This document shows positions 1-64,000 of a DNA stretch of 64,000 bases, piece by piece (the stretch's first letter is position 1; each line of letters starts with the position of its first letter). The translations under genes were made by a program, and so were the position numbers. The notes under the pieces were generated by a model, which saw only the letters and a list, made by a program, of their open reading frames with translations, did no database searches and was not told the DNA's origin. Source of the DNA: Nonomuraea sediminis (GTDB taxonomy: Bacteria; Actinomycetota; Actinomycetes; Streptosporangiales; Streptosporangiaceae); NCBI RefSeq assembly GCF_018531495.1, contig NZ_JAHDTI010000011.1, forward strand, positions 1 to 64,000, in the 5' to 3' direction.

Positions 1-360
1 GGGGGCGTCGTGGGGGGGGGGCGCGGTGCTGGTGGAAGGGGCGTCGGAGGGTGTGGAGGCGGTGTTGGCGGAAGAGATGTCGGAGGGGGGCGTGGTGCTG
101 GTGGGAAGGGTGGAGGCGGTGCTCGTTGAGGGGGTGTTGGGGTGGTGGGTGGGGAGGGAGATTAGGTGCATGGGGCCGTAGCCGGAGGAGGTGCTGGGTT
201 GGCCGGAGTGGGCGTCCCAGCGGGATTCGAGGTAGGAGACGCCGAGGAGGACGCTGAGCGGGACACCGTACTGCTTGGCTGCGGCGGCGAAGTCGGCCTG
301 GCGTGGGGCGGGGGCGGCGACCGCGGCGGCGGCGAGCGAGACGGCGATCCAGTGCAGCAT
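1..360 (-). CDS. Secreted lysozyme-like / amidase protein, 5' part only
   Basis: The frame is open from an ATG at 360 down to position 1, so the gene runs off the left edge; 120 codons are visible. Residues 1-17 form an Ala-rich signal peptide or membrane start. Residues 21-55 read like the start of a soluble-transglycosylase fold: KQYGVPLSVLLGVSYLESRW, where the Glu of LES is the usual catalytic acid, followed by GYGPMHL. From about residue 70 the chain becomes a Ser/Thr/Pro-rich linker, which explains the monotonous DNA at 1-160. Actinomycete cell-wall amidases and lysozyme-like proteins share the ESRW and GYGPMHL motifs. It lies 63 bp downstream of the TetR gene on the same strand and may be co-transcribed. 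The function of the missing C-terminal part cannot be judged. Confidence 0.72.
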   Translation of the reverse strand, partial: MLHWIAVSLAAAAVAAPAPRQADFAAAAKQYGVPLSVLLGVSYLESRWDAHSGQPSTSSGYGPMHLISLPTHHPNTPSTSTASTLPTSTTPPSDISSANTASTPSDAPSTSTAPPPHDAP

Positions 361-423
361 GACGACCCCCACCCTTTGCGACAGGAAGGATACTTACAGT
401 AACCATTCCCTGAAAGGGGTGAG

Positions 424-1203
424 TCAGGCGGGGCGGACGATACGGATGAGATCGCGCAGGTCAGCCGCAAACTCGGCATCCCAGTCCACCGGCGTGTCGA
501 GGTACGGGGCGAGCCGCCGGTGTGCCGGCAGGTCCCGTCCGCGACCCTTCCGCGCGTCCGGTGCGGCGAAGCGTCCGTTGACCTCCGACAGGGCGAATCC
601 CATCACGAACGTGCTGACCAGCCGCTCGATCCTGGGCACCTCCGAGTCCGGCACCCCGGCGTCCAGCAGCGCCTGGTAGACCAGGTCGACCACCCGCACC
701 CCCTCGGCCGTGACGGACGTGCGCGCCAGCAGCAGCGGGAACACCGCCGGATGCGCCCGCGCCACTTCCCGAACCCGCCACGCGAGCCGCCACAACCCCT
801 CCTCCCACCCCTCCGTACCTCCGGAAGAACCCACGGACGAAGCCAGGGGAGAACCCATGGAAGACCCTGCCGAGGACGACGTCGAAGGCCCATCGGCAAG
901 GCCCGTGGTGGGGTCGGCAGGGGAGTCCGGGGTGGGGCTGGCGGTGGAGTTCGTGGAAGGGGGTGAAATCGCGGGGGCGGCTGAGGTGGGTGGGGTGGGG
1001 AGTTGGTTGAGGAGGCGGCCGACGAGGCCGTCCAGGAGTTCGTCCTTGTTGCGGAAGTAGCCGTACAGGGCCATGGGCGTGACGCCGATGCGTTCGGCGA
1101 CCGCGCGCATGGACAGCGCGTCCAGCCCGCGTTCGTCGGCGATCGCCAGGGCGGCGTCGAGGATCTCCGGTTGCCGTTCGGTCTTGAGTTTCCGCACTCT
1201 CAC
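424..1203 (-). CDS. TetR-family repressor with a Ser/Pro-rich inserted linker
   Basis: This 259-residue regulator has a canonical TetR DNA-binding domain at residues 10-60 (AVAERIGVTPMALYGYF recognition region). The C-terminal ligand-binding part at about 132-259 resembles TetR_C. Between them lies about 62 residues of low-complexity Ser/Thr/Pro/Ala/Gly sequence (about 69-130), which TetR proteins normally lack. The start is GTG at 1203, with another GTG at 1197. No ribosome binding site precedes it, and a palindromic operator abuts the start codon, so the message may be leaderless. It is divergent from the ABC exporter at 1252 and most likely represses both itself and the exporter in response to an exported toxic ligand. 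Confidence 0.85.
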   Translation of the reverse strand: MRVRKLKTERQPEILDAALAIADERGLDALSMRAVAERIGVTPMALYGYFRNKDELLDGLVGRLLNQLPTPPTSAAPAISPPSTNSTASPTPDSPADPTTGLADGPSTSSSAGSSMGSPLASSVGSSGGTEGWEEGLWRLAWRVREVARAHPAVFPLLLARTSVTAEGVRVVDLVYQALLDAGVPDSEVPRIERLVSTFVMGFALSEVNGRFAAPDARKGRGRDLPAHRRLAPYLDTPVDWDAEFAADLRDLIRIVRPA

Positions 1204-1237
1204 AGTCTACGGTGTAGAGCAGTCTACATCGTAGACT
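1204..1237. promoter_or_regulatory. Tandem TetR operators
   Basis: Two 17-bp dyads lie head to tail in the 48-bp gap between the TetR and ABC genes. The second (1221-1237) is perfect: AGTCTAC, 3-bp spacer, GTAGACT. The first (1204-1220) has the same left arm and a right arm with two mismatches. They begin directly at the TetR start codon and end just before the exporter ribosome binding site (1241-1250), as expected for shared repression of divergent promoters. Confidence 0.85.
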
Positions 1238-1251
1238 GAGGAGGAGGGGAC

Positions 1252-2049
1252 ATGCTCGAAGCCATAGGCCTCGTCAAGCGATACGGCCAGGTCACCGCCC
1301 TGGACGGCTTCGACCTCGAGGTGCGGCCTGGAGAGATCGCGGGCCTGGTCGGCCACAACGGAGCGGGCAAGACGACCTTCTTTGAGATCGCCGCACGCCT
1401 CATATCCCCCGACGCCGGAAATATCCGGACCAAAGGCGGCATGGCCGTTGCCCCCCAGCAGCTGGCCCTGTACCCGACGCTGACGGTGAGGGAGACCCTC
1501 CAGCTGTTCGCGGGCCTGGCAGGCCTCAAGAGAAAGACCCCGAAGATCGAGCAGACGGCCGAGGAGCTGCGGCTGACGGACGTCCTCGACAGAAGGGTGA
1601 GCAGGCTGTCCGGCGGCCAGCAACGCCGCACCCATGCCGCCACCGCCCTGATCGCCGACCCCGACGTCCTCCTCCTCGACGAGCCCACGGTGGGCGCCGA
1701 CCCCGAGACCCGAGCCGCCCTCCTGTCCGCCGTACGCAGGAGGGCCGACCAGGGCGCCACCGTCGTCTACACCACCCACTACCTGCCCGAGCTGACCGAG
1801 CTGGGCGCCACGATCGCCGTCGTCAGGAACGGCCGGGTGATCGCCCGCGGCACCGGCGCCGACCTGCTCAAGGGCCTGCCGGGCGAGGTCAGGGTCACCC
1901 TCGACGACCGGGAGCTGGCCGTCACCACGAACAACCCCACCGCCACCCTGGCCGAGCTGCTGCGCGACCTCGACACGCCGGCGCGCGGTGTCGACATCCG
2001 CCAGCCCTCGCTCGACGACCTCTACAGGGAGCTGTCCCGTGCCGCGTGA
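1252..2049 (+). CDS. ABC transporter ATP-binding protein, drug-exporter type
   Basis: This 265-residue ATPase powers export together with the permease encoded next. Walker A is GHNGAGKTT (about residues 34-42), the signature is LSGGQQRR (about 119-126), Walker B is LLLDEP, and an H-loop His follows in YTTHYL. The C-terminal extension resembles DrrA/CcmA-type exporters. An ATG start is preceded by a strong GA-rich ribosome binding site at 1241-1250. The next gene starts inside its last codons, so the two are translationally coupled. The divergent TetR gene and operators suggest induction by a drug-like substrate, which is not identifiable from sequence. Confidence 0.92.
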   Translation: MLEAIGLVKRYGQVTALDGFDLEVRPGEIAGLVGHNGAGKTTFFEIAARLISPDAGNIRTKGGMAVAPQQLALYPTLTVRETLQLFAGLAGLKRKTPKIEQTAEELRLTDVLDRRVSRLSGGQQRRTHAATALIADPDVLLLDEPTVGADPETRAALLSAVRRRADQGATVVYTTHYLPELTELGATIAVVRNGRVIARGTGADLLKGLPGEVRVTLDDRELAVTTNNPTATLAELLRDLDTPARGVDIRQPSLDDLYRELSRAA

Positions 2050-2767
2050 GTCCCTGCACCGCATCGCGGTCCTGACCAGGCACAACGCTCTGCTGCGGAT
2101 GCGTGACCCGGCCCACCTGATCAGCTACCTGGTCATGCCCATGGTGCTCATGCTGATCTTCAAGACCATGCTGCGCGACCCCGCCCAGGTCGTCTCGGGC
2201 CTGCTGGTCATGTTCTCGGTGCTGTCGATGGCCGACGTGGCCACCGCCTCGCTCACCGAGCGCGTCTGGCACACCTGGGACCGCGTCCGCGCCACCCGCG
2301 CCCGCGTCCCCGAACTGCTGCTCGGCAAGGCGCTGCCCGTCTTCGCCCTGCTGGCCTTCCAGCAGGCCGTCCTGCTCGGCTACGGCGTGCTGGTGATCGG
2401 CCTGCGCGTCGACGGCTCGCCCGCCCTGCTGGTGGTGGCGGTCCTGGCCTGGTGCTTCGCGCTGCTCGGCGCGGGTACGGCCATCGCCGGCGTGGTCCGC
2501 AGCCAGGGAGAGCTCACCACGCTGTGCAACGTGGGCGCGCTGACGGTCTCGGCGCTCGGCGGTGCGCTGGTCCCGATCGCGATGATGCCCGCCTGGGCGC
2601 AGGCGATCGCGCCGATCTCGCCCGGCTACTGGGCGACCACCATGCTCCAGTCGGCGGCGCGCGGCGACGCGGCAGGCACGGCGGCAGGGGCGGGGGTCCT
2701 GTTCGCTCTCGGCGCAGGAGCCGCCGCGTTCGCCTGCCACCGCTTCGCCAAGGGATGGGAACGCTAA
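2039..2767 (+). CDS. ABC-2 type permease of the drug exporter
   Basis: A membrane protein of 242 residues with about six hydrophobic segments, typical of ABC-2 permeases in DrrB-like exporters. I chose the GTG at 2039, which overlaps the ATPase gene by 11 nt and gives the N-terminus VPRESLHRIAVLTRHN. An upstream ATG at 1988 in the same frame would encode an unlikely tail lying inside the ATPase gene. It should assemble with the ATPase as the membrane-spanning half of the pump. A hairpin follows one base after the stop. Confidence 0.88.
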   Translation: MPRESLHRIAVLTRHNALLRMRDPAHLISYLVMPMVLMLIFKTMLRDPAQVVSGLLVMFSVLSMADVATASLTERVWHTWDRVRATRARVPELLLGKALPVFALLAFQQAVLLGYGVLVIGLRVDGSPALLVVAVLAWCFALLGAGTAIAGVVRSQGELTTLCNVGALTVSALGGALVPIAMMPAWAQAIAPISPGYWATTMLQSAARGDAAGTAAGAGVLFALGAGAAAFACHRFAKGWER

Positions 2768-2791
2768 ATCTTGCCCGATTCCGGGCAAGAT
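2768..2791 (+). terminator. Perfect inverted repeat after the ABC exporter
   Basis: Ten-bp perfect arms (ATCTTGCCCG and its complement) flank a 4-base loop, starting one base after the permease stop codon. No T-run follows, which is common for actinomycete terminators. It could also act as an operator for the small gene downstream. Confidence 0.65.
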
Positions 2792-2811
2792 GTTGGCCTC
2801 ATGGCCCTCTG

Positions 2812-3093
2812 ATGGGTACCTTCCTCGTCGTGCACCCCTACGAGGACCTCGTCGCGCACCTCGCGCGGACCAGTTCACTGCGCCCAGGAGAGGCCGACCG
2901 GGTGGTGGCCGACGTGTTGGCCTACTTCTCCGAGCGCACCGAGGATTTCGTACGGCGACGCCATGGCGAACTGAAGACCCGTGGCCTCACCAACGACGAG
3001 ATCTTCCCCAGGGTTGCGCTGGAGCTGCGACACCGCCGGGTCGCGGCTCCTGACCTGTCGCTGCGTCAGCTGCGCAGGATCGTCTACGGATAG
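2812..3093 (+). CDS. Small conserved-looking hypothetical protein
   Basis: A 93-residue protein that I do not recognise. It is predicted helical and charged, with features such as VHPYEDLVAHL near the N-terminus and LSLRQLRRIVYG at the C-terminus, and has no signal peptide or membrane segment. The start is ATG at 2812; GTG at 2830 is an alternative. It sits 13 bp upstream of glmS on the same strand and may be co-transcribed with it. Coding character is clear from codon use and the well-formed product, but no function can be assigned. Confidence 0.62.
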   Translation: MGTFLVVHPYEDLVAHLARTSSLRPGEADRVVADVLAYFSERTEDFVRRRHGELKTRGLTNDEIFPRVALELRHRRVAAPDLSLRQLRRIVYG

Positions 3094-3106
3094 GGGAGGA
3101 CCGAGT

Positions 3107-4927
3107 ATGTGCGGAATCGTGGCGTACGTGGGGCCGAAGGACGCGGCGCCCATCCTGCTCGAAGGCCTGCAACGGCTCGAGTACCGCGGATACGACTCGG
3201 CCGGAGTCGTGGTGTCCAACAAGGGGCTCAAGGTCCGCAAGGTCAAGGGCAGGGTCGCCGATCTGGCGGCGGTCGTACCTGCCAGGTTCAAGGGGAGCCT
3301 GGGCATCGGCCACACCCGCTGGGCCACGCACGGCGTGCCCAGCGACGCCAACGCGCACCCGCACCTGTCCAGCGACGAGCGCGTCGCGGTCGTGCACAAC
3401 GGCATCATCGAGAACGCCGACGAGCTGCGCGCCAGGCTGGTGGCCGACGGCGCCGTGTTCGTCTCCGAGACCGACACCGAGGTGCTCGCCCACCTCATCG
3501 CCCGCACCGTCGAGGAGACCGACTCCCTGGAGGAGGCGGTCAGGAAGGCGCTCAAGAGCGTCGTCGGCACCTACGGCATCGCCGTGGTGGACGCCCAGCG
3601 CCCCGGCGAGGTCGTCGTGGCACGCAACGGCAGCCCGATCGTGCTCGGGATCGGCGAGAAGGAGATGTTCGCCGCTTCCGACGTGGCCGCCCTGGTCCGC
3701 TACACCCGGCAGGTGGTCCACCTGGAGGACGGCGAGCTGGCCGTACTGAAGGCCGACGGCTTCCACACCTTCGCCAGCGACGCCCGCGAGACCGCCAAGC
3801 AGCCGCTGACCGTGGACTGGGACGCGGGACACTACGACACCGGCGGCTACGAGCACTACCTGCTCAAGGAGATCTCCGAGCAGCCCGAGACCGTGGCGCG
3901 CACCCTGCGCGGCCGCCTCGACGAGCGCTTCCACATCGCCCACCTGGGCGGCCTGAACATGGACGCCCGGCAGACCCGCTCCTTCCGCCGGGTGAAGATC
4001 ATCGGCTGCGGTTCCGCCTACTACTCCGGGCAGATCGGCGCACAGCTCATCGAGGAGCTGGCCCGCATCCCCGCCGACGCCGAGCCCGCCAGCGAGTTCC
4101 GCTACCGCAACCCCGTCGTCGACCCCGACACGCTGTACGTCGCGATCAGCCAGTCCGGCGAGACCTACGACACGCTGGCCGCCGTCCAGGAGCTCAAGCG
4201 CAAGGGCGGCCGCGTCATCGGCATCGTCAACGCCGTCGGCAGCGCCATCGCCCGCGAGGTGGACGGCGGCGTCTACCTGCACGCCGGGCCCGAGGTGTCG
4301 GTGGCCTCGACCAAGGCGTTCACCTCGACCGCGCTGGCCTTCGCGCTGCTGGCGCTGCACTTCGGCCGGGTCCACGACCTGTCGCCGGCCGACGGGCGGC
4401 GCATCTGCGAGGGGCTGCGCAGGCTGCCCGACCAGATCGAGGAGATCCTCGGCCAGAACGACAAGATCGCCGAGCTGGCCCGCCGCTACGCCAAGTACCC
4501 CAGCATGATGTTCGTCGGCCGGGTCCGCGGTTACCCGGTGGCCCGCGAGGGCGCGCAGAAGCTCAAGGAGATCTCCTACGTGCACGCCGAGGCCTACCCG
4601 GCCAGCGAGCTCAAGCATGGGCCGCTGGCGCTGATCGGCCCCGAGATGCCGACCGTGGCGATCGTCCCCGACGACGAACTGCTCGACAAGAACTTGACCA
4701 CGCTGGGCGAGATCCGCGCCCGCGGCGGCAACGTGCTCATGGTCGGCCACCGCGAGCCCGACGCCAAGCTGGCCGAGGACGTGATCGTGGTGCCGAAGAA
4801 CGAGATCGAGCTGGACCCCATCCTGCTGACGATCCCGCTGCAGCTGCTGGCCTACCACGCCGCCGTGGCGCTGGGCCGCGACGTCGACAAGCCGCGCAAC
4901 CTCGCCAAGAGCGTCACAGTCGAGTGA
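3107..4927 (+). CDS. glmS: Glutamine--fructose-6-phosphate aminotransferase (isomerizing)
   Basis: Makes glucosamine-6-phosphate from fructose-6-phosphate and glutamine, the entry step to UDP-GlcNAc and cell-wall synthesis. The 606-residue length matches the family. The N-terminal glutaminase starts MCGIVAYVG, with Cys2 as nucleophile after Met removal, followed by EYRGYDSAG and GHTRWATHG. Two SIS domains follow, with GCGSAYYSG and SQSGETYDT sugar-phosphate motifs and the C-terminal PRNLAKSVTVE. The ATG at 3107 has the ribosome binding site GGGGAGGA just upstream. Its last 14 nt overlap the end of the convergent DUF5706-like gene. Confidence 0.97.
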   Translation: MCGIVAYVGPKDAAPILLEGLQRLEYRGYDSAGVVVSNKGLKVRKVKGRVADLAAVVPARFKGSLGIGHTRWATHGVPSDANAHPHLSSDERVAVVHNGIIENADELRARLVADGAVFVSETDTEVLAHLIARTVEETDSLEEAVRKALKSVVGTYGIAVVDAQRPGEVVVARNGSPIVLGIGEKEMFAASDVAALVRYTRQVVHLEDGELAVLKADGFHTFASDARETAKQPLTVDWDAGHYDTGGYEHYLLKEISEQPETVARTLRGRLDERFHIAHLGGLNMDARQTRSFRRVKIIGCGSAYYSGQIGAQLIEELARIPADAEPASEFRYRNPVVDPDTLYVAISQSGETYDTLAAVQELKRKGGRVIGIVNAVGSAIAREVDGGVYLHAGPEVSVASTKAFTSTALAFALLALHFGRVHDLSPADGRRICEGLRRLPDQIEEILGQNDKIAELARRYAKYPSMMFVGRVRGYPVAREGAQKLKEISYVHAEAYPASELKHGPLALIGPEMPTVAIVPDDELLDKNLTTLGEIRARGGNVLMVGHREPDAKLAEDVIVVPKNEIELDPILLTIPLQLLAYHAAVALGRDVDKPRNLAKSVTVE

Positions 4928-5363
4928 GCAGGGCCGGGGCCGCCACCAGCGCGGCCCCGGCTGCGGCCAGCCACAGCGACAGGCCGACGAGCAGATGCTT
5001 GCGCCAGGCGATCCGGCTCAGCGTGACCGCCTGGCGGCACAGCGCGTCGACCGCGTCGGCCGCCTCCAGCGCGTTTCGCAGGTCACGCGGATCCCAGCGG
5101 CGCAGGTGGCCGAAGTAGACGAAGTCACGCGGCCGGCGTCGCCAGACCCCGATGCGGGGCATCACCGAGTAGACCGACAGCGCCACCGAGGCGGCCAGCA
5201 GCGCCACGCCCGCCCAGTACTCCCACGACGGTGGCGGCGACAGCGCCACGACCGCCGCCAGCACCGCGCTCTGCAGCGTCAGCGCGAACGCGGCCTTGGC
5301 GTCGACCTTGCCTGTCGCGTCCGACACGTGGCCGAGCAGCCGCCAGGCGATCTCCTCACTCAT
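4914..5363 (-). CDS. Pycsar TM effector-like membrane protein (DUF5706-like)
   Basis: A 149-residue protein with three hydrophobic helices (about 24-42, 48-67 and 123-144). Its layout matches the DUF5706/PycTM family: an amphipathic start with VDAKAAFALTLQSAVLA in helix 1, the conserved-looking FVYFGHL after helix 2, an interhelical region ending LSRIAWRKH, and a final helix. In Pycsar systems such proteins are triggered by cyclic pyrimidine nucleotides to disrupt the inner membrane. Here it is the last gene of a five-gene operon whose first gene encodes a nucleotide cyclase. It overlaps the kinase gene by 8 nt, with an AGGAG ribosome binding site about 10 nt upstream of its ATG. The family call is by motif and topology. 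Confidence 0.68.
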   Translation of the reverse strand: MSEEIAWRLLGHVSDATGKVDAKAAFALTLQSAVLAAVVALSPPPSWEYWAGVALLAASVALSVYSVMPRIGVWRRRPRDFVYFGHLRRWDPRDLRNALEAADAVDALCRQAVTLSRIAWRKHLLVGLSLWLAAAGAALVAAPALLTRL

Positions 5364-7011
5364 CGATCGTGCGCTCCTGGTAGACGATGTCCACCGCGCA
5401 ACGGAACCCGGTGGCGGGCCCGTGGTAGTCGATCTCGGCCGGGATCCTCAGCGACACCACCCCGTGGATGCCCACCGGGTCGCTCCACCCGCCCCCGCAC
5501 ACGGCCCGCCGCCCCTCGGGCCCGTCGGCGATCCACTCGCTGACGTTGCCCGCCATGTCGGCCACGCCGTACGGCGAGCGGCCGTCGCACTCGCCCTCGG
5601 TGAAAGCGTCGACCGGGCTGGTGTAGCGGTAGGTGGTGCCCGGCATGCGGGCGTGGTTGCACCGGTCGGGCTGCCACACCTCGCCCCACGGGTACATCCG
5701 GTCGTCCTTGTCGCCGCGTGCCGCCTTCTCCCACTCCAGCGACCTGGGCAGCCGCTTGCCCGCCCACAGCGCGTAGCAGAGCGCGTCACGCCAGGTCACG
5801 TGCACGACCGGGTGGTCGGGCAGCCCGGAGCGGCCCGCCAGCAGGCCCTCGGGCATCGGGTAGTTGGTGGCGTCGACGAACTCGGCGTAGGCGGCGTTGG
5901 TGACGGGCGTGACGTCGATGTCGAACCCCGGGCAGAACACCTGCCGCGGCGGGTCGTCCTTCGGCGCGAGCTGGCCCACCAGCCGCTGCTCGCTGCCCAT
6001 GCCCTCGGCCAGCAGCGCGTTGGCCGCCTGGTCCGGGCTCGTGCCGTGGGTGAACACGCCCGGCGGCACCCGCACCATGCCCGGCCTGGGCGGCAGCGCC
6101 ACCCGCTCCACCATCGGCGCCCCGCACACCGGGCAGCGCGCGTTCCTGGCGCCGGCCACGTAGCCGCAGGCGCGGCAGTGGACCCGCTCGACCTCGCGGG
6201 CGCGCACGTCCTCGGTCAGGTCGGGGTCGGTCAGCACCTCGCACACCTGCGCCATCGACGGCCGAGCCGGGGCGTTCCCGTCCAGCATGGCGAGCAGCAG
6301 GTCGAGCAACCTTCCAGGGGCGAGTGGATGCTCGGCCTCCATGACCCTGAGCACGGCTGGAGCCTGGACGGGCTCGCGCGGGTAGCCGCCGGTCAGGCAC
6401 TCGTAGAGGATCACGCCCAGCGCGTAGACGTCGTCATCGGCGAGGTCGAGCAGCGGGTCGATGCGGCGCTGCGGCGACAGGTACTCCACCACGCCCGCGG
6501 TCAGCCCCGCCTCGTCGTGCGCCCTCGACAGGCCCCAGTCGATCACCTGGATGTCGTTGCCCCTGGTCAGCAGGATGTTGCTGGGCTTGAGGTCGCGGTG
6601 GCGGACGTCGTGGTCGTGCGCGAAGGCGATGGCCGCGGCGATCTGGCCACCCATCCGCACGCTCTGGCACAGCGACTGCCGCCCGCCGCGCGCCACCAGC
6701 TCCCGCAGCGACGGGCCGTCGACGTAGCCGATGAACATCACCGGCCCGAGCTCGCCCAGGCTGCGCAGCGCCAGCAGGGCGGGCGCGGTGTACGGCGCGC
6801 CGCGCAGCTTGGCCACGGCGGTCCTGCACTCGTTGAAGAACGCGGTGGCGACCGGCTCGCCCACCCGGGCCAGCACGTCGTCGCCGATCCTTTTGACGAT
6901 CTTGCGGCCCTCGAACTCGTCCTCCAGCACGCCGATCTCGGCGAACCCGCCCCGCCGTACCTCGACGACCCGCTCGCCCGTCGGCAGCACCATGCCCGCG
7001 GCCAGCCCCAT
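5356..7011 (-). CDS. Ser/Thr protein kinase - zinc ribbon - FGE-fold fusion
   Basis: The 551-residue protein has three modules. Residues 1-265 are a Hanks-type kinase with a Gly-rich loop near 20-25, Lys40, HRDLKPSN (Asp140, Asn145) and DWG in place of DFG (Asp158), so catalysis looks intact. Residues 279-296 form a C-x2-C...C-x2-C zinc ribbon. Residues about 311-541 are a formylglycine-generating-enzyme/SUMF1 fold: MVRVPPGVF, VTPVTNAAYAEF, WEKAARG, MAGNVSEW and the terminal GFRCA. The GGGW segment lacks the paired catalytic cysteines of true FGEs, suggesting a binding or sensor role. The ATG at 7011 shares its A with the preceding stop and has an AGGAGG site. The kinase may phosphorylate a ligand for the operon's FHA domain. 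Confidence 0.9.
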   Translation of the reverse strand: MGLAAGMVLPTGERVVEVRRGGFAEIGVLEDEFEGRKIVKRIGDDVLARVGEPVATAFFNECRTAVAKLRGAPYTAPALLALRSLGELGPVMFIGYVDGPSLRELVARGGRQSLCQSVRMGGQIAAAIAFAHDHDVRHRDLKPSNILLTRGNDIQVIDWGLSRAHDEAGLTAGVVEYLSPQRRIDPLLDLADDDVYALGVILYECLTGGYPREPVQAPAVLRVMEAEHPLAPGRLLDLLLAMLDGNAPARPSMAQVCEVLTDPDLTEDVRAREVERVHCRACGYVAGARNARCPVCGAPMVERVALPPRPGMVRVPPGVFTHGTSPDQAANALLAEGMGSEQRLVGQLAPKDDPPRQVFCPGFDIDVTPVTNAAYAEFVDATNYPMPEGLLAGRSGLPDHPVVHVTWRDALCYALWAGKRLPRSLEWEKAARGDKDDRMYPWGEVWQPDRCNHARMPGTTYRYTSPVDAFTEGECDGRSPYGVADMAGNVSEWIADGPEGRRAVCGGGWSDPVGIHGVVSLRIPAEIDYHGPATGFRCAVDIVYQERTIDE

Positions 7012-7901
7012 CAGCGCCTCCTGAAGATGTGGATCAATCCGGGCGTCCCCGCCGAGGGCGCCGAGCCGAACACGATCGTGAGGAAGGTGAGGAAGACCAG
7101 CAGGTATCCGATCCAGGTGATGATGGTCTTCAACCACCCCAGGACGGTCCAGAACCACGACTCGGGCGCCTCGCGCACCTGCAGCCGCACCTGCTTGCTG
7201 TCGGCCTTGCCCTGCGCGTCGGTCATCGTGACGGTGAACGTCGCGATGCCCGCCTCCTCGGGCGTGCCCGCCAGCACCCCGGCCTGCCGTACGAACTGCA
7301 CGCCCGCGGGCAGGGCACCGTCGAGTTTCCAGCTGTACGGCGGGCTGCCCGCCTGGCCCTGGAACTGGTAGCGGTAGCCGCTGCCCGCCTCCCACTCCAG
7401 CAGCAGCACCTTCCCGGTGATCTGCGGAGACGCGGCGACGGTGCCGCCGCCCGAGGGCACCACGGCGAAGGCGAGCACCCGCTTGGCCGTGTCGCCCACG
7501 GCGTCGGCCACCTGGACCGTCGCCTGGGAGATGCCGGTCTGGCGGGGCGTGCCGGTGATGCGGCCGTCGCCGGCGAGGGCGAGCCCGGAAGGCATGCGGG
7601 TGCCGTCGGCCAGCGTCCACCGGTAGGGGCCGTCGCCGCCGAGGACCGCCAGCGTGAGGCTGTAGGGCTGGGCGACCAGGGCGGCGGGTGCCTTCTCCGT
7701 GGCCACCCGCAGCTGCGTGTCGGGCTGGCCGCCGCCCCCGGTCTTGGGGCTGAGCGCGGTCGTCACCACCAGCATCACGGCCACGAACATCAGCGCCGCC
7801 ACGATGATCAGCAGCAGGTCGACGAAGCGGAGCTCGACCGGGTGCTCGTCGCCGTGCCGCCGCTTCCAGCGGAACGGCGCCGCGATCGGGCCGGCCGTCA
7901 T
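7011..7901 (-). CDS. ExbD/TolR-like anchor with two Ig-like (He_PIG) domains
   Basis: This 296-residue membrane protein has a basic N-terminus, then the helix RFVDLLLIIVAALMFVAVML (about 25-44). Its Asp28 sits where ExbD/TolR/MotB proteins carry the proton-accepting Asp. Two putative Ig-like repeats follow (about 63-150 and 150-245), each with the He_PIG pattern P-x-G-(I/V)...G-x-(I/L)-x-GTP...G. A second hydrophobic helix lies near 250-280. The Ig domains should therefore lie outside the cytoplasm between two membrane anchors. The gene starts in a 4-nt ATGA overlap with the MotA/ExbB-like gene, its likely stator partner. A plain cell-surface Ig protein is possible if Asp28 is coincidental. 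Confidence 0.74.
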   Translation of the reverse strand: MTAGPIAAPFRWKRRHGDEHPVELRFVDLLLIIVAALMFVAVMLVVTTALSPKTGGGGQPDTQLRVATEKAPAALVAQPYSLTLAVLGGDGPYRWTLADGTRMPSGLALAGDGRITGTPRQTGISQATVQVADAVGDTAKRVLAFAVVPSGGGTVAASPQITGKVLLLEWEAGSGYRYQFQGQAGSPPYSWKLDGALPAGVQFVRQAGVLAGTPEEAGIATFTVTMTDAQGKADSKQVRLQVREAPESWFWTVLGWLKTIITWIGYLLVFLTFLTIVFGSAPSAGTPGLIHIFRRR

Positions 7902-8821
7902 CGCACCGCTCCCTGCTTGGTGATCACAAAGTCGCGGCCCAGCTCGGCGTGGATGTCCACCAGCCGCCGGTCCACCGTCCGCAACTGCTCGACGATCGCG
8001 GCCAGGCCGGAGGTGCGCACGGCCTCGCTCGTCGAGCTCAACTGGGCGGACAGCTGCGCCACCTGGCCGTCGAACAGCGCGGCGGCGGCGGGCGCGGCGG
8101 GCTGCCGGTGACCCTCCAGGATGGCGAGCACGACCTCCTCCAGCTCGAGCAGTACCCGCTGCTCGCGGGCGTTGGTCCAGCTCAGCAGCAGATGTGCGAC
8201 GACCGTGGCGCCCAGCGCGAACAGCGTCACGGTGAACGCCGCCGACAGCGGCGTGATCACCTGCGAGGTGAGCACCCGCTGCAGGTCGGTGAACGTGCTC
8301 GAGGTGCTGATGGCCTGGCTGAGCTGCCCGACGGCCCTGGCCATCTCGGCCGCCGTGCCCAGGAACCCGAGCGCGGGCAGCGCCCACACCAGCGCCCTGG
8401 CAGGCGCGTAGGACACGTCGGTGCGGGCGTGGTCCAGCTCGGACCGGGCGGCCGCGGCGGCGCCGTCGCCGAGCGCGGACAGCCGCTCGGCCACCCGCCC
8501 GCTGATCTGGGCGGAACGCCGCAGGTAGGACACCTCGTCCTGGATGCTGCGCGCGGCGGCCCGGCCATCGGTCCGCAGCCCGCGGATCTGGACGAGCGAG
8601 GCCCGCTCGCCGGTCGCTGAGCCCAGCCTGGCCAGGCAGAAGCAGGCCACCCAGAGGGTCGCGGTCAGGATCAGCGTGGCGATCGTGCCCGCGGCGCCGC
8701 CGCGCTGGAGCAGGTCGCCCACGAACGGTATCCAGTGGAACAGCCCGAGCGGGACCGCCACCGCCACGACGGCCACGGCGATCACGCCGGAGACGGCGAA
8801 GGCACGGGAAGTACGGGTCAT
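7898..8821 (-). CDS. MotA/TolQ/ExbB-like proton-channel protein
   Basis: A 307-residue membrane protein with two N-terminal helices (about 8-30 and 44-65) and a long charged, coiled-coil-like cytoplasmic stretch (about 70-140). The conserved pair of MotA/TolQ/ExbB helices follows: ALPALGFLGTAAEM (about 147-160) and the Thr/Ala-rich segment PLSAAFTVTLFALGATVVAH (about 191-210). The cytoplasmic tail is about 90 residues. Such proteins form proton-driven stator pentamers with ExbD/MotB partners, and the next gene encodes an ExbD-like anchor. It starts in an ATGA overlap with the cyclase gene and has an AGGAG site 8 nt upstream. No Tol, Ton or flagellar genes are nearby, so the complex probably serves this operon only. 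Confidence 0.86.
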   Translation of the reverse strand: MTRTSRAFAVSGVIAVAVVAVAVPLGLFHWIPFVGDLLQRGGAAGTIATLILTATLWVACFCLARLGSATGERASLVQIRGLRTDGRAAARSIQDEVSYLRRSAQISGRVAERLSALGDGAAAAARSELDHARTDVSYAPARALVWALPALGFLGTAAEMARAVGQLSQAISTSSTFTDLQRVLTSQVITPLSAAFTVTLFALGATVVAHLLLSWTNAREQRVLLELEEVVLAILEGHRQPAAPAAAALFDGQVAQLSAQLSSTSEAVRTSGLAAIVEQLRTVDRRLVDIHAELGRDFVITKQGAVR

Positions 8822-10350
8822 GGTTGGATCTCCTGGGGAGAGGTCTCGGTGTGCTGGGGGTCGTGGAACTCCACCGACCAGTGCCGGGGGAGCCCGTCGT
8901 CGCCGGGCCGGACGCGCAGGCGGATCACGTCGCCGTGGCGCAGCTGGGCGCGCTCCTCGACAGGCTCGGGTTCGGCCGAGCCGCGGCGGAGCAGCCAGGG
9001 GGCGTTCTTGCCGCGCCGCTCAAGCCACCACCTGCCCTCGCGGGATCGCAGGCGGCAGTGGTCGCGGCTGACCCAGTCGGAGTCGACGGCGATGTCGGGA
9101 TGCGCGACCGCCTGGTCGGGACGGCCCACGGTCACCTCGTCGCGGCCGCCGAGCGAGAGCGGGTAGCCCTCGCCGTCGGGCCCGTGCACGCGCAGGAACA
9201 GCGTGCCGCGCGGCTCCCTCCTGCCCGGCGGCTCCGTCAGCTCGATCGAGTACGACTCGAGCAGCGCCCGGCACTCGCGCCACAGCTCCGCCCGTACGGT
9301 GACCACCAGGTAGGCGCCCACGTCGATGAGCCGGGCCACGTGGGTGCGCAGGTCCTCGGCGAAGGCCGAGTCGGCGTGGTCGGTGGCGGGGGAGTTGAGG
9401 TTGAGCAGGTAGCCGCATCCCGGTTCCAGTGGCAGGTTCGCCACGGCGGGCCGCTGCCAGCGTTTGACCACCTCCAGGACGCTGACGCCCGTCTCGTCGG
9501 ACAGGCCGTCGAGCAGGCGCAGCCCGGTCGCGCGCGATCCTCCCGGCAGGACGGCCAGGTGGCGGGCCTGGAGCAGTTCCACGGCCTTGGCCACGCCGAG
9601 CTGCCGCTCGTCCCTGGCGGTCGCCAGCTCTCCGCGCGGCACCGGCACGGCTCCGTGGCCGCGGCCGCCCGCCGTACCCGCGTCCTGGTCACGGTCGGCC
9701 GTCGCCGGAACCTCGACCAGCCCGCCGCGCAGAGCGGCGCCCGAGGGGACAGGGACGTACAGCCAGGCCTCCTCGTCGAAGTGCTTGACCTGGGCCCGCA
9801 CCGGCGTCAGCTCGCCGTGCCGCAGCGCGGTGTACCCGGCCTCCACCACGTCGGCGTAGACCCGGCGCGACACGATCGCCGCCACCAGCGTGACCTCGGG
9901 ATCGGTCCTGGCCAGCGCCTCCCTGACGGGGGCGCTGTCCAGCAGCCGGTGCACGTCGTTCATCGCCTTGCCCACCCCGTCGCCCAGCGCGTCGCCCCCG
10001 CTGTCGGGCAGGGCGCCCAGATGCACGGCCACGCGCATCCGCAGCCGCGGCGGCTCGCGCTCCTCGAGCACCCGCTGCAGCAAGGGCAGGAAGGGATGCA
10101 GCACCTTGGGCAGCAGCTCGGGCGGCAGCCCGAACACGTATCCGTCCCCGGCGTCCTGCGGGAAGCGCCGCTGCGCCCAGTCGAGCCCGGCCAGCCGCAT
10201 CGCGTCCTCGAGCACCCGAGGCACGGCCTCGCTCAGGACGGGAAGCCGGCTGCTGGGGTGCGTGGAGAACCGTTCGAGGTCCACGGCCACCAACGCCCGG
10301 TAGGGCGGCAGATCACGGCTGAACCGCGGCCCTGGTGCGGATTCGCTCAT
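8818..10350 (-). CDS. Class III nucleotide cyclase - degenerate P-loop - FHA protein
   Basis: The 510-residue first gene of the operon. Residues 15-200 form a class III cyclase domain. Metal-binding Asp candidates are Asp24 (VAVDLERF) and Asp69 (QDAGDGYVFG); MRVAVHLG is the central strand; NDVHR (Asn131, Arg135) matches the catalytic N-x3-R. The Lys that selects adenine appears to be Gln65, while Asp124 is kept, so the base need not be adenine. Residues about 245-380 resemble a STAND-like P-loop NTPase with a degenerate loop (LPGGSRATGLRLL, no Lys). Residues 404-480 are an FHA domain: EVTVGR, VSRDHCRL, LRHGDVIRL. The ATG at 10350 has GGGGAGG 6 nt upstream; a longer in-frame start at 10470 looks unlikely. 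Confidence 0.8.
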   Translation of the reverse strand: MSESAPGPRFSRDLPPYRALVAVDLERFSTHPSSRLPVLSEAVPRVLEDAMRLAGLDWAQRRFPQDAGDGYVFGLPPELLPKVLHPFLPLLQRVLEEREPPRLRMRVAVHLGALPDSGGDALGDGVGKAMNDVHRLLDSAPVREALARTDPEVTLVAAIVSRRVYADVVEAGYTALRHGELTPVRAQVKHFDEEAWLYVPVPSGAALRGGLVEVPATADRDQDAGTAGGRGHGAVPVPRGELATARDERQLGVAKAVELLQARHLAVLPGGSRATGLRLLDGLSDETGVSVLEVVKRWQRPAVANLPLEPGCGYLLNLNSPATDHADSAFAEDLRTHVARLIDVGAYLVVTVRAELWRECRALLESYSIELTEPPGRREPRGTLFLRVHGPDGEGYPLSLGGRDEVTVGRPDQAVAHPDIAVDSDWVSRDHCRLRSREGRWWLERRGKNAPWLLRRGSAEPEPVEERAQLRHGDVIRLRVRPGDDGLPRHWSVEFHDPQHTETSPQEIQP

Positions 10351-10482
10351 CTCACGCCTCCCCGACGCTCTGCCTGCACGCCCAACAGTGCTGCGCCCCC
10401 TCCCGCGCGAATGCCCACCCGTGTGCACAGCGCCTGTGATCTGCGCCTCGCTCATCCGGCCTGCGGACATGGTCGTGCACGG
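10351..10482. other. Upstream region of the cyclase operon
   Basis: These 132 bp between the Crp-gene terminator and the cyclase start should hold the operon promoter. I see no clear -35/-10 pair. A perfect 8-bp palindrome TGTGCACA (10422-10429) lies close to a TGTGATCT half-site (10435-10442) like the left half of a Crp box. The right half is not conserved. Confidence 0.35.
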
Positions 10483-10502
10483 CGCCGGGACCTCTCCCGG
10501 CG
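10483..10502 (-). terminator. Hairpin directly after the Crp-family gene
   Basis: Perfect 8-bp arms (CGCCGGGA / TCCCGGCG) with a 4-base loop end at the base next to the Crp-gene stop codon. This should stop minus-strand transcription, so the downstream cyclase operon probably has its own promoter. Confidence 0.7.
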
Positions 10503-11177
10503 TCAGGAAGCGGGGAAGTCATCGGTGGCGCAGGCCCGCAGCAGGGCGAGGTCCTTGATCGTGATGCGGTTCCTGGTCGTGTCGACGGCGCCGAGGCGGC
10601 GCAACCGGGCGAGCACCTGGCCCACCGCGTTGCGCGAGGCGCGGATCATGCGCCCGAACTCCTCCTGCGAGATGCCCGCGTCCACCACCGCGCCGCCCGT
10701 CCCGTCGGGCTCGGCCACCCGCAGCAGCGCATGGCAGAGCCGCCGGGAAAGCGGAAGCGCGGTGAGTTCGGCCCGATATCGTTCCGCCTCGTGCAGCCGA
10801 TCGAGCGTGTGTCGAATAATCAACATTGAAAGGCTGTTTTTCGCGACAAATCGTTCAAAAGCGGGTCCTGGGATGATATGGACCTGGCACGGGTCGACGC
10901 AGGTCACCGTGGCCGACCGCCCGCCCCCGCGCAGCACCGCGATGTCGCCCAGCACCTCGCCCGGATGCCGCACGGCGATCGTCAGGTCGATCCCGTCCGG
11001 CTCCACCTGGGACACCTTCACCCTGCCGTCGACCAGGGCGAGCACGTGGTCGGCCGGATCGCCCTGACGCATCAGCACCCGCCCGGCCTCGCGATGCCCG
11101 AGCGGCCCCTGGCTGCGCAGCTCCTGCCACACGGGCGGCGGCATCAGCCCGCCCAGTCCCGTGAGCCGGATCGGCAT
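10503..11177 (-). CDS. Crp/Fnr-family cyclic-nucleotide-binding regulator
   Basis: A 224-residue Crp-type regulator. Residues about 18-125 form a cyclic-nucleotide-binding beta barrel whose phosphate-binding cassette reads GDIAVLRGGGRSATV, keeping the Arg-Ser pair but with Asp for the usual Glu. A dimer helix follows, then a winged HTH at about 150-215 (ISQEEFGRMIRASRNAVGQVLARL). The ATG at 11177 has an AAAGGAG site at good spacing. It lies just upstream of the cyclase operon on the same strand, so it could sense that operon's product, although a terminator separates them. A dyad 22 bp upstream of the start codon suggests autoregulation. Confidence 0.9.
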   Translation of the reverse strand: MPIRLTGLGGLMPPPVWQELRSQGPLGHREAGRVLMRQGDPADHVLALVDGRVKVSQVEPDGIDLTIAVRHPGEVLGDIAVLRGGGRSATVTCVDPCQVHIIPGPAFERFVAKNSLSMLIIRHTLDRLHEAERYRAELTALPLSRRLCHALLRVAEPDGTGGAVVDAGISQEEFGRMIRASRNAVGQVLARLRRLGAVDTTRNRITIKDLALLRACATDDFPAS

Positions 11178-11198
11178 GCCGCTCCTTTACTGGATCGC

Positions 11199-11223
11199 TG
11201 ACCAATTCCGCTCAGAATTGTCA
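11199..11223. promoter_or_regulatory. Candidate operator of the Crp-family gene
   Basis: CAATTC (11203-11208), a 6-bp spacer and GAATTG (11215-11220) form a perfect dyad. It extends imperfectly to TGAC...GTCA at the outer edges, 22 bp upstream of the Crp-family start. The 6-bp spacer and overall length suit a Crp-family site. The rest of the intergenic region (11224-11379) is AT-rich and carries more AATTCC half-sites at 11267, 11284 and 11303. Confidence 0.55.
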
Positions 11224-11379
11224 CACGCAAAGCCGGGGCCGCGACAGGATAACGAGACATCCATCGAATTCCCATCGAGCAACAATTCCCCCTAAACCCC
11301 GAAATTCCACATATAACCCCGCATGCATGTGTAACTTGATGTGTTCTGTCAATAACCTCTAGTGACGATGGGGGGCGGC

Positions 11380-12321
11380 ATGCGGAGGAGGGACTTCCTG
11401 GCGCTGGGCCTGGGCGCCGCCGCCTGCCTGGCCGGCTGCGCCACCGCCCAGAGCGGTACGGCGAGCGGCGCGTTCTCCGTCGTCGCGGGCGGCGAGAGCT
11501 GGGCCCCCGTGGCCGCGTGCCTGATCCAGGCCGCCCGCCGCGCCGGATACCCGGTGGCCGCCCAGGGAGCCGCGACCGCGATCACCGTCACCGGGCTGAC
11601 CGCGCTGGCGGCCGGCGAGCTGCACCGGGGGCTGGCCACGATCGACACCGCCACCCCGCTGGCCAGGCTCACCGGCGACGTCGAGGTCGTGGTGGTGCCC
11701 TCGAACTCCCGCTACCGCGAGTTCGGCGACCTGGCCGAGCAGCTGATCGCCGAGCCGGAGCTGACGCCGGTGGCGGGCGGCCCGCTCGGCGGGCCCGACC
11801 ACCTGCTGTTCGGGCTGATCGCCAAGGGGCTCGGCGCCGACACCCGGCAACTGGACTACACCGGCTACCCGGGGGGTGAGGAGGCGGGCGCCGCGCTGCT
11901 TGGCGGTAAGGTGGCGGCCGCGGCCGGAACGCTGGCCGAGTGGCGGCCGCGCATCGACCAGGAGCGGGTCAGGGTGCTCGCCGTCTCCTCGGCGCACCGG
12001 GTCGACGAGGTGGACGCGCCCAGCCTGCTCGAATGCGGGGTGCGGGTCGACTTCGCCAACTGGTGCGCCGCGATTGGCCCGCCGCGTATGGCGGAGGGCG
12101 CCAGGGTCCTGGCGCTGCGGATGTGCGACGACGTGAGCGCCTCGGCGACGTGGCTGGAGGCCTGCCGTACCGGGGGCTGGAGGCCGCTGCCGCTGAGCGG
12201 CGGCGACTTCGCGGCGTGGCTGGCCTCGGAGATCGACCGCACCCGCGCCGTGCTCGGTGATCTGGGCCTTCTCGACACGACGAACACAACATGCTGGGGT
12301 AGTTGCGGGAACGGCCACTAG
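11380..12321 (+). CDS. TctC/Bug-type periplasmic-binding lipoprotein, orphan
   Basis: A 313-residue secreted binding protein resembling tripartite tricarboxylate transporter receptors (TctC). The N-terminus MRRRDFLALGLG suggests a TAT signal and LAAACLAGC a lipobox. The body has the family's two-lobe pattern (GGPLGGPDHLLFGLIAKGLG, then DYTGYPGGEEAGAALLGGKV). I chose ATG 11380 because the signal peptide begins there; GTG 11362 and ATG 11368 are in frame. No TctA/TctB membrane genes are nearby, so it is an orphan receptor or part of a split transporter. It is divergent from the Crp-family gene. The cobalamin riboswitch follows within 20 bp, but belongs to nrdA. Confidence 0.82.
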   Translation: MRRRDFLALGLGAAACLAGCATAQSGTASGAFSVVAGGESWAPVAACLIQAARRAGYPVAAQGAATAITVTGLTALAAGELHRGLATIDTATPLARLTGDVEVVVVPSNSRYREFGDLAEQLIAEPELTPVAGGPLGGPDHLLFGLIAKGLGADTRQLDYTGYPGGEEAGAALLGGKVAAAAGTLAEWRPRIDQERVRVLAVSSAHRVDEVDAPSLLECGVRVDFANWCAAIGPPRMAEGARVLALRMCDDVSASATWLEACRTGGWRPLPLSGGDFAAWLASEIDRTRAVLGDLGLLDTTNTTCWGSCGNGH

Positions 12322-12338
12322 ATGTAGGATCCCTCCTG

Positions 12339-12506
12339 TCGCTGGTTCGCCCGAGAGGGCGGAGTGAAAGGGAACCCGGTGCGATTCCGGGGCTGCCCCG
12401 CAGCGGTGAGCGGGAACGACCGCCGTCACAAGCACTGGAGTGAGCTCTGGGAAGCGACGGCCAGTAGGAATGACCATGCCCGCGAGCCCGAAGACCTGCC
12501 CGCGAC
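12339..12506 (+). promoter_or_regulatory. Cobalamin (B12) riboswitch aptamer
   Basis: The leader shows the class I cobalamin signatures in order: AAAGGGAACCCGGTGCGATT, CCGGGGCTGCCCCGCAGCGG, the B12-box-like AGCACTGG, GGGAAGCGACGGCCAGTAGG and GAGCCCGAAGACCTGCC. Outer strands GTCGC (12339-12343) and GCGAC (12502-12506) close helix P1. Binding of adenosylcobalamin should repress the class I reductase genes downstream, as known for nrdABS in Streptomyces, where the B12-dependent class II enzyme takes over. Confidence 0.95.
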
Positions 12507-12571
12507 GTAGTTGTCCAGGGCCTCGCGGGAGGGCCCGGGGGCGTCGCGGCAGGGCTACCCCTGTGCCGCCG

Positions 12572-12613
12572 TGCTCTCGTGCGCTCTCGCGGTGATCGTT
12601 CACGAGGAGAGCA
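12572..12613 (+). promoter_or_regulatory. Ribosome-binding-site-sequestering hairpin of nrdA
   Basis: TGCTCT-CGTG (12572-12581) can pair with CACG...AGAGCA (12601-12604 and 12608-12613), bulging AGG (12605-12607). The paired strand holds the GAGGAGA ribosome binding site immediately before the TTG start at 12615. This is a plausible off-state of the riboswitch acting on translation. A second GC hairpin near 12518-12536 could act in transcription. Confidence 0.55.
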
Positions 12614-12614
12614 G

Positions 12615-14777
12615 TTGACGCAGATCGTTGAGGTGGATCGGCGGCTGGCCATCGAGGAGGCGGCAGCCAAGGTGATCGCCGACCCGGCGAACTCCAGGGT
12701 GGCCGCCCGGTTGCTCGCCGAGGAGATCGCGGAGGAGGCCGGGGTGGCCTCGTTCTCCGAGTCGATCGCGGCGACCCACGCGGCGGGGTTGATCCAGGAC
12801 GCGCTGGCCGCCTTCGTCGCCACCCACGCGGCCGAGCTTGACGCGCTGATCTCGGCCGAGGCCGACGACCGGTTCGAGTACTTCGGGTTGCGCACCGTCT
12901 ACGACCGCTACCTGCTGCGCCACCCCGAGACGCGCAAGGTGCTCGAGCGGCCGCAGCATTTCCTCCTGCGGGTGGCCTGCGGGCTTTCCGAGACCGTCGC
13001 CGAGGCCGCGGAGCTGTACGCGCTGATGTCGACGCTGTCCTACCTGCCCTCCTCGCCCACGCTGTTCAACTCCGGCGCGCGCAGGCCGCAGCTGTCGTCC
13101 TGCTTCCTGCTCGACTCGCCGCGCGACGAGCTCGAGTCGATCTACGACCGCTACGGCCAGGTGGCCAGGCTCTCCAAGTACGCCGGGGGGATCGGGATCT
13201 CCTGGACCAGGGTCCGCTCGCGCGGCTCGCTGATCCGCGGCACCAACGGCCACTCCAACGGCATCGTGCCGTGGCTGCGCACGCTCGACTCCTCGGTGGC
13301 CGCCGTCAACCAGGGCGGCAGGCGCAAGGGCGCGGCCTGCGTCTACCTGGAGACCTGGCACGCCGACATCGAGGAGTTCCTCGAGCTGCGCGACAACACC
13401 GGCGAGGAGGCCCGCCGTACGCACAACCTGAACCTGGCCAACTGGGTGCCCGACGAGTTCATGCGCCGCGTCGAGGCCGACGAGCCGTGGTCGCTGTTCG
13501 ACCCCAAGACCGTCCCCGACCTGACCGACCTGTACGGCGAGGCCTTCACGGCCGCCTACCGCGCCTACGAGGCGGAGGGCCGCCACGTCCGGCAGATCCC
13601 CGCGCGCACCCTGTACGGCCGGATGATGCGGACCCTGGCGCAGACCGGCAACGGCTGGATGACGTTCAAGGACGCCGCCAACCGCACCTCCAACCAGACC
13701 GCCCGCCCCGAGAACGTCATCCACCTGTCGAACCTGTGCACCGAGATCCTCGAGGTCACCAGCGACGGCGAGACCGCGGTGTGCAACCTGGGCTCGATCA
13801 ACCTGGCCGCGCACCTGGACGAGGGCGGCCTGGACTGGGCGCGGCTCGGCCGGACCGTCAGGACCGCGGTGCGCTTCCTGGACAGGACGATCGACCTGGG
13901 CTTCTACCCCACGCCCGAGGCGCGGGCGGCCAACCTGCGCTGGCGGCCCATCGGGCTGGGCCTGATGGGGCTGGCGGACGTGTTCTTCACGCTGCGGCTG
14001 CCCTTCGACTCGCCCGAGGCCCTGGCGCTGTCGACCAGGATCGCCGAGGAGATCGCGCTGGCCGCCTACGACACCTCGGCCGACCTGGCGGCCGAGCGCG
14101 GACGGCACCCCTCCTACGCCGACACGCGGGCCTTCGACGGCGTCCTGCATCCCGACCACTACGGCGCGGCGGACGGCCCGCGCTGGGACGCGGTCAGGGC
14201 CAAGATCGCCGCCAACGGGCTGCGCAACTCCCTGATGATCGCCGTCGCTCCCACGGCCACCATCGCCTCGATCGCGGGCTGCTACGAGTGCATCGAACCC
14301 CAGGTGTCCAACGTCTTCAAGCGTGAGACGCTGTCGGGCGAGTTCCTCCAGGTCAACCGGTACCTGGTGGCCGACCTGCAGGCCCGTGGCCTGTGGACGC
14401 AGCGGATGCGGGACGACATCAAGCGCGCCGACGGGTCCGTGCAGGACGTCCCCGGCATCCCCGCCGACCTCAGGACGCTCTACCGCACGGCCTGGGAACT
14501 GCCGCAGAAGGCGCTGATCGACCTGGCCGCGGCGCGCCAGCCGTACATCGACCAGGGACAGTCGCTGAACCTGTTCATGGCCAGCCCCACCATCGGCAAG
14601 CTGTCGTCGATGTACGCCTACGCGTGGAAGCAGGGCCTGAAGACCACCTACTACCTGCGCTCCCGCCCGGCGACCCGGATCGCCCAGACCACGGTCACCA
14701 CCACCGCCGCCACCACTGCGGCCGAGGCGATCGCCTGCTCCCTTGAGAACCCCGAGACCTGCGAGGCGTGTCAGTAA
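12615..14777 (+). CDS. nrdA: Class Ia ribonucleoside-diphosphate reductase, alpha subunit
   Basis: Reduces ribonucleotides to deoxyribonucleotides with the NrdB radical subunit. The 720-residue protein has SSCFLL (Cys163), NLCTEI with Cys375 as thiyl-radical site, AVCNLGS (Cys390), PTATIASIAG, TTYYLRS and the C-terminal redox pair in ETCEACQ (Cys716/Cys719). It begins almost directly with the helical linker that follows the ATP cone in E. coli NrdA, so the allosteric on/off cone appears missing. I chose TTG at 12615 because GAGGAGA precedes it; an in-frame GTG at 12579 lacks a site. It is controlled by the cobalamin riboswitch and overlaps nrdB by 1 nt. Confidence 0.95.
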   Translation: MTQIVEVDRRLAIEEAAAKVIADPANSRVAARLLAEEIAEEAGVASFSESIAATHAAGLIQDALAAFVATHAAELDALISAEADDRFEYFGLRTVYDRYLLRHPETRKVLERPQHFLLRVACGLSETVAEAAELYALMSTLSYLPSSPTLFNSGARRPQLSSCFLLDSPRDELESIYDRYGQVARLSKYAGGIGISWTRVRSRGSLIRGTNGHSNGIVPWLRTLDSSVAAVNQGGRRKGAACVYLETWHADIEEFLELRDNTGEEARRTHNLNLANWVPDEFMRRVEADEPWSLFDPKTVPDLTDLYGEAFTAAYRAYEAEGRHVRQIPARTLYGRMMRTLAQTGNGWMTFKDAANRTSNQTARPENVIHLSNLCTEILEVTSDGETAVCNLGSINLAAHLDEGGLDWARLGRTVRTAVRFLDRTIDLGFYPTPEARAANLRWRPIGLGLMGLADVFFTLRLPFDSPEALALSTRIAEEIALAAYDTSADLAAERGRHPSYADTRAFDGVLHPDHYGAADGPRWDAVRAKIAANGLRNSLMIAVAPTATIASIAGCYECIEPQVSNVFKRETLSGEFLQVNRYLVADLQARGLWTQRMRDDIKRADGSVQDVPGIPADLRTLYRTAWELPQKALIDLAAARQPYIDQGQSLNLFMASPTIGKLSSMYAYAWKQGLKTTYYLRSRPATRIAQTTVTTTAATTAAEAIACSLENPETCEACQ

Positions 14778-15772
14778 TGCTTTTGGACCCTGGGATGGAC
14801 CTGACGCTCCGCCCGATGCGGTATCCGGACTTCTACGAGCGCTACCGCGCCGCGATCAGGAACACCTGGACGGTCGAGGAGGTGGACCTGCACACCGACC
14901 TGGCCGACCTGGCCAAGATGACGCCGCAGGAACGCCACCTGATCAACCGCCTCGTCGCCTTCTTCGCCACCGGCGACTCCATCGTGGCCAACAACCTGGT
15001 GCTCAACCTCTACCAGCACGTCAACGCCCCCGAAGCGCGGCTGTACCTGTCCAGGCAGCTGTTCGAGGAAGCCGTGCACGTGCAGTTCTACCTGACGCTG
15101 CTCGACACCTACCTGCCCGACCCCGACGAGCGGGTCAAGGCCTTCGCCGCGGTCGAGCACATCCCCTCGATCCGCGACAAGGCCGAGTTCTGCTTCAAGT
15201 GGATCGACTCGCTCGGCGCCCTGAACCGGCTCGAGACCAGGGACGACAGGCGGACCTTCCTGCTCAACCTGATCTGCTTCGCCGCCTGCATCGAGGGCCT
15301 GTTCTTCTACGGCGCCTTCGCCTACGTGTACTGGTTCCGCTCGCGTGGCCTGCTGAGCGGGCTGGCCACCGGGACGAACTGGGTGTTCCGCGACGAGTCC
15401 ATGCACATGGAGTTCGCCTTCAGCGTCGTCGACACCGTGCGCGCGGAGGAGCCGGCGCTGTTCGACGCCGACCTGGAGAAGCAGGTCGTCGAGATGCTGG
15501 AGGAGGCGGTCGCGGCCGAGCTGGCCTTCGCCCGCGACCTGTGCGGCGACGGCATGCCCGGCATGAGCGCCGCCCAGATGCGCCAGTACCTGGAGTACGT
15601 CGCGGACCAGCGCCTGGCCAGGCTCGGATTCGCGCGCAGGTACGGCACGGCCAACCCGTTCGGCTTCATGGAACTCCAGGACGTGCAGGAGCTGGCCAAT
15701 TTCTTCGAACGGCGTGTCTCTGCGTATCAGGTGGCAGTTGAGGGCAATGTGACCTTTGACGAGACCTTTTAA
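14777..15772 (+). CDS. nrdB: Class Ia ribonucleoside-diphosphate reductase, beta subunit
   Basis: The 331-residue radical-generating subunit of ribonucleotide reductase. Metal ligands align as Asp67 (GDSIVANNL), Glu98 and His101 (EEAVH), Glu173 (CIEGLF), Glu207 and His210 (RDESMH). Tyr105, four residues after His101, is the radical tyrosine position of class Ia enzymes. The ATG start overlaps the nrdA stop as TAATG, so translation is coupled. An in-frame GTG 9 nt upstream is possible. The Streptomyces-type third gene nrdS is not present here. Confidence 0.96.
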   Translation: MLLDPGMDLTLRPMRYPDFYERYRAAIRNTWTVEEVDLHTDLADLAKMTPQERHLINRLVAFFATGDSIVANNLVLNLYQHVNAPEARLYLSRQLFEEAVHVQFYLTLLDTYLPDPDERVKAFAAVEHIPSIRDKAEFCFKWIDSLGALNRLETRDDRRTFLLNLICFAACIEGLFFYGAFAYVYWFRSRGLLSGLATGTNWVFRDESMHMEFAFSVVDTVRAEEPALFDADLEKQVVEMLEEAVAAELAFARDLCGDGMPGMSAAQMRQYLEYVADQRLARLGFARRYGTANPFGFMELQDVQELANFFERRVSAYQVAVEGNVTFDETF

Positions 15773-15783
15773 CCATTGGGGGC

Positions 15784-16779
15784 GTGAACGTGGAGTGGCC
15801 CATCCTCGCTGTCTCTCTTGCCGCGGCGGTCGCGCTGGTAGAGCTGGCGAGGCGGCTACTGGCCAGGGCGGGCAGGAAGTGGAGCCTGGCCAGGCACCTG
15901 GTGGAGCACTGCACGTGGCCGGGGTTCACGGTCGCGATCCTGTCGGTGGTGGCGGTCGAGGTGCCGTTCGGCGCCTGGGCCGACCGCATCGTCGGCCTGC
16001 TCATGATCGCCGCGGTGACCTGGCTGGTGACGCAGGCCGCCTACGCGGTCACGGACGTCATCCTGGACCGTCTGACCCTCATCGAGGGCGATCGCAACCG
16101 CAGGGCCCGGCGGATCATGACCCAGATCGGGCTGTTGCGCCGGGTCGCCACCGCGGTGATCGTCGTGGTGGCGCTCGGCGTGATCCTGTTCTCCTTCCCC
16201 GAGGTGCGCGCGCTCGGCGCCGGGCTGCTGGCCTCGGCCGGCATCGCCGGCGCCGTGGTCGGCATCGCCGCCCAGTCGACGCTGGGCAACATGCTGGCCG
16301 GGCTGCAACTGGCCTTCAGCGACGCGCTCCGGCTCGACGACGTGGTCGTGGTCAACAAGGAGTGGGGCCGCATCGAGGAGCTCACGCTCACCTACGTCGT
16401 GCTGCGGCTGTGGGACGAGCGGCGGCTGGTGCTGCCGGTGTCGTACTTCACCACGAACCCCTTCGAGAACTGGACCCGCCGTGGCAGCCAGGTGCTGGCC
16501 GTGGTGCTGCTGAAGGTCGACTGGCAGGTGCCGGTCGAGCGGGTGCGGGAGGAGCTGTACTCCTTCATTCAGACCAACCCGCTGTGGGACCAGAAGGACT
16601 GGACGCTGCAGGTGACCGACGTGCTGGACAACGGGCTGGTCGAGCTGCGGGCGCTGATGAGCGCCGCCGACTCGGCCTCGGCCTGGGACCTCAAGTGCGA
16701 CGTGCGCGAGCACCTGGTCAAGTACCTCAGGGAGAACCACCCCGACGCCCTGCCCCGCTACCGCGTCGAGACGCCCTAG
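15784..16779 (+). CDS. Small-conductance mechanosensitive channel (MscS family)
   Basis: A 331-residue membrane protein with four or so N-terminal helices and then the MscS core. The Gly/Ala-rich pore helix ALGAGLLASAGIAGAVVGIA (about 139-158) is followed by AAQSTLGNMLAGLQLAFSDA and a cytoplasmic beta domain (DDVVVVNKEWGRIEEL, LPVSYFTTNPFENWTR). It should release solutes under hypo-osmotic stress. The GTG at 15784 lies 11 nt after the nrdB stop. Its 3' end overlaps the convergent exporter gene by 4 nt. Confidence 0.92.
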   Translation: MNVEWPILAVSLAAAVALVELARRLLARAGRKWSLARHLVEHCTWPGFTVAILSVVAVEVPFGAWADRIVGLLMIAAVTWLVTQAAYAVTDVILDRLTLIEGDRNRRARRIMTQIGLLRRVATAVIVVVALGVILFSFPEVRALGAGLLASAGIAGAVVGIAAQSTLGNMLAGLQLAFSDALRLDDVVVVNKEWGRIEELTLTYVVLRLWDERRLVLPVSYFTTNPFENWTRRGSQVLAVVLLKVDWQVPVERVREELYSFIQTNPLWDQKDWTLQVTDVLDNGLVELRALMSAADSASAWDLKCDVREHLVKYLRENHPDALPRYRVETP

Positions 16780-17639
16780 CCGCGCCGGTTGGCCAGCAGC
16801 ACGCCCAGGCCGCCCACGACCAGCCCGGCGACGGCCAGTGGATGCAGCGCCTGGCCGACCAGCAGCCAGGCCATCACCGCGGTCACCGACGGCGTCAGGA
16901 AGAACAGCGTGCTGACCCGGCTCGCGGGCGCGTTCCTCAGCATCGTGTTGAGCAGCAGGAACGCCCCGATCGAGTTGACGAGCACCAGCCAGCCCGCCGC
17001 CGCGGAGAACCCGGCCCAGTCGTTCACCCGCGGCGTCTCGAACAGCAGCGACGCCACGCCCACCAGCGGCGCGCTGACCAGGAACTGCGTGGCCGTGCCC
17101 GTCCGCACGTCCATGTCGGCGGCGAAGCGCTTCTGGTAGACGGTGCCCAGGCTCTGCCCGAGCAACCCCACCACGCACAGCAGCAGCCCGCCGAGGGAGA
17201 AGCTCACCCGGTCGGCCACCGCGAGGGCCACGCCGAGCGCGCCCAGCCCGAACCCGGCCCACTGCCACGGCGCCACCCGCTCGCCCAGTGTCCGCCCCGC
17301 CACCAGCGCGATCACGACCGGGCTCAGCCCCTGCACCAGCGCCACCACCGCGGCCGGCATATGCAGGGACATCGCGGTGTAGAAGGCGCTGAACTGCACC
17401 GCCTGGATCAGCACGCCGGACACCACCACGTGCGCCAGCGCCCGCCCGCGCGGCCAGGCGGCCCTGGTGGCCAGCGCGAAACCGCCCAGCAGCAGCCCCG
17501 CCGCCGCGAACCGCACGAACGTCAGCAGCAGCGGCGTCCCGGCGCCCACCCCGATGATCCCGGCGATGAACGCGCTGCTCCACATCACCACGAACAGCCC
17601 GGGCACCGCCACGCTTCTCGCACGGGTCTCTGTCAGCAC
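16776..17639 (-). CDS. EamA/DMT-family exporter
   Basis: A 287-residue protein with about ten hydrophobic segments in two repeated EamA halves; the second repeat carries NSIGAFLLLNTMLRNAPAS. Such drug/metabolite transporters export amino acids, nucleosides or drugs. The start is uncertain. GTG 17639 puts the first helix 10 residues in, as usual. ATG 17687 would add 16 residues encoded by the palindromic operator region. Neither has a clear ribosome binding site. It is divergent from the CGNR regulator gene, which probably controls it. Confidence 0.85.
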   Translation of the reverse strand: MLTETRARSVAVPGLFVVMWSSAFIAGIIGVGAGTPLLLTFVRFAAAGLLLGGFALATRAAWPRGRALAHVVVSGVLIQAVQFSAFYTAMSLHMPAAVVALVQGLSPVVIALVAGRTLGERVAPWQWAGFGLGALGVALAVADRVSFSLGGLLLCVVGLLGQSLGTVYQKRFAADMDVRTGTATQFLVSAPLVGVASLLFETPRVNDWAGFSAAAGWLVLVNSIGAFLLLNTMLRNAPASRVSTLFFLTPSVTAVMAWLLVGQALHPLAVAGLVVGGLGVLLANRRG

Positions 17640-17645
17640 ATGTCC

Positions 17646-17669
17646 GGTTATGTCATGGTCGGCATAACC
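17646..17669. promoter_or_regulatory. Candidate operator between exporter and CGNR regulator
   Basis: GGTTATG (17646-17652) and CATAACC (17663-17669) form a perfect 7-bp inverted repeat with a 10-bp spacer, about 20 bp before the regulator start. A further GGTTA lies at 17679-17683. The position suits a site bound by the adjacent CGNR protein. Confidence 0.55.
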
Positions 17670-17687
17670 TGTCAAAGGGGTTAGCAT

Positions 17688-18224
17688 GTGAGTGTGAGCC
17701 GATTCACTTTCGTCAGCGGCAACGTCGCCCTCGACCTCGCGGGCACCGTCCAGCACCGCCGTACCGACCGTACGGACCTGCTCGACGGCCCCGAGGCGCT
17801 GTCGCGCTGGGTCGTCGAGGCCGGCCTGCTCACCTCCACCCCGCCCGCTGGCGCCGCCGACCTCACCGCCGCCACGACGCTCCGCGAGGCGATCTACCGC
17901 CTGGCGACGGACGAAGCCGAGCCGTCCGACCGCGACACGGTCAACGCCTTCGCCGCCACCCCTCCCGCCCAGGTACGGCTGGCCGCTCCGGAGGGCGTCG
18001 AGCGCCTGGGCCCGCTGCCCGCCGCCCTGTCGACCGTGGCCAGGGCCGCCGTCGAACTCCTCGGCGGACCCGACCGCGCCCGGATCAAGCAGTGCATGGC
18101 CGACCAGTGCACCCGCCTGTTCGTCGACACCTCCAGGGCCACGTCCAGGCGCTGGTGCGACATGCTCGAATGCGGCAACCGGGCCAAGGCCGCCGGCTTC
18201 CGCGCCCGCCACCGCGTCACCTAA
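17688..18224 (+). CDS. ABATE / CGNR zinc-finger putative transcriptional regulator
   Basis: A 178-residue protein with an N-terminal ABATE-type domain (FTFVSGNVALDLAGT, residues about 4-100). The C-terminal CGNR zinc finger is at about 138-172: C-x4-C (CMADQC), FVDTSRATSRRWC and ECGNRAKAAGFRAR. The family consists of putative DNA-binding, probably stress-responsive regulators. GTG 17688 and GTG 17694 are both possible starts, with no obvious ribosome binding site. It is divergent from an EamA exporter and 11 bp upstream of a dehydrogenase gene, so it may govern both. Confidence 0.85.
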   Translation: MSVSRFTFVSGNVALDLAGTVQHRRTDRTDLLDGPEALSRWVVEAGLLTSTPPAGAADLTAATTLREAIYRLATDEAEPSDRDTVNAFAATPPAQVRLAAPEGVERLGPLPAALSTVARAAVELLGGPDRARIKQCMADQCTRLFVDTSRATSRRWCDMLECGNRAKAAGFRARHRVT

Positions 18225-18235
18225 CCTTTTCCGCC

Positions 18236-18904
18236 ATGGGCGACTTACTGGTGACGGGGGCGGCAGGCGGGATCGGCTCGGCGGTGGTGTCCGCCCTGGA
18301 GGCGGCGGGCCACCGGGTGACCGCCCTCGGCAGGAGCCTTGAGCGGCTGCCCGGCTCGGCCCGCCGGATCGAGGCGGACCTGTCGCGGCCGGAGACCCTG
18401 GCCGCCGCCCTCGGCGCCCTCGGCGAGCTGGACGCGCTGATCCACTGCGCGGGGACCGCCCACGTGGCCCCCGTGGCGGACGCACCCGTCGAGCTCTGGA
18501 ACAGGACCCTGGCGGTGAACCTGGCCTCCGCGGCCGAGATCACCCGCCTGGCGCTGCCCGCCCTGCGCCGCTCCCGGGGTCACGTCGTCTTCGTCAACGC
18601 CTCGCCCGGGATGCGGGCCGTACCGCGCTGGTCGGCCTTCGTCGGCAGCAAGACCGCGCTGCGCGAGCTGGCCGACTCCCTGCGCGAGGAGGAGGAGCCG
18701 CACGGCGTCCGCGTCACCACCGTCTACCCGGCGGCCACGGCCACCGACCACCTGCGCGACATCCGAGCCTCCTTCGGGCGCCCCTACGACCCCGCGGCCT
18801 GCATCCAGCCGGACAGCCTCGCCGCCATGATCGTCTGGTTGCTGGCCGCGCCCGCGGACTCCTACGCCTGCGAGCTCGCCGTCATCCCCGCCCCTCCCCG
18901 GTGA
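18236..18904 (+). CDS. Short-chain dehydrogenase/reductase lacking the catalytic Tyr
   Basis: A 222-residue SDR protein with the nucleotide-binding TGAAGGIG motif at about residues 7-14 and the NAS serine at about 120. Where the family has Y-x3-K it reads SAFVGSK, so the catalytic Tyr is Phe while the Lys is kept. The codon is TTC, not a frameshift. The protein may be a poor or altered catalyst, or an NAD(P)-binding regulator. At 222 residues it is slightly short for the family. The ATG at 18236 follows the CGNR gene by 11 bp. Its end overlaps the convergent secreted-hydrolase gene by 23 nt. Confidence 0.88.
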   Translation: MGDLLVTGAAGGIGSAVVSALEAAGHRVTALGRSLERLPGSARRIEADLSRPETLAAALGALGELDALIHCAGTAHVAPVADAPVELWNRTLAVNLASAAEITRLALPALRRSRGHVVFVNASPGMRAVPRWSAFVGSKTALRELADSLREEEEPHGVRVTTVYPAATATDHLRDIRASFGRPYDPAACIQPDSLAAMIVWLLAAPADSYACELAVIPAPPR

Positions 18905-20669
18905 GGGTCACGTCGAGCACGGTGAGGTACTCGTTGGCGGCGATGGTGGACGTGATCGTGGCTCCATTCTGGGTGGTGGCCGCCTGGTCGAGTCTGTAGA
19001 TCTTCGCGTTCAGGCCCTGGGGGCGGTTGAGGGTGATCGTGCCCGACGGGGTGTCGTTGTAGGCGAACAGGTAGAAGTGGTTCGGGTCGTTCTTGTCCGT
19101 GTAGTACTCGATGAAGGAGCTGTCCGGGGCCGACACGGAGAAGGGCAGCCCCTGCTCGATGCCCGTGACGGGCACTGTCGTGGGGAACGAGCGGGCCTTC
19201 GGCTCGAACCAGGTGTCCTTAGTGGCGTTGTCCGCGCCGACCAGGGCGACGGTCTTCGGGGCGACCAAGGCGTACTCCTGGTCGCTCATCGACTGCGCCC
19301 CGCCCAGGACCACGGTGCCGGCCAGGTCGGCGGCGGTCATCCCGTCCTGGGGGACGATCCTGAACGGCACGTGCCTGCGCGCCAGGGCGGTGAAGGCGTC
19401 GCCGTACGCCTTGAGCGCCGCGGAGGTGCTGTAGGTGAAGTCCTTGCTGCGCATCGGGTACAGCAGCGAGGCCGTGGCGTAGGGCACCCGCCGGTCGAGG
19501 ATCGGCCGCAGGGTGTCGAGGAAACCGAAGGCGTTCGCGGGATAGGGGCTGTCGGCCGTCGGGTAGTAGTTGCCGGACAGCGCCACGGTCATGGCGTACT
19601 CGCGCCGGGCCTGGGCGGTGTTCGCCGGCCAGCCGAGGAACCACAGCGGGAAGCTCTGGTCGGCGTCCCGGCTCGCCTTGGCCGCGCGGAAGGCCTCCTT
19701 GAACTTGCCCGCGAGATAGTTCGGCTCGACCTCCGGTGACACGGCGATGCCGCCGCCGATGGTGAACTGGTTGTCGTTGCCCATCTCGGTGCCGGTCAGG
19801 TTGTCCAGCGAGGACATCTCGAAGAACGGCGTCACGCCGTGCGCCCGCGCGGTGCCGGCCAGGTCGGCCAGGAAGTCGCGGACGGCCTGGTGCCGGAAGT
19901 AGACGAACCTGCGCCAGGCAGGGGAGTTCCAGTCGACCTTCTGCGGCACGTCCAGCCCGTAGGCCTGCTTGAACGCCTTGGCGAACCCCGGATCGGACGA
20001 GGCCCAGAAGTTCCCGAAGGCCGTCCCCGCCACGCTGGTCGAGTCGATGTAGACGCCGTCGAGCCCCGCCTGCCCGAGCGAGACCAGCCGCCCCTTGAAG
20101 AAGTCCCGCCACCCGCTGTACGGCGAGGCCCAGTCGTCGGCCGCCTTCGGCGGAACCCAGTCGACCCGCGTCCTGGTGGTGAACGACATCTTCCTGCCGG
20201 TGATGTCCTGCTGCAGCCAGTCGGGATGCGTGCCGGCCAGCGTCGGCTTACCTGTCGGCCGCCCGTCGGCGTCCACCGCGTCCCGGGTCAGCACCTCGGC
20301 CCCGTTCAGATAGCAGACCGCCTTGAGCCCCCGCGTATGAGCCTGCGCCAGCAGGTACCGGATCTTGCCGAGCATGTTCTGGAACCCGGCCTCGTCCACG
20401 AACGACGCGTACATCTGCTCCTCCTCGAGGTAGAAGATGACGGTGTTGGCCCCCTTTGCCTTCGCCGTGTCGAGCCGTTCCCGGATCGACGCCTCGGTGT
20501 CGCCCGGATTGAGAATGTCGAAAGGCCACACCTTCATGCCGTAAGTCCACGCGGGATAACTCACCGCCTTGGCCCCCGTAGAAGCGTACGCCGCACCGTG
20601 AGGCACCGGCTGCGCCAACGCAGCCAGCCCCAGAGCAGCGGAAACCACACACACCCGGAACTGTCGCAC
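18882..20669 (-). CDS. Secreted TIM-barrel glycoside-hydrolase-like protein
   Basis: A 595-residue exported protein with a signal peptide at residues 1-30 (FRVCVVSAALGLAALAQPV, cleavage near AYAS). The body looks like a beta/alpha barrel: YPAWTYGMKVWPFDI, then strand-helix repeats with GANTVIFYLEEEQMYA, GLKAVCYLNGAE, LDGVYIDSTSVAG and VTPFFEMSS. The acidic strand ends (YID, FFE) resemble glycosidase catalytic positions. A beta-sandwich-like C-terminus of about 130 residues follows. I cannot assign a GH family or substrate. The start is GTG at 20669 with GGAGG 8 nt upstream; an inverted repeat lies about 25 bp before it. Confidence 0.72.
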   Translation of the reverse strand: MRQFRVCVVSAALGLAALAQPVPHGAAYASTGAKAVSYPAWTYGMKVWPFDILNPGDTEASIRERLDTAKAKGANTVIFYLEEEQMYASFVDEAGFQNMLGKIRYLLAQAHTRGLKAVCYLNGAEVLTRDAVDADGRPTGKPTLAGTHPDWLQQDITGRKMSFTTRTRVDWVPPKAADDWASPYSGWRDFFKGRLVSLGQAGLDGVYIDSTSVAGTAFGNFWASSDPGFAKAFKQAYGLDVPQKVDWNSPAWRRFVYFRHQAVRDFLADLAGTARAHGVTPFFEMSSLDNLTGTEMGNDNQFTIGGGIAVSPEVEPNYLAGKFKEAFRAAKASRDADQSFPLWFLGWPANTAQARREYAMTVALSGNYYPTADSPYPANAFGFLDTLRPILDRRVPYATASLLYPMRSKDFTYSTSAALKAYGDAFTALARRHVPFRIVPQDGMTAADLAGTVVLGGAQSMSDQEYALVAPKTVALVGADNATKDTWFEPKARSFPTTVPVTGIEQGLPFSVSAPDSSFIEYYTDKNDPNHFYLFAYNDTPSGTITLNRPQGLNAKIYRLDQAATTQNGATITSTIAANEYLTVLDVTLTGEGRG

Positions 20670-20693
20670 CTACGACCTCCACCCGACCGGAAT

Positions 20694-20713
20694 GTAAGGG
20701 CCTCACACCTTAC
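20694..20713. promoter_or_regulatory. Inverted repeat upstream of the secreted hydrolase gene
   Basis: GTAAGG (20694-20699) and CCTTAC (20708-20713) with an 8-bp spacer lie 25 bp upstream of the GTG start. It may be an operator. The rest of the gap to 20807 is unusually AT-rich for this genome and probably holds the promoter; nothing else is recognisable. Confidence 0.45.
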
Positions 20714-20807
20714 TGAAAAGATCGCGCGAAGATCACCGAATTCGTCCAAGATCCGATGTGATGAACTTCAACAGTTGAAAGCGAAATTGCAGACGACAAA
20801 GTAGCGA

Positions 20808-21437
20808 TTATTCGATGACCCAGGTGGCCGCATCCCTGGAGTAGACGGTGAAAGCGTTGGGCAGGCCCAGGAAACCTTGGGTCTGCCCAATTGTTCGCCA
20901 GCCTTCCGCCTCGCAGAATCTCTCGACACGTGGTGTCGAGAGCGCTTTGAGCAGAATGCGAGGCCGTGATAGTTGCGCGACCACGAAGCTTTTGAGCCTG
21001 CCCGGTATCCCTTGCTGAGCTTGAGCGACCTCGTCGGTGACCACGAAATCGACCAAGGCGAAACTGTCCCGGATCCTGGCACGCACGAAATCATCGTCGA
21101 GGTCAGGCTGCCTCGGTTCCCACCAGATGGATCCGGCGGTCAAGGGGTGCGCGAAAGTAAAAGCGACAACGCGTGCTCCCGACGCGAGGAGAATCCCTTG
21201 GATCTCTTCGGCGGGCCGGCCGCGCAACGGTTCGTGCCGCCTGGGAACGTCCCAGACCGTCAGCATCCGGACGTCCTCGGCTTCCATCAGGAGGCCTATC
21301 GCGGCCTCAGCGCCATCCCGGTCACCGGGGTCCACCAGGAATGACCTGGTCCCGCGGTTGCCGTAAACCTCGAACAGGGCATCGTGGAGCGGTCGCGCTG
21401 AGGAGCCATGGTGGTCAATCCGCCAGAACAATCCCAT
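20808..21437 (-). CDS. Hypothetical protein, no recognised domain
   Basis: A 209-residue soluble protein that I do not recognise. It has no signal peptide or membrane helix; notable stretches are GLFWRIDHHGSS at the N-terminus, WEPRQPDLDDDFV in the middle and TVYSRDAATWVIE at the end. ATG 21437 has an AGAGGG site 8 nt upstream; ATG 21470 would add 11 residues. It stands alone between a minus-strand hydrolase and a plus-strand operon. Codon use is slightly less GC-biased than its neighbours, which could mean recent acquisition. Confidence 0.6.
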   Translation of the reverse strand: MGLFWRIDHHGSSARPLHDALFEVYGNRGTRSFLVDPGDRDGAEAAIGLLMEAEDVRMLTVWDVPRRHEPLRGRPAEEIQGILLASGARVVAFTFAHPLTAGSIWWEPRQPDLDDDFVRARIRDSFALVDFVVTDEVAQAQQGIPGRLKSFVVAQLSRPRILLKALSTPRVERFCEAEGWRTIGQTQGFLGLPNAFTVYSRDAATWVIE

Positions 21438-21594
21438 GGGACATCGCCCTCTGTTCGCGGTGCGAGCCATTCACCTGAGGTCTTGCATCGGCAGGGGTGC
21501 CGGTATCGTACCTGACTCGATGTCGCGTGCGGCGGGGGTAACTTTCGACAGTTACAGGATGCAGTGAGCGGGGCGTGAGCGGCACGCTACCGGC

Positions 21595-22785
21595 ATGTCA
21601 GTCGTCCGGTATGACCACATTGTGATCGGGGCGGGCGCCCTCGGGGCAGCCGCAGCCTACTGGCTGAGCGCCGCGGGGCGCGGCAGGACCCTGGTGTGCG
21701 AGCAGTTCGCAGCCGGTCACCCGTGGGGGTCTTCTGACGATCACTCCCGCATCATCAGGCATGCCTACCATTCGCCGATCTACACCGCGCTGACGCCGTC
21801 CGCCTACCGGTTGTGGGGGGAGGTCGAGGCGCGCGCCGGGGAGCGGCTGCTCATCCGGTCGGGCGGGCTGGACCTGGCCCGTGAGGGCAGCGCCGGTCAC
21901 GACGTCATGAGGCTCTACGGCCGCTCCATGGATGCGGCGGGCCTGCCGTACGAGGAGTTCGGCGCGGCGGAGCTGCGCAGGCGCTGGCCGGATTGGCACG
22001 TTCCCGACGACACGGTGGCGCTCTACCAGGCCGAGGGCGGCCTGATCGACATCCGCGCGGCCACCGCCGCGCACCTGCGGCTCGCGACCCGGCAGGGGGC
22101 GCAGGTGCTGGAGGAGTGCCTGGTCCACGACGTGGAGTCCGGCGACGACGGCGTCGTCGTGCACACCTCGCGCGGGACGTTCGCCGCCGGGGCGCTGGTG
22201 ATGTGCGCGGGCTCGTGGGCGGGCGGCCTGCTGGACAGGCTCGGCAGCCCCTTCCCCCTGGAGCTCACCCAGGAGCAGGTCCAGTACTTCACGGTCGACG
22301 ACGCCGCCAGGTTCACCCCGGACCGCTTCCCGATCTGGATCTGGCACGCCGACCACGAGATCTACGGCATCCCCGTGTACGGTGAGCGGGCCGTCAAGGT
22401 GGCCAGGGACATGACGGGCAAGTTCGTCACCCCCGAAACGCGCGGCCACATCCCCGATCCCGCGGAGACCGAGTTCGTCCGCGCCTTCGTGCGGGAGATC
22501 CTGCCCGCCTGGGCGGGCGAGCTCGCCCTCGCCAAGACCTGCGTGTACGACCTGCCCAGGGACCGCGAGCTGGTCATCGGCGCGCTGCCCGGCAACCCCA
22601 GAGTGTTCGTCGCCGTGGGCGCCGGGCACGCAGGCAAGTTCGCCACCCTGATCGGCCGCGCGCTGGCCGACTTGGTGACCGAGGGCGGCACGCCGTACGC
22701 CGTCGAGCCCTTCTCCCCAGGACGGCCGGGGCTGGCCGCCGACGCCCCGGCGCTCTACCGCCTCGGAATCCGGGAGCTGACATGA
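21595..22785 (+). CDS. FAD-dependent sarcosine / N-methyltryptophan oxidase-like enzyme
   Basis: A 396-residue flavoprotein of the monomeric sarcosine oxidase/SolA family, which oxidatively demethylates secondary amino acids to formaldehyde, H2O2 and the free amine. The Rossmann FAD motif is HIVIGAGALGAAAAYWL (about 8-24). HPWGSSDDHSRIIRHAYHSP matches the family's active-site loop. KTCVYDLPRDRELVIG near residue 305 carries the Cys position that binds FAD covalently. The C-terminus has GAGHAGKFATLIGRALADL. It opens a long operon: the next gene starts in an ATGA overlap. The downstream Rieske oxygenase and second flavoprotein suggest stepwise demethylation of a common substrate. Confidence 0.88.
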   Translation: MSVVRYDHIVIGAGALGAAAAYWLSAAGRGRTLVCEQFAAGHPWGSSDDHSRIIRHAYHSPIYTALTPSAYRLWGEVEARAGERLLIRSGGLDLAREGSAGHDVMRLYGRSMDAAGLPYEEFGAAELRRRWPDWHVPDDTVALYQAEGGLIDIRAATAAHLRLATRQGAQVLEECLVHDVESGDDGVVVHTSRGTFAAGALVMCAGSWAGGLLDRLGSPFPLELTQEQVQYFTVDDAARFTPDRFPIWIWHADHEIYGIPVYGERAVKVARDMTGKFVTPETRGHIPDPAETEFVRAFVREILPAWAGELALAKTCVYDLPRDRELVIGALPGNPRVFVAVGAGHAGKFATLIGRALADLVTEGGTPYAVEPFSPGRPGLAADAPALYRLGIRELT

Positions 22786-24329
22786 ACCGGCGCGCACTGC
22801 TGAAGAACTCCGGCATCCTGCTCGGCACGGCGGGGCTGCTCACCGCCTGCCGGCAGCGTTCCACGATCGGCCCGGTGGGCGCGCCGCGGCGCGGCGGAAC
22901 CCTGCGCATCGGGATGCTGGGCGCGGGCAAGTCCGAATCGTTCAACCCGTCCACCACCACCAGCGCCATGATCAACCTGGCCAGGGCGGCCGCCGTCTTC
23001 AACCCGCTGGTCGAGATCGCGCCGGACCTGTCCCTGCGGCCCTCGCTGGCCACCGCCTGGCACCACGACCCCACCGCGACCCGCTGGACGTTCGCCCTGC
23101 GGCCCGGCGTCACCTGGCACGACGGCAAGCCCTTCACCGCCGACGACGTGATCCACTCCCTGCGCTGGCTGTCGGAGCCGGACAACCCGCTCGCCTCCTC
23201 GATGGCGAACGTCGACCTGAAGAAGACCGCCAAGCAGGACGCCACGACCGTCGTCGTCGCGTTGAAGAGCCCGGATCTCGACCTCCCGCGCACGATCGCC
23301 GGGAACTCGATCATCCAGGACGGGGTGACGACGTTCGGCAGGCCGGTGGGCACCGGGCCGTTCGTGTTCGACTCCTTCACCCCCGGCCAGCGCAGCGTGT
23401 GCCGCCGCAACCCCCGGTACTGGAGCCCGGGCAGGCCCTACCTCGACGAGCTGGTCATCTCCTCCATCGACGACGAGACCGCGCGGGTCAACGCGCTGCT
23501 CGGCGGACAGATCGACGTGGTGTGCCAGATGCCGTACCCGCAGGCCAGGGCCTATCAGAAGAGCGGCGCCATCCGGCTGCTGAACAGCCCCAGCCCCGCC
23601 GCCCACGGCTTCTACATGGCGGTCGACGCCAAGCCCTTCGACGACGTGCGCGTCAGGCAGGCGCTGCGCCTGCTGGCCGACCGGCGGCAACTGGTCGACG
23701 TGGCCCTGTACGGGTTCGGCGCGGTCGGCAACGACGTGTTCGGATCCGGCCTGCCGTACTTCGACAGCGGCCTGCCCCAGCGCGGGCGGGACGTCGGCAA
23801 GGCCAAGGAGCTGCTGAGCGCCGCGGGCCACGGCGCCGGGCTCACCCTCACGCTGGAGACCGCCGCGGCCGCGCCGGGGATGGTCGAGGCGGCCACGCTG
23901 TTCGCCGAACAGGTCAAGGACGCGGGTGTCACGATCGAGGTCGTCCAGGTGGACTCCGCCTCGTACTTCGACCCCACCGTGCAGTATCTGAGACGGCCGT
24001 TCGGCCAGACGTTCTGGTCGGGGATGACGAGCCTGGCGGGCTTCTACCAGTTCGCCGTCCTGCCCGACGGGGCGGGGAACGAGACCCACTGGAACGACGA
24101 GCGGACCGCCGGCCTCTACCAGCAGGCGGTCGCGGCCGCGGACCCCGGCCAGGCCGCCCGCGCCTGGCGCGCGATCCAGCAGGAGCAGTGGGACAACGGC
24201 GGCTACATCTGGTGGGGGTCGGCCGACAACGTCGACGCCGTGTCCGCCAGGGTCGGCGGGATCACCCCCAGCAGGTACATGAGCCTCGGCCTGCCGGGCA
24301 GCCTCGTCGAGAGCTACGTGACGACATGA
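22782..24329 (+). CDS. ABC substrate-binding lipoprotein, peptide family (SBP_bac_5)
   Basis: A 515-residue extracytoplasmic receptor of the oligopeptide/dipeptide/opine family. The N-terminus has a signal with lipobox LLTACRQR (Cys near residue 23). Family signatures include TRWTFALRPGVTWHDGKPFT, ADDVIHSLRWL and VRQALRLLADRR. It delivers substrate to the two permeases that follow, both starting in 4-nt overlaps. The substrate should relate to the neighbouring amino-acid and peptide enzymes. Confidence 0.93.
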   Translation: MNRRALLKNSGILLGTAGLLTACRQRSTIGPVGAPRRGGTLRIGMLGAGKSESFNPSTTTSAMINLARAAAVFNPLVEIAPDLSLRPSLATAWHHDPTATRWTFALRPGVTWHDGKPFTADDVIHSLRWLSEPDNPLASSMANVDLKKTAKQDATTVVVALKSPDLDLPRTIAGNSIIQDGVTTFGRPVGTGPFVFDSFTPGQRSVCRRNPRYWSPGRPYLDELVISSIDDETARVNALLGGQIDVVCQMPYPQARAYQKSGAIRLLNSPSPAAHGFYMAVDAKPFDDVRVRQALRLLADRRQLVDVALYGFGAVGNDVFGSGLPYFDSGLPQRGRDVGKAKELLSAAGHGAGLTLTLETAAAAPGMVEAATLFAEQVKDAGVTIEVVQVDSASYFDPTVQYLRRPFGQTFWSGMTSLAGFYQFAVLPDGAGNETHWNDERTAGLYQQAVAAADPGQAARAWRAIQQEQWDNGGYIWWGSADNVDAVSARVGGITPSRYMSLGLPGSLVESYVTT

Positions 24330-25285
24330 GGTACGCGCTGCGGCGATGCGCCGCGGGCCTGGCCACGCTCGCCGTGCTGTCGGTCCTGGTGTTCGTGGCC
24401 ACCTCGGTCCTGCCCGGTGACGCGGCCTCGGCCCTGCTCGGCAGGAACGCCACCAAGGAGGCCCTGTCGGCGCTGCACCACGACATGGGGCTGGACCGGC
24501 CGCTGCTCGTCCAGTACGCCGACTGGATGGGCGGCCTGCTCCACGGCGACCTGGGCCGCTCGGTGACCGGGTACGTCTCCGGCGAGCCCGTCGGCGTTTG
24601 GGAGCAGATCAGCGGCAAGCTGGCCAACTCGCTGACGCTGGCCGTGGTGTCCTTCGCGCTGATCGTGCTGGCCTCGGTGGTGCTCGGCGGCTACGTCGGG
24701 CTGAAGGCGGGCCGCTGGCAGGATCACCTGCTCTCGACGCTCACGCTCGTCCCTTCCGCACTCCCGGAGTTCGTCCTGGGTGCCCTGCTGCTCGGGGTGT
24801 TCTTCACCTGGCTGGACGTGCTGCCGCCGGTGTCCCTCATCGAACCCGGCGCGGCGCCGTGGGACGAGCCTGCCCTGCTCGTCCTGCCGGTGCTCACGGT
24901 GCTCGGCGTCACGGTGGGCGCGGCTGCGCGCATGATCAGGGCCGGCATGCTCGACGCGCTGAAGGCCGAGTTCGTGGCGGCGGCGCGGCTCAACGGGATC
25001 CCCGAGGCACGCGTGGTCCGGCGCTACGCGCTGCGCAACGCGCTCGGGCCCGGCATCCAGGTGCTCGCGCTGATCGCGCAGTACCTCGTCGGCGGATTGC
25101 TCGTGGTGGAGGCCATGTTCGGCTACCCCGGCATCGGCAAGGAGTTGGTTGACGCGGTGATCATTCACGACAACACCGAGGTCAGATCGATAACGATGGT
25201 GCTGGCCTGCGCGTACGTGGGCCTGGCCATCCTGGCCGACCTGCTGGTCATGCTCGTGGTTCCCAAGCTGCGGACGACGTCATGA
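24326..25285 (+). CDS. Peptide-type ABC permease (DppB-like)
   Basis: A 319-residue permease with about six helices. The DppB/OppB pattern includes LPGDAASALLGRNATKEAL after helix 1, the cytoplasmic EAA loop (EFVAAARLNGIPEARVVRRY, then ALRNAL) and FGYPGIGKELVDAV near the end. The ATG at 24326 overlaps the preceding stop by 4 nt. It pairs with the DppC-like protein encoded next. Confidence 0.93.
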   Translation: MRYALRRCAAGLATLAVLSVLVFVATSVLPGDAASALLGRNATKEALSALHHDMGLDRPLLVQYADWMGGLLHGDLGRSVTGYVSGEPVGVWEQISGKLANSLTLAVVSFALIVLASVVLGGYVGLKAGRWQDHLLSTLTLVPSALPEFVLGALLLGVFFTWLDVLPPVSLIEPGAAPWDEPALLVLPVLTVLGVTVGAAARMIRAGMLDALKAEFVAAARLNGIPEARVVRRYALRNALGPGIQVLALIAQYLVGGLLVVEAMFGYPGIGKELVDAVIIHDNTEVRSITMVLACAYVGLAILADLLVMLVVPKLRTTS

Positions 25286-26058
25286 CCCGGCGGATCGGAA
25301 CCGCGCTGACGGGCCTGATCGTGCTGCTGGCCATCTCGGGGCCGTTCCTGGCGGGCAGCCCGACGCGAACGGTCGGCCCGCCGTTCAGCTCGGCCACCGG
25401 CTTCCTGGGTACGGACTTCCTCGGCAGGGACGTCCTGGCCCGCGTGCTGTCGGGCGGGCAGAGCGTGCTCCTGTACGCGGGCGCCGCGACCGTGCTGGCC
25501 TACCTGGGCGGGATCATCATCGGCCTCGTTTCCGGATATTTCGGCTCATGGCCGGATGGCGTGCTCATGCGCGGCGTGGACGTGCTCCTGTCCTTCCCCT
25601 CGCTGGTGTTCCTGCTGCTGTTCGCCACCGCGTTCGGCCGCGGCATCGCCTCGGTCGTGATCGCCACCGCCGTGATCCAGCTGCCGGCCGTCGCCAGGAT
25701 CGTCAGGACCGCCGCACTGGAACAGGCGACGCGCGGCTACGTCGAGGCGGCGGTGCTGCGGGGCGAGCGGGCCGCCGCCGTCATCGCCAGGGAGATCCTG
25801 CCGAACATCACCCGGCCCATCTCCGCAGACCTCGGCCTGCGCTTCACCTGGTCCGTCCTGCTCATCGCGAGCGTCAACTTCCTCGGGCTCGGCCTGCAGC
25901 CCCCCGCCGCCGACTGGGGCCTGATGGTCGCCGAGAACAGGGCGGGCATGCACCTCGAGCTCAACCCGATGGCGGTGCTGGCGCCGGCGTTCATGCTCGG
26001 CGTGCTGACCGTCGCGATCAACCTGGTGAGCGACGCCCTGGCGGGAGACGGCCGATGA
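25282..26058 (+). CDS. Peptide-type ABC permease (DppC-like)
   Basis: A 258-residue permease, shorter than typical DppC because the N-terminal cytoplasmic extension is small. GTDFLGRDVLARVLSGGQ is the family hallmark, and the EAA loop reads GYVEAAVLRGERAAAVIARE. It has five to six helices. It starts in an ATGA overlap with the DppB-like gene and ends in one with the ATPase gene. Confidence 0.93.
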   Translation: MTRRIGTALTGLIVLLAISGPFLAGSPTRTVGPPFSSATGFLGTDFLGRDVLARVLSGGQSVLLYAGAATVLAYLGGIIIGLVSGYFGSWPDGVLMRGVDVLLSFPSLVFLLLFATAFGRGIASVVIATAVIQLPAVARIVRTAALEQATRGYVEAAVLRGERAAAVIAREILPNITRPISADLGLRFTWSVLLIASVNFLGLGLQPPAADWGLMVAENRAGMHLELNPMAVLAPAFMLGVLTVAINLVSDALAGDGR

Positions 26059-27785
26059 TCCTCGACGTGACAGGCCTGCGGGTCGAGCTGGACTCCGGCA
26101 CCCCGGTGATCGAAGGGCTCGACCTGAGGCTCGCGCAGGGCGAGGTGCTCGGCCTCGTCGGAGAGTCGGGCAGCGGCAAGAGCACCACGGCGCTGGCGCT
26201 GCTCGGCTACGCCAGGCCGGGCACCGCCATCACCGCCGGCGACGTGACCGTGTCCGACCGGCCCCTCCTCCGCCTCGAGGAGTCCGCGCGCCGCCGCGTG
26301 CGCGGGGACCTGGTGTCCTTCGTCCCGCAGGACGCGGCCCGCGCGCTCAACCCGGCGCTGAGGATCGGCGCCGCCATCCTGGACGTCGCGCCCCGGGCGC
26401 GGACGGCGGACATCCTCCAGGCGGTCGACCTGCCGGAGACGGCCGCGCGGCGCTTCCCGCACCAGCTGTCCGGCGGCCAGCAGCAGCGGGTCACCATCGC
26501 GATGGCGCTGGCCGGGCAGCCGCCGCTCATCGTCATGGACGAGCCGACGACCGGCCTGGACGTCATCACCCAGGCCGGGATCCTGGGGGAGATCCGCAGG
26601 CTCAAGGACGAGCTGGGCGCGGCGGTCGTGTACGTCTCGCACGACCTCGCGGTCGTCTCCCAGATCGCGGACAGGATCGCGGTCATGTACGCGGGCGCCG
26701 TCGTGGAGCAGGGGCCCGCGGCCGAGCTGCTCGCCCGCCCGCGCCACCCGTACACGCGGGGACTGGTCCAGTCGATCCCGGACCACGCCAGTCCGCGCAG
26801 GCTCACCCCGATGCAGGGAACCGCCGTCGGCGTCGAGGACCGGCCCACCGGCTGCTCCTTCGCTCCCCGCTGCGCGCAGCGGACCCCTGAGTGCGACACC
26901 GCCAAGCCCGCGCCTGTCCTGGTCTCTCCGGTTCACCAGGTCCTGTGCCGGCATGCGGACCGGACTCCTCCGATCGAGCTCGGCGCGCCGCACGCGGCGG
27001 CACCGACCGCGCGGCGGGGGCTGCTCGCCGTACAGGGTCTGCGCGCGGGGCACGGCCGCGGGCGGACGGTGGTCGCGGCCGACGGCGTGTCCTTCGAACT
27101 GTCCGCGGGCGAATGCCTGGCCCTGGTCGGGCAGTCCGGCAGCGGCAAGACCACTATCGCGCGCTGCCTGGCGGGCCTGCACCGGCCGGACGCCGGCACG
27201 ATCACCCTGGACGGCGTGCCGCTGGCCGCCCGGGCCCGCGACAGGTCGGCCGAGCAGCGCCGCCGCATCCAGTACGTCTTCCAGAACCCGCACGAATCGC
27301 TCAACCCGCGCCGCCGGGTGGCCGACGAGGTGGCCAGGCCCGCCCGGGTGCTGCGCGGCCGCTCGCGCGACGCCGCCCGGGCCGAGGCCCTCGACCTGCT
27401 CGATCTGGTACGGCTGCCGCGCCGCACCGCCGGCCTGTACCCGGACCAGCTGTCCGGCGGAGAGCGCCAGCGCGTGGCCATCGCCAGGGCGCTCGCCGCC
27501 GGGCCGGAGGTGCTGATCTGCGACGAGGTCACCTCGGCCCTGGATGTCTCGGTGCAGGCGGCGATCCTCGAGCTGCTCGCCGACCTGCGCGACGAGCTCG
27601 ACCTGGCCATGCTGCTCATCACCCACGATCTCGGGGTGGTGGCCGTGGCGGCCGATCGCGTGGCCGTCCTCGAACGGGGCGTGCTGTGCGAGACCGGCCA
27701 GGTCGCCGACGTGATCCGCGCACCCGCCCACCCGTACACCCAGCGGCTGATCGCGGCCGCGCCGACGTTGAGGGAGCGGCCGTGA
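26055..27785 (+). CDS. Fused double ATPase of the peptide-type importer (DppD-DppF)
   Basis: A single 576-residue chain contains both nucleotide-binding domains. Domain 1 (about 1-290) has GESGSGKST, LSGGQQQRVTIAMALA, VMDEPTTGLD and the peptide-transporter extension GCSFAPRCAQRTPEC. Domain 2 (about 315-570) has GQSGSGKTT, the Q-loop in YVFQNPHESLNPRR, LSGGERQRVAIARALA and a Walker B ending CDEVTSALD. Such fusions are common in actinobacteria. GTGA overlaps the following M24 gene, linking transport and degradation. Confidence 0.94.
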   Translation: MILDVTGLRVELDSGTPVIEGLDLRLAQGEVLGLVGESGSGKSTTALALLGYARPGTAITAGDVTVSDRPLLRLEESARRRVRGDLVSFVPQDAARALNPALRIGAAILDVAPRARTADILQAVDLPETAARRFPHQLSGGQQQRVTIAMALAGQPPLIVMDEPTTGLDVITQAGILGEIRRLKDELGAAVVYVSHDLAVVSQIADRIAVMYAGAVVEQGPAAELLARPRHPYTRGLVQSIPDHASPRRLTPMQGTAVGVEDRPTGCSFAPRCAQRTPECDTAKPAPVLVSPVHQVLCRHADRTPPIELGAPHAAAPTARRGLLAVQGLRAGHGRGRTVVAADGVSFELSAGECLALVGQSGSGKTTIARCLAGLHRPDAGTITLDGVPLAARARDRSAEQRRRIQYVFQNPHESLNPRRRVADEVARPARVLRGRSRDAARAEALDLLDLVRLPRRTAGLYPDQLSGGERQRVAIARALAAGPEVLICDEVTSALDVSVQAAILELLADLRDELDLAMLLITHDLGVVAVAADRVAVLERGVLCETGQVADVIRAPAHPYTQRLIAAAPTLRERP

Positions 27786-28987
27786 CCACCTTTGCGGACT
27801 TCATCAGGGCGGAGGAGGAACGGCTGGCCGACCGCCCACGTGAGCTGCCGTTCGACCGCGAGGAGTACTCCGGGCGGCTGGCGGCGCTGCGCGCGCGGAT
27901 GGCCGGGGAGGGCATCGACGCTCTGGTGCTCTCCTCGCCGGACGGCATGTGCTGGCTGGACGGCTACGACGGCCGCTGGTACCGCTCGCATTCCGGGACC
28001 GCCTTCCCGCCCGCGCAGTGCACGCTGGTCACCGCGGACGGCCTGCTCATGATCGAGTCGGAGTCGCACGAGCAGCTCGTCCGGCTCACCTCCTGCGTGG
28101 AGGACTTCCACGGCGTCTCCGACACCGTGACGCTGGAGGAGTACACCCACACCCTCGCCACGCTGCTGCGCGGCCACGAGACCGTGGGCGTCGAGCGGTG
28201 GAGCAGCGTGCCCAACCCGGCCACGCTCGGCGCCGTGGAGGAGGCGCTCAAGGCGCGGGGCCACCGCGTCGTGGACGCCACCGGCACCGTACGGCTGGCG
28301 CGCCGCCTCAAGTCGCCCGCCGAGATCGCGCTCGTCGAGCGGGCACAGGCGGCCGCCGACGCCGGCACCCGCGAGCTGCACCGGCACGTCAGAGCGGGGA
28401 TGACCGAGCTCGAGGCGTGGAGCGTCTACATGGCCGGGATGATCGCCGCGGGAGGCGAGCCGTCCGCGATGCACGAGACGGTCGCCGCGGGCCCGGCGAT
28501 GCCGATGCTGCACGGCGTCAGCACCCGGCGCGCGCTGCGGCCGGGCGACCACTTCCACCTGGACGCGGCCGCCGCGGTGCACCGCTACCACGCCAGGGCG
28601 ACCAGGCCCTTCGTCCTCGGCGAGCCTCCGGCGGAGCTGGCCGCCCTGGCCGTGATCGTGGCGGGCGCGCACGACGTGCTGACCGCCACCGCGCGGCCGG
28701 GCCGGCCGTTCCGCGAGCTGAACAAGGCCCTGCGCGAGTACTTCGCCGACGCCGGCGTCGAGGGCTGGGCCGGCGGCTACGAGCTGGGCGTCTCCTTCCC
28801 GCCCGACTGGGTGGGCGAGTTCCTCTGGTCCTGCGACGACGACACCGACGCCGTCATCGAGCCCGGGCTGGTGACCAATTTCGAGAGCTGCGCCTACCTG
28901 GCGATGGTCGACACGGTCGTCTTCGACGACCAGGGGGCGCGGCTGCTGTCGTCGCTCCCGCGCGAGCTGATGGTTGGAGGATCGTGA
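27782..28987 (+). CDS. M24-family (creatinase-like) hydrolase with degenerate metal site
   Basis: A 401-residue protein with the creatinase N-terminal domain (about 15-160) and a pita-bread M24 domain (about 170-395). The usual metal motif reads HFHLDAAAAV, then YHARATRPFVLGEP, so the first Asp is kept but the second (Y-x2-D-x-T-R) is Arg. The late Glu pair reads NFES (kept) and MVDTVV (Glu replaced by Val). Loss of metal ligands is known in creatinase, which hydrolyses creatine to sarcosine and urea without metal. With a sarcosine-oxidase-like enzyme in the operon, a C-N hydrolase is more likely than a true Xaa-Pro aminopeptidase. The substrate is unknown. Confidence 0.8.
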   Translation: MTTFADFIRAEEERLADRPRELPFDREEYSGRLAALRARMAGEGIDALVLSSPDGMCWLDGYDGRWYRSHSGTAFPPAQCTLVTADGLLMIESESHEQLVRLTSCVEDFHGVSDTVTLEEYTHTLATLLRGHETVGVERWSSVPNPATLGAVEEALKARGHRVVDATGTVRLARRLKSPAEIALVERAQAAADAGTRELHRHVRAGMTELEAWSVYMAGMIAAGGEPSAMHETVAAGPAMPMLHGVSTRRALRPGDHFHLDAAAAVHRYHARATRPFVLGEPPAELAALAVIVAGAHDVLTATARPGRPFRELNKALREYFADAGVEGWAGGYELGVSFPPDWVGEFLWSCDDDTDAVIEPGLVTNFESCAYLAMVDTVVFDDQGARLLSSLPRELMVGGS

Positions 28988-29793
28988 AGAGCGCGGACGG
29001 TTACGAACTCAACGCATGGACCACCGGCGAGGGCGCCGGCGTGCTGCTGGGCCTGCACGGCGGCCCGGGCGGCGACGGCGGCGCCTACCTGGCCCCGCTG
29101 CACCGGCTGGCAGGACCCGATCGGCGGGTGGTGACCTACGACCAGCTGGCGACCGGCGGCTCGCAGGCCCCTCCCGGCGACTACCCGTGGAGCCTGGAGC
29201 GGGCGGTGGCCGACGTCGAGGCGATCCGCGCCCAGCTGGACGTGGACCGCCTGGACCTGTTCGGCCACTCCTTTGGCGGCATGCTGGCCCTGCAGTACAC
29301 GCTCGACCACCCGGAACGGGTGAACCGGCTCGTGCTGTCCAACACCGCCTCCAGCTCCGCCAGGATCACCGCGACCTTCCTCGGCCAGCTCCTCCAGCGG
29401 TACCCGCTGACGGAGGCGGTCGCCGCCATCACCGCCGACGTGCTGCTCGACCACCGCGATCCGCGCTTCCGCGCCGTGGTGCGCGACTACCTGGGGGACG
29501 AGGAGACGCTGGACCTCGGCCCGGCGGGCGCCGGGCTGTGGGGGCCGCACGTGTGGTTCGCCACCGCCGCGCTGCGCGACTGGGACGTCGACGACCGGCT
29601 CCACGAGATCACCGCCCCCACTCTGATCCTGCACGGCGGCGACGACATGTCCGATGACGCGATCAACCGGGCGCTCGCCGGCGGGATCCCGGGAAGCGAG
29701 TGGATCACCCTGAACGGCAAGGGCCACACCTTCTTCGACGACGTGCACCTGGCGATCGTCGGCACCTTTCTGAACGGCTGGAGGGAAACATGA
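28984..29793 (+). CDS. Alpha/beta hydrolase, proline-iminopeptidase-like
   Basis: A 269-residue soluble hydrolase with the oxyanion motif LHGGPGG (about residues 24-30), nucleophile elbow GHSFGG (Ser near 97), late Asp in LHGGDDMSDDA and His in NGKGHTFF. HGGPGG and the cap organisation match proline iminopeptidases and related amidases. The GTG at 28984 overlaps the M24 stop by 4 nt. In this operon it probably releases an N-terminal residue or hydrolyses an amide or lactam of the imported compound. Confidence 0.85.
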   Translation: MKSADGYELNAWTTGEGAGVLLGLHGGPGGDGGAYLAPLHRLAGPDRRVVTYDQLATGGSQAPPGDYPWSLERAVADVEAIRAQLDVDRLDLFGHSFGGMLALQYTLDHPERVNRLVLSNTASSSARITATFLGQLLQRYPLTEAVAAITADVLLDHRDPRFRAVVRDYLGDEETLDLGPAGAGLWGPHVWFATAALRDWDVDDRLHEITAPTLILHGGDDMSDDAINRALAGGIPGSEWITLNGKGHTFFDDVHLAIVGTFLNGWRET

Positions 29794-30920
29794 CCAGAGC
29801 GAGCGTGGTGATGCGCGGGCAGATCGCGCGCGGGATCGGCATTCCCCGCGAGCTGTACACCTCACAGGAGCTGTACGAGCGCGAAGTCGAGGCGATCTTC
29901 CAGACCAGCTGGCTGCTCGCCGGGCACGAATCGCAGCTGCCCGCCGTCGGCGACTACCTCACGGTCGAGGTCGGGGACGAGAGCGTCATCGTCGCCAGGA
30001 GCCGCAGCGGGCTGAGCGCGTACGCCAACGTGTGCAGGCACCGCGGCGCAAGGCTCGTCGATCCCGGGTGCGGGCAGGCCAGGATCCTGGCCTGCCCGTA
30101 CCACCAGTGGGCCTACGAGATGGACGGCAGCATGCGCGGCGCGCCCAAGATGCCGCCCGGGTTCGACCGGACGGCCTACCCCCTGGCCCGCGTGGCCGTG
30201 GAGACCTGGCAGGGGCTCGTCTTCGTGAATCTGGCGCAGGACCCGGCGCCGCTGTCGTCGCTGCTGGCTCCCGCCGAGCAGCTGATCCTCCCCTTCGACC
30301 TGGCCGAGGCGAGCGTGGCGCACACGATCACCTATGACGTCGCGGCCAACTGGAAGATCGTCTGGGAGAACGCGCAGGAGTGCTACCACTGCAGCGCCAA
30401 CCATCCCGAGCTGATGCGGACCTTCGACCTGACCTCCGGCGGCATCGAGGGTGTCTACCGGAGCGCCGACCGGCGCGTCCAGGTCACCCCGCTACCCCTG
30501 CGCAAGGGAGCCGTCTCGCTCACCGTGGACGGCGACGCCGCATGCTCCCTCCCGATGGGCGCCTTCGGCGCGGGCCGCGAGCCGTACACCGCGGCCCTGC
30601 ACATGAAGCCGACCTTCGCCGTCGTGTGCTGCCCCGACTACGCCGTGGTCCTGCGCGAGCGCCCGCTCGCCATCGATCGGACCGAGGTGACGATGACGTG
30701 GCTGGTGCGCGCGGGAGCCGAGGAGGGACGCCACTACGACCTGGACAACCTCATCAAGGTCTGGGACCAGACCAACGTGCAGGACTGGGCGCTGTGCGAG
30801 CGGACGCAACTGGGCGTGCGCTCCAGGTTCTTCCAGCCGGGCCCGCTGTCGGGGGACGAACCCTCCGTCGCCGGATTCCACCAGGCCTACGCCGACCTGC
30901 TCGCCGCCGCCGGACTGTAG
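29790..30920 (+). CDS. Rieske non-heme iron oxygenase, glycine-betaine type
   Basis: A 376-residue oxygenase alpha subunit. The Rieske cluster is CRHRGARLV plus CPYHQWAY (C-x-H...C-x2-H, about residues 82-104). The mononuclear iron site is in ENAQECYHCSANHPEL with two His ligands. This arrangement matches GbcA/CntA/stachydrine-demethylase-like enzymes that oxidise N-methyl groups of quaternary amines. No ferredoxin-reductase partner is encoded nearby, so electrons must come from elsewhere. It may perform the first demethylation or hydroxylation, with the operon's flavoproteins handling secondary amines. Confidence 0.92.
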   Translation: MTRASVVMRGQIARGIGIPRELYTSQELYEREVEAIFQTSWLLAGHESQLPAVGDYLTVEVGDESVIVARSRSGLSAYANVCRHRGARLVDPGCGQARILACPYHQWAYEMDGSMRGAPKMPPGFDRTAYPLARVAVETWQGLVFVNLAQDPAPLSSLLAPAEQLILPFDLAEASVAHTITYDVAANWKIVWENAQECYHCSANHPELMRTFDLTSGGIEGVYRSADRRVQVTPLPLRKGAVSLTVDGDAACSLPMGAFGAGREPYTAALHMKPTFAVVCCPDYAVVLRERPLAIDRTEVTMTWLVRAGAEEGRHYDLDNLIKVWDQTNVQDWALCERTQLGVRSRFFQPGPLSGDEPSVAGFHQAYADLLAAAGL

Positions 30921-30930
30921 GGGGACACCG

Positions 30931-32124
30931 ATGAACGACGTCGTGATCGTGGGCGCGGGCGTGCTCGGCCTGGCCACCGCCGCTCACCTGCTGGAACGCG
31001 GCGCGCGCGTGACCGTGGTCGAGGCTGACACGCCCGCCTCCGCCACCTCGGGCGCCGGCGCGGGATTCGTCGGCCTGTGGGCCGCCGGGTACGCGCACTT
31101 CCTGACCGAGCAGGAACTGGCGATGCAGCGCTACGGGCTGGACTTCTACGGCGCCCTCGACCGCGACTTCGACTACCGGCCCAACGGCAACCTCTACCTG
31201 GCCACCACCGAGGACGGGTGGCGGCGCTGGGTGGAGCCCATCGCCCGGCACCCCTTCGCGCCCAAGGGCACCCGCACGCTCACCCCTGCCATGGTGGCCG
31301 ACGTCACCGGCGGCGTGGTGAGCCAGGACGGGCTGCTGGGCGGCGTCCTGCACCCGGGCGGCATCCAGATCAGCGCGGGCCGCGCGACCAGGGCGCTGGC
31401 CGCGCTGGTCGAGGAGCGCGGCGGCCGGATCCTCGTCAGGACCCGCGTCACGGAACTGCTCACCTCGGACGGCGCCGTGACCGGGGTCCGCACCCAGGCG
31501 GGAGACCTGCGGGCCGGCACCGTGATCCTGGCCTGCGGCGCGTGGACGAACACCCTGCTCGCGCCGCTGGAGGCGCACCTTCCGCTGCTGCGCATGGTCG
31601 CCACCCGGGTGATCTCACCGCCGTCCGGCGTCCCGTCCGGCATGCCCACGATCATGGTGCCGGACCTGTACGGGCTGTGGCTTCGCGAGCACCGGGGCGG
31701 CCTCACCTACGGCAACGGCGACGGGTACGCCCCGCTGTTCGAGCTGGGCGGCACGCTGGGAGACAGCGGCCAGCCCCGGCGCGAGGAACTGGTGCACCGG
31801 CTGGTCGGCGAGCTGGCGCCCAAGCTCGCCGGCCTCGTCCCCGGCCACGACACCTCCATCGGCTGGTGGCTGCAGGGCGTGCCGTGCATGACCCCCGACC
31901 GGCGCTTCTACGCCGGTCCGCTGGTGCCGGGGCTGCAGGTGCTCGCCGGGGACAACGAGGCGGGCGTGACGCACGGGCCCGCGCTCGGCCGCCTGATGGC
32001 CGATCTGGCACTGGAGGGCGGAAGCTCCTGGCTCGACCCCGCCCCCTACGAACCCCGCCGGTTCGACACGGCGGGCCTGTCCACCGAGGAGTCCGTCCTG
32101 CGCGCGATGCCGGCCCGCCGATGA
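30931..32124 (+). CDS. FAD-dependent amine / D-amino-acid oxidase family protein
   Basis: A 397-residue DAO-family flavoprotein: VVIVGAGVLGLATAAHLL (about 4-21), the acidic end of strand 2 in VVEAD, the active-site segment TSGAGAGFVGLWAAGYAH, and TVILACGAWTNTLLAP about two thirds in. It resembles sarcosine/dimethylglycine oxidase catalytic subunits, but nothing identifies its substrate. The SolA-like enzyme that opens the operon is a different subfamily, so two oxidations or two substrates are implied. ATG 30931 has GGGGGA upstream. The next gene begins in an ATGA overlap. Confidence 0.88.
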   Translation: MNDVVIVGAGVLGLATAAHLLERGARVTVVEADTPASATSGAGAGFVGLWAAGYAHFLTEQELAMQRYGLDFYGALDRDFDYRPNGNLYLATTEDGWRRWVEPIARHPFAPKGTRTLTPAMVADVTGGVVSQDGLLGGVLHPGGIQISAGRATRALAALVEERGGRILVRTRVTELLTSDGAVTGVRTQAGDLRAGTVILACGAWTNTLLAPLEAHLPLLRMVATRVISPPSGVPSGMPTIMVPDLYGLWLREHRGGLTYGNGDGYAPLFELGGTLGDSGQPRREELVHRLVGELAPKLAGLVPGHDTSIGWWLQGVPCMTPDRRFYAGPLVPGLQVLAGDNEAGVTHGPALGRLMADLALEGGSSWLDPAPYEPRRFDTAGLSTEESVLRAMPARR

Positions 32125-34067
32125 GCGTCCACGACTACGTCTCCGCGTTCTTCCTGCGGACTCGCGAGCCCGCGCTCGGCACGATCGCCGACGCCTGCGA
32201 CGTCGCGGTCTCGCCGGACGGCGGCAGGATCGCCTTCACCGCGCACGTCCCCGTCGCGGTCGACCAGGACCCGGTACGCCGCGTCGCGCTCCTCGACCTG
32301 CGCGACGGCAGCGTCGTCCTGCGCGACGGGCCGGAGGAGAGCCGCCAGCCCTGCTGGTCACCCGGCGGCCGGCTGGCCTGGCTCGCCGGCGAGGGCGGCG
32401 TCGAGGTCGAAGGCCGCTTCCCCGGCGCGGCCTTCCGAGCGGCGATCCCCGGCGTGGCGGAGTACCTCGCCTGGTCGCCGGACGGCGAGAGGCTGCTCGT
32501 CGGCGGAGCCGAGCCCGGTGCGGAACTGACCGACGTCGCAGGGTCCGGCCGCATCCCCCTGGGCGCCGAGCGCCCCGGCTGGGCGCCCGAGGTCAGCGAG
32601 GGGGAGCCGGTCACCGGCCGGCGCCGGGTCTGGATCCTGGATCCCACCCGCGGCACCACCCGGTGCCTGCCGGGCGAGCTGAACGTCTGGCAGGCCGCCT
32701 GGGCGGGGCCCGACCGGCTGGTCTGCGTCACCTCCGGCCACCCGGGCGAGTCGGCCTGGTACGCCGCGGACCTGACGTTCCTGCACACGCGGGACGGATC
32801 GGTGTCCTCCGTCCCGCTGGGCGCCGACCGGCAGCTGGGCCTGCCCGCCGGGGCTCCGGGCGGCGGGCACGTGTCCGTGGTGACCGGCGCGATGAGCGAC
32901 CGCGGCCTCTACACCGGGCGGCTCGTCGTCATCCCGGACGGCGGCCACCCCCAGGAAGTGGACACCGCCGGCGTGGACGTGTCCGACCAGTCCTGGCTCG
33001 ACGACGACCGGGTGCTGTTCGCCGGGCTGCGCGGGCTGGAGACCGTGATCGGCACCCACTCCCTAGCCACCGGCGAGACCCGGGTGCTGTGGGAGTCGGC
33101 GCGGACCTGCGGGCCGCTGCTGCCCGCCGCGGGCGCGGGCGGAGAGACCGTCGCCGCGGTCGTCCACGGCTACGACCTGCCACCGGCTCTCGCGGTGATC
33201 CGCGACGGCGCCGCCGAGACCGTGCTCGACCTGGCCAACCAGGGCAGCGCCCACCTGCTCGACCTCGCGGGCACCCTGCGGCCGGTCCGCTGGCGGGCGC
33301 CCGACGGGCAGTCGGTGGAGGGGCTGCTGGCGCTGCCGCCGGGCGACGGGCCGTTCGCCCTGGTGGTGTACGTGCACGGCGGGCCGGTGTGGGCCTGGCG
33401 CAACGAGTGGTCGATGCACTACGCCCACACGCCGCTGCTGGTCGGGCGCGGCTACGCCGTACTGCATGTCAACATGCGCGGGAGCGCGGGCCGCGGCCAG
33501 GACTTCGCGATCGCGGGGCTGCGCGACATGGGCGGCGTCGACGCGGCCGACATCCTCAGCGGCGTCGACGCGCTCGTCGCCGCGGGGCTGGCCGACGGCG
33601 AGCGGGTCGGCGTGACGGGCAACAGCTACGGCGGCTTCATGGCGGCCTGGCTGGTGGCGACCTCGGACCGCTTCGCCGCGGCCGTGGCCCGCTCGCCGGT
33701 CACCGACTGGGTCAGCCAGCACCACACCTCCAACCTGCCGGGATTTGACGCGTTCTGCCTGAACGGCGACCCGCTCGACCCCGGCTCGGACTACCGGACC
33801 CGCAGTCCCCTCTACCGGGCGGACCACGTCGACACCCCGATCATGCTGATGGCCGGGGCCCACGATCTGGCGACCCCGCCGGAGCAGGCGGCGATGTTCC
33901 ATCGTGCGTTGGTCGAGCGGGGCAGGCCGAGCACACTGGTGATCTATCCGGAGGAGGGGCACGGTGTCCGGCACCACCTGGCGGTCGCCGATCAGTGCGT
34001 CCGCCTGTTGGAGTTCCTAGAGCGACACATGCCATCGGAAAATGGTACAAACAGGACGTGTGGGTGA
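32121..34067 (+). CDS. S9-family prolyl oligopeptidase-like serine peptidase
   Basis: A 648-residue cytoplasmic peptidase. Residues about 20-390 have repeats with SPDG motifs typical of a beta-propeller that filters small peptides. The C-terminal alpha/beta-hydrolase domain has VYVHGGPVWAW, nucleophile GNSYGGFMAAWL (Ser near 505), Asp in MAGAHDLATPPEQ and His in EEGHGVRHH. It belongs with dipeptidyl or acylaminoacyl peptidases. Together with a peptide-type importer and PIP-like hydrolase it supports small-peptide breakdown. Its 3' end overlaps the PucR gene. Confidence 0.92.
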   Translation: MSVHDYVSAFFLRTREPALGTIADACDVAVSPDGGRIAFTAHVPVAVDQDPVRRVALLDLRDGSVVLRDGPEESRQPCWSPGGRLAWLAGEGGVEVEGRFPGAAFRAAIPGVAEYLAWSPDGERLLVGGAEPGAELTDVAGSGRIPLGAERPGWAPEVSEGEPVTGRRRVWILDPTRGTTRCLPGELNVWQAAWAGPDRLVCVTSGHPGESAWYAADLTFLHTRDGSVSSVPLGADRQLGLPAGAPGGGHVSVVTGAMSDRGLYTGRLVVIPDGGHPQEVDTAGVDVSDQSWLDDDRVLFAGLRGLETVIGTHSLATGETRVLWESARTCGPLLPAAGAGGETVAAVVHGYDLPPALAVIRDGAAETVLDLANQGSAHLLDLAGTLRPVRWRAPDGQSVEGLLALPPGDGPFALVVYVHGGPVWAWRNEWSMHYAHTPLLVGRGYAVLHVNMRGSAGRGQDFAIAGLRDMGGVDAADILSGVDALVAAGLADGERVGVTGNSYGGFMAAWLVATSDRFAAAVARSPVTDWVSQHHTSNLPGFDAFCLNGDPLDPGSDYRTRSPLYRADHVDTPIMLMAGAHDLATPPEQAAMFHRALVERGRPSTLVIYPEEGHGVRHHLAVADQCVRLLEFLERHMPSENGTNRTCG

Positions 34068-35226
34068 TCTGCAGAAACTGACCGATCGGATCGGCGAGAG
34101 GCTGGCCCGGTCGGTCGCCATCGACGATCCGCGGATGCGGCTGCAGTCCTACAGCCCGCACTACGGCGCGGTGGACGAGCAGCGGCTGGCCTCCATCCTG
34201 CACCGGCAGGCCAACCCGGAGGCGATCGCGTGGGCGCACGACCACGACGTGCAGCGCGCGACGGGCTGGCGCCGGGTGCCGGGCAATCCCGGGCTCGGCA
34301 TGCTCAGCAGGGTGTGCGTGCCCATCCGCTTCCACAGGCTGCACCTGGGCTACCTGTGGATCATCGACGCCGACGAGTCGCTCACTCCCGGCGAGCTGCG
34401 CTACGCCGAGCACGGCGCGCGAGAGGCCGCGGACATCATGTACCGCGACGGCCTGGTGTCCGACCTGCAGCGCGCCAGGGAGCGGGAGCTGATCCGCGAC
34501 CTGCTCGACGAGGACCATGCGATCAGGACGCAGGCGCTCAGCGGCCTGGCCGAGGACGCCCTGATGGAGATCGATTCGGCCGCGCAGGTACTGGTCCTGG
34601 ACACGACCCTGCCGGCGGGCGACGGCGACAGGGCGGGCAGGGCCGACCTGGCGCTGGCCACGGCCAGACGGCTGGTGCCGCAGCGGCGGAGCCTCCACCT
34701 GGTGCGCCCCGACCACGCCATCCTCGTGGTGACCTGCGGGCGTGGAGTCCGCACCGAGGACCTGGCCGCCAGGATCGGCGCGGAGTACGGCCGCGACACC
34801 GGCCTGTTCCGGGTCGGCATCGGCGACGAGGTGGCTTCGGCCGCCGCGACCCACGTGTCGTACCGGCAGGCGCTCCAGGCGGTGCGGGTCGGGCAGGTGC
34901 TCGCCCGCGAGGGCATGGTCACCTGGTCGGGCCTGGGCATCTACCGCCTGCTCGTCGAGCTGAAGGTCGACGAGTCCGGCCTCGACCTCCTGCATCCCGC
35001 GCTCACCCGCCTGGCCGAGCACCGGCTGCTCGAAACCCTGGAGGTCTACCTGGACCTCGCGGGCGACGCCAAGGCCACCGCCGAACACCTCCAGGTCCAC
35101 CGCACGACTCTCTACCACCGCCTGTCGCGCATCGAGGAGATAGGCGGCGTCAGCCTCCGCAGCGGCACGGACCGGCTCACCCTCCACCTCGGCCTCAAAT
35201 TGGGCCACCTGTCCGGCCGGCTCTGA
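34042..35226 (+). CDS. PucR-type transcriptional regulator
   Basis: A 394-residue regulator with a central GGDEF-like/PucR region and a C-terminal PucR HTH at about 325-385 (TLEVYLDLAGDAKATAEHLQ, then VHRTTLYHRLSRIEE). Members activate catabolic genes for purines, proline and amino acids. Its place as the last gene of the operon suggests it senses the operon's substrate and autoactivates. ATG 34042 lies inside the S9 gene; GTG 34060 would reduce the overlap to 8 nt and is also plausible. Confidence 0.9.
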   Translation: MVQTGRVGDLQKLTDRIGERLARSVAIDDPRMRLQSYSPHYGAVDEQRLASILHRQANPEAIAWAHDHDVQRATGWRRVPGNPGLGMLSRVCVPIRFHRLHLGYLWIIDADESLTPGELRYAEHGAREAADIMYRDGLVSDLQRARERELIRDLLDEDHAIRTQALSGLAEDALMEIDSAAQVLVLDTTLPAGDGDRAGRADLALATARRLVPQRRSLHLVRPDHAILVVTCGRGVRTEDLAARIGAEYGRDTGLFRVGIGDEVASAAATHVSYRQALQAVRVGQVLAREGMVTWSGLGIYRLLVELKVDESGLDLLHPALTRLAEHRLLETLEVYLDLAGDAKATAEHLQVHRTTLYHRLSRIEEIGGVSLRSGTDRLTLHLGLKLGHLSGRL

Positions 35227-35452
35227 GATAAATGCGTGGCACCCCAGACGATCAGCCCGTTACCGTTTCAGTGCGGTTCAAAACGGCCGCGGGCTCATGG
35301 TCTGTCCGGCGGGAATGGCGCCCCCCGGCTGGATCCGGCCCATTGCCCCGGGCGCGGCCCACGCCAGCCCGGCCGGGGCTCAACACCGCTCCGACCCAAC
35401 CGGCATAGGCGCCGTCCGACGCGAGTGCTCGCGGCGAAACGTCCTGGTGAGG
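35227..35452. other. Non-coding gap between convergent PucR and DeoR genes
   Basis: No gene is visible in these 226 bp; the open frames are short and composition-driven. A small stem GCGAG/CTCGC at 35421-35432 near the DeoR 3' end could be a weak terminator. AT-rich GATAAATGCGTG right after the PucR stop recurs in the sugar-operon promoter region near 58780. Confidence 0.5.
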
Positions 35453-36250
35453 TCAGGCCCTGATGACCCGTACTCCGGCGTCGGAGAAGCGGGTCGCCTG
35501 CTCGGCGGGTGCGCTGGTGTCGGTGACCAGTACCGAGACCGAGCCGATCGGGCAGATCCTGGCGAAGGCCTGCTTGCCCAGCTTGGAGCCGTCGGCCACC
35601 ACGATCACCTCCCGCGCCCTGGCGGCCATCAGCCGGTTGATCGCCGCCTCGCCCTCGTGGTGGGCGCTGGCGCCGTGCTCCACGTCGATCGCGTCCACGC
35701 CGAGCACCGCCACGTCCAGCGCCACCTGCTCCAGCATCCCGGTGGCGACCGGCCCCACCAGCTCGTAGGACTGCGCGCGGGCCGAGCCGCCGGTCGTGAC
35801 GACGTGGATGTGCGGCCGGACGACCAGCTCGTGGGCGATGTTGAGCGCGTTGGTCACCACGGTCAGCGCGGGGCCGCGCCCGCCGGGCCCGGGGTCGGCG
35901 CGGGAAGCCAGCGCCCTGGCCACCTCGGTCGTGGTGGTGCCGCCGTTCAGCGCCACCGTCGAGCCCGCGGGCACCAGAGCCGCCGCGGCGGCGGCGATGC
36001 GCTGCTTCTCCGGCGCGTGCTGGGCGACCTTGTAGCGCAGCGGCAGGTCGTAGGACACGCTGTGCGCGGTCGCGCCGCCCCTGGTCCTGGTCAGCAGCTG
36101 CTGCGCGGCCAGCTCGTCGAAGTCGCGCCTGATGGTGGCCGTCGACACGCCGAGCTTCTCCGCGGTCTCGACGACGTCGAGCTGCCCGGCCTCGGCCACG
36201 AGCTCGAGCAGGACGTTCCAGCGTTCGTACCGGTTCACGGGCCCCATCAT
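35453..36250 (-). CDS. DeoR-family sugar-metabolism repressor
   Basis: A 265-residue DeoR/GlpR-type regulator. Residues 1-60 form the HTH (VVETAEKLGVSTATIRRDFD, then EL). The C-terminal phosphosugar-sensing domain is at about 75-245, with LNGGTTTTEVARAL, VTNALNIAHEL and VVVADGSKLGKQAF. Such proteins repress sugar genes until a phosphorylated sugar binds. It is divergent from the first DUF5107 gene and shares a 50-bp promoter gap containing a small dyad. ATG 36250 or 36247 may be used; no strong ribosome binding site is visible. Confidence 0.92.
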   Translation of the reverse strand: MMGPVNRYERWNVLLELVAEAGQLDVVETAEKLGVSTATIRRDFDELAAQQLLTRTRGGATAHSVSYDLPLRYKVAQHAPEKQRIAAAAAALVPAGSTVALNGGTTTTEVARALASRADPGPGGRGPALTVVTNALNIAHELVVRPHIHVVTTGGSARAQSYELVGPVATGMLEQVALDVAVLGVDAIDVEHGASAHHEGEAAINRLMAARAREVIVVADGSKLGKQAFARICPIGSVSVLVTDTSAPAEQATRFSDAGVRVIRA

Positions 36251-36251
36251 G

Positions 36252-36268
36252 ACAAAGTGCTAATTTGT
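36252..36268. promoter_or_regulatory. Candidate DeoR operator
   Basis: ACAAA (36252-36256), a 7-bp spacer and TTTGT (36264-36268) form a small AT-rich dyad next to the DeoR start codon, in the promoter gap shared with the DUF5107 gene. The arms are short, so support is limited. Confidence 0.4.
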
Positions 36269-36300
36269 GCGGAAAGCCGCGGACAACTGTCGAGGAGAAT

Positions 36301-38262
36301 GTGACCCAGTTCCAGCTGTCCTCGATCACGATACCGGTCTCGCCGGTGGGCCCGGAGAACCCGCTCCCGCCGCTGCGCACGCTCCCTGACCCGCGCGGTG
36401 GCCTCGAGCTCGCCGCCGCCGACGCGGAGATGGCCGCCCAGCTCGCCTACGGGCACGTCGACTCGCTGCTGCCGTACACCTTCCAGGACGGCTACGGCCG
36501 CGAGCGCGAGGAGCGCGAGCTGCGGACCGCGGTGCTGGACAACGGCGTGCTGCGCGCGGAGTTCCTGCTGGAGTACGGCGGGCGGCTGCGTTCCCTGGTG
36601 CACCTGGAGACCGGCAGGGAGCTGCTGCACAAGCCGCCCTTCCTGCAGCTGGCCAACCTGGGACTGCGCAACGCCTGGTTCGCCGGGGGAGTGGAGTGGA
36701 ACCTGGGCACGTTCGGCCACACCGCGCTGGCCTGCGCCCCGATCCACGCCGCCCGCCTGACCAGGCCCGACGGGGTGCCGGTGCTGCGGATGTACGAGTG
36801 GGAGCGGATGCGGCGCCTGGTCTACCAGCTCGACGCCTGGCTGCCGCCCGGCTCGCCGGTGCTGCTCGTGCACGTCAGGATCGTCAACCCGTTCGCCGAG
36901 GACTCCGCCGTCTACTGGTGGTCGAACGCCGCGGTGCCGCAGGAGGAGGACACGCGCGTGCTCGCCCCCGCCCGGCAGGCCTACCACTTCTCCTACGACG
37001 GCCGGCTGCGCCGCGTCCCGGTGCCCGACTGGCGCGACACCGACCAGTCCTACCCCGGCCGCGGCGGTCCCGCCACCGACTTCTTTTACGAGCTGCCGCG
37101 CGCCTCGCGCCCGTGGATCGCCGCGCTGGACGCCGCCGGCGCCGGGCTCGTCCAGACCTCGACCGAGCAGTTGCGTGGCCGCAAGCACTTCCGCTGGGGC
37201 ACCACCGACGCCGGCCGCAACTGGCAGGACTGGCTGTCGGGCCCCGGCCGCCCCTACACCGAGATCCAGGCCGGCCTGGCCCGCACGCAGCTCGAGCACG
37301 TCCGGCTGGCCGCCCGCTCGTCGTTCGCCTGGACCGAGGCGTACGGTCTGCTCCACGCGGATCCCGCGCTCGTCCACGGCCCCTGGTCCGAGGCCACCGA
37401 CCACGTCGCGGGCGCCATAGAGGCCCTGCTGCCCGCGGCCACGCTTCTGGCCGAGCACGACCAGGCGGTGGAGCTGGCGCGTGCAGTACCCGAGGAGATC
37501 GTGCACGTCGGCAGCGGATGGGGCGCGCTGGAGCGCAGGGCGCTGGCCAAGCGGCGCAGCAGGGCGCTCAACCTGACCGCCACGCCCTTCGGCGACGAGA
37601 CGATCGGCCGCGACCAGCAGTCGTGGCTGTCGCTGGTGCGCAAGGGGTCGATCCCGACCCCGGCGCCGGTGCTGCCGCCGTCCTCCTACACCGTCGGGCC
37701 CGAGTGGCGGGCGCTGCTCGAGGCGGCGGACAAGACCTGGTTCACGCAGTTCCACCTGGGGGTGAACCTCTACCACGCCGGCGACCGCGAGGGAGCGCGG
37801 GTGGCGTGGGAGCGCTCGCTCGAGTGCGCGGAGAACGCCTGGGCGCTACGCAACCTGGCCGTACTCGAGCCGGACCCGGAACGGGCGGCCGACCTGTACG
37901 CGCGGGCGCACGCGCTGTCGCCCCGGCTGCGGCCGCTGACCATCGAGGCCCTGCACGCACTGCTGGCCGCCGGACGGACCGCGCAGGCGCTGGCGCTGAT
38001 CGACCGGCTCGGACCCAAGGACCGCTGGCACGGCAGGATCCGGCTGCTGGAATGCCGCGCCGCGCTCGACAGCGACGACCTGGCCAGGGCCAGGCGGGTG
38101 CTGGACACCGGGCTCGTCGTCGACGACCTGCGCGAGGGCGAGGACACGCTGGACGACCTGTGGTGGGACTACCACGAGCGGCTCAACCCGACAGGCGCCG
38201 AACGGGTGCGCGCCGAGCATCCGCTGCCGTGCCGGTACGACTACAGCGTAAAGCAGTACTAA
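36301..38262 (+). CDS. DUF5107 - TPR protein, glycan-metabolism associated (copy 1)
   Basis: A 653-residue cytoplasmic protein. Residues about 50-330 form a DUF5107-like beta-sandwich related to aldose-epimerase-type sugar-binding folds: YGGRLRSLVHLETGRELLHK, AGGVEWNLGTFGH, YWWSNAAVP. Residues about 470-640 form TPR-like helices (FHLGVNLYHAGDREGARVAW). Family members sit in carbohydrate loci, but I know of no proven activity. It is strikingly similar throughout to the gene at 47522. GTG 36301 has GAGGAG just upstream. Divergence from a DeoR gene implies sugar-responsive control. Confidence 0.82.
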   Translation: MTQFQLSSITIPVSPVGPENPLPPLRTLPDPRGGLELAAADAEMAAQLAYGHVDSLLPYTFQDGYGREREERELRTAVLDNGVLRAEFLLEYGGRLRSLVHLETGRELLHKPPFLQLANLGLRNAWFAGGVEWNLGTFGHTALACAPIHAARLTRPDGVPVLRMYEWERMRRLVYQLDAWLPPGSPVLLVHVRIVNPFAEDSAVYWWSNAAVPQEEDTRVLAPARQAYHFSYDGRLRRVPVPDWRDTDQSYPGRGGPATDFFYELPRASRPWIAALDAAGAGLVQTSTEQLRGRKHFRWGTTDAGRNWQDWLSGPGRPYTEIQAGLARTQLEHVRLAARSSFAWTEAYGLLHADPALVHGPWSEATDHVAGAIEALLPAATLLAEHDQAVELARAVPEEIVHVGSGWGALERRALAKRRSRALNLTATPFGDETIGRDQQSWLSLVRKGSIPTPAPVLPPSSYTVGPEWRALLEAADKTWFTQFHLGVNLYHAGDREGARVAWERSLECAENAWALRNLAVLEPDPERAADLYARAHALSPRLRPLTIEALHALLAAGRTAQALALIDRLGPKDRWHGRIRLLECRAALDSDDLARARRVLDTGLVVDDLREGEDTLDDLWWDYHERLNPTGAERVRAEHPLPCRYDYSVKQY

Positions 38263-38288
38263 CATGTAGGAAAATTCCTACGCGTTAG
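38259..38288. promoter_or_regulatory. 30-bp near-perfect dyad upstream of the DinB gene
   Basis: CTAAC-AT-GTAGGAA, a 2-bp AA centre, then TTCCTAC-GC-GTTAG: 14-bp arms with only two mismatched positions. It begins inside the DUF5107 stop codon and ends 13 bp before the next ATG. The tiny centre argues against a terminator hairpin and for a regulator-binding site. The cognate regulator is not obvious. Confidence 0.65.
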
Positions 38289-38301
38289 TGAGGTGCCACC
38301 G

Positions 38302-38910
38302 ATGCCGACCGTCGCCGAGACGTACGCCGAGCTCGCCGGCCAGCTACTCGACAGGATCAGGGCCACCCCGGCCGACCGCTGGGACGCGGTCAGCCCGTGC
38401 CGCGGCTGGACGGCCCGCGACGTGGTCGCGCACGTCATCAACGGCCACCGCGGCATCCTCGCCTTCGTCACCGGCCGGCCGCCGGTCGCGGCCGACGGGG
38501 TGGGCGTGTCGGGGATGGACGGCACGCCGGCCGTGGAGCCGGGCGCCGACCTGGCCGCGGCGTTCGCGCGCTGCCGCGACGACATGGTCGCGATGCTGGG
38601 CGACCCCGAGCTGGCGGCCAGGACGGTGCCGGGTCCGATGGGCATGGTGCCGGTCGAGCGGGCCGTCGACGTGATCGGCTCGCTGGAGGTGCTCGTGCAC
38701 ACCTGGGACCTGGCCCGCGCCGTCGGCGGCGACGAGCGGCTCGACGAGGAGGCGGTGATCCGCACCCACGAGGCCCTGCTGCCGCACTACGAAGGGCTGC
38801 AGGCCACCGGCGCCTTCGACCCGAGCGTCCCGGCCCCCGCCGGGGCGGACCCGCAGACCGCGTTCCTGTGCTTCGCGGGCCGGGCTAGCGCCGTTCCTGC
38901 CCGGCGATGA
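38302..38910 (+). CDS. TIGR03086 / mycothiol-dependent DinB-like protein
   Basis: A 202-residue DinB-fold protein of the TIGR03086 type: CRGWTARDVVAHVINGHRG with the first metal His (about residues 33-51), a central helix with the second His in EVLVHTWDLARAVG, and the C-terminal FLCFAGR. Relatives use mycothiol and a metal for isomerisation or detoxification. ATG 38302 with GAGGTG is preferred over GTG 38293. The strong dyad immediately upstream suggests inducible control. Its end overlaps the convergent membrane-protein gene by 26 nt. Confidence 0.85.
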   Translation: MPTVAETYAELAGQLLDRIRATPADRWDAVSPCRGWTARDVVAHVINGHRGILAFVTGRPPVAADGVGVSGMDGTPAVEPGADLAAAFARCRDDMVAMLGDPELAARTVPGPMGMVPVERAVDVIGSLEVLVHTWDLARAVGGDERLDEEAVIRTHEALLPHYEGLQATGAFDPSVPAPAGADPQTAFLCFAGRASAVPARR

Positions 38911-39922
38911 GCGGCGAGGCCCAGACCGTGGCGGGATCGGCGTCGACGAGGATCGCCCGCACGAACGCGCTCAGCGGGACCGCCAGGATCGCGCCGAGCG
39001 CGCCCAGCGTCCACGTCCACACCAGCAGCGACAGGATCGTGAGCGTGGTCGTCAGTCCTGCAGACTGGCCGACGAACCTGGGCTGGATGACCGACTGGAT
39101 GATGAAGTTCAGCACGCAGTAGATGACGATCACCCAGATCATCGTGCCCACGCCCGAGTCGAGCAGGGCCAGCAGCGCCGGCGGGAGCAGGCCGATGACG
39201 AAGCCGACGTTGGGGATGTAGTTCGTGATGAACGCCAGCATCCCCCACAGCACCGGCAGCGGCACGCTCAGTATCGCCAGCGCGACTCCGTCCAGCACGG
39301 CCACGATCAGCCCGAACACCGTCGAGACCACCAGGTAGTTGATGGTGTCGCCGGCGAAGTTCGACAGCGCGCCCACCAGGTGCGGCCTGGAGCCGCGCAG
39401 CCTTCTGACGGCCCGCTGCAGGAACACCGCGTCCAGGCTCATCGTGTACAGCAGCAGCACGATCAGGATCACCTCGGTGATCACTCCCGCCAGTCCCCCC
39501 AGCAGGCCTTGCGCGGCGGACAGCAGCTTGCTGGGGTCCAGCTTGCTGAGCGCCTGCTGGGCCTGGGCCGAAGTGACGCCCAGCTTGGCCAGTTGCTGCC
39601 CGATCGAGGACAGCAGCTCCTGGTACTGGGGGGCGTATTGGGGGATGAGCTTGACCAGCTGCGCCACCCCAATCACCAGCGCCAGCGCGAAGATCAGCAA
39701 CACGATCAGCACGACGGCCAGCGGGACGGCGAACAGCACCCAGCCGGGCGCGCGCCGCCGCTCCAGCCGGGTCCGCAGCGGGCCCACCGCGATCGTCAGC
39801 ACCAGCGCGAGAAAGGCCGGCGCCGCGATCTCGTTGACCTGCTTCAGCCCCAGCAGCACCACGGCCGCGGAGGCCAGGCCGACCAGCAGCCGCAACCCTC
39901 TGGAGAACTCAGGCACGCGCAC
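38885..39922 (-). CDS. AI-2E family (PerM-like) membrane transporter
   Basis: A 345-residue integral membrane protein of the AI-2E transporter/PerM family. Two N-terminal helix pairs are followed by an amphipathic Gln/Leu-rich stretch (about 95-140). The conserved C-terminal helices are FITNYIPNVGFVIGLLPPAL, YCVLNFIIQSVIQPRFVG and LGALGAILAVPLSAFVRAIL. Family members export autoinducer-2, ions or unknown solutes; the substrate cannot be told here. The start is GTG 39922, with GTG 39916 also possible. Confidence 0.9.
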   Translation of the reverse strand: MRVPEFSRGLRLLVGLASAAVVLLGLKQVNEIAAPAFLALVLTIAVGPLRTRLERRRAPGWVLFAVPLAVVLIVLLIFALALVIGVAQLVKLIPQYAPQYQELLSSIGQQLAKLGVTSAQAQQALSKLDPSKLLSAAQGLLGGLAGVITEVILIVLLLYTMSLDAVFLQRAVRRLRGSRPHLVGALSNFAGDTINYLVVSTVFGLIVAVLDGVALAILSVPLPVLWGMLAFITNYIPNVGFVIGLLPPALLALLDSGVGTMIWVIVIYCVLNFIIQSVIQPRFVGQSAGLTTTLTILSLLVWTWTLGALGAILAVPLSAFVRAILVDADPATVWASPLIAGQERR

Positions 39923-39963
39923 ACCCTAGAGATCGCCGAGGCCGCCGCCGATCCAGCACGCGG

Positions 39964-40932
39964 TCACTGGGGAAAACCTTGCCCATTCGCGTCGATGAGG
40001 ACCTGGCCCGCGGGGGTTCGGTAGTAGAGGACTGAGCGGCCTGCCCGGCGGCGTTGGATCAGGCCCGCTTCCATGAGCACCTTGAGATGGCGGCCGACCG
40101 AACCCAGGGCCTGGCCGGTGAGCGCGACCAGTTGGGTGGTGCTCTTGGGGGTGTCCAGGAGGACGAGGACGCCTGCCCGGGCGTGGCCCAGGAGGCGGCC
40201 GAGGGGCGCCGGGACCTGCTGGTGGTCGGTGAGGGTTCCCGAGCAGGGGTAGACGATCGCGTAGCGGTGCGGTTCCTCCCAGGAGACCCACATGCGGCCG
40301 GGGGTGACGGGGACGAAGAAGAGCCGGGCGCCGGACAGGTCGCGCGGCGGGTAGTCGTGGGCGTTGATCTGCAGCCGCCCGGAGCCGAGCCAGCGCATCC
40401 CTGGCCGCATGGAGTCGAGCGCCGCCGCCCAGCCGCGCTGCCCGAGCTGGGCCGTGCGCGCGACGATGTCCGCCTCCAGGATGCGCCTGCGCCTCGGCCA
40501 GTACGGCAGCACCGTCTCCCGCCACACCCATTCCATGATCCGCGCGGCCCGCTCGGGCAGGTCCTTCCTGCGCAGTACGGCGGGCAGCGGCCCGCCCATC
40601 GACACCTCCATGTGCGCCACCGCGTCGTCCGGCGCGGTCTGCCTGACCCGCTCCACCTCGACCTCGAAGGGCGCCTCCCCGTCGGGCGCCGGCGTCAGGA
40701 AGTCCGCGTTCCAGCCGCGCCCGAGCCCGATCCGCACCATCAGCCCGGTGACAGGATCGCCGGCCACCCGCTCCCGGTAGGCGGGCAGGTGCGCCTCGAG
40801 CCAGGCCCGCTCACCCGGATCGGCGGCATCCGCCGAGTCGAGCAGCTTCAGGCTCGCCGTCACCTCGGCCAGCGCCGACACGACGAACCGCCCGCCCGCC
40901 AGCGTGTCCGCATTGATCACCCACCACCCCAC
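39964..40932 (-). CDS. ArsR-family regulator with DUF5937-type N-terminus
   Basis: A 322-residue protein with a large N-terminal domain (about 1-235) typical of actinobacterial DUF5937-ArsR proteins. A C-terminal winged HTH lies at about 240-320 (LGHARAGVLVLLDTPKSTTQ, VGRHLKVLMEAGLIQRRRAG, SVLYYRT). GTG 40932 is chosen because GGAGGTGG precedes it by 7 nt; GTG 40920 is an alternative. Such regulators usually sit next to MFS exporters, and a divergent MFS gene lies 79 bp away with a dyad between. Confidence 0.85.
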   Translation of the reverse strand: MGWWVINADTLAGGRFVVSALAEVTASLKLLDSADAADPGERAWLEAHLPAYRERVAGDPVTGLMVRIGLGRGWNADFLTPAPDGEAPFEVEVERVRQTAPDDAVAHMEVSMGGPLPAVLRRKDLPERAARIMEWVWRETVLPYWPRRRRILEADIVARTAQLGQRGWAAALDSMRPGMRWLGSGRLQINAHDYPPRDLSGARLFFVPVTPGRMWVSWEEPHRYAIVYPCSGTLTDHQQVPAPLGRLLGHARAGVLVLLDTPKSTTQLVALTGQALGSVGRHLKVLMEAGLIQRRRAGRSVLYYRTPAGQVLIDANGQGFPQ

Positions 40933-40952
40933 CGAACCCACCTCCAGGCGAC

Positions 40953-40972
40953 CTTTCGCGACACGGCGAAAG
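40953..40972. promoter_or_regulatory. Candidate ArsR operator
   Basis: CTTTCGC (40953-40959) and GCGAAAG (40966-40972) form a perfect inverted repeat with a 6-bp spacer in the gap between the ArsR and MFS genes, a suitable place to control both. Confidence 0.55.
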
Positions 40973-41011
40973 AGTAACGCCCGGGCGCGAGCCCGTTCGA
41001 AACTCACCCCC

Positions 41012-42229
41012 ATGCGCACCTACGGCGAGCTCTTCAGAACCCCGGAGTTCACCCCGCTGTTCCTGTCATCGGGAGCCTCCGTGACCGCCCAGACGGTGAG
41101 CGGGCTCGCCCTGGGCACGCTGATCTACACCGCGACCGGCTCGCCGCTGCTGTCCGCGCTGGCGATGTTCGGCCCGGCGCTCGTCCAGGTGGTCGGCGCG
41201 ACGACGCTGCTGTCCGCGGCCGACCGGCTGCCGCCGCGGGCCGCGATGACCGGGATGGCGCTGGCCTTCGCCGCCGGCACCGGACTGCAGGCCGTGCCGG
41301 GGATGCCGGTCTGGGCGTCGTTCGCCGTGCTGCTCGTGCTGGGGCTGGTGTCCTCGCCCGGCGGGGGAGTGCGGTACGGCCTGCTGAACGAGATCCTGTC
41401 CAAGGACGGCTACCTGCTGGGCAGGTCCGTGCTCAACATGTCGACGGGCATGACGCAGATCGCCGGGTTCGCGGTGGGCGGGGTGCTGGTGGCCACCCTG
41501 TCGCCGCGCGGCACGCTGGTCGTCGCCGCGCTGCTGTACCTGGTGGCGGCGGGCACGGCCAGGTTCGGGCTGAGCCGGAGGGCGCCGCGGGCCCAGGGCC
41601 GGCTGTCGGTGGGCGAGACGTGGCGCACCAACCGCAGGCTGTGGGCCGACCGGCCGCGCCGGACCCTCTACCTGGCGCTCTGGCTGCCGAACGGGCTCGT
41701 CGTGGGGTGCGAGTCGCTGTTCGTGTCCTACACGCCCGATCACGCGGGTCTGCTGCTCGCGTGCGCGGCGCTGGGCATGCTGGTCGGTGACGTGCTGCTC
41801 GGGCGCTTCGTGCCCGCGCACCGGCGGGTCCGGCTCGGGGTGCCGCTGCTGCTCCTGCTGGCCTCGCCGTACCTGGTCTTCGTGGCGAGACCGGCGATAC
41901 AGCTCGCGGCGGTGCTGGTCGCGGTGTCGGCGGTCGGGTACGGTGCCAGCCTCGTGCAGCAGGAGAAGCTGATGCGGCTGACCCCGGAGAAGCTGAGCGG
42001 TCAGGCGCTGGGGTTGCACACCGCGGGCATGCTGACCATGCAGGGCGTCGCCGCGGCGGCCGCGGGCTCGGTGGCGCAGTTCACCTCGCCCGCGACGGCG
42101 ATCGTCGTGATGGCGGCCGCCTCGATCATCATCACCTTCGCCCTTGCCCCCGGCCTCCGCGCCGCCCGCCTGGCGATCAGCGCCCCGAGCACGCCCCAGC
42201 GCGACAGGAACTCGGCCGGCGCTCAATGA
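41012..42229 (+). CDS. MFS transporter
   Basis: A 405-residue membrane protein with about twelve helices. Actinobacterial efflux-type MFS features include SGLALGTLIYTATGSPLLSA near the N-terminus, helix 4-5 PGGGVRYGLLNEILSKDGYL and the mid-loop LLGRFVPAHRRVRLG. It is probably a drug or metabolite exporter regulated by the divergent ArsR-type protein. I took ATG 41012 as start; no strong ribosome binding site is visible. The gene ends 7 bp from the convergent acetyltransferase gene. Confidence 0.9.
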   Translation: MRTYGELFRTPEFTPLFLSSGASVTAQTVSGLALGTLIYTATGSPLLSALAMFGPALVQVVGATTLLSAADRLPPRAAMTGMALAFAAGTGLQAVPGMPVWASFAVLLVLGLVSSPGGGVRYGLLNEILSKDGYLLGRSVLNMSTGMTQIAGFAVGGVLVATLSPRGTLVVAALLYLVAAGTARFGLSRRAPRAQGRLSVGETWRTNRRLWADRPRRTLYLALWLPNGLVVGCESLFVSYTPDHAGLLLACAALGMLVGDVLLGRFVPAHRRVRLGVPLLLLLASPYLVFVARPAIQLAAVLVAVSAVGYGASLVQQEKLMRLTPEKLSGQALGLHTAGMLTMQGVAAAAAGSVAQFTSPATAIVVMAAASIIITFALAPGLRAARLAISAPSTPQRDRNSAGAQ

Positions 42230-42236
42230 CGGGCGC

Positions 42237-42779
42237 TCAGGCCGGGCGGTCGACGCGGTAGAGGTGGTGGGCGCGGTCGTCGACGGGGTTGTCGGGTTCG
42301 AGGTCGCCGGTGGCGACGCGGCGCAGGCCCGCCTTCTCCAGCGCTCGCCAGGACGGACGGTTGGCGGCCGAGACCGGCACCAGGACGCAGGGCGCGTCGG
42401 GGTGGTCGCGCCAGGTCCTGTCCAGCATGGCGCCGATCAGCAGCGGGCCGAGGCCTTGCCCGGTCCGTTCGGCGGCGCCGATGAGGTAGTCGATCGTGAC
42501 CGTGCCGGGCGGCACGGGGACGATGGCCGAGATCTCGGCCAGGTAGTCGGGGTAGTCCGCCAGCCGCGAACGCTGCACGAGCCCGACCGGCTCGCCGCCC
42601 ACCAGCGCGAGCAGGTCCTCCGACGGCTCCTCGCCCCGCGCGGCGGGGCCGAAGTCGCGCTCCACCGCCTCGGGGGACGTCTCGTGGTTCCACCACCGTG
42701 CCACGTGCGGCTGCTCCAGCCATGAACGCAGCAGCGGGAAGTCGCCGGGCACGACCCGGCGCCAGGTGATCGTGTTCAC
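42237..42779 (-). CDS. GNAT acetyltransferase, AAC(6')-like
   Basis: A 180-residue GNAT enzyme resembling the AAC(6')/siderophore acetyltransferase branch: LRSWLEQPHVARWWNHE in the N-terminal half, GGEPVGLVQ, then IDYLIGAAERTGQGLGPLLI with the acetyl-CoA loop (R-x2-G-x-G) and CVLVPVSAANRPSWRALEKA, GLRRV. It acetylates a small amine using acetyl-CoA. Whether this is an aminoglycoside or a metabolite cannot be decided. The start is GTG 42779. Confidence 0.86.
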   Translation of the reverse strand: MNTITWRRVVPGDFPLLRSWLEQPHVARWWNHETSPEAVERDFGPAARGEEPSEDLLALVGGEPVGLVQRSRLADYPDYLAEISAIVPVPPGTVTIDYLIGAAERTGQGLGPLLIGAMLDRTWRDHPDAPCVLVPVSAANRPSWRALEKAGLRRVATGDLEPDNPVDDRAHHLYRVDRPA

Positions 42780-43004
42780 CTCTCGACGCTAGCCCGCGGC
42801 ACCGCGACCGGGCAGCCGGTTTTCCGCCGCGTACATCCGTCATGTCACTTTTCCCGCATTCTCTGCAGAAGCTTGCATCTTTGTGCGCAGAAATCGTCGC
42901 TTTATGCATGATGAGATCAAAGCGTTGCACAGACTGCCTTGTACGGCCTTTTGGCGCGGCCTATGGTTCCGGCCAGACCTGTTCAAGGTGAAAGGTGTGG
43001 CGAC
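42780..43004. other. Promoter region of sugar ABC operon 1
   Basis: No gene is visible in these 225 bp. The part from 42840 to 42930 is strongly AT-biased compared with surrounding genes. It holds a LacI-type dyad at 42864-42877 and a possible -35-like TTGCAC at 42925. The acetyltransferase promoter must lie at the left end. Confidence 0.5.
42864..42877. promoter_or_regulatory. Candidate LacI-type operator, sugar operon 1
   Basis: TGCA-GAAGCT-TGCA is close to the palindrome bound by LacI-family sugar repressors. The 11-mer GAAGCTTGCAT inside it recurs at 58742-58752 upstream of the second sugar ABC operon. No LacI gene lies in the window. Confidence 0.5.
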
Positions 43005-44291
43005 ATGCGCGGACCGAAGGTGACCGCCGTGCTGGCGGCCGGGGCGCTCGCTCTTACCGCCTGCGGCGGCGGCAGCGGGAGCGACAGCAAGAGCAGCGGC
43101 GGCGAGTTCACGTACTGGTCGATGTGGAAGGAGAACGAGCCCCAGGCCAAGGTCATCAAGGCCGCGATCGACAAGTTCAGCAAGGAGACCGGCACCAAGG
43201 TCGACGTCGAGTGGCAGGGCCGCGACATCCGGACCAAGATCGGCCCGGCCATCGCCGCCAACAAGGCGCCCGACCTGGTGGAGAACGGCTTCGACGTGAT
43301 CAGCTCGCTGCTCGCCTCGACCGGCCAGGCCGCCGACCTGACCCCCGTCTACAACAGCGAGGTCCCGGGCGAGGGCAAGAAGGTCGCCGACGTCATCCCG
43401 GCCAAGTACCTCGACGCGATGCCGAAGGACCCCGACGGCGTCACCCGCTGGATCGTCCCCTACGTGCTCAACTCGGCCACGTACTACTACAACAAGGCCG
43501 ACGCCGACCTGGCCACGACCCCGGCCACGTGGGACGACTTCGTCAAGCTGTGCGACACGCTGAAGGCCGAGGCCAAGGCGTGCGTGGCCTCCGACGGCGA
43601 CAACACCTGGACCAACTTCCTGCTGCTCGACTACCTGCTGGTGCGTGACAACGGGCCGGGCACGCTGGGCAAGATCTATCAGGACAAGACCGGCGCCGCC
43701 TGGGACCAGCCGGGCGTGCTGGAGTCGGCCAAGCGCATCGAGCAGTTCGTCAAGGGCGGCTACCTGCTCAAGGGCTACGACGCCAGCAAGTACCCGGCGC
43801 AGCAGACCAGCTGGGCCACCGGCAAGGCCGCCTTCCACCTGGACGGCACCTGGGTGCCGAGCGAGGCTTCCAAGAACCTGGCTGCCGGCTTCAAGGTGGG
43901 CGAGTTCGCCGTGCCCACCACCAAGGGCGGCAACACCGAGATCGACATCATCCCGCTCGGCTTCGCCATCCCGAAGAAGGCCAAGCACCCCGAGCCCGCG
44001 CAGAAGTTCATCGCCTACTTCCTGAAGAAGGACAACCTGTCGGGCATCTCCACCGAGGCCAAGAACATCACCCCGCGCGAGGACATCCCCGCCCCCGAGG
44101 AGCTGGCCGACGCGCAGAAGCTGCTGAGCGCCAACCCCAGCCGCCTGCCGCTGGACGGCGTCGCGGGTGACTACCTGGACAAGTCGCTCTTCCCCGCCTT
44201 CGCCGACCTGTGGCTGGGCAAGGCGACGGCCGAGCAGTTCGTGGCCAAGGCCAAGCAGGGCCAGATCGCCTACTGGAAGGCCAACGGCTAG
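43005..44291 (+). CDS. Sugar ABC transporter substrate-binding lipoprotein (family 1)
   Basis: A 428-residue receptor with a lipoprotein signal (LALTACGG, Cys near residue 20). The mature start has the family's TYWSMWKENEPQ, followed by DVEWQGRDIRTKIGPAIAAN and FHLDGTWVPSEA. It captures an oligosaccharide for two MalF/MalG-type permeases encoded next. ATG 43005 has AAGGTG upstream. The stop overlaps the permease start as TAGTG. Confidence 0.93.
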   Translation: MRGPKVTAVLAAGALALTACGGGSGSDSKSSGGEFTYWSMWKENEPQAKVIKAAIDKFSKETGTKVDVEWQGRDIRTKIGPAIAANKAPDLVENGFDVISSLLASTGQAADLTPVYNSEVPGEGKKVADVIPAKYLDAMPKDPDGVTRWIVPYVLNSATYYYNKADADLATTPATWDDFVKLCDTLKAEAKACVASDGDNTWTNFLLLDYLLVRDNGPGTLGKIYQDKTGAAWDQPGVLESAKRIEQFVKGGYLLKGYDASKYPAQQTSWATGKAAFHLDGTWVPSEASKNLAAGFKVGEFAVPTTKGGNTEIDIIPLGFAIPKKAKHPEPAQKFIAYFLKKDNLSGISTEAKNITPREDIPAPEELADAQKLLSANPSRLPLDGVAGDYLDKSLFPAFADLWLGKATAEQFVAKAKQGQIAYWKANG

Positions 44292-45232
44292 TGGCGGTCA
44301 GCACACTCGCCGCACCCTCGCGGGCGCGCATCGCCCGCGGGGGTCCGCTCGAGCGGCAGGCCAACCGGCTGTTCTGGCCGTTCGTCGGCCCGGCCCTGGC
44401 CTTCTACGGCCTGCTGTTCCTGGCGCCGATCGTCTTCGCGGCCTGGACCAGCCTGTACAAGTGGGACGGCATGGGCGTCATGCGGTGGCGCGGCCTGGAC
44501 AACTACCGCACGCTGCTCGACGACCAGTCCTTCCACTACGCCGTCGTCAACACGATCAAGATTCTGGTGGTCGGCGGGGTGGCCACGTTCGCGGTGAGCT
44601 TCGCCCTGACGCTGGCGCTGCGCGAGATGGCGGGCAAGATGTTCGCCCGCTCGGTGCTGTTCTTCCCGTGCCTGGTCAACGCGCTGGTGTTCGGCATCGC
44701 GGCGGGCTTCCTGTTCGGGCCGAACGGGCCGGTCAACGCGCTGCTGCGGCTGGTGGGCATCGACGCGGTGCCCAAGTGGCTGTCGGTCGACAACCTGCCC
44801 GCGATGATCATCGCGGCGATCGTGTGGACCGCGACCGGCTACTACACCACGATCATCATGGCCGCCGTCGACCAGATCCCGACCTACCTGTACGAGGCGG
44901 CCGAGCTTGAGGGCGCCAACGCCTGGCAGCGCTTCCGCCACATCACGCTGCCGATGTCGTGGGAGGTCGTGAGCGTCTGCGCGGTGCTGTGGACGGTCAG
45001 CTCGGTGAAGGTGTTCGAGATCGTGCTGCTGTTCGGCGGCGGCTCCACCGTCAGCAACGCGCCCATCCAGACCTGGACGACGGCGATGTACGTCTACTTC
45101 TCCGCCTTCCCCGGCAGCTCGGTGCCCAAGCTGGGCCTGGCCTCCGCCGCGGCGGTGGTCAGCCTGGTCATGGTCGGCGTGTTCGTGGTCATCCTGCGGC
45201 GCCTGATGCGCAGGGAGCGGGTGAGGCTGTGA
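44291..45232 (+). CDS. Sugar ABC permease (MalF/UgpA-like)
   Basis: A 313-residue six-helix permease. The first helix is WPFVGPALAFYGLLFLAPI. The cytoplasmic EAA loop reads LYEAAELEGANAWQRFRHIT, then LPMS. It starts with GTG sharing its first base with the previous stop and overlaps the second permease by 4 nt. No ATPase gene is present; such importers usually share an MsiK-like ATPase encoded elsewhere. Confidence 0.93.
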   Translation: MAVSTLAAPSRARIARGGPLERQANRLFWPFVGPALAFYGLLFLAPIVFAAWTSLYKWDGMGVMRWRGLDNYRTLLDDQSFHYAVVNTIKILVVGGVATFAVSFALTLALREMAGKMFARSVLFFPCLVNALVFGIAAGFLFGPNGPVNALLRLVGIDAVPKWLSVDNLPAMIIAAIVWTATGYYTTIIMAAVDQIPTYLYEAAELEGANAWQRFRHITLPMSWEVVSVCAVLWTVSSVKVFEIVLLFGGGSTVSNAPIQTWTTAMYVYFSAFPGSSVPKLGLASAAAVVSLVMVGVFVVILRRLMRRERVRL

Positions 45233-46044
45233 AGCGCGTCGGGCACGCCATCGTCTGGATCCTGGTCGCGGCCGACCTGGCGCTGCTGGCCTGGATCTTC
45301 CTCACCTCGATCCGCGACACCAGGTCCATCTTCGAGCAGCCGTTCGGCCTGCCGGTGCCGCCGCAGGCGGGCAACTGGGGCAAGGCCTGGGCCGACGGCG
45401 GCTTCAGCAGCGCCGCGCTCAACAGCGTCGGCGTGGCCACGGTGTCGTCGCTGATCGCGGTGGCGGTAGCCGCGCCCGCGGCCTACGCGCTCGCCCGCCG
45501 GCGCACCCGCACCTCCAACGCGCTGACCATGACGTTCGCGCTCGGGCTCGGGGTGCCGGGCCAGGTGCTGCTGGTGCCGCTGTTCGTGGGGCTGGCCGCC
45601 GTCGAGCTGACCGACAGCTTCCTCGGCCTGACGATCGTCTACATCGGCCTGGCCATGCCGTTCACCGTCTACCTCCTGACCGGCTTCTTCGCCGGGATAC
45701 CCGAGGTGCTCGAGGAGGCGGCCGCCATCGACGGCGCCAGCGGGCTGCGGGCCTTCGTCAAGGTCGTGCTGCCGGTGGCCAGGGGCGGGCTGATCACCGC
45801 GTTCCTGCTGCAGTTCATCGGCGCGTGGAACGAGACGCTCTTCGCGATCGCGCTGATGACCAGCGACGACAAGGTCACCCTGCCGGTGGCGCTGGTCAAC
45901 TTCGTCGGCCTGCAGCAGTACGCGGGCCGTGACTGGGGCACCATGTTCGCCGGGATCTGCATCATCCTGGCGCCCATGGTCGCCCTGTTCTCCTGGCTCG
46001 GCACTCGCATCATCCAGGGCATGACCGTGGGAATCGGGAAATAA
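45229..46044 (+). CDS. Sugar ABC permease (MalG/UgpE-like)
   Basis: A 271-residue permease partner. The N-terminal helix is IVWILVAADLALLAWIFLTS. The EAA loop reads VLEEAAAIDGASGLRAFVKV, then VLPVARGG, followed by QFIGAWNETLFAIAL. The start is GTG 45229. The secreted beta-helix gene begins 2 nt after its stop, which links import to an extracellular glycan-active protein. Confidence 0.93.
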   Translation: MKRVGHAIVWILVAADLALLAWIFLTSIRDTRSIFEQPFGLPVPPQAGNWGKAWADGGFSSAALNSVGVATVSSLIAVAVAAPAAYALARRRTRTSNALTMTFALGLGVPGQVLLVPLFVGLAAVELTDSFLGLTIVYIGLAMPFTVYLLTGFFAGIPEVLEEAAAIDGASGLRAFVKVVLPVARGGLITAFLLQFIGAWNETLFAIALMTSDDKVTLPVALVNFVGLQQYAGRDWGTMFAGICIILAPMVALFSWLGTRIIQGMTVGIGK

Positions 46045-46045
46045 C

Positions 46046-47497
46046 GTGATCAAGACCTTAATCGTCGTCGGCCTGGCCGCGACCGGCCTCACCGCGTCCG
46101 CGCAGTCGAACACCTACTACGTGAACTGCCAATCCACGAAGGCCCCCAAGGGCACCCTCCAGCGCCCGCTGAACAGCCTCGACCAGGTCGGCAAGCTCGA
46201 TCTGAAGCCCGGCGACCGCGTGCTGTTCAAGCGCGGCAGCGCCTGCACCGGCACGCTCGCCCCCAAGGGGTCCGGCGCCGCGGGCAGCCCGATCGTCGTG
46301 GACGCCTACGGGCAGGGCGCCAAGCCGCGCATCCAGGGCGGCGGCGCCCAGGACGCCGTCATGCTGCACAACCAGCAGCAGTGGGAGATCCGCAACCTGG
46401 AGATCACCAACACCGGCGCCACGGCGGGCAAGCGGCGCGGCGTGCGCGTCAGCGCGCGCGACGCCGGCACGCTGCGCCACATCGTGCTGTCCGGCCTGGA
46501 CGTGCACGACGTCAACGGCGACGACACCAAGGACGAGTACGGCTCGGCCGGCATCACCATGTGGGTCGAGGGCAACACCACCCCCACGATCTTCGACGAC
46601 GTCCAGATCACCGGCAACACCGTGACCAGGGCGGACCGGTCCGGCATCTTCCTGTTCTCCAGCTGGAACCGCTCGGGCTGGGGCAAGGAACCCGGCCCCT
46701 ACCAGCCGTGGACGGGCGTCAGGGTGACCGGCAACACCGTCACCGACGTGGGCGGCGACGGCATCGTGCTGGGCAGCGTGGCCGGGGCCGTGGCCGAGCA
46801 CAACAGGGTGGACGGCTTCCAGCGCCGCTCCCAGGGCTACAGCGCCGGGCTCTGGACGCACAACTCCGACAACGTGCTCATCCAGTTCAACGAGGTGTCC
46901 GGCGGCGAGACGACCCGCGACGGCATGGCCTTCGACGTGGACGAGAACGCCTTCGGCGCGATCTTCCAGTACAACCACAGCCACGACAACGCCGGCGGCT
47001 TCGCGCTGCTGTGCAACGCCTCGGGCGCGATCCGCGGCGCGGTGCTGCGCTACAACCTGAGCGTCGACGACCACTACCGCGGCATCGAGAACTGCTCGGG
47101 CGCCATCGAGAGCGCCGCGGTCTACAACAACACGTTCGTCATCGGCGACGGCGTCTCCCAGACGGTCGTCAACGAGAACAACACCACCCGGCGCAACGTG
47201 AGCTTCGCCAACAACCTCGTGCTCAAGACCGGCTCGGGCACGGCCTCCTTCCAGCTCAGGTCCGGCGGCTACGTGCTGGAGAACAACCTCGTGCACGGCG
47301 CCCCGGCTCCCGCGGGAGCCGTCGGCACCGTCACCGGCGACCCGCTGCTGACGTCCGCCTTCAGGCTGCAGCCCGGCTCGCCCGCGCTCCAGGCGGGCCG
47401 ATCGATCGACGGCAACGGGGGTAGGGACTACTTCGGCGGCCCGATCCCTGCCGCCTGCCCGCCGGACATCGGCGCCCACCAGCTGTCGACCTGCTGA
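46046..47497 (+). CDS. Secreted right-handed parallel beta-helix protein
   Basis: A 483-residue exported protein with a short signal peptide (residues 1-20, ending TASAQS). The mature start resembles polysaccharide-lyase-like proteins: LNSLDQVGKLDLKPGDRVLF, then KRGSACTGTL. Repeated turns with N-x-(V/I)...G-x-x-(G/A)-I (VQITGNTVTRADRSGIFLF, VRVTGNTVTDVGGDGIVLG) indicate a pectate-lyase-like beta-helix. It may depolymerise or bind an external polysaccharide whose fragments enter through the adjacent ABC importer. Substrate and catalytic residues cannot be identified. Confidence 0.85.
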   Translation: MIKTLIVVGLAATGLTASAQSNTYYVNCQSTKAPKGTLQRPLNSLDQVGKLDLKPGDRVLFKRGSACTGTLAPKGSGAAGSPIVVDAYGQGAKPRIQGGGAQDAVMLHNQQQWEIRNLEITNTGATAGKRRGVRVSARDAGTLRHIVLSGLDVHDVNGDDTKDEYGSAGITMWVEGNTTPTIFDDVQITGNTVTRADRSGIFLFSSWNRSGWGKEPGPYQPWTGVRVTGNTVTDVGGDGIVLGSVAGAVAEHNRVDGFQRRSQGYSAGLWTHNSDNVLIQFNEVSGGETTRDGMAFDVDENAFGAIFQYNHSHDNAGGFALLCNASGAIRGAVLRYNLSVDDHYRGIENCSGAIESAAVYNNTFVIGDGVSQTVVNENNTTRRNVSFANNLVLKTGSGTASFQLRSGGYVLENNLVHGAPAPAGAVGTVTGDPLLTSAFRLQPGSPALQAGRSIDGNGGRDYFGGPIPAACPPDIGAHQLSTC

Positions 47498-47521
47498 CCA
47501 ACTGAACACTCGGGGACCCTC

Positions 47522-49435
47522 ATGACCAGCACCCTCCGGCTCGACACCCTGCGGATTCCCGCCGCCGCGCCGCCGCGCGCCGGCCTGCTGCCGATCCTGC
47601 ACGGCACGCAGGTCAGGCGCGAGGAGGCCGGCGCCGACGCCGAGATGACCGCGCAGATGAGGTACGGCCAGCCGTACAGCCTGCTGCCCTACACGATGCA
47701 GGACGGCTACGACCGCGCGCGCGAGGAGCGCGACCTGCCCGTGGTGGTGCTCGAGAACGAGCACCTGCGCGCCACGTTCCTGCCCGGGTACGGCGGGCGG
47801 CTGTGGTCGCTCGTGCACCGCCCCACCGGCAGGGAACTGCTGCACCGCAACCCGATCCTGCAACCGGCCAACCTGGCGCTGCGCGACGCCTGGCTGGCCG
47901 GGGGAGTGGAGTGGAACCTCGGCGCGACCGGCCACTGGCCGCTGACCTGCTCTCCCCTGCACGCCGTACGGCTGAGCGCGCAGGACGGGACGCCGGTGCT
48001 GCGGCTGTTCGAGTTCGAGCGGATGCGGCGCCTGGTCGTGTCGATCGACGCCTGGCTGCCGGAGGGCTCGCCGGTGCTGTTCGTACGCCCGTCGATCAGG
48101 AACCTGTCCGATGCCGAGACCCCGGTGTACTGGTGGTCGAACATCGCGGTGCCGGAGGCGGCGGACGTGCGGGTGGTGGCCCCGGCGGCGCAGGCGCACC
48201 ACTTCGACTACACCGGGCGGCTGCACCTGGTCGACTTCCCCGAACTGGACGGCGTCGACCGCAGCTACACCGACCGGGTGGCGGCGGCGGCCGACTTCTT
48301 CTTCGAGATCCCCGCGGGCGAGCGGCCGTGGATCGCGGCGCTGGACGCCTCGGGCGCAGGGCTGGTGCAGACGTCCACGCGGCGGCTGCGCGGCCGCAAG
48401 CTGTTCCACTGGGGGACGGGGCCGGGCGGGCGGCGCTGGCAGGAGTGGCTGAGCGGCCCGTCGTCGCGTTACCTGGAGATCCAGGCGGGGCTGGCCCGCA
48501 CCCAGCTGGAGCACATCCCGATGCCCGGCCGCACGACCTGGTCGTGGGTGGAGGCGTACGGCCTGCTGGAGGCGGACCCGTCGATGGTGCACGGTTCGTG
48601 GGACGAGGCGCGCAAGAGCGTGGCCGAGGCCCTCGACCGGATGGTCCCGCGCGCCGCGCTCGAGGCCGAGCAGGTGCTGTCGGAGCCGGAGCGGCTGGCG
48701 GTGGGTTCGGGCTGGGGCGCCCTCGAGGTGGCCGCGGGCGGGCTGCCCGAGGTGCCCGGCCTGCCGTTCGGCGAGGTGGGCGAGGAACAGCGGCCCTGGC
48801 TGGAGCTGGCCGCCTCCGGCCGGCTGCCCGTCTGCGACCCGCCCGCCGCCCCGATCACCGGATCGGGCTGGCGGGAGCTGCTCGAGTCCCATCCCGCCGA
48901 CTGGCACGCCCGCTACCACCTGGGGCTGCTCCGCCACGCCGACGGCGACACCCCGGGCGCGCGGCGGGCGTGGGAGGAGTCGCTCAGCCTGAGCAGGACG
49001 CCTTGGGCGCTGCGCTGCCTGGCGAAGACCGCCGACGGCGGCGCCGCTGACCTGCTGCTCGAGGCGCACACCCGGGCGCCGCGGCTGGCCGAGCTGACCA
49101 TCGAGACGCTGGCCGCGCTGCTGGCCGAGGAACGCTCCACCGAGGCGCTCGCCCTCGTCGACGCCCTCGATCAGGACCAGCGGGCGCTCGGCCGGATCCG
49201 CCTACAGGAGGCCCAGGCCGCTCTGGTCACCGGCGATCTCGGGCGGGCCTCGGGGCTGCTCGCCGAGGGGATCGAGGTGCACAACCTGCGCGAGGGCGAG
49301 GTGTCCCTGGACACCATCTGGTTCGGCTACCACGAGCGCCGCCTCGCGGGCGACGGCCCGGTGACCCCGGAGATCGCCGAGCGGATCCGCCGGGAGCATC
49401 CGCTGCCCGAGCGGTACGACTTCCGCATGCACTGA
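47522..49435 (+). CDS. DUF5107 - TPR protein, glycan-metabolism associated (copy 2)
   Basis: A 637-residue paralogue of the protein encoded at 36301, collinear over its whole length: YGGRLWSLVHRPTGRELLHR, AGGVEWNLGATGH, YWWSNIAVP, GRKLFHWG, then C-terminal TPR-like helices (ADWHARYHLGLLRHADGDTP). By eye roughly half the residues match. It is the last gene of the sugar operon, 24 bp after the beta-helix gene, with GGGGA before ATG 47522. It probably acts on, or senses, the imported saccharide inside the cell; the activity is unproven. Confidence 0.84.
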   Translation: MTSTLRLDTLRIPAAAPPRAGLLPILHGTQVRREEAGADAEMTAQMRYGQPYSLLPYTMQDGYDRAREERDLPVVVLENEHLRATFLPGYGGRLWSLVHRPTGRELLHRNPILQPANLALRDAWLAGGVEWNLGATGHWPLTCSPLHAVRLSAQDGTPVLRLFEFERMRRLVVSIDAWLPEGSPVLFVRPSIRNLSDAETPVYWWSNIAVPEAADVRVVAPAAQAHHFDYTGRLHLVDFPELDGVDRSYTDRVAAAADFFFEIPAGERPWIAALDASGAGLVQTSTRRLRGRKLFHWGTGPGGRRWQEWLSGPSSRYLEIQAGLARTQLEHIPMPGRTTWSWVEAYGLLEADPSMVHGSWDEARKSVAEALDRMVPRAALEAEQVLSEPERLAVGSGWGALEVAAGGLPEVPGLPFGEVGEEQRPWLELAASGRLPVCDPPAAPITGSGWRELLESHPADWHARYHLGLLRHADGDTPGARRAWEESLSLSRTPWALRCLAKTADGGAADLLLEAHTRAPRLAELTIETLAALLAEERSTEALALVDALDQDQRALGRIRLQEAQAALVTGDLGRASGLLAEGIEVHNLREGEVSLDTIWFGYHERRLAGDGPVTPEIAERIRREHPLPERYDFRMH

Positions 49436-49485
49436 AACTCAACGGATTCTCACTGGTACCCGCTGGGAGATGTTGATCGCCCAGG

Positions 49486-50091
49486 TCAAGAAGTAGCCGC
49501 CAGCTCGCCCCGCCGGCCGTACCAGGCGCTCCAGACGCCGAGCAGGGTGAGCGTGACGATCTGCAGCACCGTCGACAGGCCCGTCATGACGTCCACCGAC
49601 AGCACGAACGTGAGCACCACGCGGACCGCCACCTCGGCCAGCAGGCCGGCGGCCCAGGTCAGCGTCATCACCACGTAGATCCGCCGGAACGCGGCGTCGT
49701 TCTGGTACAGCACGTCCCACCGGGCGGCGGTGGCCTCGTCCTCGGCGCCGAAGCGCTTGGCCAGTCCGAAGGCCGCGGGCCGCCCGGTCAGCCAGGTGCC
49801 TGCCAGCACCAGCGCGATGACCGCGGTGCTGAGCGGCTTGGTGGCCAGCACGATCCGCGCGTCCCCGGTCAGTAAGGCGGGCACCAGGTCGACCGCGAAG
49901 AACACCGCGGTCATGGCGGCGAAGCCGTCCAGCCTGCGGCGCACGAGCGCCACCCACACCACCCTGGCCCCGCCCACGCCGGTCGCGACCAGCAGCGCGG
50001 CGTACTCGCTCGCGCCCAGCGCGCGCGCCAGGTAGTAGGCGACGACGGCGGGGCCGATGTCCAGCAGCATCACGGGCAGGAACTTCTTCAC
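49486..50091 (-). CDS. VC0807-like small membrane protein
   Basis: A 201-residue protein with about five hydrophobic helices resembling the VC0807/DUF3159-like membrane family: LPVMLLDIGPAVVAYYLARAL at the start, then RAAFRRIYVVMTLTWAAGLLAE-like helices towards the end. The function is unknown. GTG 50091 overlaps the hydrolase stop by 4 nt, so the two are co-expressed under the TetR system upstream. The 50 bp after its stop hold nothing recognisable. Confidence 0.72.
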   Translation of the reverse strand: MKKFLPVMLLDIGPAVVAYYLARALGASEYAALLVATGVGGARVVWVALVRRRLDGFAAMTAVFFAVDLVPALLTGDARIVLATKPLSTAVIALVLAGTWLTGRPAAFGLAKRFGAEDEATAARWDVLYQNDAAFRRIYVVMTLTWAAGLLAEVAVRVVLTFVLSVDVMTGLSTVLQIVTLTLLGVWSAWYGRRGELAATS

Positions 50092-51254
50092 CGGAACGTC
50101 CTCTCCAGCCAGGCGGCGATGCGGGCCATGGCCAGGCGCTGGGCGCCCAACTGGCAGTGCGCGTCCCCGCCCTCCGCGGCACTGAACTCGATCATGGTCT
50201 TGTCGCAGGTCAGGTGCTCGAACAGGGCCTCGGGCTGGCCCTGGAAGGAGAAGTCGTCCGGCGCGCAGCACACCAGCGTCGGGCAGGCGATCCGCTCGGC
50301 GATCCCGTCGCCCAGGTGGTAGTCGAGCATCGCCAGCATGTAGCCGGACGGAGTCGTGCCGGTCGCCCAGGTGCCGTGCGTGACCGCCCACCGCACGATC
50401 GGGTTCTGCGCCATCATCTCCCTGATGAAGCCGTCGGCCGCCGGGTCCTTCAGCGCCTGCCTGGCCGCCTCCCTGTCGCCGCCGAAGTGCTCGGTGACGA
50501 GCGCGCCCATGTCGTAGACGCCGTCGAAGGCGATCAGCGCCTTCACCCGCGGCTCGAAGGCCGCCGCCCGCGGCGCGAGCAGCCCGCCCATGCTCGCCCC
50601 CAGCAGCGCCACCTTCTCCGGATCGACGTACGGCAGGCCGAGCAGGAAGTCGAGCACCGGGGTCACGACCTGCTCCCAGTCGGGCCGGAAGTGCAGGCCC
50701 CGGCGCATCGCACCGGGCTGGCCGGGCCCGTCGAAGGTCAGCACGTTGTAGCCGCGCTCGTGCAGGGCCGCCGCGCCGAAGAAGTGCATCTCCTCGGCGC
50801 TGCCGTCGAAGCCGTTGTGCATGACGACCGTGGCGCCGTTCGTGCCCCGGTAGAGGTAGCCGGGCAGCGCGGTGTCCTCATAGGGGATCTCGACCGGCTC
50901 GATGCCCGTCATCTCGGCGTATTTCCTGAAGCAGGCCACCTGGCGGGCGTAGGCGGCGTCGATCCTGGGGTCGGACGGGTCGCCGTGCAGGAAGAACTCG
51001 GCCGAGCGGTAGTAGTTCGAGGCCCGCAGCCAGGCGTCGCGCGCGCCGATCCGGTCGAGCAGGCCGACCTCGCCCGCCACCCGGTCGGCGGTGGCCAGCC
51101 ACTCGTCGTGCCAGCTGTCGTAGTCGCCCTCGGTGATGCGCTGCGCGGTGGTGACCACCTCACCGAAGTCGGCGCCGCCGTAGGCGATGTGGCCGAACGA
51201 ACGCAGGGTCTCGTACCAGAACGACGGGTCCTTGTCGAAGACGATGGGACGCAT
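50088..51254 (-). CDS. Alpha/beta hydrolase (FrsA / dihydropseudooxynicotine-hydrolase-like)
   Basis: A 388-residue hydrolase with a helical N-terminal cap (about 1-130) and an alpha/beta-hydrolase core: VVMHNGFDGSAEEMHF around the oxyanion region, nucleophile GASMGG (Ser near 225), an acidic residue in CAPDDFSFQG and a late His in EGGDAHCQLG. The architecture resembles C-C bond hydrolases and acyl hydrolases with an N-terminal lid. The substrate is unknown. ATG 51254 has AAGGAG 6 nt upstream. It is divergent from a TetR gene with operators between, so it is probably induced by the ligand of that regulator. Confidence 0.85.
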   Translation of the reverse strand: MRPIVFDKDPSFWYETLRSFGHIAYGGADFGEVVTTAQRITEGDYDSWHDEWLATADRVAGEVGLLDRIGARDAWLRASNYYRSAEFFLHGDPSDPRIDAAYARQVACFRKYAEMTGIEPVEIPYEDTALPGYLYRGTNGATVVMHNGFDGSAEEMHFFGAAALHERGYNVLTFDGPGQPGAMRRGLHFRPDWEQVVTPVLDFLLGLPYVDPEKVALLGASMGGLLAPRAAAFEPRVKALIAFDGVYDMGALVTEHFGGDREAARQALKDPAADGFIREMMAQNPIVRWAVTHGTWATGTTPSGYMLAMLDYHLGDGIAERIACPTLVCCAPDDFSFQGQPEALFEHLTCDKTMIEFSAAEGGDAHCQLGAQRLAMARIAAWLERTFR

Positions 51255-51262
51255 GGGAACTC

Positions 51263-51282
51263 CTTAACGCGAAGAATTTCGC
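51263..51282. promoter_or_regulatory. TetR operator, hydrolase side
   Basis: CTTAACGCGAAG (51263-51274) has its exact reverse complement at 51319-51330. The left copy also forms a local dyad GCGAA-4-TTCGC (51269-51282). It overlaps the hydrolase ribosome binding site region. Confidence 0.7.
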
Positions 51283-51307
51283 TTCAAGGTAGCTCGGGCT
51301 AAGACTA

Positions 51308-51330
51308 AACGCAAGGGGCTTCGCGTTAAG
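51308..51330. promoter_or_regulatory. TetR operator, regulator side
   Basis: The reverse complement CTTCGCGTTAAG (51319-51330) pairs locally with AACGCAAG just to its left as an imperfect dyad. It ends 8 bp before the TetR ATG, giving paired sites controlling both divergent genes. Confidence 0.68.
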
Positions 51331-51338
51331 CTGTGTTC

Positions 51339-51902
51339 ATGGAACCCGCACGCAGGCCCGGTGGCCGCAGCGCCAAGGTCAGGGCCGCCGTCCACGAGGC
51401 GGTGCTCGACCTGCTGCGCGAGGAGGACTGGGACGACCTGAGCCTGCCCAAGGTCGCCGAACGGTCGGGCGTGCACCAGGCCACGCTCTACCGGCGCTGG
51501 GGCACGCTGAACGCACTGATCGACGACGTCGTGACAGAGAAGCTGGCGCACGGCTCCCCGGTGCCCGACACCGGCACGCTCCGCGGCGACCTGGAGGCCT
51601 ACGCGCTGCAGGTCGCCGACGACGTGGCGGGGCCGCTGGGCAGCCTGTATCTGCGCGCGGCCATGGTCGGCTCGCGCGGCCCCGAGGGCGGGACATACCT
51701 GATCCAGCGCGCCGTGAGCCTGCAGAACATGCTCGAAAGGGCGGCCGGGCGCGGCGAGGATCCGCCGACGCTGCTCGAGCTGATGGAGGTGGTGATCGCG
51801 CCGCTGTACTACCACGCGATCTTCTTCAGCCGCCCGGTCGGCCACGAGCACGCGAAAGCGCTGGTCGAACGGCTGCTCAGCCTGCCAGGATCAGCTCCTT
51901 GA
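51339..51902 (+). CDS. TetR-family regulator of the divergent hydrolase operon
   Basis: A 187-residue TetR protein with HTH at about residues 12-58 (LPKVAERSGVHQATLYRRWG) and a C-terminal domain of the TetR_C_16-like kind (YLRAAMVGSRGPEGG). ATG 51339 is chosen over GTG 51333; the ribosome binding site is weak. Matching operators in the 84-bp divergent gap indicate repression of the alpha/beta hydrolase and itself. Its 3' end overlaps the convergent nucleotidyltransferase gene by 26 nt. Confidence 0.9.
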   Translation: MEPARRPGGRSAKVRAAVHEAVLDLLREEDWDDLSLPKVAERSGVHQATLYRRWGTLNALIDDVVTEKLAHGSPVPDTGTLRGDLEAYALQVADDVAGPLGSLYLRAAMVGSRGPEGGTYLIQRAVSLQNMLERAAGRGEDPPTLLELMEVVIAPLYYHAIFFSRPVGHEHAKALVERLLSLPGSAP

Positions 51903-52833
51903 GCTCGCGCAGCCGCGGCAGGAACGCCAGCGTGTCCCGCGCCCTGGCGACGGGCGAGGCGGCCCCCAGGTCGGCGAGCAGCTCCCGGTAGCCGGGGGCG
52001 GGCGCGCCGAGGATCGTCGCGCAGCGCGCGTGGGTGGCCGCGATCCAGAACATCGCCTCCCGATGCAGCCCCCGCTCGACCAGCGCGTGAGCGCCGTCCA
52101 CGGCGATCGGCCGCGCCTCGGGGGTGATGTCGGAGGCGAAGGGGTACGGCGGCGCCTCCACCGCGGCGGCCAGGTCGAAGGCCCGTGTCATCGTGGCCAG
52201 GTGCCCGGTGACGCGCTCCGGGGTCAGGTGGGCGGCGCCCAGCACCGCGAGCAGCTCCTCATGGGCCTCGGGCAGGCCGCGTTCGAGCAGCAGCTCGCGC
52301 ACGGACACGTAGCGCAGCCGCACGGTCGGGTTGCGCAGCGCGGCCGTCAGCAGCACGTGCGTGGTGACCCCGGTCAGGAACAGCCACCCCATCACCTGCT
52401 CGTCCGAGTCGACCCGGCCCAGGCCGTCGGCGATGCGGCGTTCGATCTCCGCGCACCTGCGCCGCACCCACTCCGGCTCGGCGTAGTGCCGCTCCACCTC
52501 GGCCTGCAGCGCGGTGAGCCGCCCTGACGGGTCGGTCAGGATCGTGTTCGTCCGCAGCCCGCCCGCCAGGTGGTAGTCGGCCAGCACCCGCTCCGGCGTG
52601 GCCAGCTGCTCCCAGGTCACGTAGCTGACCTCGAGCAGCACGCCGTCGCGGCGGAACTTGCCGAGCTTGGGCCGCTCCCGGCCGGTCACCACCATGATGT
52701 CGACGTCGGAGCCCACGCCCAGCTCCGCGTCCGCGGGCAGCCACGTGGTCGACCCGCTCAGGTAGGCGCCCTCCAGCCCGTCCTGCTCCGCCACCCACGC
52801 CCGCGCCACCGCCTGCGCCTCCATGATCCGCAT
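51877..52833 (-). CDS. Nucleotidyltransferase-fold protein (Pol-beta / MNT type)
   Basis: A 318-residue protein with the nucleotidyltransferase motif at residues about 25-46: SGSTTW then SDVDIMVV (GS...D-x-D). A helical C-terminal domain (about 110-300) is like that of aminoglycoside/kanamycin-type transferases. It probably transfers a nucleotide to a small molecule or protein; the acceptor is unknown. ATG 52833 lacks a ribosome binding site and may be leaderless; ATG 52824 is also possible. It is divergent from a TetR gene with a clear operator in the 51-bp gap. Confidence 0.78.
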   Translation of the reverse strand: MRIMEAQAVARAWVAEQDGLEGAYLSGSTTWLPADAELGVGSDVDIMVVTGRERPKLGKFRRDGVLLEVSYVTWEQLATPERVLADYHLAGGLRTNTILTDPSGRLTALQAEVERHYAEPEWVRRRCAEIERRIADGLGRVDSDEQVMGWLFLTGVTTHVLLTAALRNPTVRLRYVSVRELLLERGLPEAHEELLAVLGAAHLTPERVTGHLATMTRAFDLAAAVEAPPYPFASDITPEARPIAVDGAHALVERGLHREAMFWIAATHARCATILGAPAPGYRELLADLGAASPVARARDTLAFLPRLRELKELILAG

Positions 52834-52851
52834 ATTTCGAAGCCTAGTTGT

Positions 52852-52875
52852 GTTAGTGACTAACATGATGTTAGT
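52852..52875. promoter_or_regulatory. TetR operator cluster
   Basis: GTTAGT-G-ACTAAC (52852-52864) is a perfect dyad. It is followed by a further GTTAGT half (52870-52875) and an overlapping AACAT-G-ATGTT palindrome (52862-52872). The cluster lies just upstream of the TetR ATG and 19 bp from the divergent nucleotidyltransferase start. Confidence 0.75.
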
Positions 52876-52884
52876 TTCTCACAC

Positions 52885-53442
52885 ATGCCAAGCCTGCGGG
52901 ATCGGCGCAAGGCCGAGACCTACCGCTCCATCCAGGAGCACGCGCTGCGGTTGTTCGCCGAGCGCGGCTTCGACCAGACGACCGTGGGAGACGTGGCGGA
53001 GGCGGCGGGCGTGTCGTCGATGACCGTCTTCCGCCACTTCCCGACCAAGGAGGACCTGGTCCTCGCCGACGAGTACGACCCGGTGCTGGCCGAGCGGATC
53101 GCCGCCGGTCCTGCCGGCGAGCCGCTCATCCGGCGGGTCGCCGCCGTGCTGGCGGACGGCCTGGCCGCCACGTCGCCGGGCGAGCGCGAGCTCATGCTGG
53201 CCCGGCTGCGGATCGGCCTGACGGCCTCCGCCCTGCGGGCCCGCCGCTGGGAGAACCACCACCGCACGACCGAGGCCGTCGTGGCCGCGCTCCCCGCCGA
53301 GGATCCCCTCGAGGTGCGGGTAGCCGTCGGCGCCTGCCTGGCCGCGGTCACCACCGCGCTCACGCACTGGGCCGAGCACGGCGGCGATCCGCACGAGCTG
53401 GCCGTACGGGCACTGAATCTCGTCCTTCAGCAGAAAGGCTGA
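52885..53442 (+). CDS. TetR-family regulator
   Basis: A 185-residue TetR regulator: HTH at about 10-55 (VGDVAEAAGVSSMTVFRHFP), with a C-terminal domain containing SPGERELMLARLRIGLTAS as in actinobacterial TetR proteins of the AcyR/MftR-like branch. The operator cluster before it suggests autoregulation and control of the divergent nucleotidyltransferase gene. The cupin gene follows after 4 bp and is probably co-transcribed. Confidence 0.91.
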   Translation: MPSLRDRRKAETYRSIQEHALRLFAERGFDQTTVGDVAEAAGVSSMTVFRHFPTKEDLVLADEYDPVLAERIAAGPAGEPLIRRVAAVLADGLAATSPGERELMLARLRIGLTASALRARRWENHHRTTEAVVAALPAEDPLEVRVAVGACLAAVTTALTHWAEHGGDPHELAVRALNLVLQQKG

Positions 53443-53446
53443 ACAC

Positions 53447-54034
53447 ATGCGCATCCGACGGGTGGTCACCGGGCACGACCCCGACGGCAAGGCCGTGGTC
53501 GTCAGCGACGGAGAGGTGCCGCCGTTCGCGCCCGACGCCGGGCAGAAGTGGTCGATCTGGGCGGCTGACGCGGCCCCCACCTTCCCCGATGACGGCGCGC
53601 CCCCGCCGTTCGGCGGGCCGCTCGCGCCCTCTCCGGGCGGCTGCCACGTGACCATGTTCACGCTGCCGCCGCGCTTCAACCCCGACGACCTGTTTCCCAC
53701 CGCCGACCCCGCCGAGATGGCCGCGGCCTTCCGCGCCTATATCGACCACGACACCCACCCGATGGTCGGCGACCCCAACCCGCCCGGCGCCTACGGCACC
53801 GTCCCGGGGGCCTCGACCATGCACGCCACCGCCACCGTCGACGTGATCATGCAGCTGTCGGGCGAGTCGGTGCTGGTGCTCGAGGACCGCGAGGTACGGC
53901 TGGCGCCGGGCGACTGGGTGGTCACCAACGGCGTCATGCACAGCTGGCGCAACGACGGCGACGAGACGGCGGTCCTGGTCGGCGTCGTCTACGGCGCCCA
54001 CCACCGTGGCGCCCCGCTCCGCGTGAACCGCTGA
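53447..54034 (+). CDS. Cupin-domain protein
   Basis: A 195-residue protein. The C-terminal half (about 120-185) is a cupin barrel: GESVLVLEDREVRLAPGDWV followed by TNGVMHSWRN. Upstream, TMHATATVD carries a His at the first cupin position. The metal set seems reduced, so binding without catalysis is possible. Similar proteins sit next to TetR genes and may sense or transform small aromatic compounds. ATG 53447 lies 4 bp after the TetR stop with AAAGG upstream. Confidence 0.82.
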   Translation: MRIRRVVTGHDPDGKAVVVSDGEVPPFAPDAGQKWSIWAADAAPTFPDDGAPPPFGGPLAPSPGGCHVTMFTLPPRFNPDDLFPTADPAEMAAAFRAYIDHDTHPMVGDPNPPGAYGTVPGASTMHATATVDVIMQLSGESVLVLEDREVRLAPGDWVVTNGVMHSWRNDGDETAVLVGVVYGAHHRGAPLRVNR

Positions 54035-54117
54035 AGATCCGGCGGCCCTCGCCGCCGTCGCCCCGGTCTTGATCGCGCTAGCCTGGGGGCCTCACCCCCA
54101 CCCCCACGGAGTGCCGC

Positions 54118-55227
54118 ATGAGTGTGCCCGAGGTCAAGGAGAAGCGGGTGACCTGGGCGGAGCTCTTCTTCGACCTGGTCTTCGTCTTCGCCATCACCGA
54201 GGTGTCGGCGCTGCTGCACGCCGACCACACCTGGGCGGGCCTCGGCCGCGCGCTGGTGATCTTCGTGCCGATCTACTGGGCGTGGGTCGGCACCAGCATC
54301 CACGCCAACACCACCGACGTCGACACCCCCTTCGAACGGATCGGCATCTTCGTCACCGGCCTGTGCGCGCTGTTCATGGCGCTGGCGGTCCCGCAGGCCT
54401 ACGGCGAGCGGGGCGTGCTGTTCGGTGCCTCCTACTACGCGGCCCGGCTGATCCTGGCGTACCTGGTCTTCCGCGGGCAGCCGCTGACGCTGCGGGCCTT
54501 CAGCATCGCGGCGTTCGTCAGCGGGCCGCTGCTGCTGGTCGGCGGTTTCCTGGACATGCCCGCCCGGGTCGCGGTGTGGGCGCTGGCCGCGCTGGTGGAC
54601 GTCTCGGCGCCGCGCATCGCCCGCGGCCGCCTGCAGGGCGTCCGCTTCCACCCCGAGCACCTGCCGGAACGCTTCGGCCTGTTCCTGATCATCGCGCTGG
54701 GCGAGTCGATCGTGGCCACAGGGATGCCCGCGGCGACCGCGCCGCACCTGAGCGCGGGCATGGTCGCCGCGGTCACGGCCGCGTTCGTGCTGGCCTGTGG
54801 CCTGTGGTGGGTGTACTACCACTACGCGGCCAGCGCCATCCTGCACGCGCTGCGCACGGCCGCGGTGCAGACCGAGATCATCCGGCCGGTCCTGTCCTAC
54901 GGCCACCTGGCCTTCATCGCCGGCATCGTCACGATGGCCTCCGGCATGGCCGAGGTGGTGGCGCACCCGTCGGCCCTCACGCCGCTGCCGACCGCGGGCC
55001 TGCTGTACGGCGGGTGCGCCCTCTACCTGGCCACCTTCGGCTACACCAGGTGGCGGATGTTCCGCGCGTGGGCCAAGACCCGGCTGGGGGCGGCGGCGGT
55101 GGTGCTGGTGCTGCTGCCCGTCACCCCGCTGCTGCCCGCCCTGGCCGCGCTGTCGCTGCTGGCCGCCCTCATCGTGGCGCTGAACGTGCTGGAATACCTG
55201 ATCGTGACGCGGTGGGGCGGCCTGTGA
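54118..55227 (+). CDS. LtrA-like membrane protein (low-temperature requirement A)
   Basis: A 369-residue membrane protein with about ten helices and the LtrA hallmark near the N-terminus: WAELFFDLVFVFAITEVSAL. RFGLFLIIALGESIVATG in the middle is the second conserved motif. The family was named from Listeria growth at low temperature, but its biochemical role is unclear. It stands alone; its stop abuts the stop of the convergent binding-protein gene. Confidence 0.92.
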   Translation: MSVPEVKEKRVTWAELFFDLVFVFAITEVSALLHADHTWAGLGRALVIFVPIYWAWVGTSIHANTTDVDTPFERIGIFVTGLCALFMALAVPQAYGERGVLFGASYYAARLILAYLVFRGQPLTLRAFSIAAFVSGPLLLVGGFLDMPARVAVWALAALVDVSAPRIARGRLQGVRFHPEHLPERFGLFLIIALGESIVATGMPAATAPHLSAGMVAAVTAAFVLACGLWWVYYHYAASAILHALRTAAVQTEIIRPVLSYGHLAFIAGIVTMASGMAEVVAHPSALTPLPTAGLLYGGCALYLATFGYTRWRMFRAWAKTRLGAAAVVLVLLPVTPLLPALAALSLLAALIVALNVLEYLIVTRWGGL

Positions 55228-56844
55228 TCAGTGCCCCTTGGCGATCGACTCCTCGTACTCCTTACGCATCTTGTCGCCGCCGCTGCTGCGGAACTTGTCG
55301 ATGGCGCCCTTGAGCGCCGACACCGGCTGGCGGCCGGTCACCAGGTCCTCCACCACCCTGTAGAACTCCGAGGTGATCGCCTGGCCCTTGTCGATGGCGG
55401 TCTCGGAGTAGTGGCCGTTGTGCGGGCGCGGCTGGGCGATCTCCAGGAACTGCTGCTGGGCGTCGTAGATCTGCTTGGTGGTGTCGTTCAGACCCGGGTA
55501 GTAGAGGTACTCGGGGCCCTGCGCGATGAACTTCAGGCTCCCGCTGAAGTACAGCTCGCTCTCACCCGTCTTGGTCTTCTTCGGCTCACCGCCCTGCCCC
55601 TTGGTGTACTGGGCGCCCTCGACGCCGAAGTTGAGGAACAGCCACTCCTCGCTGCCGAACGGCGCGGCCAGGTAGTCCAGCACGCCGAGCAGCATCTTCA
55701 CCTTCTTCTCGTCGTGCTTGTTGCTGATCCCGGTGAAGCCGACCGACCCGGCGGCCAGCTGGTGCACGCCCTTGCCGCCGTCGTGCCCGAACGGGATCAG
55801 CGCCTCCATCTCCCAGGCGGTGCCGTAGCCGGGCGTGGCAGGGGTGCCCACCCAGCCGGCGCCCGACTTGACCGCGGCCGCGACGGTGCCGTTGGCCAGC
55901 TTGGAGTCGATGTCGGTGACCTTCGGGTCGGGGTAGAACACCCCGGCCTTGAACAGCCGGTTGGCGAACTCGATCGCCGAGGCGTACTCCTGGGTCTCGA
56001 ACATGTGCGTGAGCTTGCCGTTCTCCAGCCGCCAGGTGTTGGCGCCGCGGAAGAACTGGTTGATCTGCGCCACCGCGTTGACGTAGGCCGACTCCAGCGC
56101 CCACTTGCCGCCCTTGGCGTCGGTGAGCTGCTGACACTTGCCGAAGAACTCCTCCAGGTTCTTGGCGCCGAAGCCGCCGACCGCCTCCCACGACTTCTTG
56201 TTGCCCACCCACACCTGGCCGAAGGCGCTGTAGGCGACGGGCACGCCCCAGATCTTGCCGTTCATGATGGCCGCCAGCCACGTCATCTCCGGCAGGTTGG
56301 CCAGGTTCGGGTACGCCTTGACCGCGTCGCCCGACAGGTACGGGGTCAGGTCGGCGAACTTGGCCTCCGCCAGCTGGGCGATCTTGGTGATGCCCTGGTT
56401 GGGCGCCACCCACATCAGGTCCTTGATGTCGCCGCCGGCCACCAGCGCGTTGAACTTGGTCGGGTAGCCGTCGTCGTTGCCGGTCTCCAGCTGGAAGGTG
56501 ACGCCGAGCCGCTTGTTGGCCTCCTGCCAGTAGGCGTTGGAGTCCATGGGCGGCGGGATGGGGCCGTCGGCGTAGGTAAGGCCGGTGATCGTGCTGCCGT
56601 CGCCGGGCGTGGCCTTCACCGACTTGACCGGGCTGGCGGGGAAGCTCAGGTAGCCGGGGTCCAGTCCCTTGGCGTTGCCGGGGAAGTCCGGCTTGGGACC
56701 GGCGAAGGGCACGTAGGTGGGCATCTTCAGCGAGCCGACCCCGCCGTCGGCGGCGCTCTTGCCGGCGCCGCCGCTGGTGGAGCAGCCGGTCAGCGCGCCG
56801 AGCGCGGTCAGACCTGCCAAACCGAGGAAGGCACGTCGGTCCAT
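55228..56844 (-). CDS. Sugar ABC substrate-binding lipoprotein (LplA-like)
   Basis: A 538-residue receptor with a TAT-like start (MDRRAFLGLAGL) and lipobox LTGCST. Its size and blocks such as NAYWQEANKRLGVTFQLETG and GGDIKDLMWVAPNQG fit the LplA/YtcQ branch that takes up larger oligosaccharides. It is listed last on the minus strand but is the third gene here: two LplB/LplC-type permeases precede it and no ATPase is present. GGAG lies upstream of ATG 56844. Confidence 0.92.
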   Translation of the reverse strand: MDRRAFLGLAGLTALGALTGCSTSGGAGKSAADGGVGSLKMPTYVPFAGPKPDFPGNAKGLDPGYLSFPASPVKSVKATPGDGSTITGLTYADGPIPPPMDSNAYWQEANKRLGVTFQLETGNDDGYPTKFNALVAGGDIKDLMWVAPNQGITKIAQLAEAKFADLTPYLSGDAVKAYPNLANLPEMTWLAAIMNGKIWGVPVAYSAFGQVWVGNKKSWEAVGGFGAKNLEEFFGKCQQLTDAKGGKWALESAYVNAVAQINQFFRGANTWRLENGKLTHMFETQEYASAIEFANRLFKAGVFYPDPKVTDIDSKLANGTVAAAVKSGAGWVGTPATPGYGTAWEMEALIPFGHDGGKGVHQLAAGSVGFTGISNKHDEKKVKMLLGVLDYLAAPFGSEEWLFLNFGVEGAQYTKGQGGEPKKTKTGESELYFSGSLKFIAQGPEYLYYPGLNDTTKQIYDAQQQFLEIAQPRPHNGHYSETAIDKGQAITSEFYRVVEDLVTGRQPVSALKGAIDKFRSSGGDKMRKEYEESIAKGH

Positions 56845-56857
56845 GGGGGGTGTCTCC

Positions 56858-57757
56858 TTAACCCTTGATCGCGCCGGTGAGGACGCCCTTGACGAAGTAC
56901 TTCTGCAGGAAGGGGTAGACGCAGATGATCGGGCCCACCGCGATCACCAGGACCGCCATCTTGATCGCCTGGTCGGGCGGCAGCTTGGCCAGGCCGAGGT
57001 CGCCGCCGTTCATCTGACCGGCCTCGATGATGTAGGAGCGCAGGATCATCTGCAGCGGGTACTTGTCGGACTGGACGTAGAGCATCGCGTTGAAGAACGC
57101 GTTCCAGTAGCCGACCGCGTAGAACAGGCCGACGACCGCGATCACCGCCTTGGACAGCGGCAGGATCACCTTGCGCAGGATCGTCAGGTCTCCGGCGCCG
57201 TCCATGCGGGCGGCGTCGAGCAGCTCGCCGGGCACGTTCATGAAGAACTGGCGGACCACGATCACGTTGAAGGCGTTGAGCGCCACGGGCAGGATCAGCG
57301 CGCCGTAGGTGTCCAGCAGCCCGAGCTGCTTGACCATGAGGTAGCCGGGGATGATGCCCGGGGTGAACAGGAACGTGCCCAGGATCATGAGCAGGATGGG
57401 CTTGCTCCCGGCCGATCCCGAGCGGCTCAGGCCGTACGCCAGCATGATCGTGGCGACCATGCTGATCGCGGTGCCGCACACCGTGATCCCCACCGTGACC
57501 ACCGCGGCGCGGGTGACCACGCCGCCTGACAGCAGCACCCGGTAGGCCTCCAGCGTGGGCCTGTCGGGCAGGAGCACCCAGCCGCCGTGCTTGATCAGCT
57601 CGTCGGCTGGGGCCAGGCTGGTGCCGATGGCCAGCACGAACGGGTAGAGCACGAGCGCGCAGATGATCGCCAGCGCCAGGCCCTTGGTGGCGCGGCCGAG
57701 CGCGGTGGGTCGCTCCATCCACGGCGGCATCGAGGGCAGCGCGAACGGGTTCCTCAT
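56858..57757 (-). CDS. Sugar ABC permease (LplC-like)
   Basis: A 299-residue carbohydrate permease: the N-terminal helix contains LALAIICALVLYPFVLAIGT, the EAA loop reads ELLDAARMDGAGDLTILRKV, then ILPLSKA, and the conserved C-terminus is LQKYFVKGVLTGAIKG. ATG 57757 overlaps the LplB-like stop by 4 nt. It forms the importer channel with that protein. Confidence 0.93.
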   Translation of the reverse strand: MRNPFALPSMPPWMERPTALGRATKGLALAIICALVLYPFVLAIGTSLAPADELIKHGGWVLLPDRPTLEAYRVLLSGGVVTRAAVVTVGITVCGTAISMVATIMLAYGLSRSGSAGSKPILLMILGTFLFTPGIIPGYLMVKQLGLLDTYGALILPVALNAFNVIVVRQFFMNVPGELLDAARMDGAGDLTILRKVILPLSKAVIAVVGLFYAVGYWNAFFNAMLYVQSDKYPLQMILRSYIIEAGQMNGGDLGLAKLPPDQAIKMAVLVIAVGPIICVYPFLQKYFVKGVLTGAIKG

Positions 57758-58707
57758 CGGTAGACCCCCTGCTCGCCGAAGCGGTGCGCGAGTTTGTTCG
57801 CGGCGAGCATCAGCGCGGCGCCGATGAGGCCCTTCATCAGCCCCGCGGCGGTGCTGACGCCCCAGTCGCCGTCGATGACGCCGTGGTAGTAGACGTAGGT
57901 GTCCAGGACCTCGGCGGTGTGCGGGCCGACGAAGTCGCGCTGCAGCAGCAACTGCTCGAAGCCGACCGACAGGATGTCGCCCAGGCGCAGGATGAACAGC
58001 ATCAGGATCACCGGGCGGATGCCGGGCAGCGTGATGTGCCACAGCCGCCGCCAGCGCCCCGCGCCGTCGACCGCGGCCGCCTCGTACAGGTTCTGGTCCA
58101 CCGCCACCAGCGCTGCGAGGAACATGATCGTGCCCCAGCCGCAGTCCTTCCAGACCACCTCGGAGGTGATCAGCAGGGAGAAGGTGTCGGGGTTGTTCAT
58201 GATGCTCAGGACGCCGAGGTCGTGCTGGCGCAGGAACATGTTGAGCGCGCCAGCACCGCCGAGCACCTGCTGGAACATCGCCACCACGATCACCCACGAC
58301 ATGAAGTGCGGCAGGTAGACCACGGTCTGGACGAACTTCTTCAGCCGGTTGCCGAGCATGCCGTGCAGCAGTACGGCCAGCGCGATCGGAGCGGGGAAGT
58401 ACAGGATCAGCTGGAGCGTGGTGATCTCCAGCGTGTTGCCGAGCGCGGACCAGAAATCGGCGTCGGAGAGCATCTCGGTGAAGTTGTCCAGCCCGATGAA
58501 CTGGCTGCCGGTGAAGCCGAGGAACGGGGCGTAGTCCTGGAAGGCGACCACGTTGCCGAGCAGCGGCACATAGAAGAACAGGACGAAGTAGAGCACGCCC
58601 GGTAAGCAGAGGAACAGCAGCGTGCGGTCACGGCGCCAGCGTCCTCGGGTCCGTCCGGCGGGCCGCTCCTGCACAACCTGGGCGGCCGTCGTGACTTCTG
58701 CCGTCAA
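57754..58707 (-). CDS. Sugar ABC permease (LplB-like), TTG start
   Basis: A 317-residue permease: LLFLCLPGVLYFVLFFYVPL as first helix, the EAA loop LYEAAAVDGAGRWRRLWHIT with LPGIRP, and FEQLLLQRDFVG near the end. I chose TTG at 58707 because GGAGGTGG lies 4-11 nt upstream of it. An upstream ATG at 58773 would place that site inside the gene and add an odd N-terminus. It is the first gene of the second sugar operon, divergent from the large glycosidase gene. Confidence 0.9.
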   Translation of the reverse strand: MTAEVTTAAQVVQERPAGRTRGRWRRDRTLLFLCLPGVLYFVLFFYVPLLGNVVAFQDYAPFLGFTGSQFIGLDNFTEMLSDADFWSALGNTLEITTLQLILYFPAPIALAVLLHGMLGNRLKKFVQTVVYLPHFMSWVIVVAMFQQVLGGAGALNMFLRQHDLGVLSIMNNPDTFSLLITSEVVWKDCGWGTIMFLAALVAVDQNLYEAAAVDGAGRWRRLWHITLPGIRPVILMLFILRLGDILSVGFEQLLLQRDFVGPHTAEVLDTYVYYHGVIDGDWGVSTAAGLMKGLIGAALMLAANKLAHRFGEQGVYR

Positions 58708-58741
58708 CGCCCCACCTCCAAGCGCTGGGGGATTTATCCAG

Positions 58742-58752
58742 GAAGCTTGCAT
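58742..58752. promoter_or_regulatory. Shared sugar-operon motif, operon 2
   Basis: GAAGCTTGCAT lies 35 bp upstream of the LplB-like start and is identical to 11 bases of the LacI-type dyad before sugar operon 1. The whole divergent gap 58708-58836 is AT-rich and must contain both promoters. GATAAATGCGTG near 58780 also recurs after the PucR gene. Confidence 0.45.
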
Positions 58753-58836
58753 TAACTGGGCAGAAGCGGTCAATAGTGCGTGATAAATGCGTGATCTGGG
58801 CAGTATCGGCCAGATATTTCGTTAACCTCGTTGCCT

Positions 58837-61550
58837 ATGGGTACGGTGATCGAGGTGGTGTCCGGATGGGAGCCCGCTGAGCTCGGCAACCATCGCGTCG
58901 TGGTCGAGGCGCCCGCGGGCGCGGTCTGGGTGTCGGTCGCGGTGCCGTGGGTGGCGCCGCAGGGGCATCACGGGGTGGGCCTGGTGACCACGCCGTCAGG
59001 GGCGGAGGCCGGGCACGCCTTCCTGGTGGACGGCTCGTACGTCTTCGCCCCGGTCCACGGCCCCGGGCGCTACCTGCTCTACTACGCGCCCTACGTCAAC
59101 GCCACGAAGCCCTCGTATCCGGAGCACGACTACCTCACCGGTCCCGCGCCCGAGATCTCGGGAGACGTCGCCCAGGGCGAGGTGGTCGCCTACGAGGCCA
59201 GGACCGAACACGACCGCTACACCGACATGGAACGTCCCGCCCCCGCCCAGGACGGCTTCGTGGCCTTCGGCGAGAGCCGCGAGAACCCGATCCGCATGCG
59301 CCACCTGCCCGCCCGCCTGCTCGAACGCGGCCCTGGCCCCGTCAGGCTGACCGCCGACCAGGGCGAATACCTGGTCTTCCAGATCGGCGTGTACGGCTCG
59401 TGCCCCCTGAGCGACGTCCGCCTCGCCTCGGACGCGCCCGGCTTCACCTGCTTCACGCTCGGCGGCCTGGACTACCTCGGCGAGCCCTTCACCCGCAGGC
59501 TCGACGTGCCCGCCGAGACGGTGCACGCCCTGTGGTGCGGGCTGCCCGCCGCGCCGGGACCCTTCTCGGTGACGGTCGACGCCGACGGCGAGCCGTCCCG
59601 CACGGTCGGCTTCACGGTGGAGGTCTCCGACGTCGTCCGGCCCGACGCGGGCGACGACGACCCGGCACGGCTGTCGCGGCTGCGCTGGCTGAACTCGCGC
59701 CTGGCCGACGACGACACCGTGCCGCGGCCCTTCACCCCGATCACCGTCGAAGGGCCGGTGCTCGGCGTGCTCGGCCGCACGGTCACCCTCGGCCCTGACG
59801 GGCTGCCCGCGGCGCTCACCTCGTACTTCACGCCCGAGGTGACCGCCGTCGGCCACCACCCCACCGAACTGCTCGCCGCGCCGGTGACCTTCGAGATCCC
59901 GGGGACCGCCTGGGAGAGCGACGGCTGGCGGATCACCCACCGCGGGCAGGCTCGCGTCACCTGGGTGTCGCGCTGGCGTTCCGGCCCGCTGACCCTGGAC
60001 CTGGAGGGCAGGTTCGAGTTCGACGGCACCCTCGACTACCGGCTCGAGCTCTCCTCGCAGGACGACGCCGATCTGGACGACGCCCGGCTCACGCTGGCCC
60101 ATCGGGTCCTGCCGTACCGGATGGGGCTGGGCGAGCAGGGCGGCGCGCGCGGCGGGGACCTCGACTGGCACTGGGACCAAGGCCGCAACCAGGACGCCAT
60201 CTGGCTCGGCGCGGTCAACGCCGGCGTCCAGGTGCGCCTGAGCGACGAGCGCTACCGGCGGCCGCTGAACACGAACTTCTACCACCAGCGGCCGCTCGTC
60301 CTGCCCCGCTCCTGGCACAACGACGGCAGGGGCGGCATCAGGACCGCCGGCGACACCCTGGTCTGCTACGGCGGGCCGCGCAGGATCGGCGCGGGGGAGC
60401 GGCTCCGCTTCGACGTGCGGCTCACGCTCACCCCCGGCAAGCCGATCGACACCGCGGCCCACTTCCGTCAGCGCTACTTCCACGGCTACCGCCCGGCGGA
60501 CGAGATCGCGGCGACCGGGGCCACCGTGGTGAACACCCACCACGCCACCGAGGTCAACCCCTACATCAACTACCCGTTCCTGGCCGCGGACCGGCTGAAG
60601 GAGTACGTCGGCTCGCTGCACGAGCACGGGCTGCGTGGCAAGCTCTACTACACGGTCAGGGAGATCAGCACCCGGGCTCCGGAGCTGTGGGCGCTGCTCG
60701 GCCTGGGCGAGGAGGTGCTGGCCGAAGGGCCGGGCGGCGGCTGCTCCTGGTCGCGCGAGCACGTGGGGGAGGGGCGGCTGCCCGCCTGGTTCTCCACCGC
60801 CACCGACGACTCCTCGCTGATCACCTCGGGGCAGTCGCGCTGGCACAACTACTACGTCGAGGGGCTGGCCTGGCTGGTGCGCCACACCGGGATCGACGGG
60901 CTGTACCTGGACGACCTGGGGTTCGACCGCGAGGTGACCAAGCGGGTGCGCCGGGTGCTCGACCAGGTCGAGGAGCCGCTGATCGACCTGCACTCGGCCA
61001 ACCAGTTCAACGAGCGCGACGGGTTCGCCTCCAGCGCCAACCTCTACCTGGAGCACCTGCCGTACGTGGACCGGCTGTGGTTCGGCGAGTACTTCGACTA
61101 CGCGGCCACGCCCGACTACTGGCTCGTCGAGATGTCCGGGATCCCGTTCGGCGTGATGGGGGAGATGCTGGAGGGCGGCGGGCATCCCTGGCGGGGGCTG
61201 GTCCACGGGATGACCAACCGGCTCTACGACGGCTCGGATCCGCGGCCGATGTGGCGGCTGTTCGACACCTACGACGTGACCCGGGCGGAGATGCTGGGGT
61301 ACTGGTCGCCGCGGGCGCCCGTCCGCACCGGCCACCCCGGCATCCTCGCCACCACCTACCGGGGCGACCGGGGCGCGCTCGTGGCGCTGGGCAGCTGGCA
61401 CGACGGGCCGGTCGAGGTCCGGCTCGACGTGGACTGGGACGCCCTCGGACTCGACCCCGGGACCGCGACGGCGCACCTGCCCATGGCCGACGGGCTCACC
61501 AGGACGGGCGACACCCTCCTGGTGGACGGCGGCGGCGTGGTCTGGCTCGG

Positions 61551-61554
<4 letters not shown>
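58837..61554 (+). CDS. Large glycoside-hydrolase-like protein (DUF6067-like)
   Basis: A 905-residue protein without signal peptide. The N-terminal half (about 1-540) looks like beta-sandwich domains. Residues about 560-800 resemble a catalytic barrel: [16 protein letters not shown]-like strand-helix units, [28 protein letters not shown] with candidate acidic residues, and [14 protein letters not shown]. The architecture resembles DUF6067 glycosidases related to GH123. It probably cleaves oligosaccharides imported by the divergent ABC system. ATG 58837 has no evident ribosome binding site, so the message may be leaderless. Its 3' end overlaps glgC by 4 nt. Confidence 0.78.
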
Positions 61555-62786
<1,232 letters not shown>

Positions 62787-62795
62787 GTCCAGAAG

Positions 62796-63248
62796 CTACC
62801 CCGATTCCGGTAAAACATCATCAACGGGGACGGCCGATGGCAGTGCGCCCCCACCGAGCCGCCGCAACGCCACTCCCACCACGTCCGTCACGGGCAGCAG
62901 GCCGAAGTGTCGGGAGTCGAGGCTGTGGCGCGGATTGTCGCCGAGCACCGCCACCTTGCCCTCGGGCACCACACCGCCGCCGAGCACCTCGGGCAACTCC
63001 TCGCCCGGCCCGGCGGCCAGCCTCTTGACCAGCAGCGGCGGGTCGGCCTTGGGGTTGCGCACCACGACGATGTCGCCGGTCGTCCCCATGCCGCGCCTGG
63101 CCAGCAGCCGCTCGCCCGCGCGCAGCGTGGGCTGCATGCTCAGGCCGAAGACCGTGACCACCAGGAGCCGCCGGCGCAGCAACACCACCGCCCCGGCCAC
63201 GGCGGCCAGCGCCACCACCCCGATGCCGAGCACGACCTCGGCCCTCAT
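62796..63248 (-). CDS. S26-family signal peptidase, short form
   Basis: A 150-residue protein with one N-terminal membrane helix (VVLGIGVVALAAVAGAVVLL) and then the S26 catalytic core: FGLSMQPTL with nucleophile Ser, LLVKRLAAGPGE with the general-base Lys, and VLGDNPRHSLDSRHFG. It is shorter than housekeeping LepB. ATG 63248 lies 10 bp after the ABC exporter gene, so it probably matures an exported peptide or protein handled by that transporter. Confidence 0.88.
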   Translation of the reverse strand: MRAEVVLGIGVVALAAVAGAVVLLRRRLLVVTVFGLSMQPTLRAGERLLARRGMGTTGDIVVVRNPKADPPLLVKRLAAGPGEELPEVLGGGVVPEGKVAVLGDNPRHSLDSRHFGLLPVTDVVGVALRRLGGGALPSAVPVDDVLPESG

Positions 63249-63258
63249 GCAGCACTCT

Positions 63259-64000
63259 TCATACTGGGCTCTCCGTGACGTAGCCGGTGGACTGCAGGGT
63301 GAACAGTCTGGCATAGGCGCCCTGGAGCTCCATCAGCTCCTCGTGCCGCCCCTGCTCGGCCACCCGGCCCTCCTCCAGCACGACCACCAGGTCGGCGTCC
63401 CTGACCGTGTTGAGCCGGTGCGAGATGAGCAGGCTCGTACGGCCGGCCCTGCTGTCGCGCATCCGGGTGTGGATGTCGTACTCGGCCTCCGGATCCAGGC
63501 CCGAGCTCGGCTCGTCCAGGATCATCAGCTCCGGCGCCTCGCGCAGCATCGCCCTGGCGATCGCCACCCGCTGCCACTGCCCGCCCGACAGCACCACGCC
63601 CGAGGCCCGCTCGTCCTCGTCCTCCTCGGACATCCCGAAGAACACGCGGGTCAGCAGCGTCTCGTAGCCCTGCGGCAGCGAGGCGAGCCGCTCGTGGACG
63701 CCCGCCTGCCGCGCCGCATCCTCCACCGCCTGCCTGTCGCCGATGCGGCGCAGGTCGCCCAGCCCGACGTTCTCGGCGGCCGACAGGTCGTAGGCCATGT
63801 GGTCCTGGAAGACCGCGCTCACCCTGGCGCGCAGCTCGGCCGGGTCCGCCTCGCGCAGGTCGACGCCGTCCCACAGGATCGCGCCCCTGGTCGGGTCGTA
63901 GAAGCGGCACAGCAGCTTGACCAGGGTGCTCTTGCCCGCCCCGTTGAGCCCGACCAGCGCGACGGCCCCGCCGTACGGGATGAACAGGTCGACGCCGCGC
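63259..64000 (-). CDS. ABC exporter, ATP-binding part (cut by right edge)
   Basis: The frame continues beyond 64000, so the N-terminal membrane domain, if present, is missing. The visible 246 C-terminal residues form a full nucleotide-binding domain: Walker A GLNGAGKST, Q-loop in VFQDHMAYDL, signature LSGGQWQRVAIARAML, Walker B MILDEPSSGLD and H-loop LISHRLNTV. An acidic EEDEDER insertion precedes the signature. It matches MdlB/SunT-type exporters with fused membrane domain. The tail runs on to SPV at 63259, and the adjacent signal peptidase suggests peptide export. Confidence 0.9.
   Translation of the reverse strand, partial: RGVDLFIPYGGAVALVGLNGAGKSTLVKLLCRFYDPTRGAILWDGVDLREADPAELRARVSAVFQDHMAYDLSAAENVGLGDLRRIGDRQAVEDAARQAGVHERLASLPQGYETLLTRVFFGMSEEDEDERASGVVLSGGQWQRVAIARAMLREAPELMILDEPSSGLDPEAEYDIHTRMRDSRAGRTSLLISHRLNTVRDADLVVVLEEGRVAEQGRHEELMELQGAYARLFTLQSTGYVTESPV

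Follow-up and report, generated by a model that had tools for sequence, protein, structure and literature searches.

Rieske oxygenases of group V act on quaternary ammonium compounds, and passages of PMC7948474 name carnitine, choline, benzalkonium, glycine betaine and stachydrine among their substrates and describe the role of a bridging glutamate. A signature residue divides the group, with Tyr or Phe marking clade Va and Asn marking clade Vb, the clade of the stachydrine demethylase Stc2. In the sources accessible in part to our literature search, we found no description of an operon in which such an oxygenase is combined with a peptide importer and hydrolases, as is the case for the locus analyzed here.

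The operon consists of 11 co-directional genes on the forward strand (21595-35226), according to gene calls on the window, the whole 64,000-nt stretch of DNA analyzed. The initial annotation had given the same boundaries but counted ten genes. The genes are tightly spaced, with exact 4-base overlaps at 8 of the 10 junctions, one 10-base gap, and an overlap of 8 or 26 bases at the last junction, depending on the start chosen for the PucR-type gene. The leading family of every gene exceeds its Pfam gathering cut-off, and these family matches bear out the peptide-type ABC importer, the iminopeptidase-like and other amide-type hydrolases, the quaternary-ammonium-type Rieske enzyme and the two amine-oxidizing flavoproteins of the initial annotation. 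Scans for sigma-70 promoters and terminators returned no matches, which carries little weight in a G+C-rich actinomycete. A biosynthetic cluster was considered and set aside, as an importer is present and assembly enzymes are absent, although in Streptomyces xylophagus a condensation-domain protein is encoded about 2 kb ahead of the gene for the solute-binding lipoprotein. We regard as evenly balanced the proposal that the genes form a single coupled catabolic operon for the import of an N-methylated, peptide-like compound, its hydrolysis and then stepwise N-demethylation.

Orthologous operons are rare. Among 341 genomes of the window's family, only the source genome itself contains the operon, and only three orthologous operons were found overall, in family- and phylum-level searches that score few candidates per genome, such that divergent orthologues may escape. 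In S. xylophagus (L040), 10 of the 11 genes occur in the same order, and Amycolatopsis jejuensis (L039) has an eight-gene core comprising the four-gene importer and the M24, S33, Rieske and DAO genes (genes in these relatives were called by a simple script based on G+C by codon position, and their starts are approximate). The core is thus kept in three genera, with 47-69% protein identity across the two other genera and just the M24 and ATPase genes swapped in one case. This recurrence suggests that the operon is more than a chance grouping, and the suspicion that its subgroups are joined only in this strain does not hold for the core. Conservation does not extend to the complete scheme, since neither syntenic operon includes SolA and that of A. 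jejuensis also lacks S9 and PucR. The dedicated route proposed in the initial annotation therefore stands for one operon with a core kept in two other genera, while SolA is joined to it only here. The variability of SolA, S9 and PucR could also mean that two or more unrelated nutrient routes share one transcript, as could the occurrence elsewhere of M24 with Opp genes in a genome where no relative of the Rieske or DAO protein was detected, and of Opp, DAO, S9 and PucR genes together without Rieske on contig C59 of A. jejuensis. Because of the synteny, we set such a loose assembly low for the eight-gene core and consider it very improbable.

The Rieske oxygenase (29790-30920; Rieske and Ring_hydroxyl_A) has an intact Rieske cluster (C82/H84/C102/H105) and iron site (H200/H205/D332), as expected for group V, and its E197 aligns with Glu205 of CntA, the bridging glutamate. 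At the signature substrate position (CntA-203), A195 matches neither clade. Among 60 sequences, Ala occurs in the three operon orthologues only, and the other 57 have Phe (31), Asn (23) or Tyr (3); the genus paralogues included were those of the window genome and those available as loci from 29 of 53 further genomes. In a midpoint-rooted tree of 40 of the 60 sequences, which omitted 19 of the 30 bearing ENFMECYH and L058 (masked after the motif), the three-member Ala clade groups next to the Asn (Stc2-like) clade. A. jejuensis also carries a separate S15-SolA-PucR-Rieske cluster (C15), the Rieske protein of which belongs to the sister clade and has Phe at this position, suggesting that Ala is not tied to SolA or PucR.

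The predicted structure (pLDDT 82.9) places the enzyme nearest to the stachydrine demethylase and 3n0q by fold (Z about 42 for both, compared with about 34 for CntA). It shares with Stc2 37% identity in the structural alignment, the bridging glutamate and the His-His-Asp iron site. By contrast, Ala replaces Asn at the signature position, and whereas stc4 adjoins the Rieske gene of the Sinorhizobium locus, no reductase gene was found near that of the operon. The initial label of "glycine-betaine-type" is upheld by motifs and fold as far as the quaternary-ammonium type is concerned, but not as GbcA, since the protein scores 289.5 bits against a cut-off of 670 (NF058607). Although it falls in the same group as the oxygenase of GbcA-type glycine betaine monooxygenase clusters, the surrounding genes encode a peptide importer and hydrolases rather than choline/betaine functions. 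With Ala at the signature position, the substrate could be other than a quaternary amine. More tentatively, the Ala-marked enzymes may represent a third sub-clade of quaternary-ammonium oxygenases suited to a bulkier, peptide-derived nitrogen, within a pathway devoted to N-methylated or betaine-capped peptides that couples their import to Rieske N-demethylation; we consider this possible, with the balance against it.

Two flavoproteins are encoded in the operon. The first (21595-22785, 396 aa) is an FAD oxidase of the SolA/monomeric sarcosine oxidase type, which exceeds the cut-off of the N-methyl-L-tryptophan oxidase model NF008425 (280.6 vs. 257 bits), a name that is no proof of substrate, and finds its best PDB matches among sarcosine oxidases. 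Its C316, R55 and K348 align with the sarcosine oxidase Cys that we take to be the covalent FAD attachment site and the Arg and Lys that we take to bind the carboxylate. Unlike in monomeric sarcosine oxidase, D272 occupies the position of His269, so the substrate may differ. The second (30931-32124, 397 aa; DAO, 176.1 bits) is a DAO-family FAD oxidoreductase and a conserved core member (61-65% identity in the two syntenic operons), for which no NCBIfam cut-off was reached among the best 25 of 47 matches.

These enzymes could also serve a free betaine of an amino acid, for example proline betaine, that is imported whole and demethylated by the Rieske enzyme and then by SolA and DAO, with the hydrolases acting on related esters or amides or being passengers. 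Sinorhizobium has an Opp-type importer for proline betaine, the stachydrine demethylase is one of the two best structural matches to the Rieske protein, and SolA passes the N-methyl-L-tryptophan oxidase model. We nevertheless find this explanation rather unlikely, as it leaves three cytoplasmic peptidase-family hydrolases without a role, two of which (M24 and S33) belong to the core in all three operons, and as the Stc2-like Asn is replaced by Ala.

The importer is predicted from its families to be of the peptide type. It comprises a family-5 solute-binding lipoprotein (SBP; 22782-24329, 515 aa; SBP_bac_5, 266.8 bits), two Opp/Dpp-type permeases (24326-25285, BPD_transp_1 and BPD_transp_1_N; 25282-26058, BPD_transp_1) and a fused double ATPase of the DppD-DppF type (26055-27785, 576 aa) with two ABC_tran and two oligo_HPY stretches, the complement of oligopeptide ABC importers such as Opp/Dpp. 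The SBP N-terminus, read directly in the translation, contains RR and a lipobox-like LLTAC. Identities to the A. jejuensis and S. xylophagus proteins are 59 and 56%, respectively, for the SBP, and 64-69% for permease 1, 63-66% for permease 2 and 63-67% for the ATPase across the two. Unlike described Opp/Dpp importers, the SBP and the permeases remain below every NCBIfam cut-off listed, and the ligand class is therefore not fixed by family. Judging from titles, the SBP family also includes nickel, heme and agrocinopine binders.

The pita-bread M24 hydrolase (27782-28987; Peptidase_M24 and Creatinase_N) had been called creatinase-like, which holds at the level of family, but ectoine hydrolase is closer: the nearest PDB entries are those of DoeA (6twj/6twk), at 101.6 bits vs. 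24.8 for creatinase. The operon protein shares a GYxxGxSxPPDW segment with DoeA, and both have Ala at the second Asp ligand position. The operon enzyme differs from DoeA/EutD in scoring well under both cut-offs (122.2 vs. 575 and 98.6 vs. 613 bits) and in a context that is not ectoine catabolism. In an alignment to prolidase 5cdl and across homologues, and taking the ligands of metallo-M24 enzymes (aminopeptidase P, prolidase) to be D, D, H, E and E, D261 and E368 are retained and three of the five positions are replaced (A271, L335 and V376), the placing of the fifth being uncertain, as V376 was assigned by motif and the HMMER alignment instead gives D382, a position where the three orthologues have D, Q or E. 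All six aligned sequences agree at H244 and A271. The enzyme is thus probably metal-free, judging from these residues; its AlphaFold model is poor (pLDDT 60.3). Its clade was sought in 148 + 261 genomes (with A. jejuensis and S. xylophagus outside the whole-genome search), and each of the five members found adjoins a peptide-type transporter (four Opp-like, one POT). A more distant relative in Agrobacterium (29%) lies in an amino-acid importer operon, not a peptide one. The G1643 relative has two genes of note in its neighborhood, one hydantoinase-like and one amidohydrolase-like, the latter named from sequence. Together with the ectoine hydrolase similarity, this neighborhood would fit a pathway that hinges on the M24 step, in which a cyclic amidine, guanidino or hydantoin-like N-methyl substrate (of the creatine, ectoine or N-methylhydantoin type) is opened and then demethylated. 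The weak creatinase score and the distance from both ectoine hydrolase cut-offs speak against it, the S9, S33 and Opp genes would be unexplained, and we deem it improbable.

The S33 alpha/beta hydrolase (28984-29793, 269 aa; Abhydrolase_1) is proline-iminopeptidase-like, with proline iminopeptidases as best PDB matches and motifs around S96 and H248 present, and scores 130.7 bits against the 167.65 required by the proline iminopeptidase model (TIGR01250, pro_imino_pep_2). The S9 prolyl-oligopeptidase-family hydrolase (32121-34067, 648 aa; Peptidase_S9, 168.9 bits) has a 58% orthologue in the S. xylophagus operon and 42% relatives beside hydrolase genes on contig C59 of A. jejuensis and on a Pseudonocardia plasmid. 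It is worth noting that many members of the S9, S33 and M24 families are non-peptidases.

The last gene encodes a PucR/CdaR-type transcription regulator (34042 or 34060-35226; HTH_30 and GGDEF_2) and overlaps the S9 gene both here and in S. xylophagus. Relatives (E <= 1e-40) occupy seven loci outside the window, in three genomes. At six of these, a gene for an S9 or S15 peptidase lies within 10 kb, a limit chosen after the loci were seen, and no such neighbor was identified at the seventh (G000:C33). In A. jejuensis, 4 of 5 loci are positive by PF02129, with a probability of about 5e-5 under random placement, given 29 over-cut-off matches in 10.1 Mb. A further relative (G342:C19, E 7.7e-36) falls outside the count of seven, and its neighbors were listed without a Pfam scan. 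One relative lies near M55 D-aminopeptidase, M19, beta-lactamase-fold and S15 genes, a setting that, like the rare and patchy spread in actinomycetes, would suit the inactivation or recycling of a peptide-like natural product (e.g., an N-methylated nonribosomal peptide) for detoxification and not for feeding. A binding-protein-dependent importer fits feeding better than defense, however, and the 11 genes include no export or classical resistance gene, which makes a detoxification role quite unlikely.

As the initial annotation had stated, no reductase for the Rieske enzyme accompanies it: a crude motif scan of the 58 called genes of the window detected no ferredoxin or reductase. Elsewhere in the genome, on contig C24, a GbcA-like paralogue lies beside genes for a ferredoxin, a ferredoxin reductase and an S-(hydroxymethyl)mycothiol dehydrogenase, and the ferredoxin/reductase pair of this choline-betaine cluster (L081:5999-7443) is a candidate in-trans partner of the operon enzyme.

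Under the coupled import, hydrolysis and demethylation reading, for which we infer the substrate class and the order of steps from gene content and family placement, the Opp-type importer (SBP, two permeases and double ATPase) would take up a small N-methylated peptide-like compound, the amide-type bonds of which would be cut by the cytoplasmic M24, S33 and S9 hydrolases. The Rieske enzyme might then strip a methyl group as formaldehyde from a quaternary (or crowded tertiary) nitrogen, with electrons supplied in trans, most probably by the C24 ferredoxin/reductase, and DAO and SolA would remove the remaining N-methyl groups or oxidize the amine to yield an ordinary amino acid. The formaldehyde may be disposed of by the mycothiol enzyme of the C24 cluster, and the PucR-type protein may act as the sensor of the compound. 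A Rieske variant linked to peptide import would extend the substrate range of the quaternary-ammonium oxygenases and offer a way into the recycling of N-methylated peptides by soil actinomycetes. The pathway, if true, would connect one-carbon metabolism with the degradation of nonribosomal peptides or of protein ends that carry N-methyl groups. Further operons of this kind can be recognized by two concrete markers, the Ala signature (motif ENAQECYHC) and the eight-gene core.

In the plasmid collection, queries P0001, P0002, P0006, P0007, P0008, P0009 and P0010 retrieved no record with at least 60% identity, and a second copy of the operon is absent from all eight plasmid loci inspected. In Ketogulonicigenium, an SBP gene adjoins that of a 38% DAO relative.

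Eleven genes, all on the + strand, fill the interval 21595-35226 (ten had been counted in the initial annotation), encoding SolA, an SBP, two permeases, a double ATPase, M24, S33, a Rieske oxygenase, a DAO, S9, and a PucR regulator, and for each of them the leading family scores above the Pfam cut-off. Exact 4-base overlaps occur at 8 of the 10 gene junctions and a 10-base gap at another, while the overlap between the regulator and S9 genes is either 8 or 26 bases long, according to which regulator start holds. Because of these overlaps and the short gap, the genes are very likely transcribed as one coupled unit.

In our search of genome contigs with the Rieske protein, two near relatives were found, one in Amycolatopsis jejuensis (66%) and one in Streptomyces xylophagus (62%); the remaining 18 of 20 loci share at most 38% identity. 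The S. xylophagus locus follows the window's order from SBP through both permeases, ATPase, M24, S33, Rieske, and DAO to S9 and PucR. A. jejuensis keeps the eight-gene core (SBP to DAO), with M24 placed before the ATPase and without S9 or PucR, and SolA is absent from both operons. The idea that the subgroups are joined in this strain only, which the initial annotation named as what would refute its reading, does not hold for this core. The core DAO proteins share 61-65% identity across the orthologous operons, and none of the 25 NCBIfam rows shown for this protein reached its cut-off. A further, unrelated DAO gene follows the S. xylophagus operon after 100 bases, and another is located upstream of the A. 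jejuensis operon.

Overall, the operon is a real, conserved, and rare unit. At E <= 1e-85, the window's own genome is the single match among 341 genomes of its family, S. xylophagus the single match among 392 in the Streptomyces sample, and A. jejuensis, which has a second copy at 46%, the single match among 390 in the Amycolatopsis family. Across the phylum sample, 7 of 396 genomes matched at E <= 1e-75, and the six beyond the window's own all carry the Asn motif. This distribution is rare and patchy, a pattern that horizontal transfer would give. Pieces of the left flank (1013-16776), amounting to 41% of the query, match a N. gerenzanensis record at 84%. The operon appears to sit in strain-variable DNA close to conserved genes, since no Nonomuraea record is among the matches listed for the right flank, and the five listed for the operon DNA cover just 1-2% of it. 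Two ORFs without a Pfam match, 18882-20669 (-) and 20808-21470 (-), lie immediately upstream, where G+C falls to about 64% across 1.5 kb from 20500. Directly 3' of the operon, 35453-38262 encodes a DeoR-type regulator (-) and a DUF5107 protein (+).

The operon is most likely catabolic, its gene content suggesting that peptide-type import and hydrolysis are coupled to N-demethylation, a gene combination not found in the literature searched; we infer how the reactions are ordered, which redox partner serves them, and how the regulator acts. The Rieske enzyme has intact Rieske ligands, iron ligands, and bridging glutamate. Its model (pLDDT 82.9) matches 3n0q and the stachydrine demethylase Stc2 equally well (Z about 42), but the quaternary-ammonium oxygenase CntA less closely (Z about 34). 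By modelled fold and bridging residue, it is predicted to be a quaternary-ammonium-type oxygenase. In PMC7948474, clades Va (Tyr/Phe) and Vb (Asn) are divided by the residue at the CntA-203 position. The operon enzyme has A195 there and so carries the signature of neither named clade; among 60 Rieske sequences, Ala is found solely in the three operon orthologues, the others having Asn (23), Phe (31), or Tyr (3). The three orthologues form one clade (support 100/98), sister to a copy on A. jejuensis contig C15 (99/98, long branch), and together these are sister to the Asn clade under midpoint rooting.

The initial annotation reported no reductase for this enzyme, and our searches agree. None of the genome's five PF00970 matches is close to the operon; the one that shares its contig is about 120 kb off, among genes that, at a guess based on sequence, resemble a phenylacetate set. 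Nor did a crude motif scan reveal a reductase among the genes surrounding the three operons (58, 23, and 28 genes, respectively). Contig C24 of the genome encodes a Rieske-type ferredoxin, S-(hydroxymethyl)mycothiol dehydrogenase, choline dehydrogenase, and formyltetrahydrofolate deformylase, each above cut-off, together with a ferredoxin reductase below its cut-offs and a GbcA-like oxygenase, also below cut-off, with Phe at the signature position. This set is a plausible candidate for electron donation in trans and formaldehyde disposal.

The "creatinase-like" protein is an M24 protein that scores nearer ectoine hydrolase (101.6 bits) than prolidases (<=67.6) or creatinase (24.8) among PDB entries. 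At the five metal-ligand positions of M24 metalloenzymes, three residues are replaced, the placing of the fifth position being uncertain; H244 is identical in 6 of 6 aligned sequences and E368 is kept in 4 of 6. A peptide-type transporter adjoins all five clade members found, namely those of the three operons, of a second operon in the same genome, and of another genome, where the neighbour is a POT transporter. The second operon, outside the window (G000:C43:455545-465357; loci L091, L092), combines S15, a double RidA-like protein, an Opp-like importer (SBP, two permeases, two ATPases), a ComA-family protein, and an M24 relative at 48%; no Rieske or DAO relative was detected in it. The "iminopeptidase-like" protein is of the S33 type and scores under the proline-iminopeptidase cut-off. 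The top PDB match of the S9 protein is an S9 family peptidase. Consecutive genes on Pseudonocardia plasmid pBCI1-2 (L093) encode an alpha/beta hydrolase, aminopeptidase P, S9 (42%), and a second alpha/beta hydrolase.

SolA passes the N-methyl-L-tryptophan oxidase cut-off and, when aligned to sarcosine oxidase, keeps the residues that anchor FAD and bind the substrate carboxylate in that enzyme. Its nearest relative met (49%) is in the A. jejuensis C15 cluster (L066/L065), with an alpha/beta hydrolase, S15, PucR, and the sister-clade Rieske protein, which has Phe at the signature position.

The operon's PucR/CdaR-type regulator, P0011, has seven relatives besides itself at E <= 1e-40, in three genomes. 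An S9 or S15 peptidase gene lies within 10 kb of six of these (A. jejuensis C51, C65, C29, C59, and C15, and the S. xylophagus operon); none was identified within 10 kb of the regulator locus on contig C33 of the window's own genome. The 10.1 Mb A. jejuensis genome has 30 PF02129 matches (29 above cut-off), and one lies within 10 kb of 4 of the 5 regulator loci, for which random placement would give about 5e-5, a figure that serves as a guide only, the 10 kb distance having been picked after the loci were seen. On C59 (L105), PucR occurs with S9 (42%), DAO, MFS, and an Opp-like set, with no Rieske relative detected, and on C65 (L104) with Opp-like genes, an amidase, an amidohydrolase, and S9. 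These two arrangements perhaps represent a wider class of peptide-like scavenging operon.
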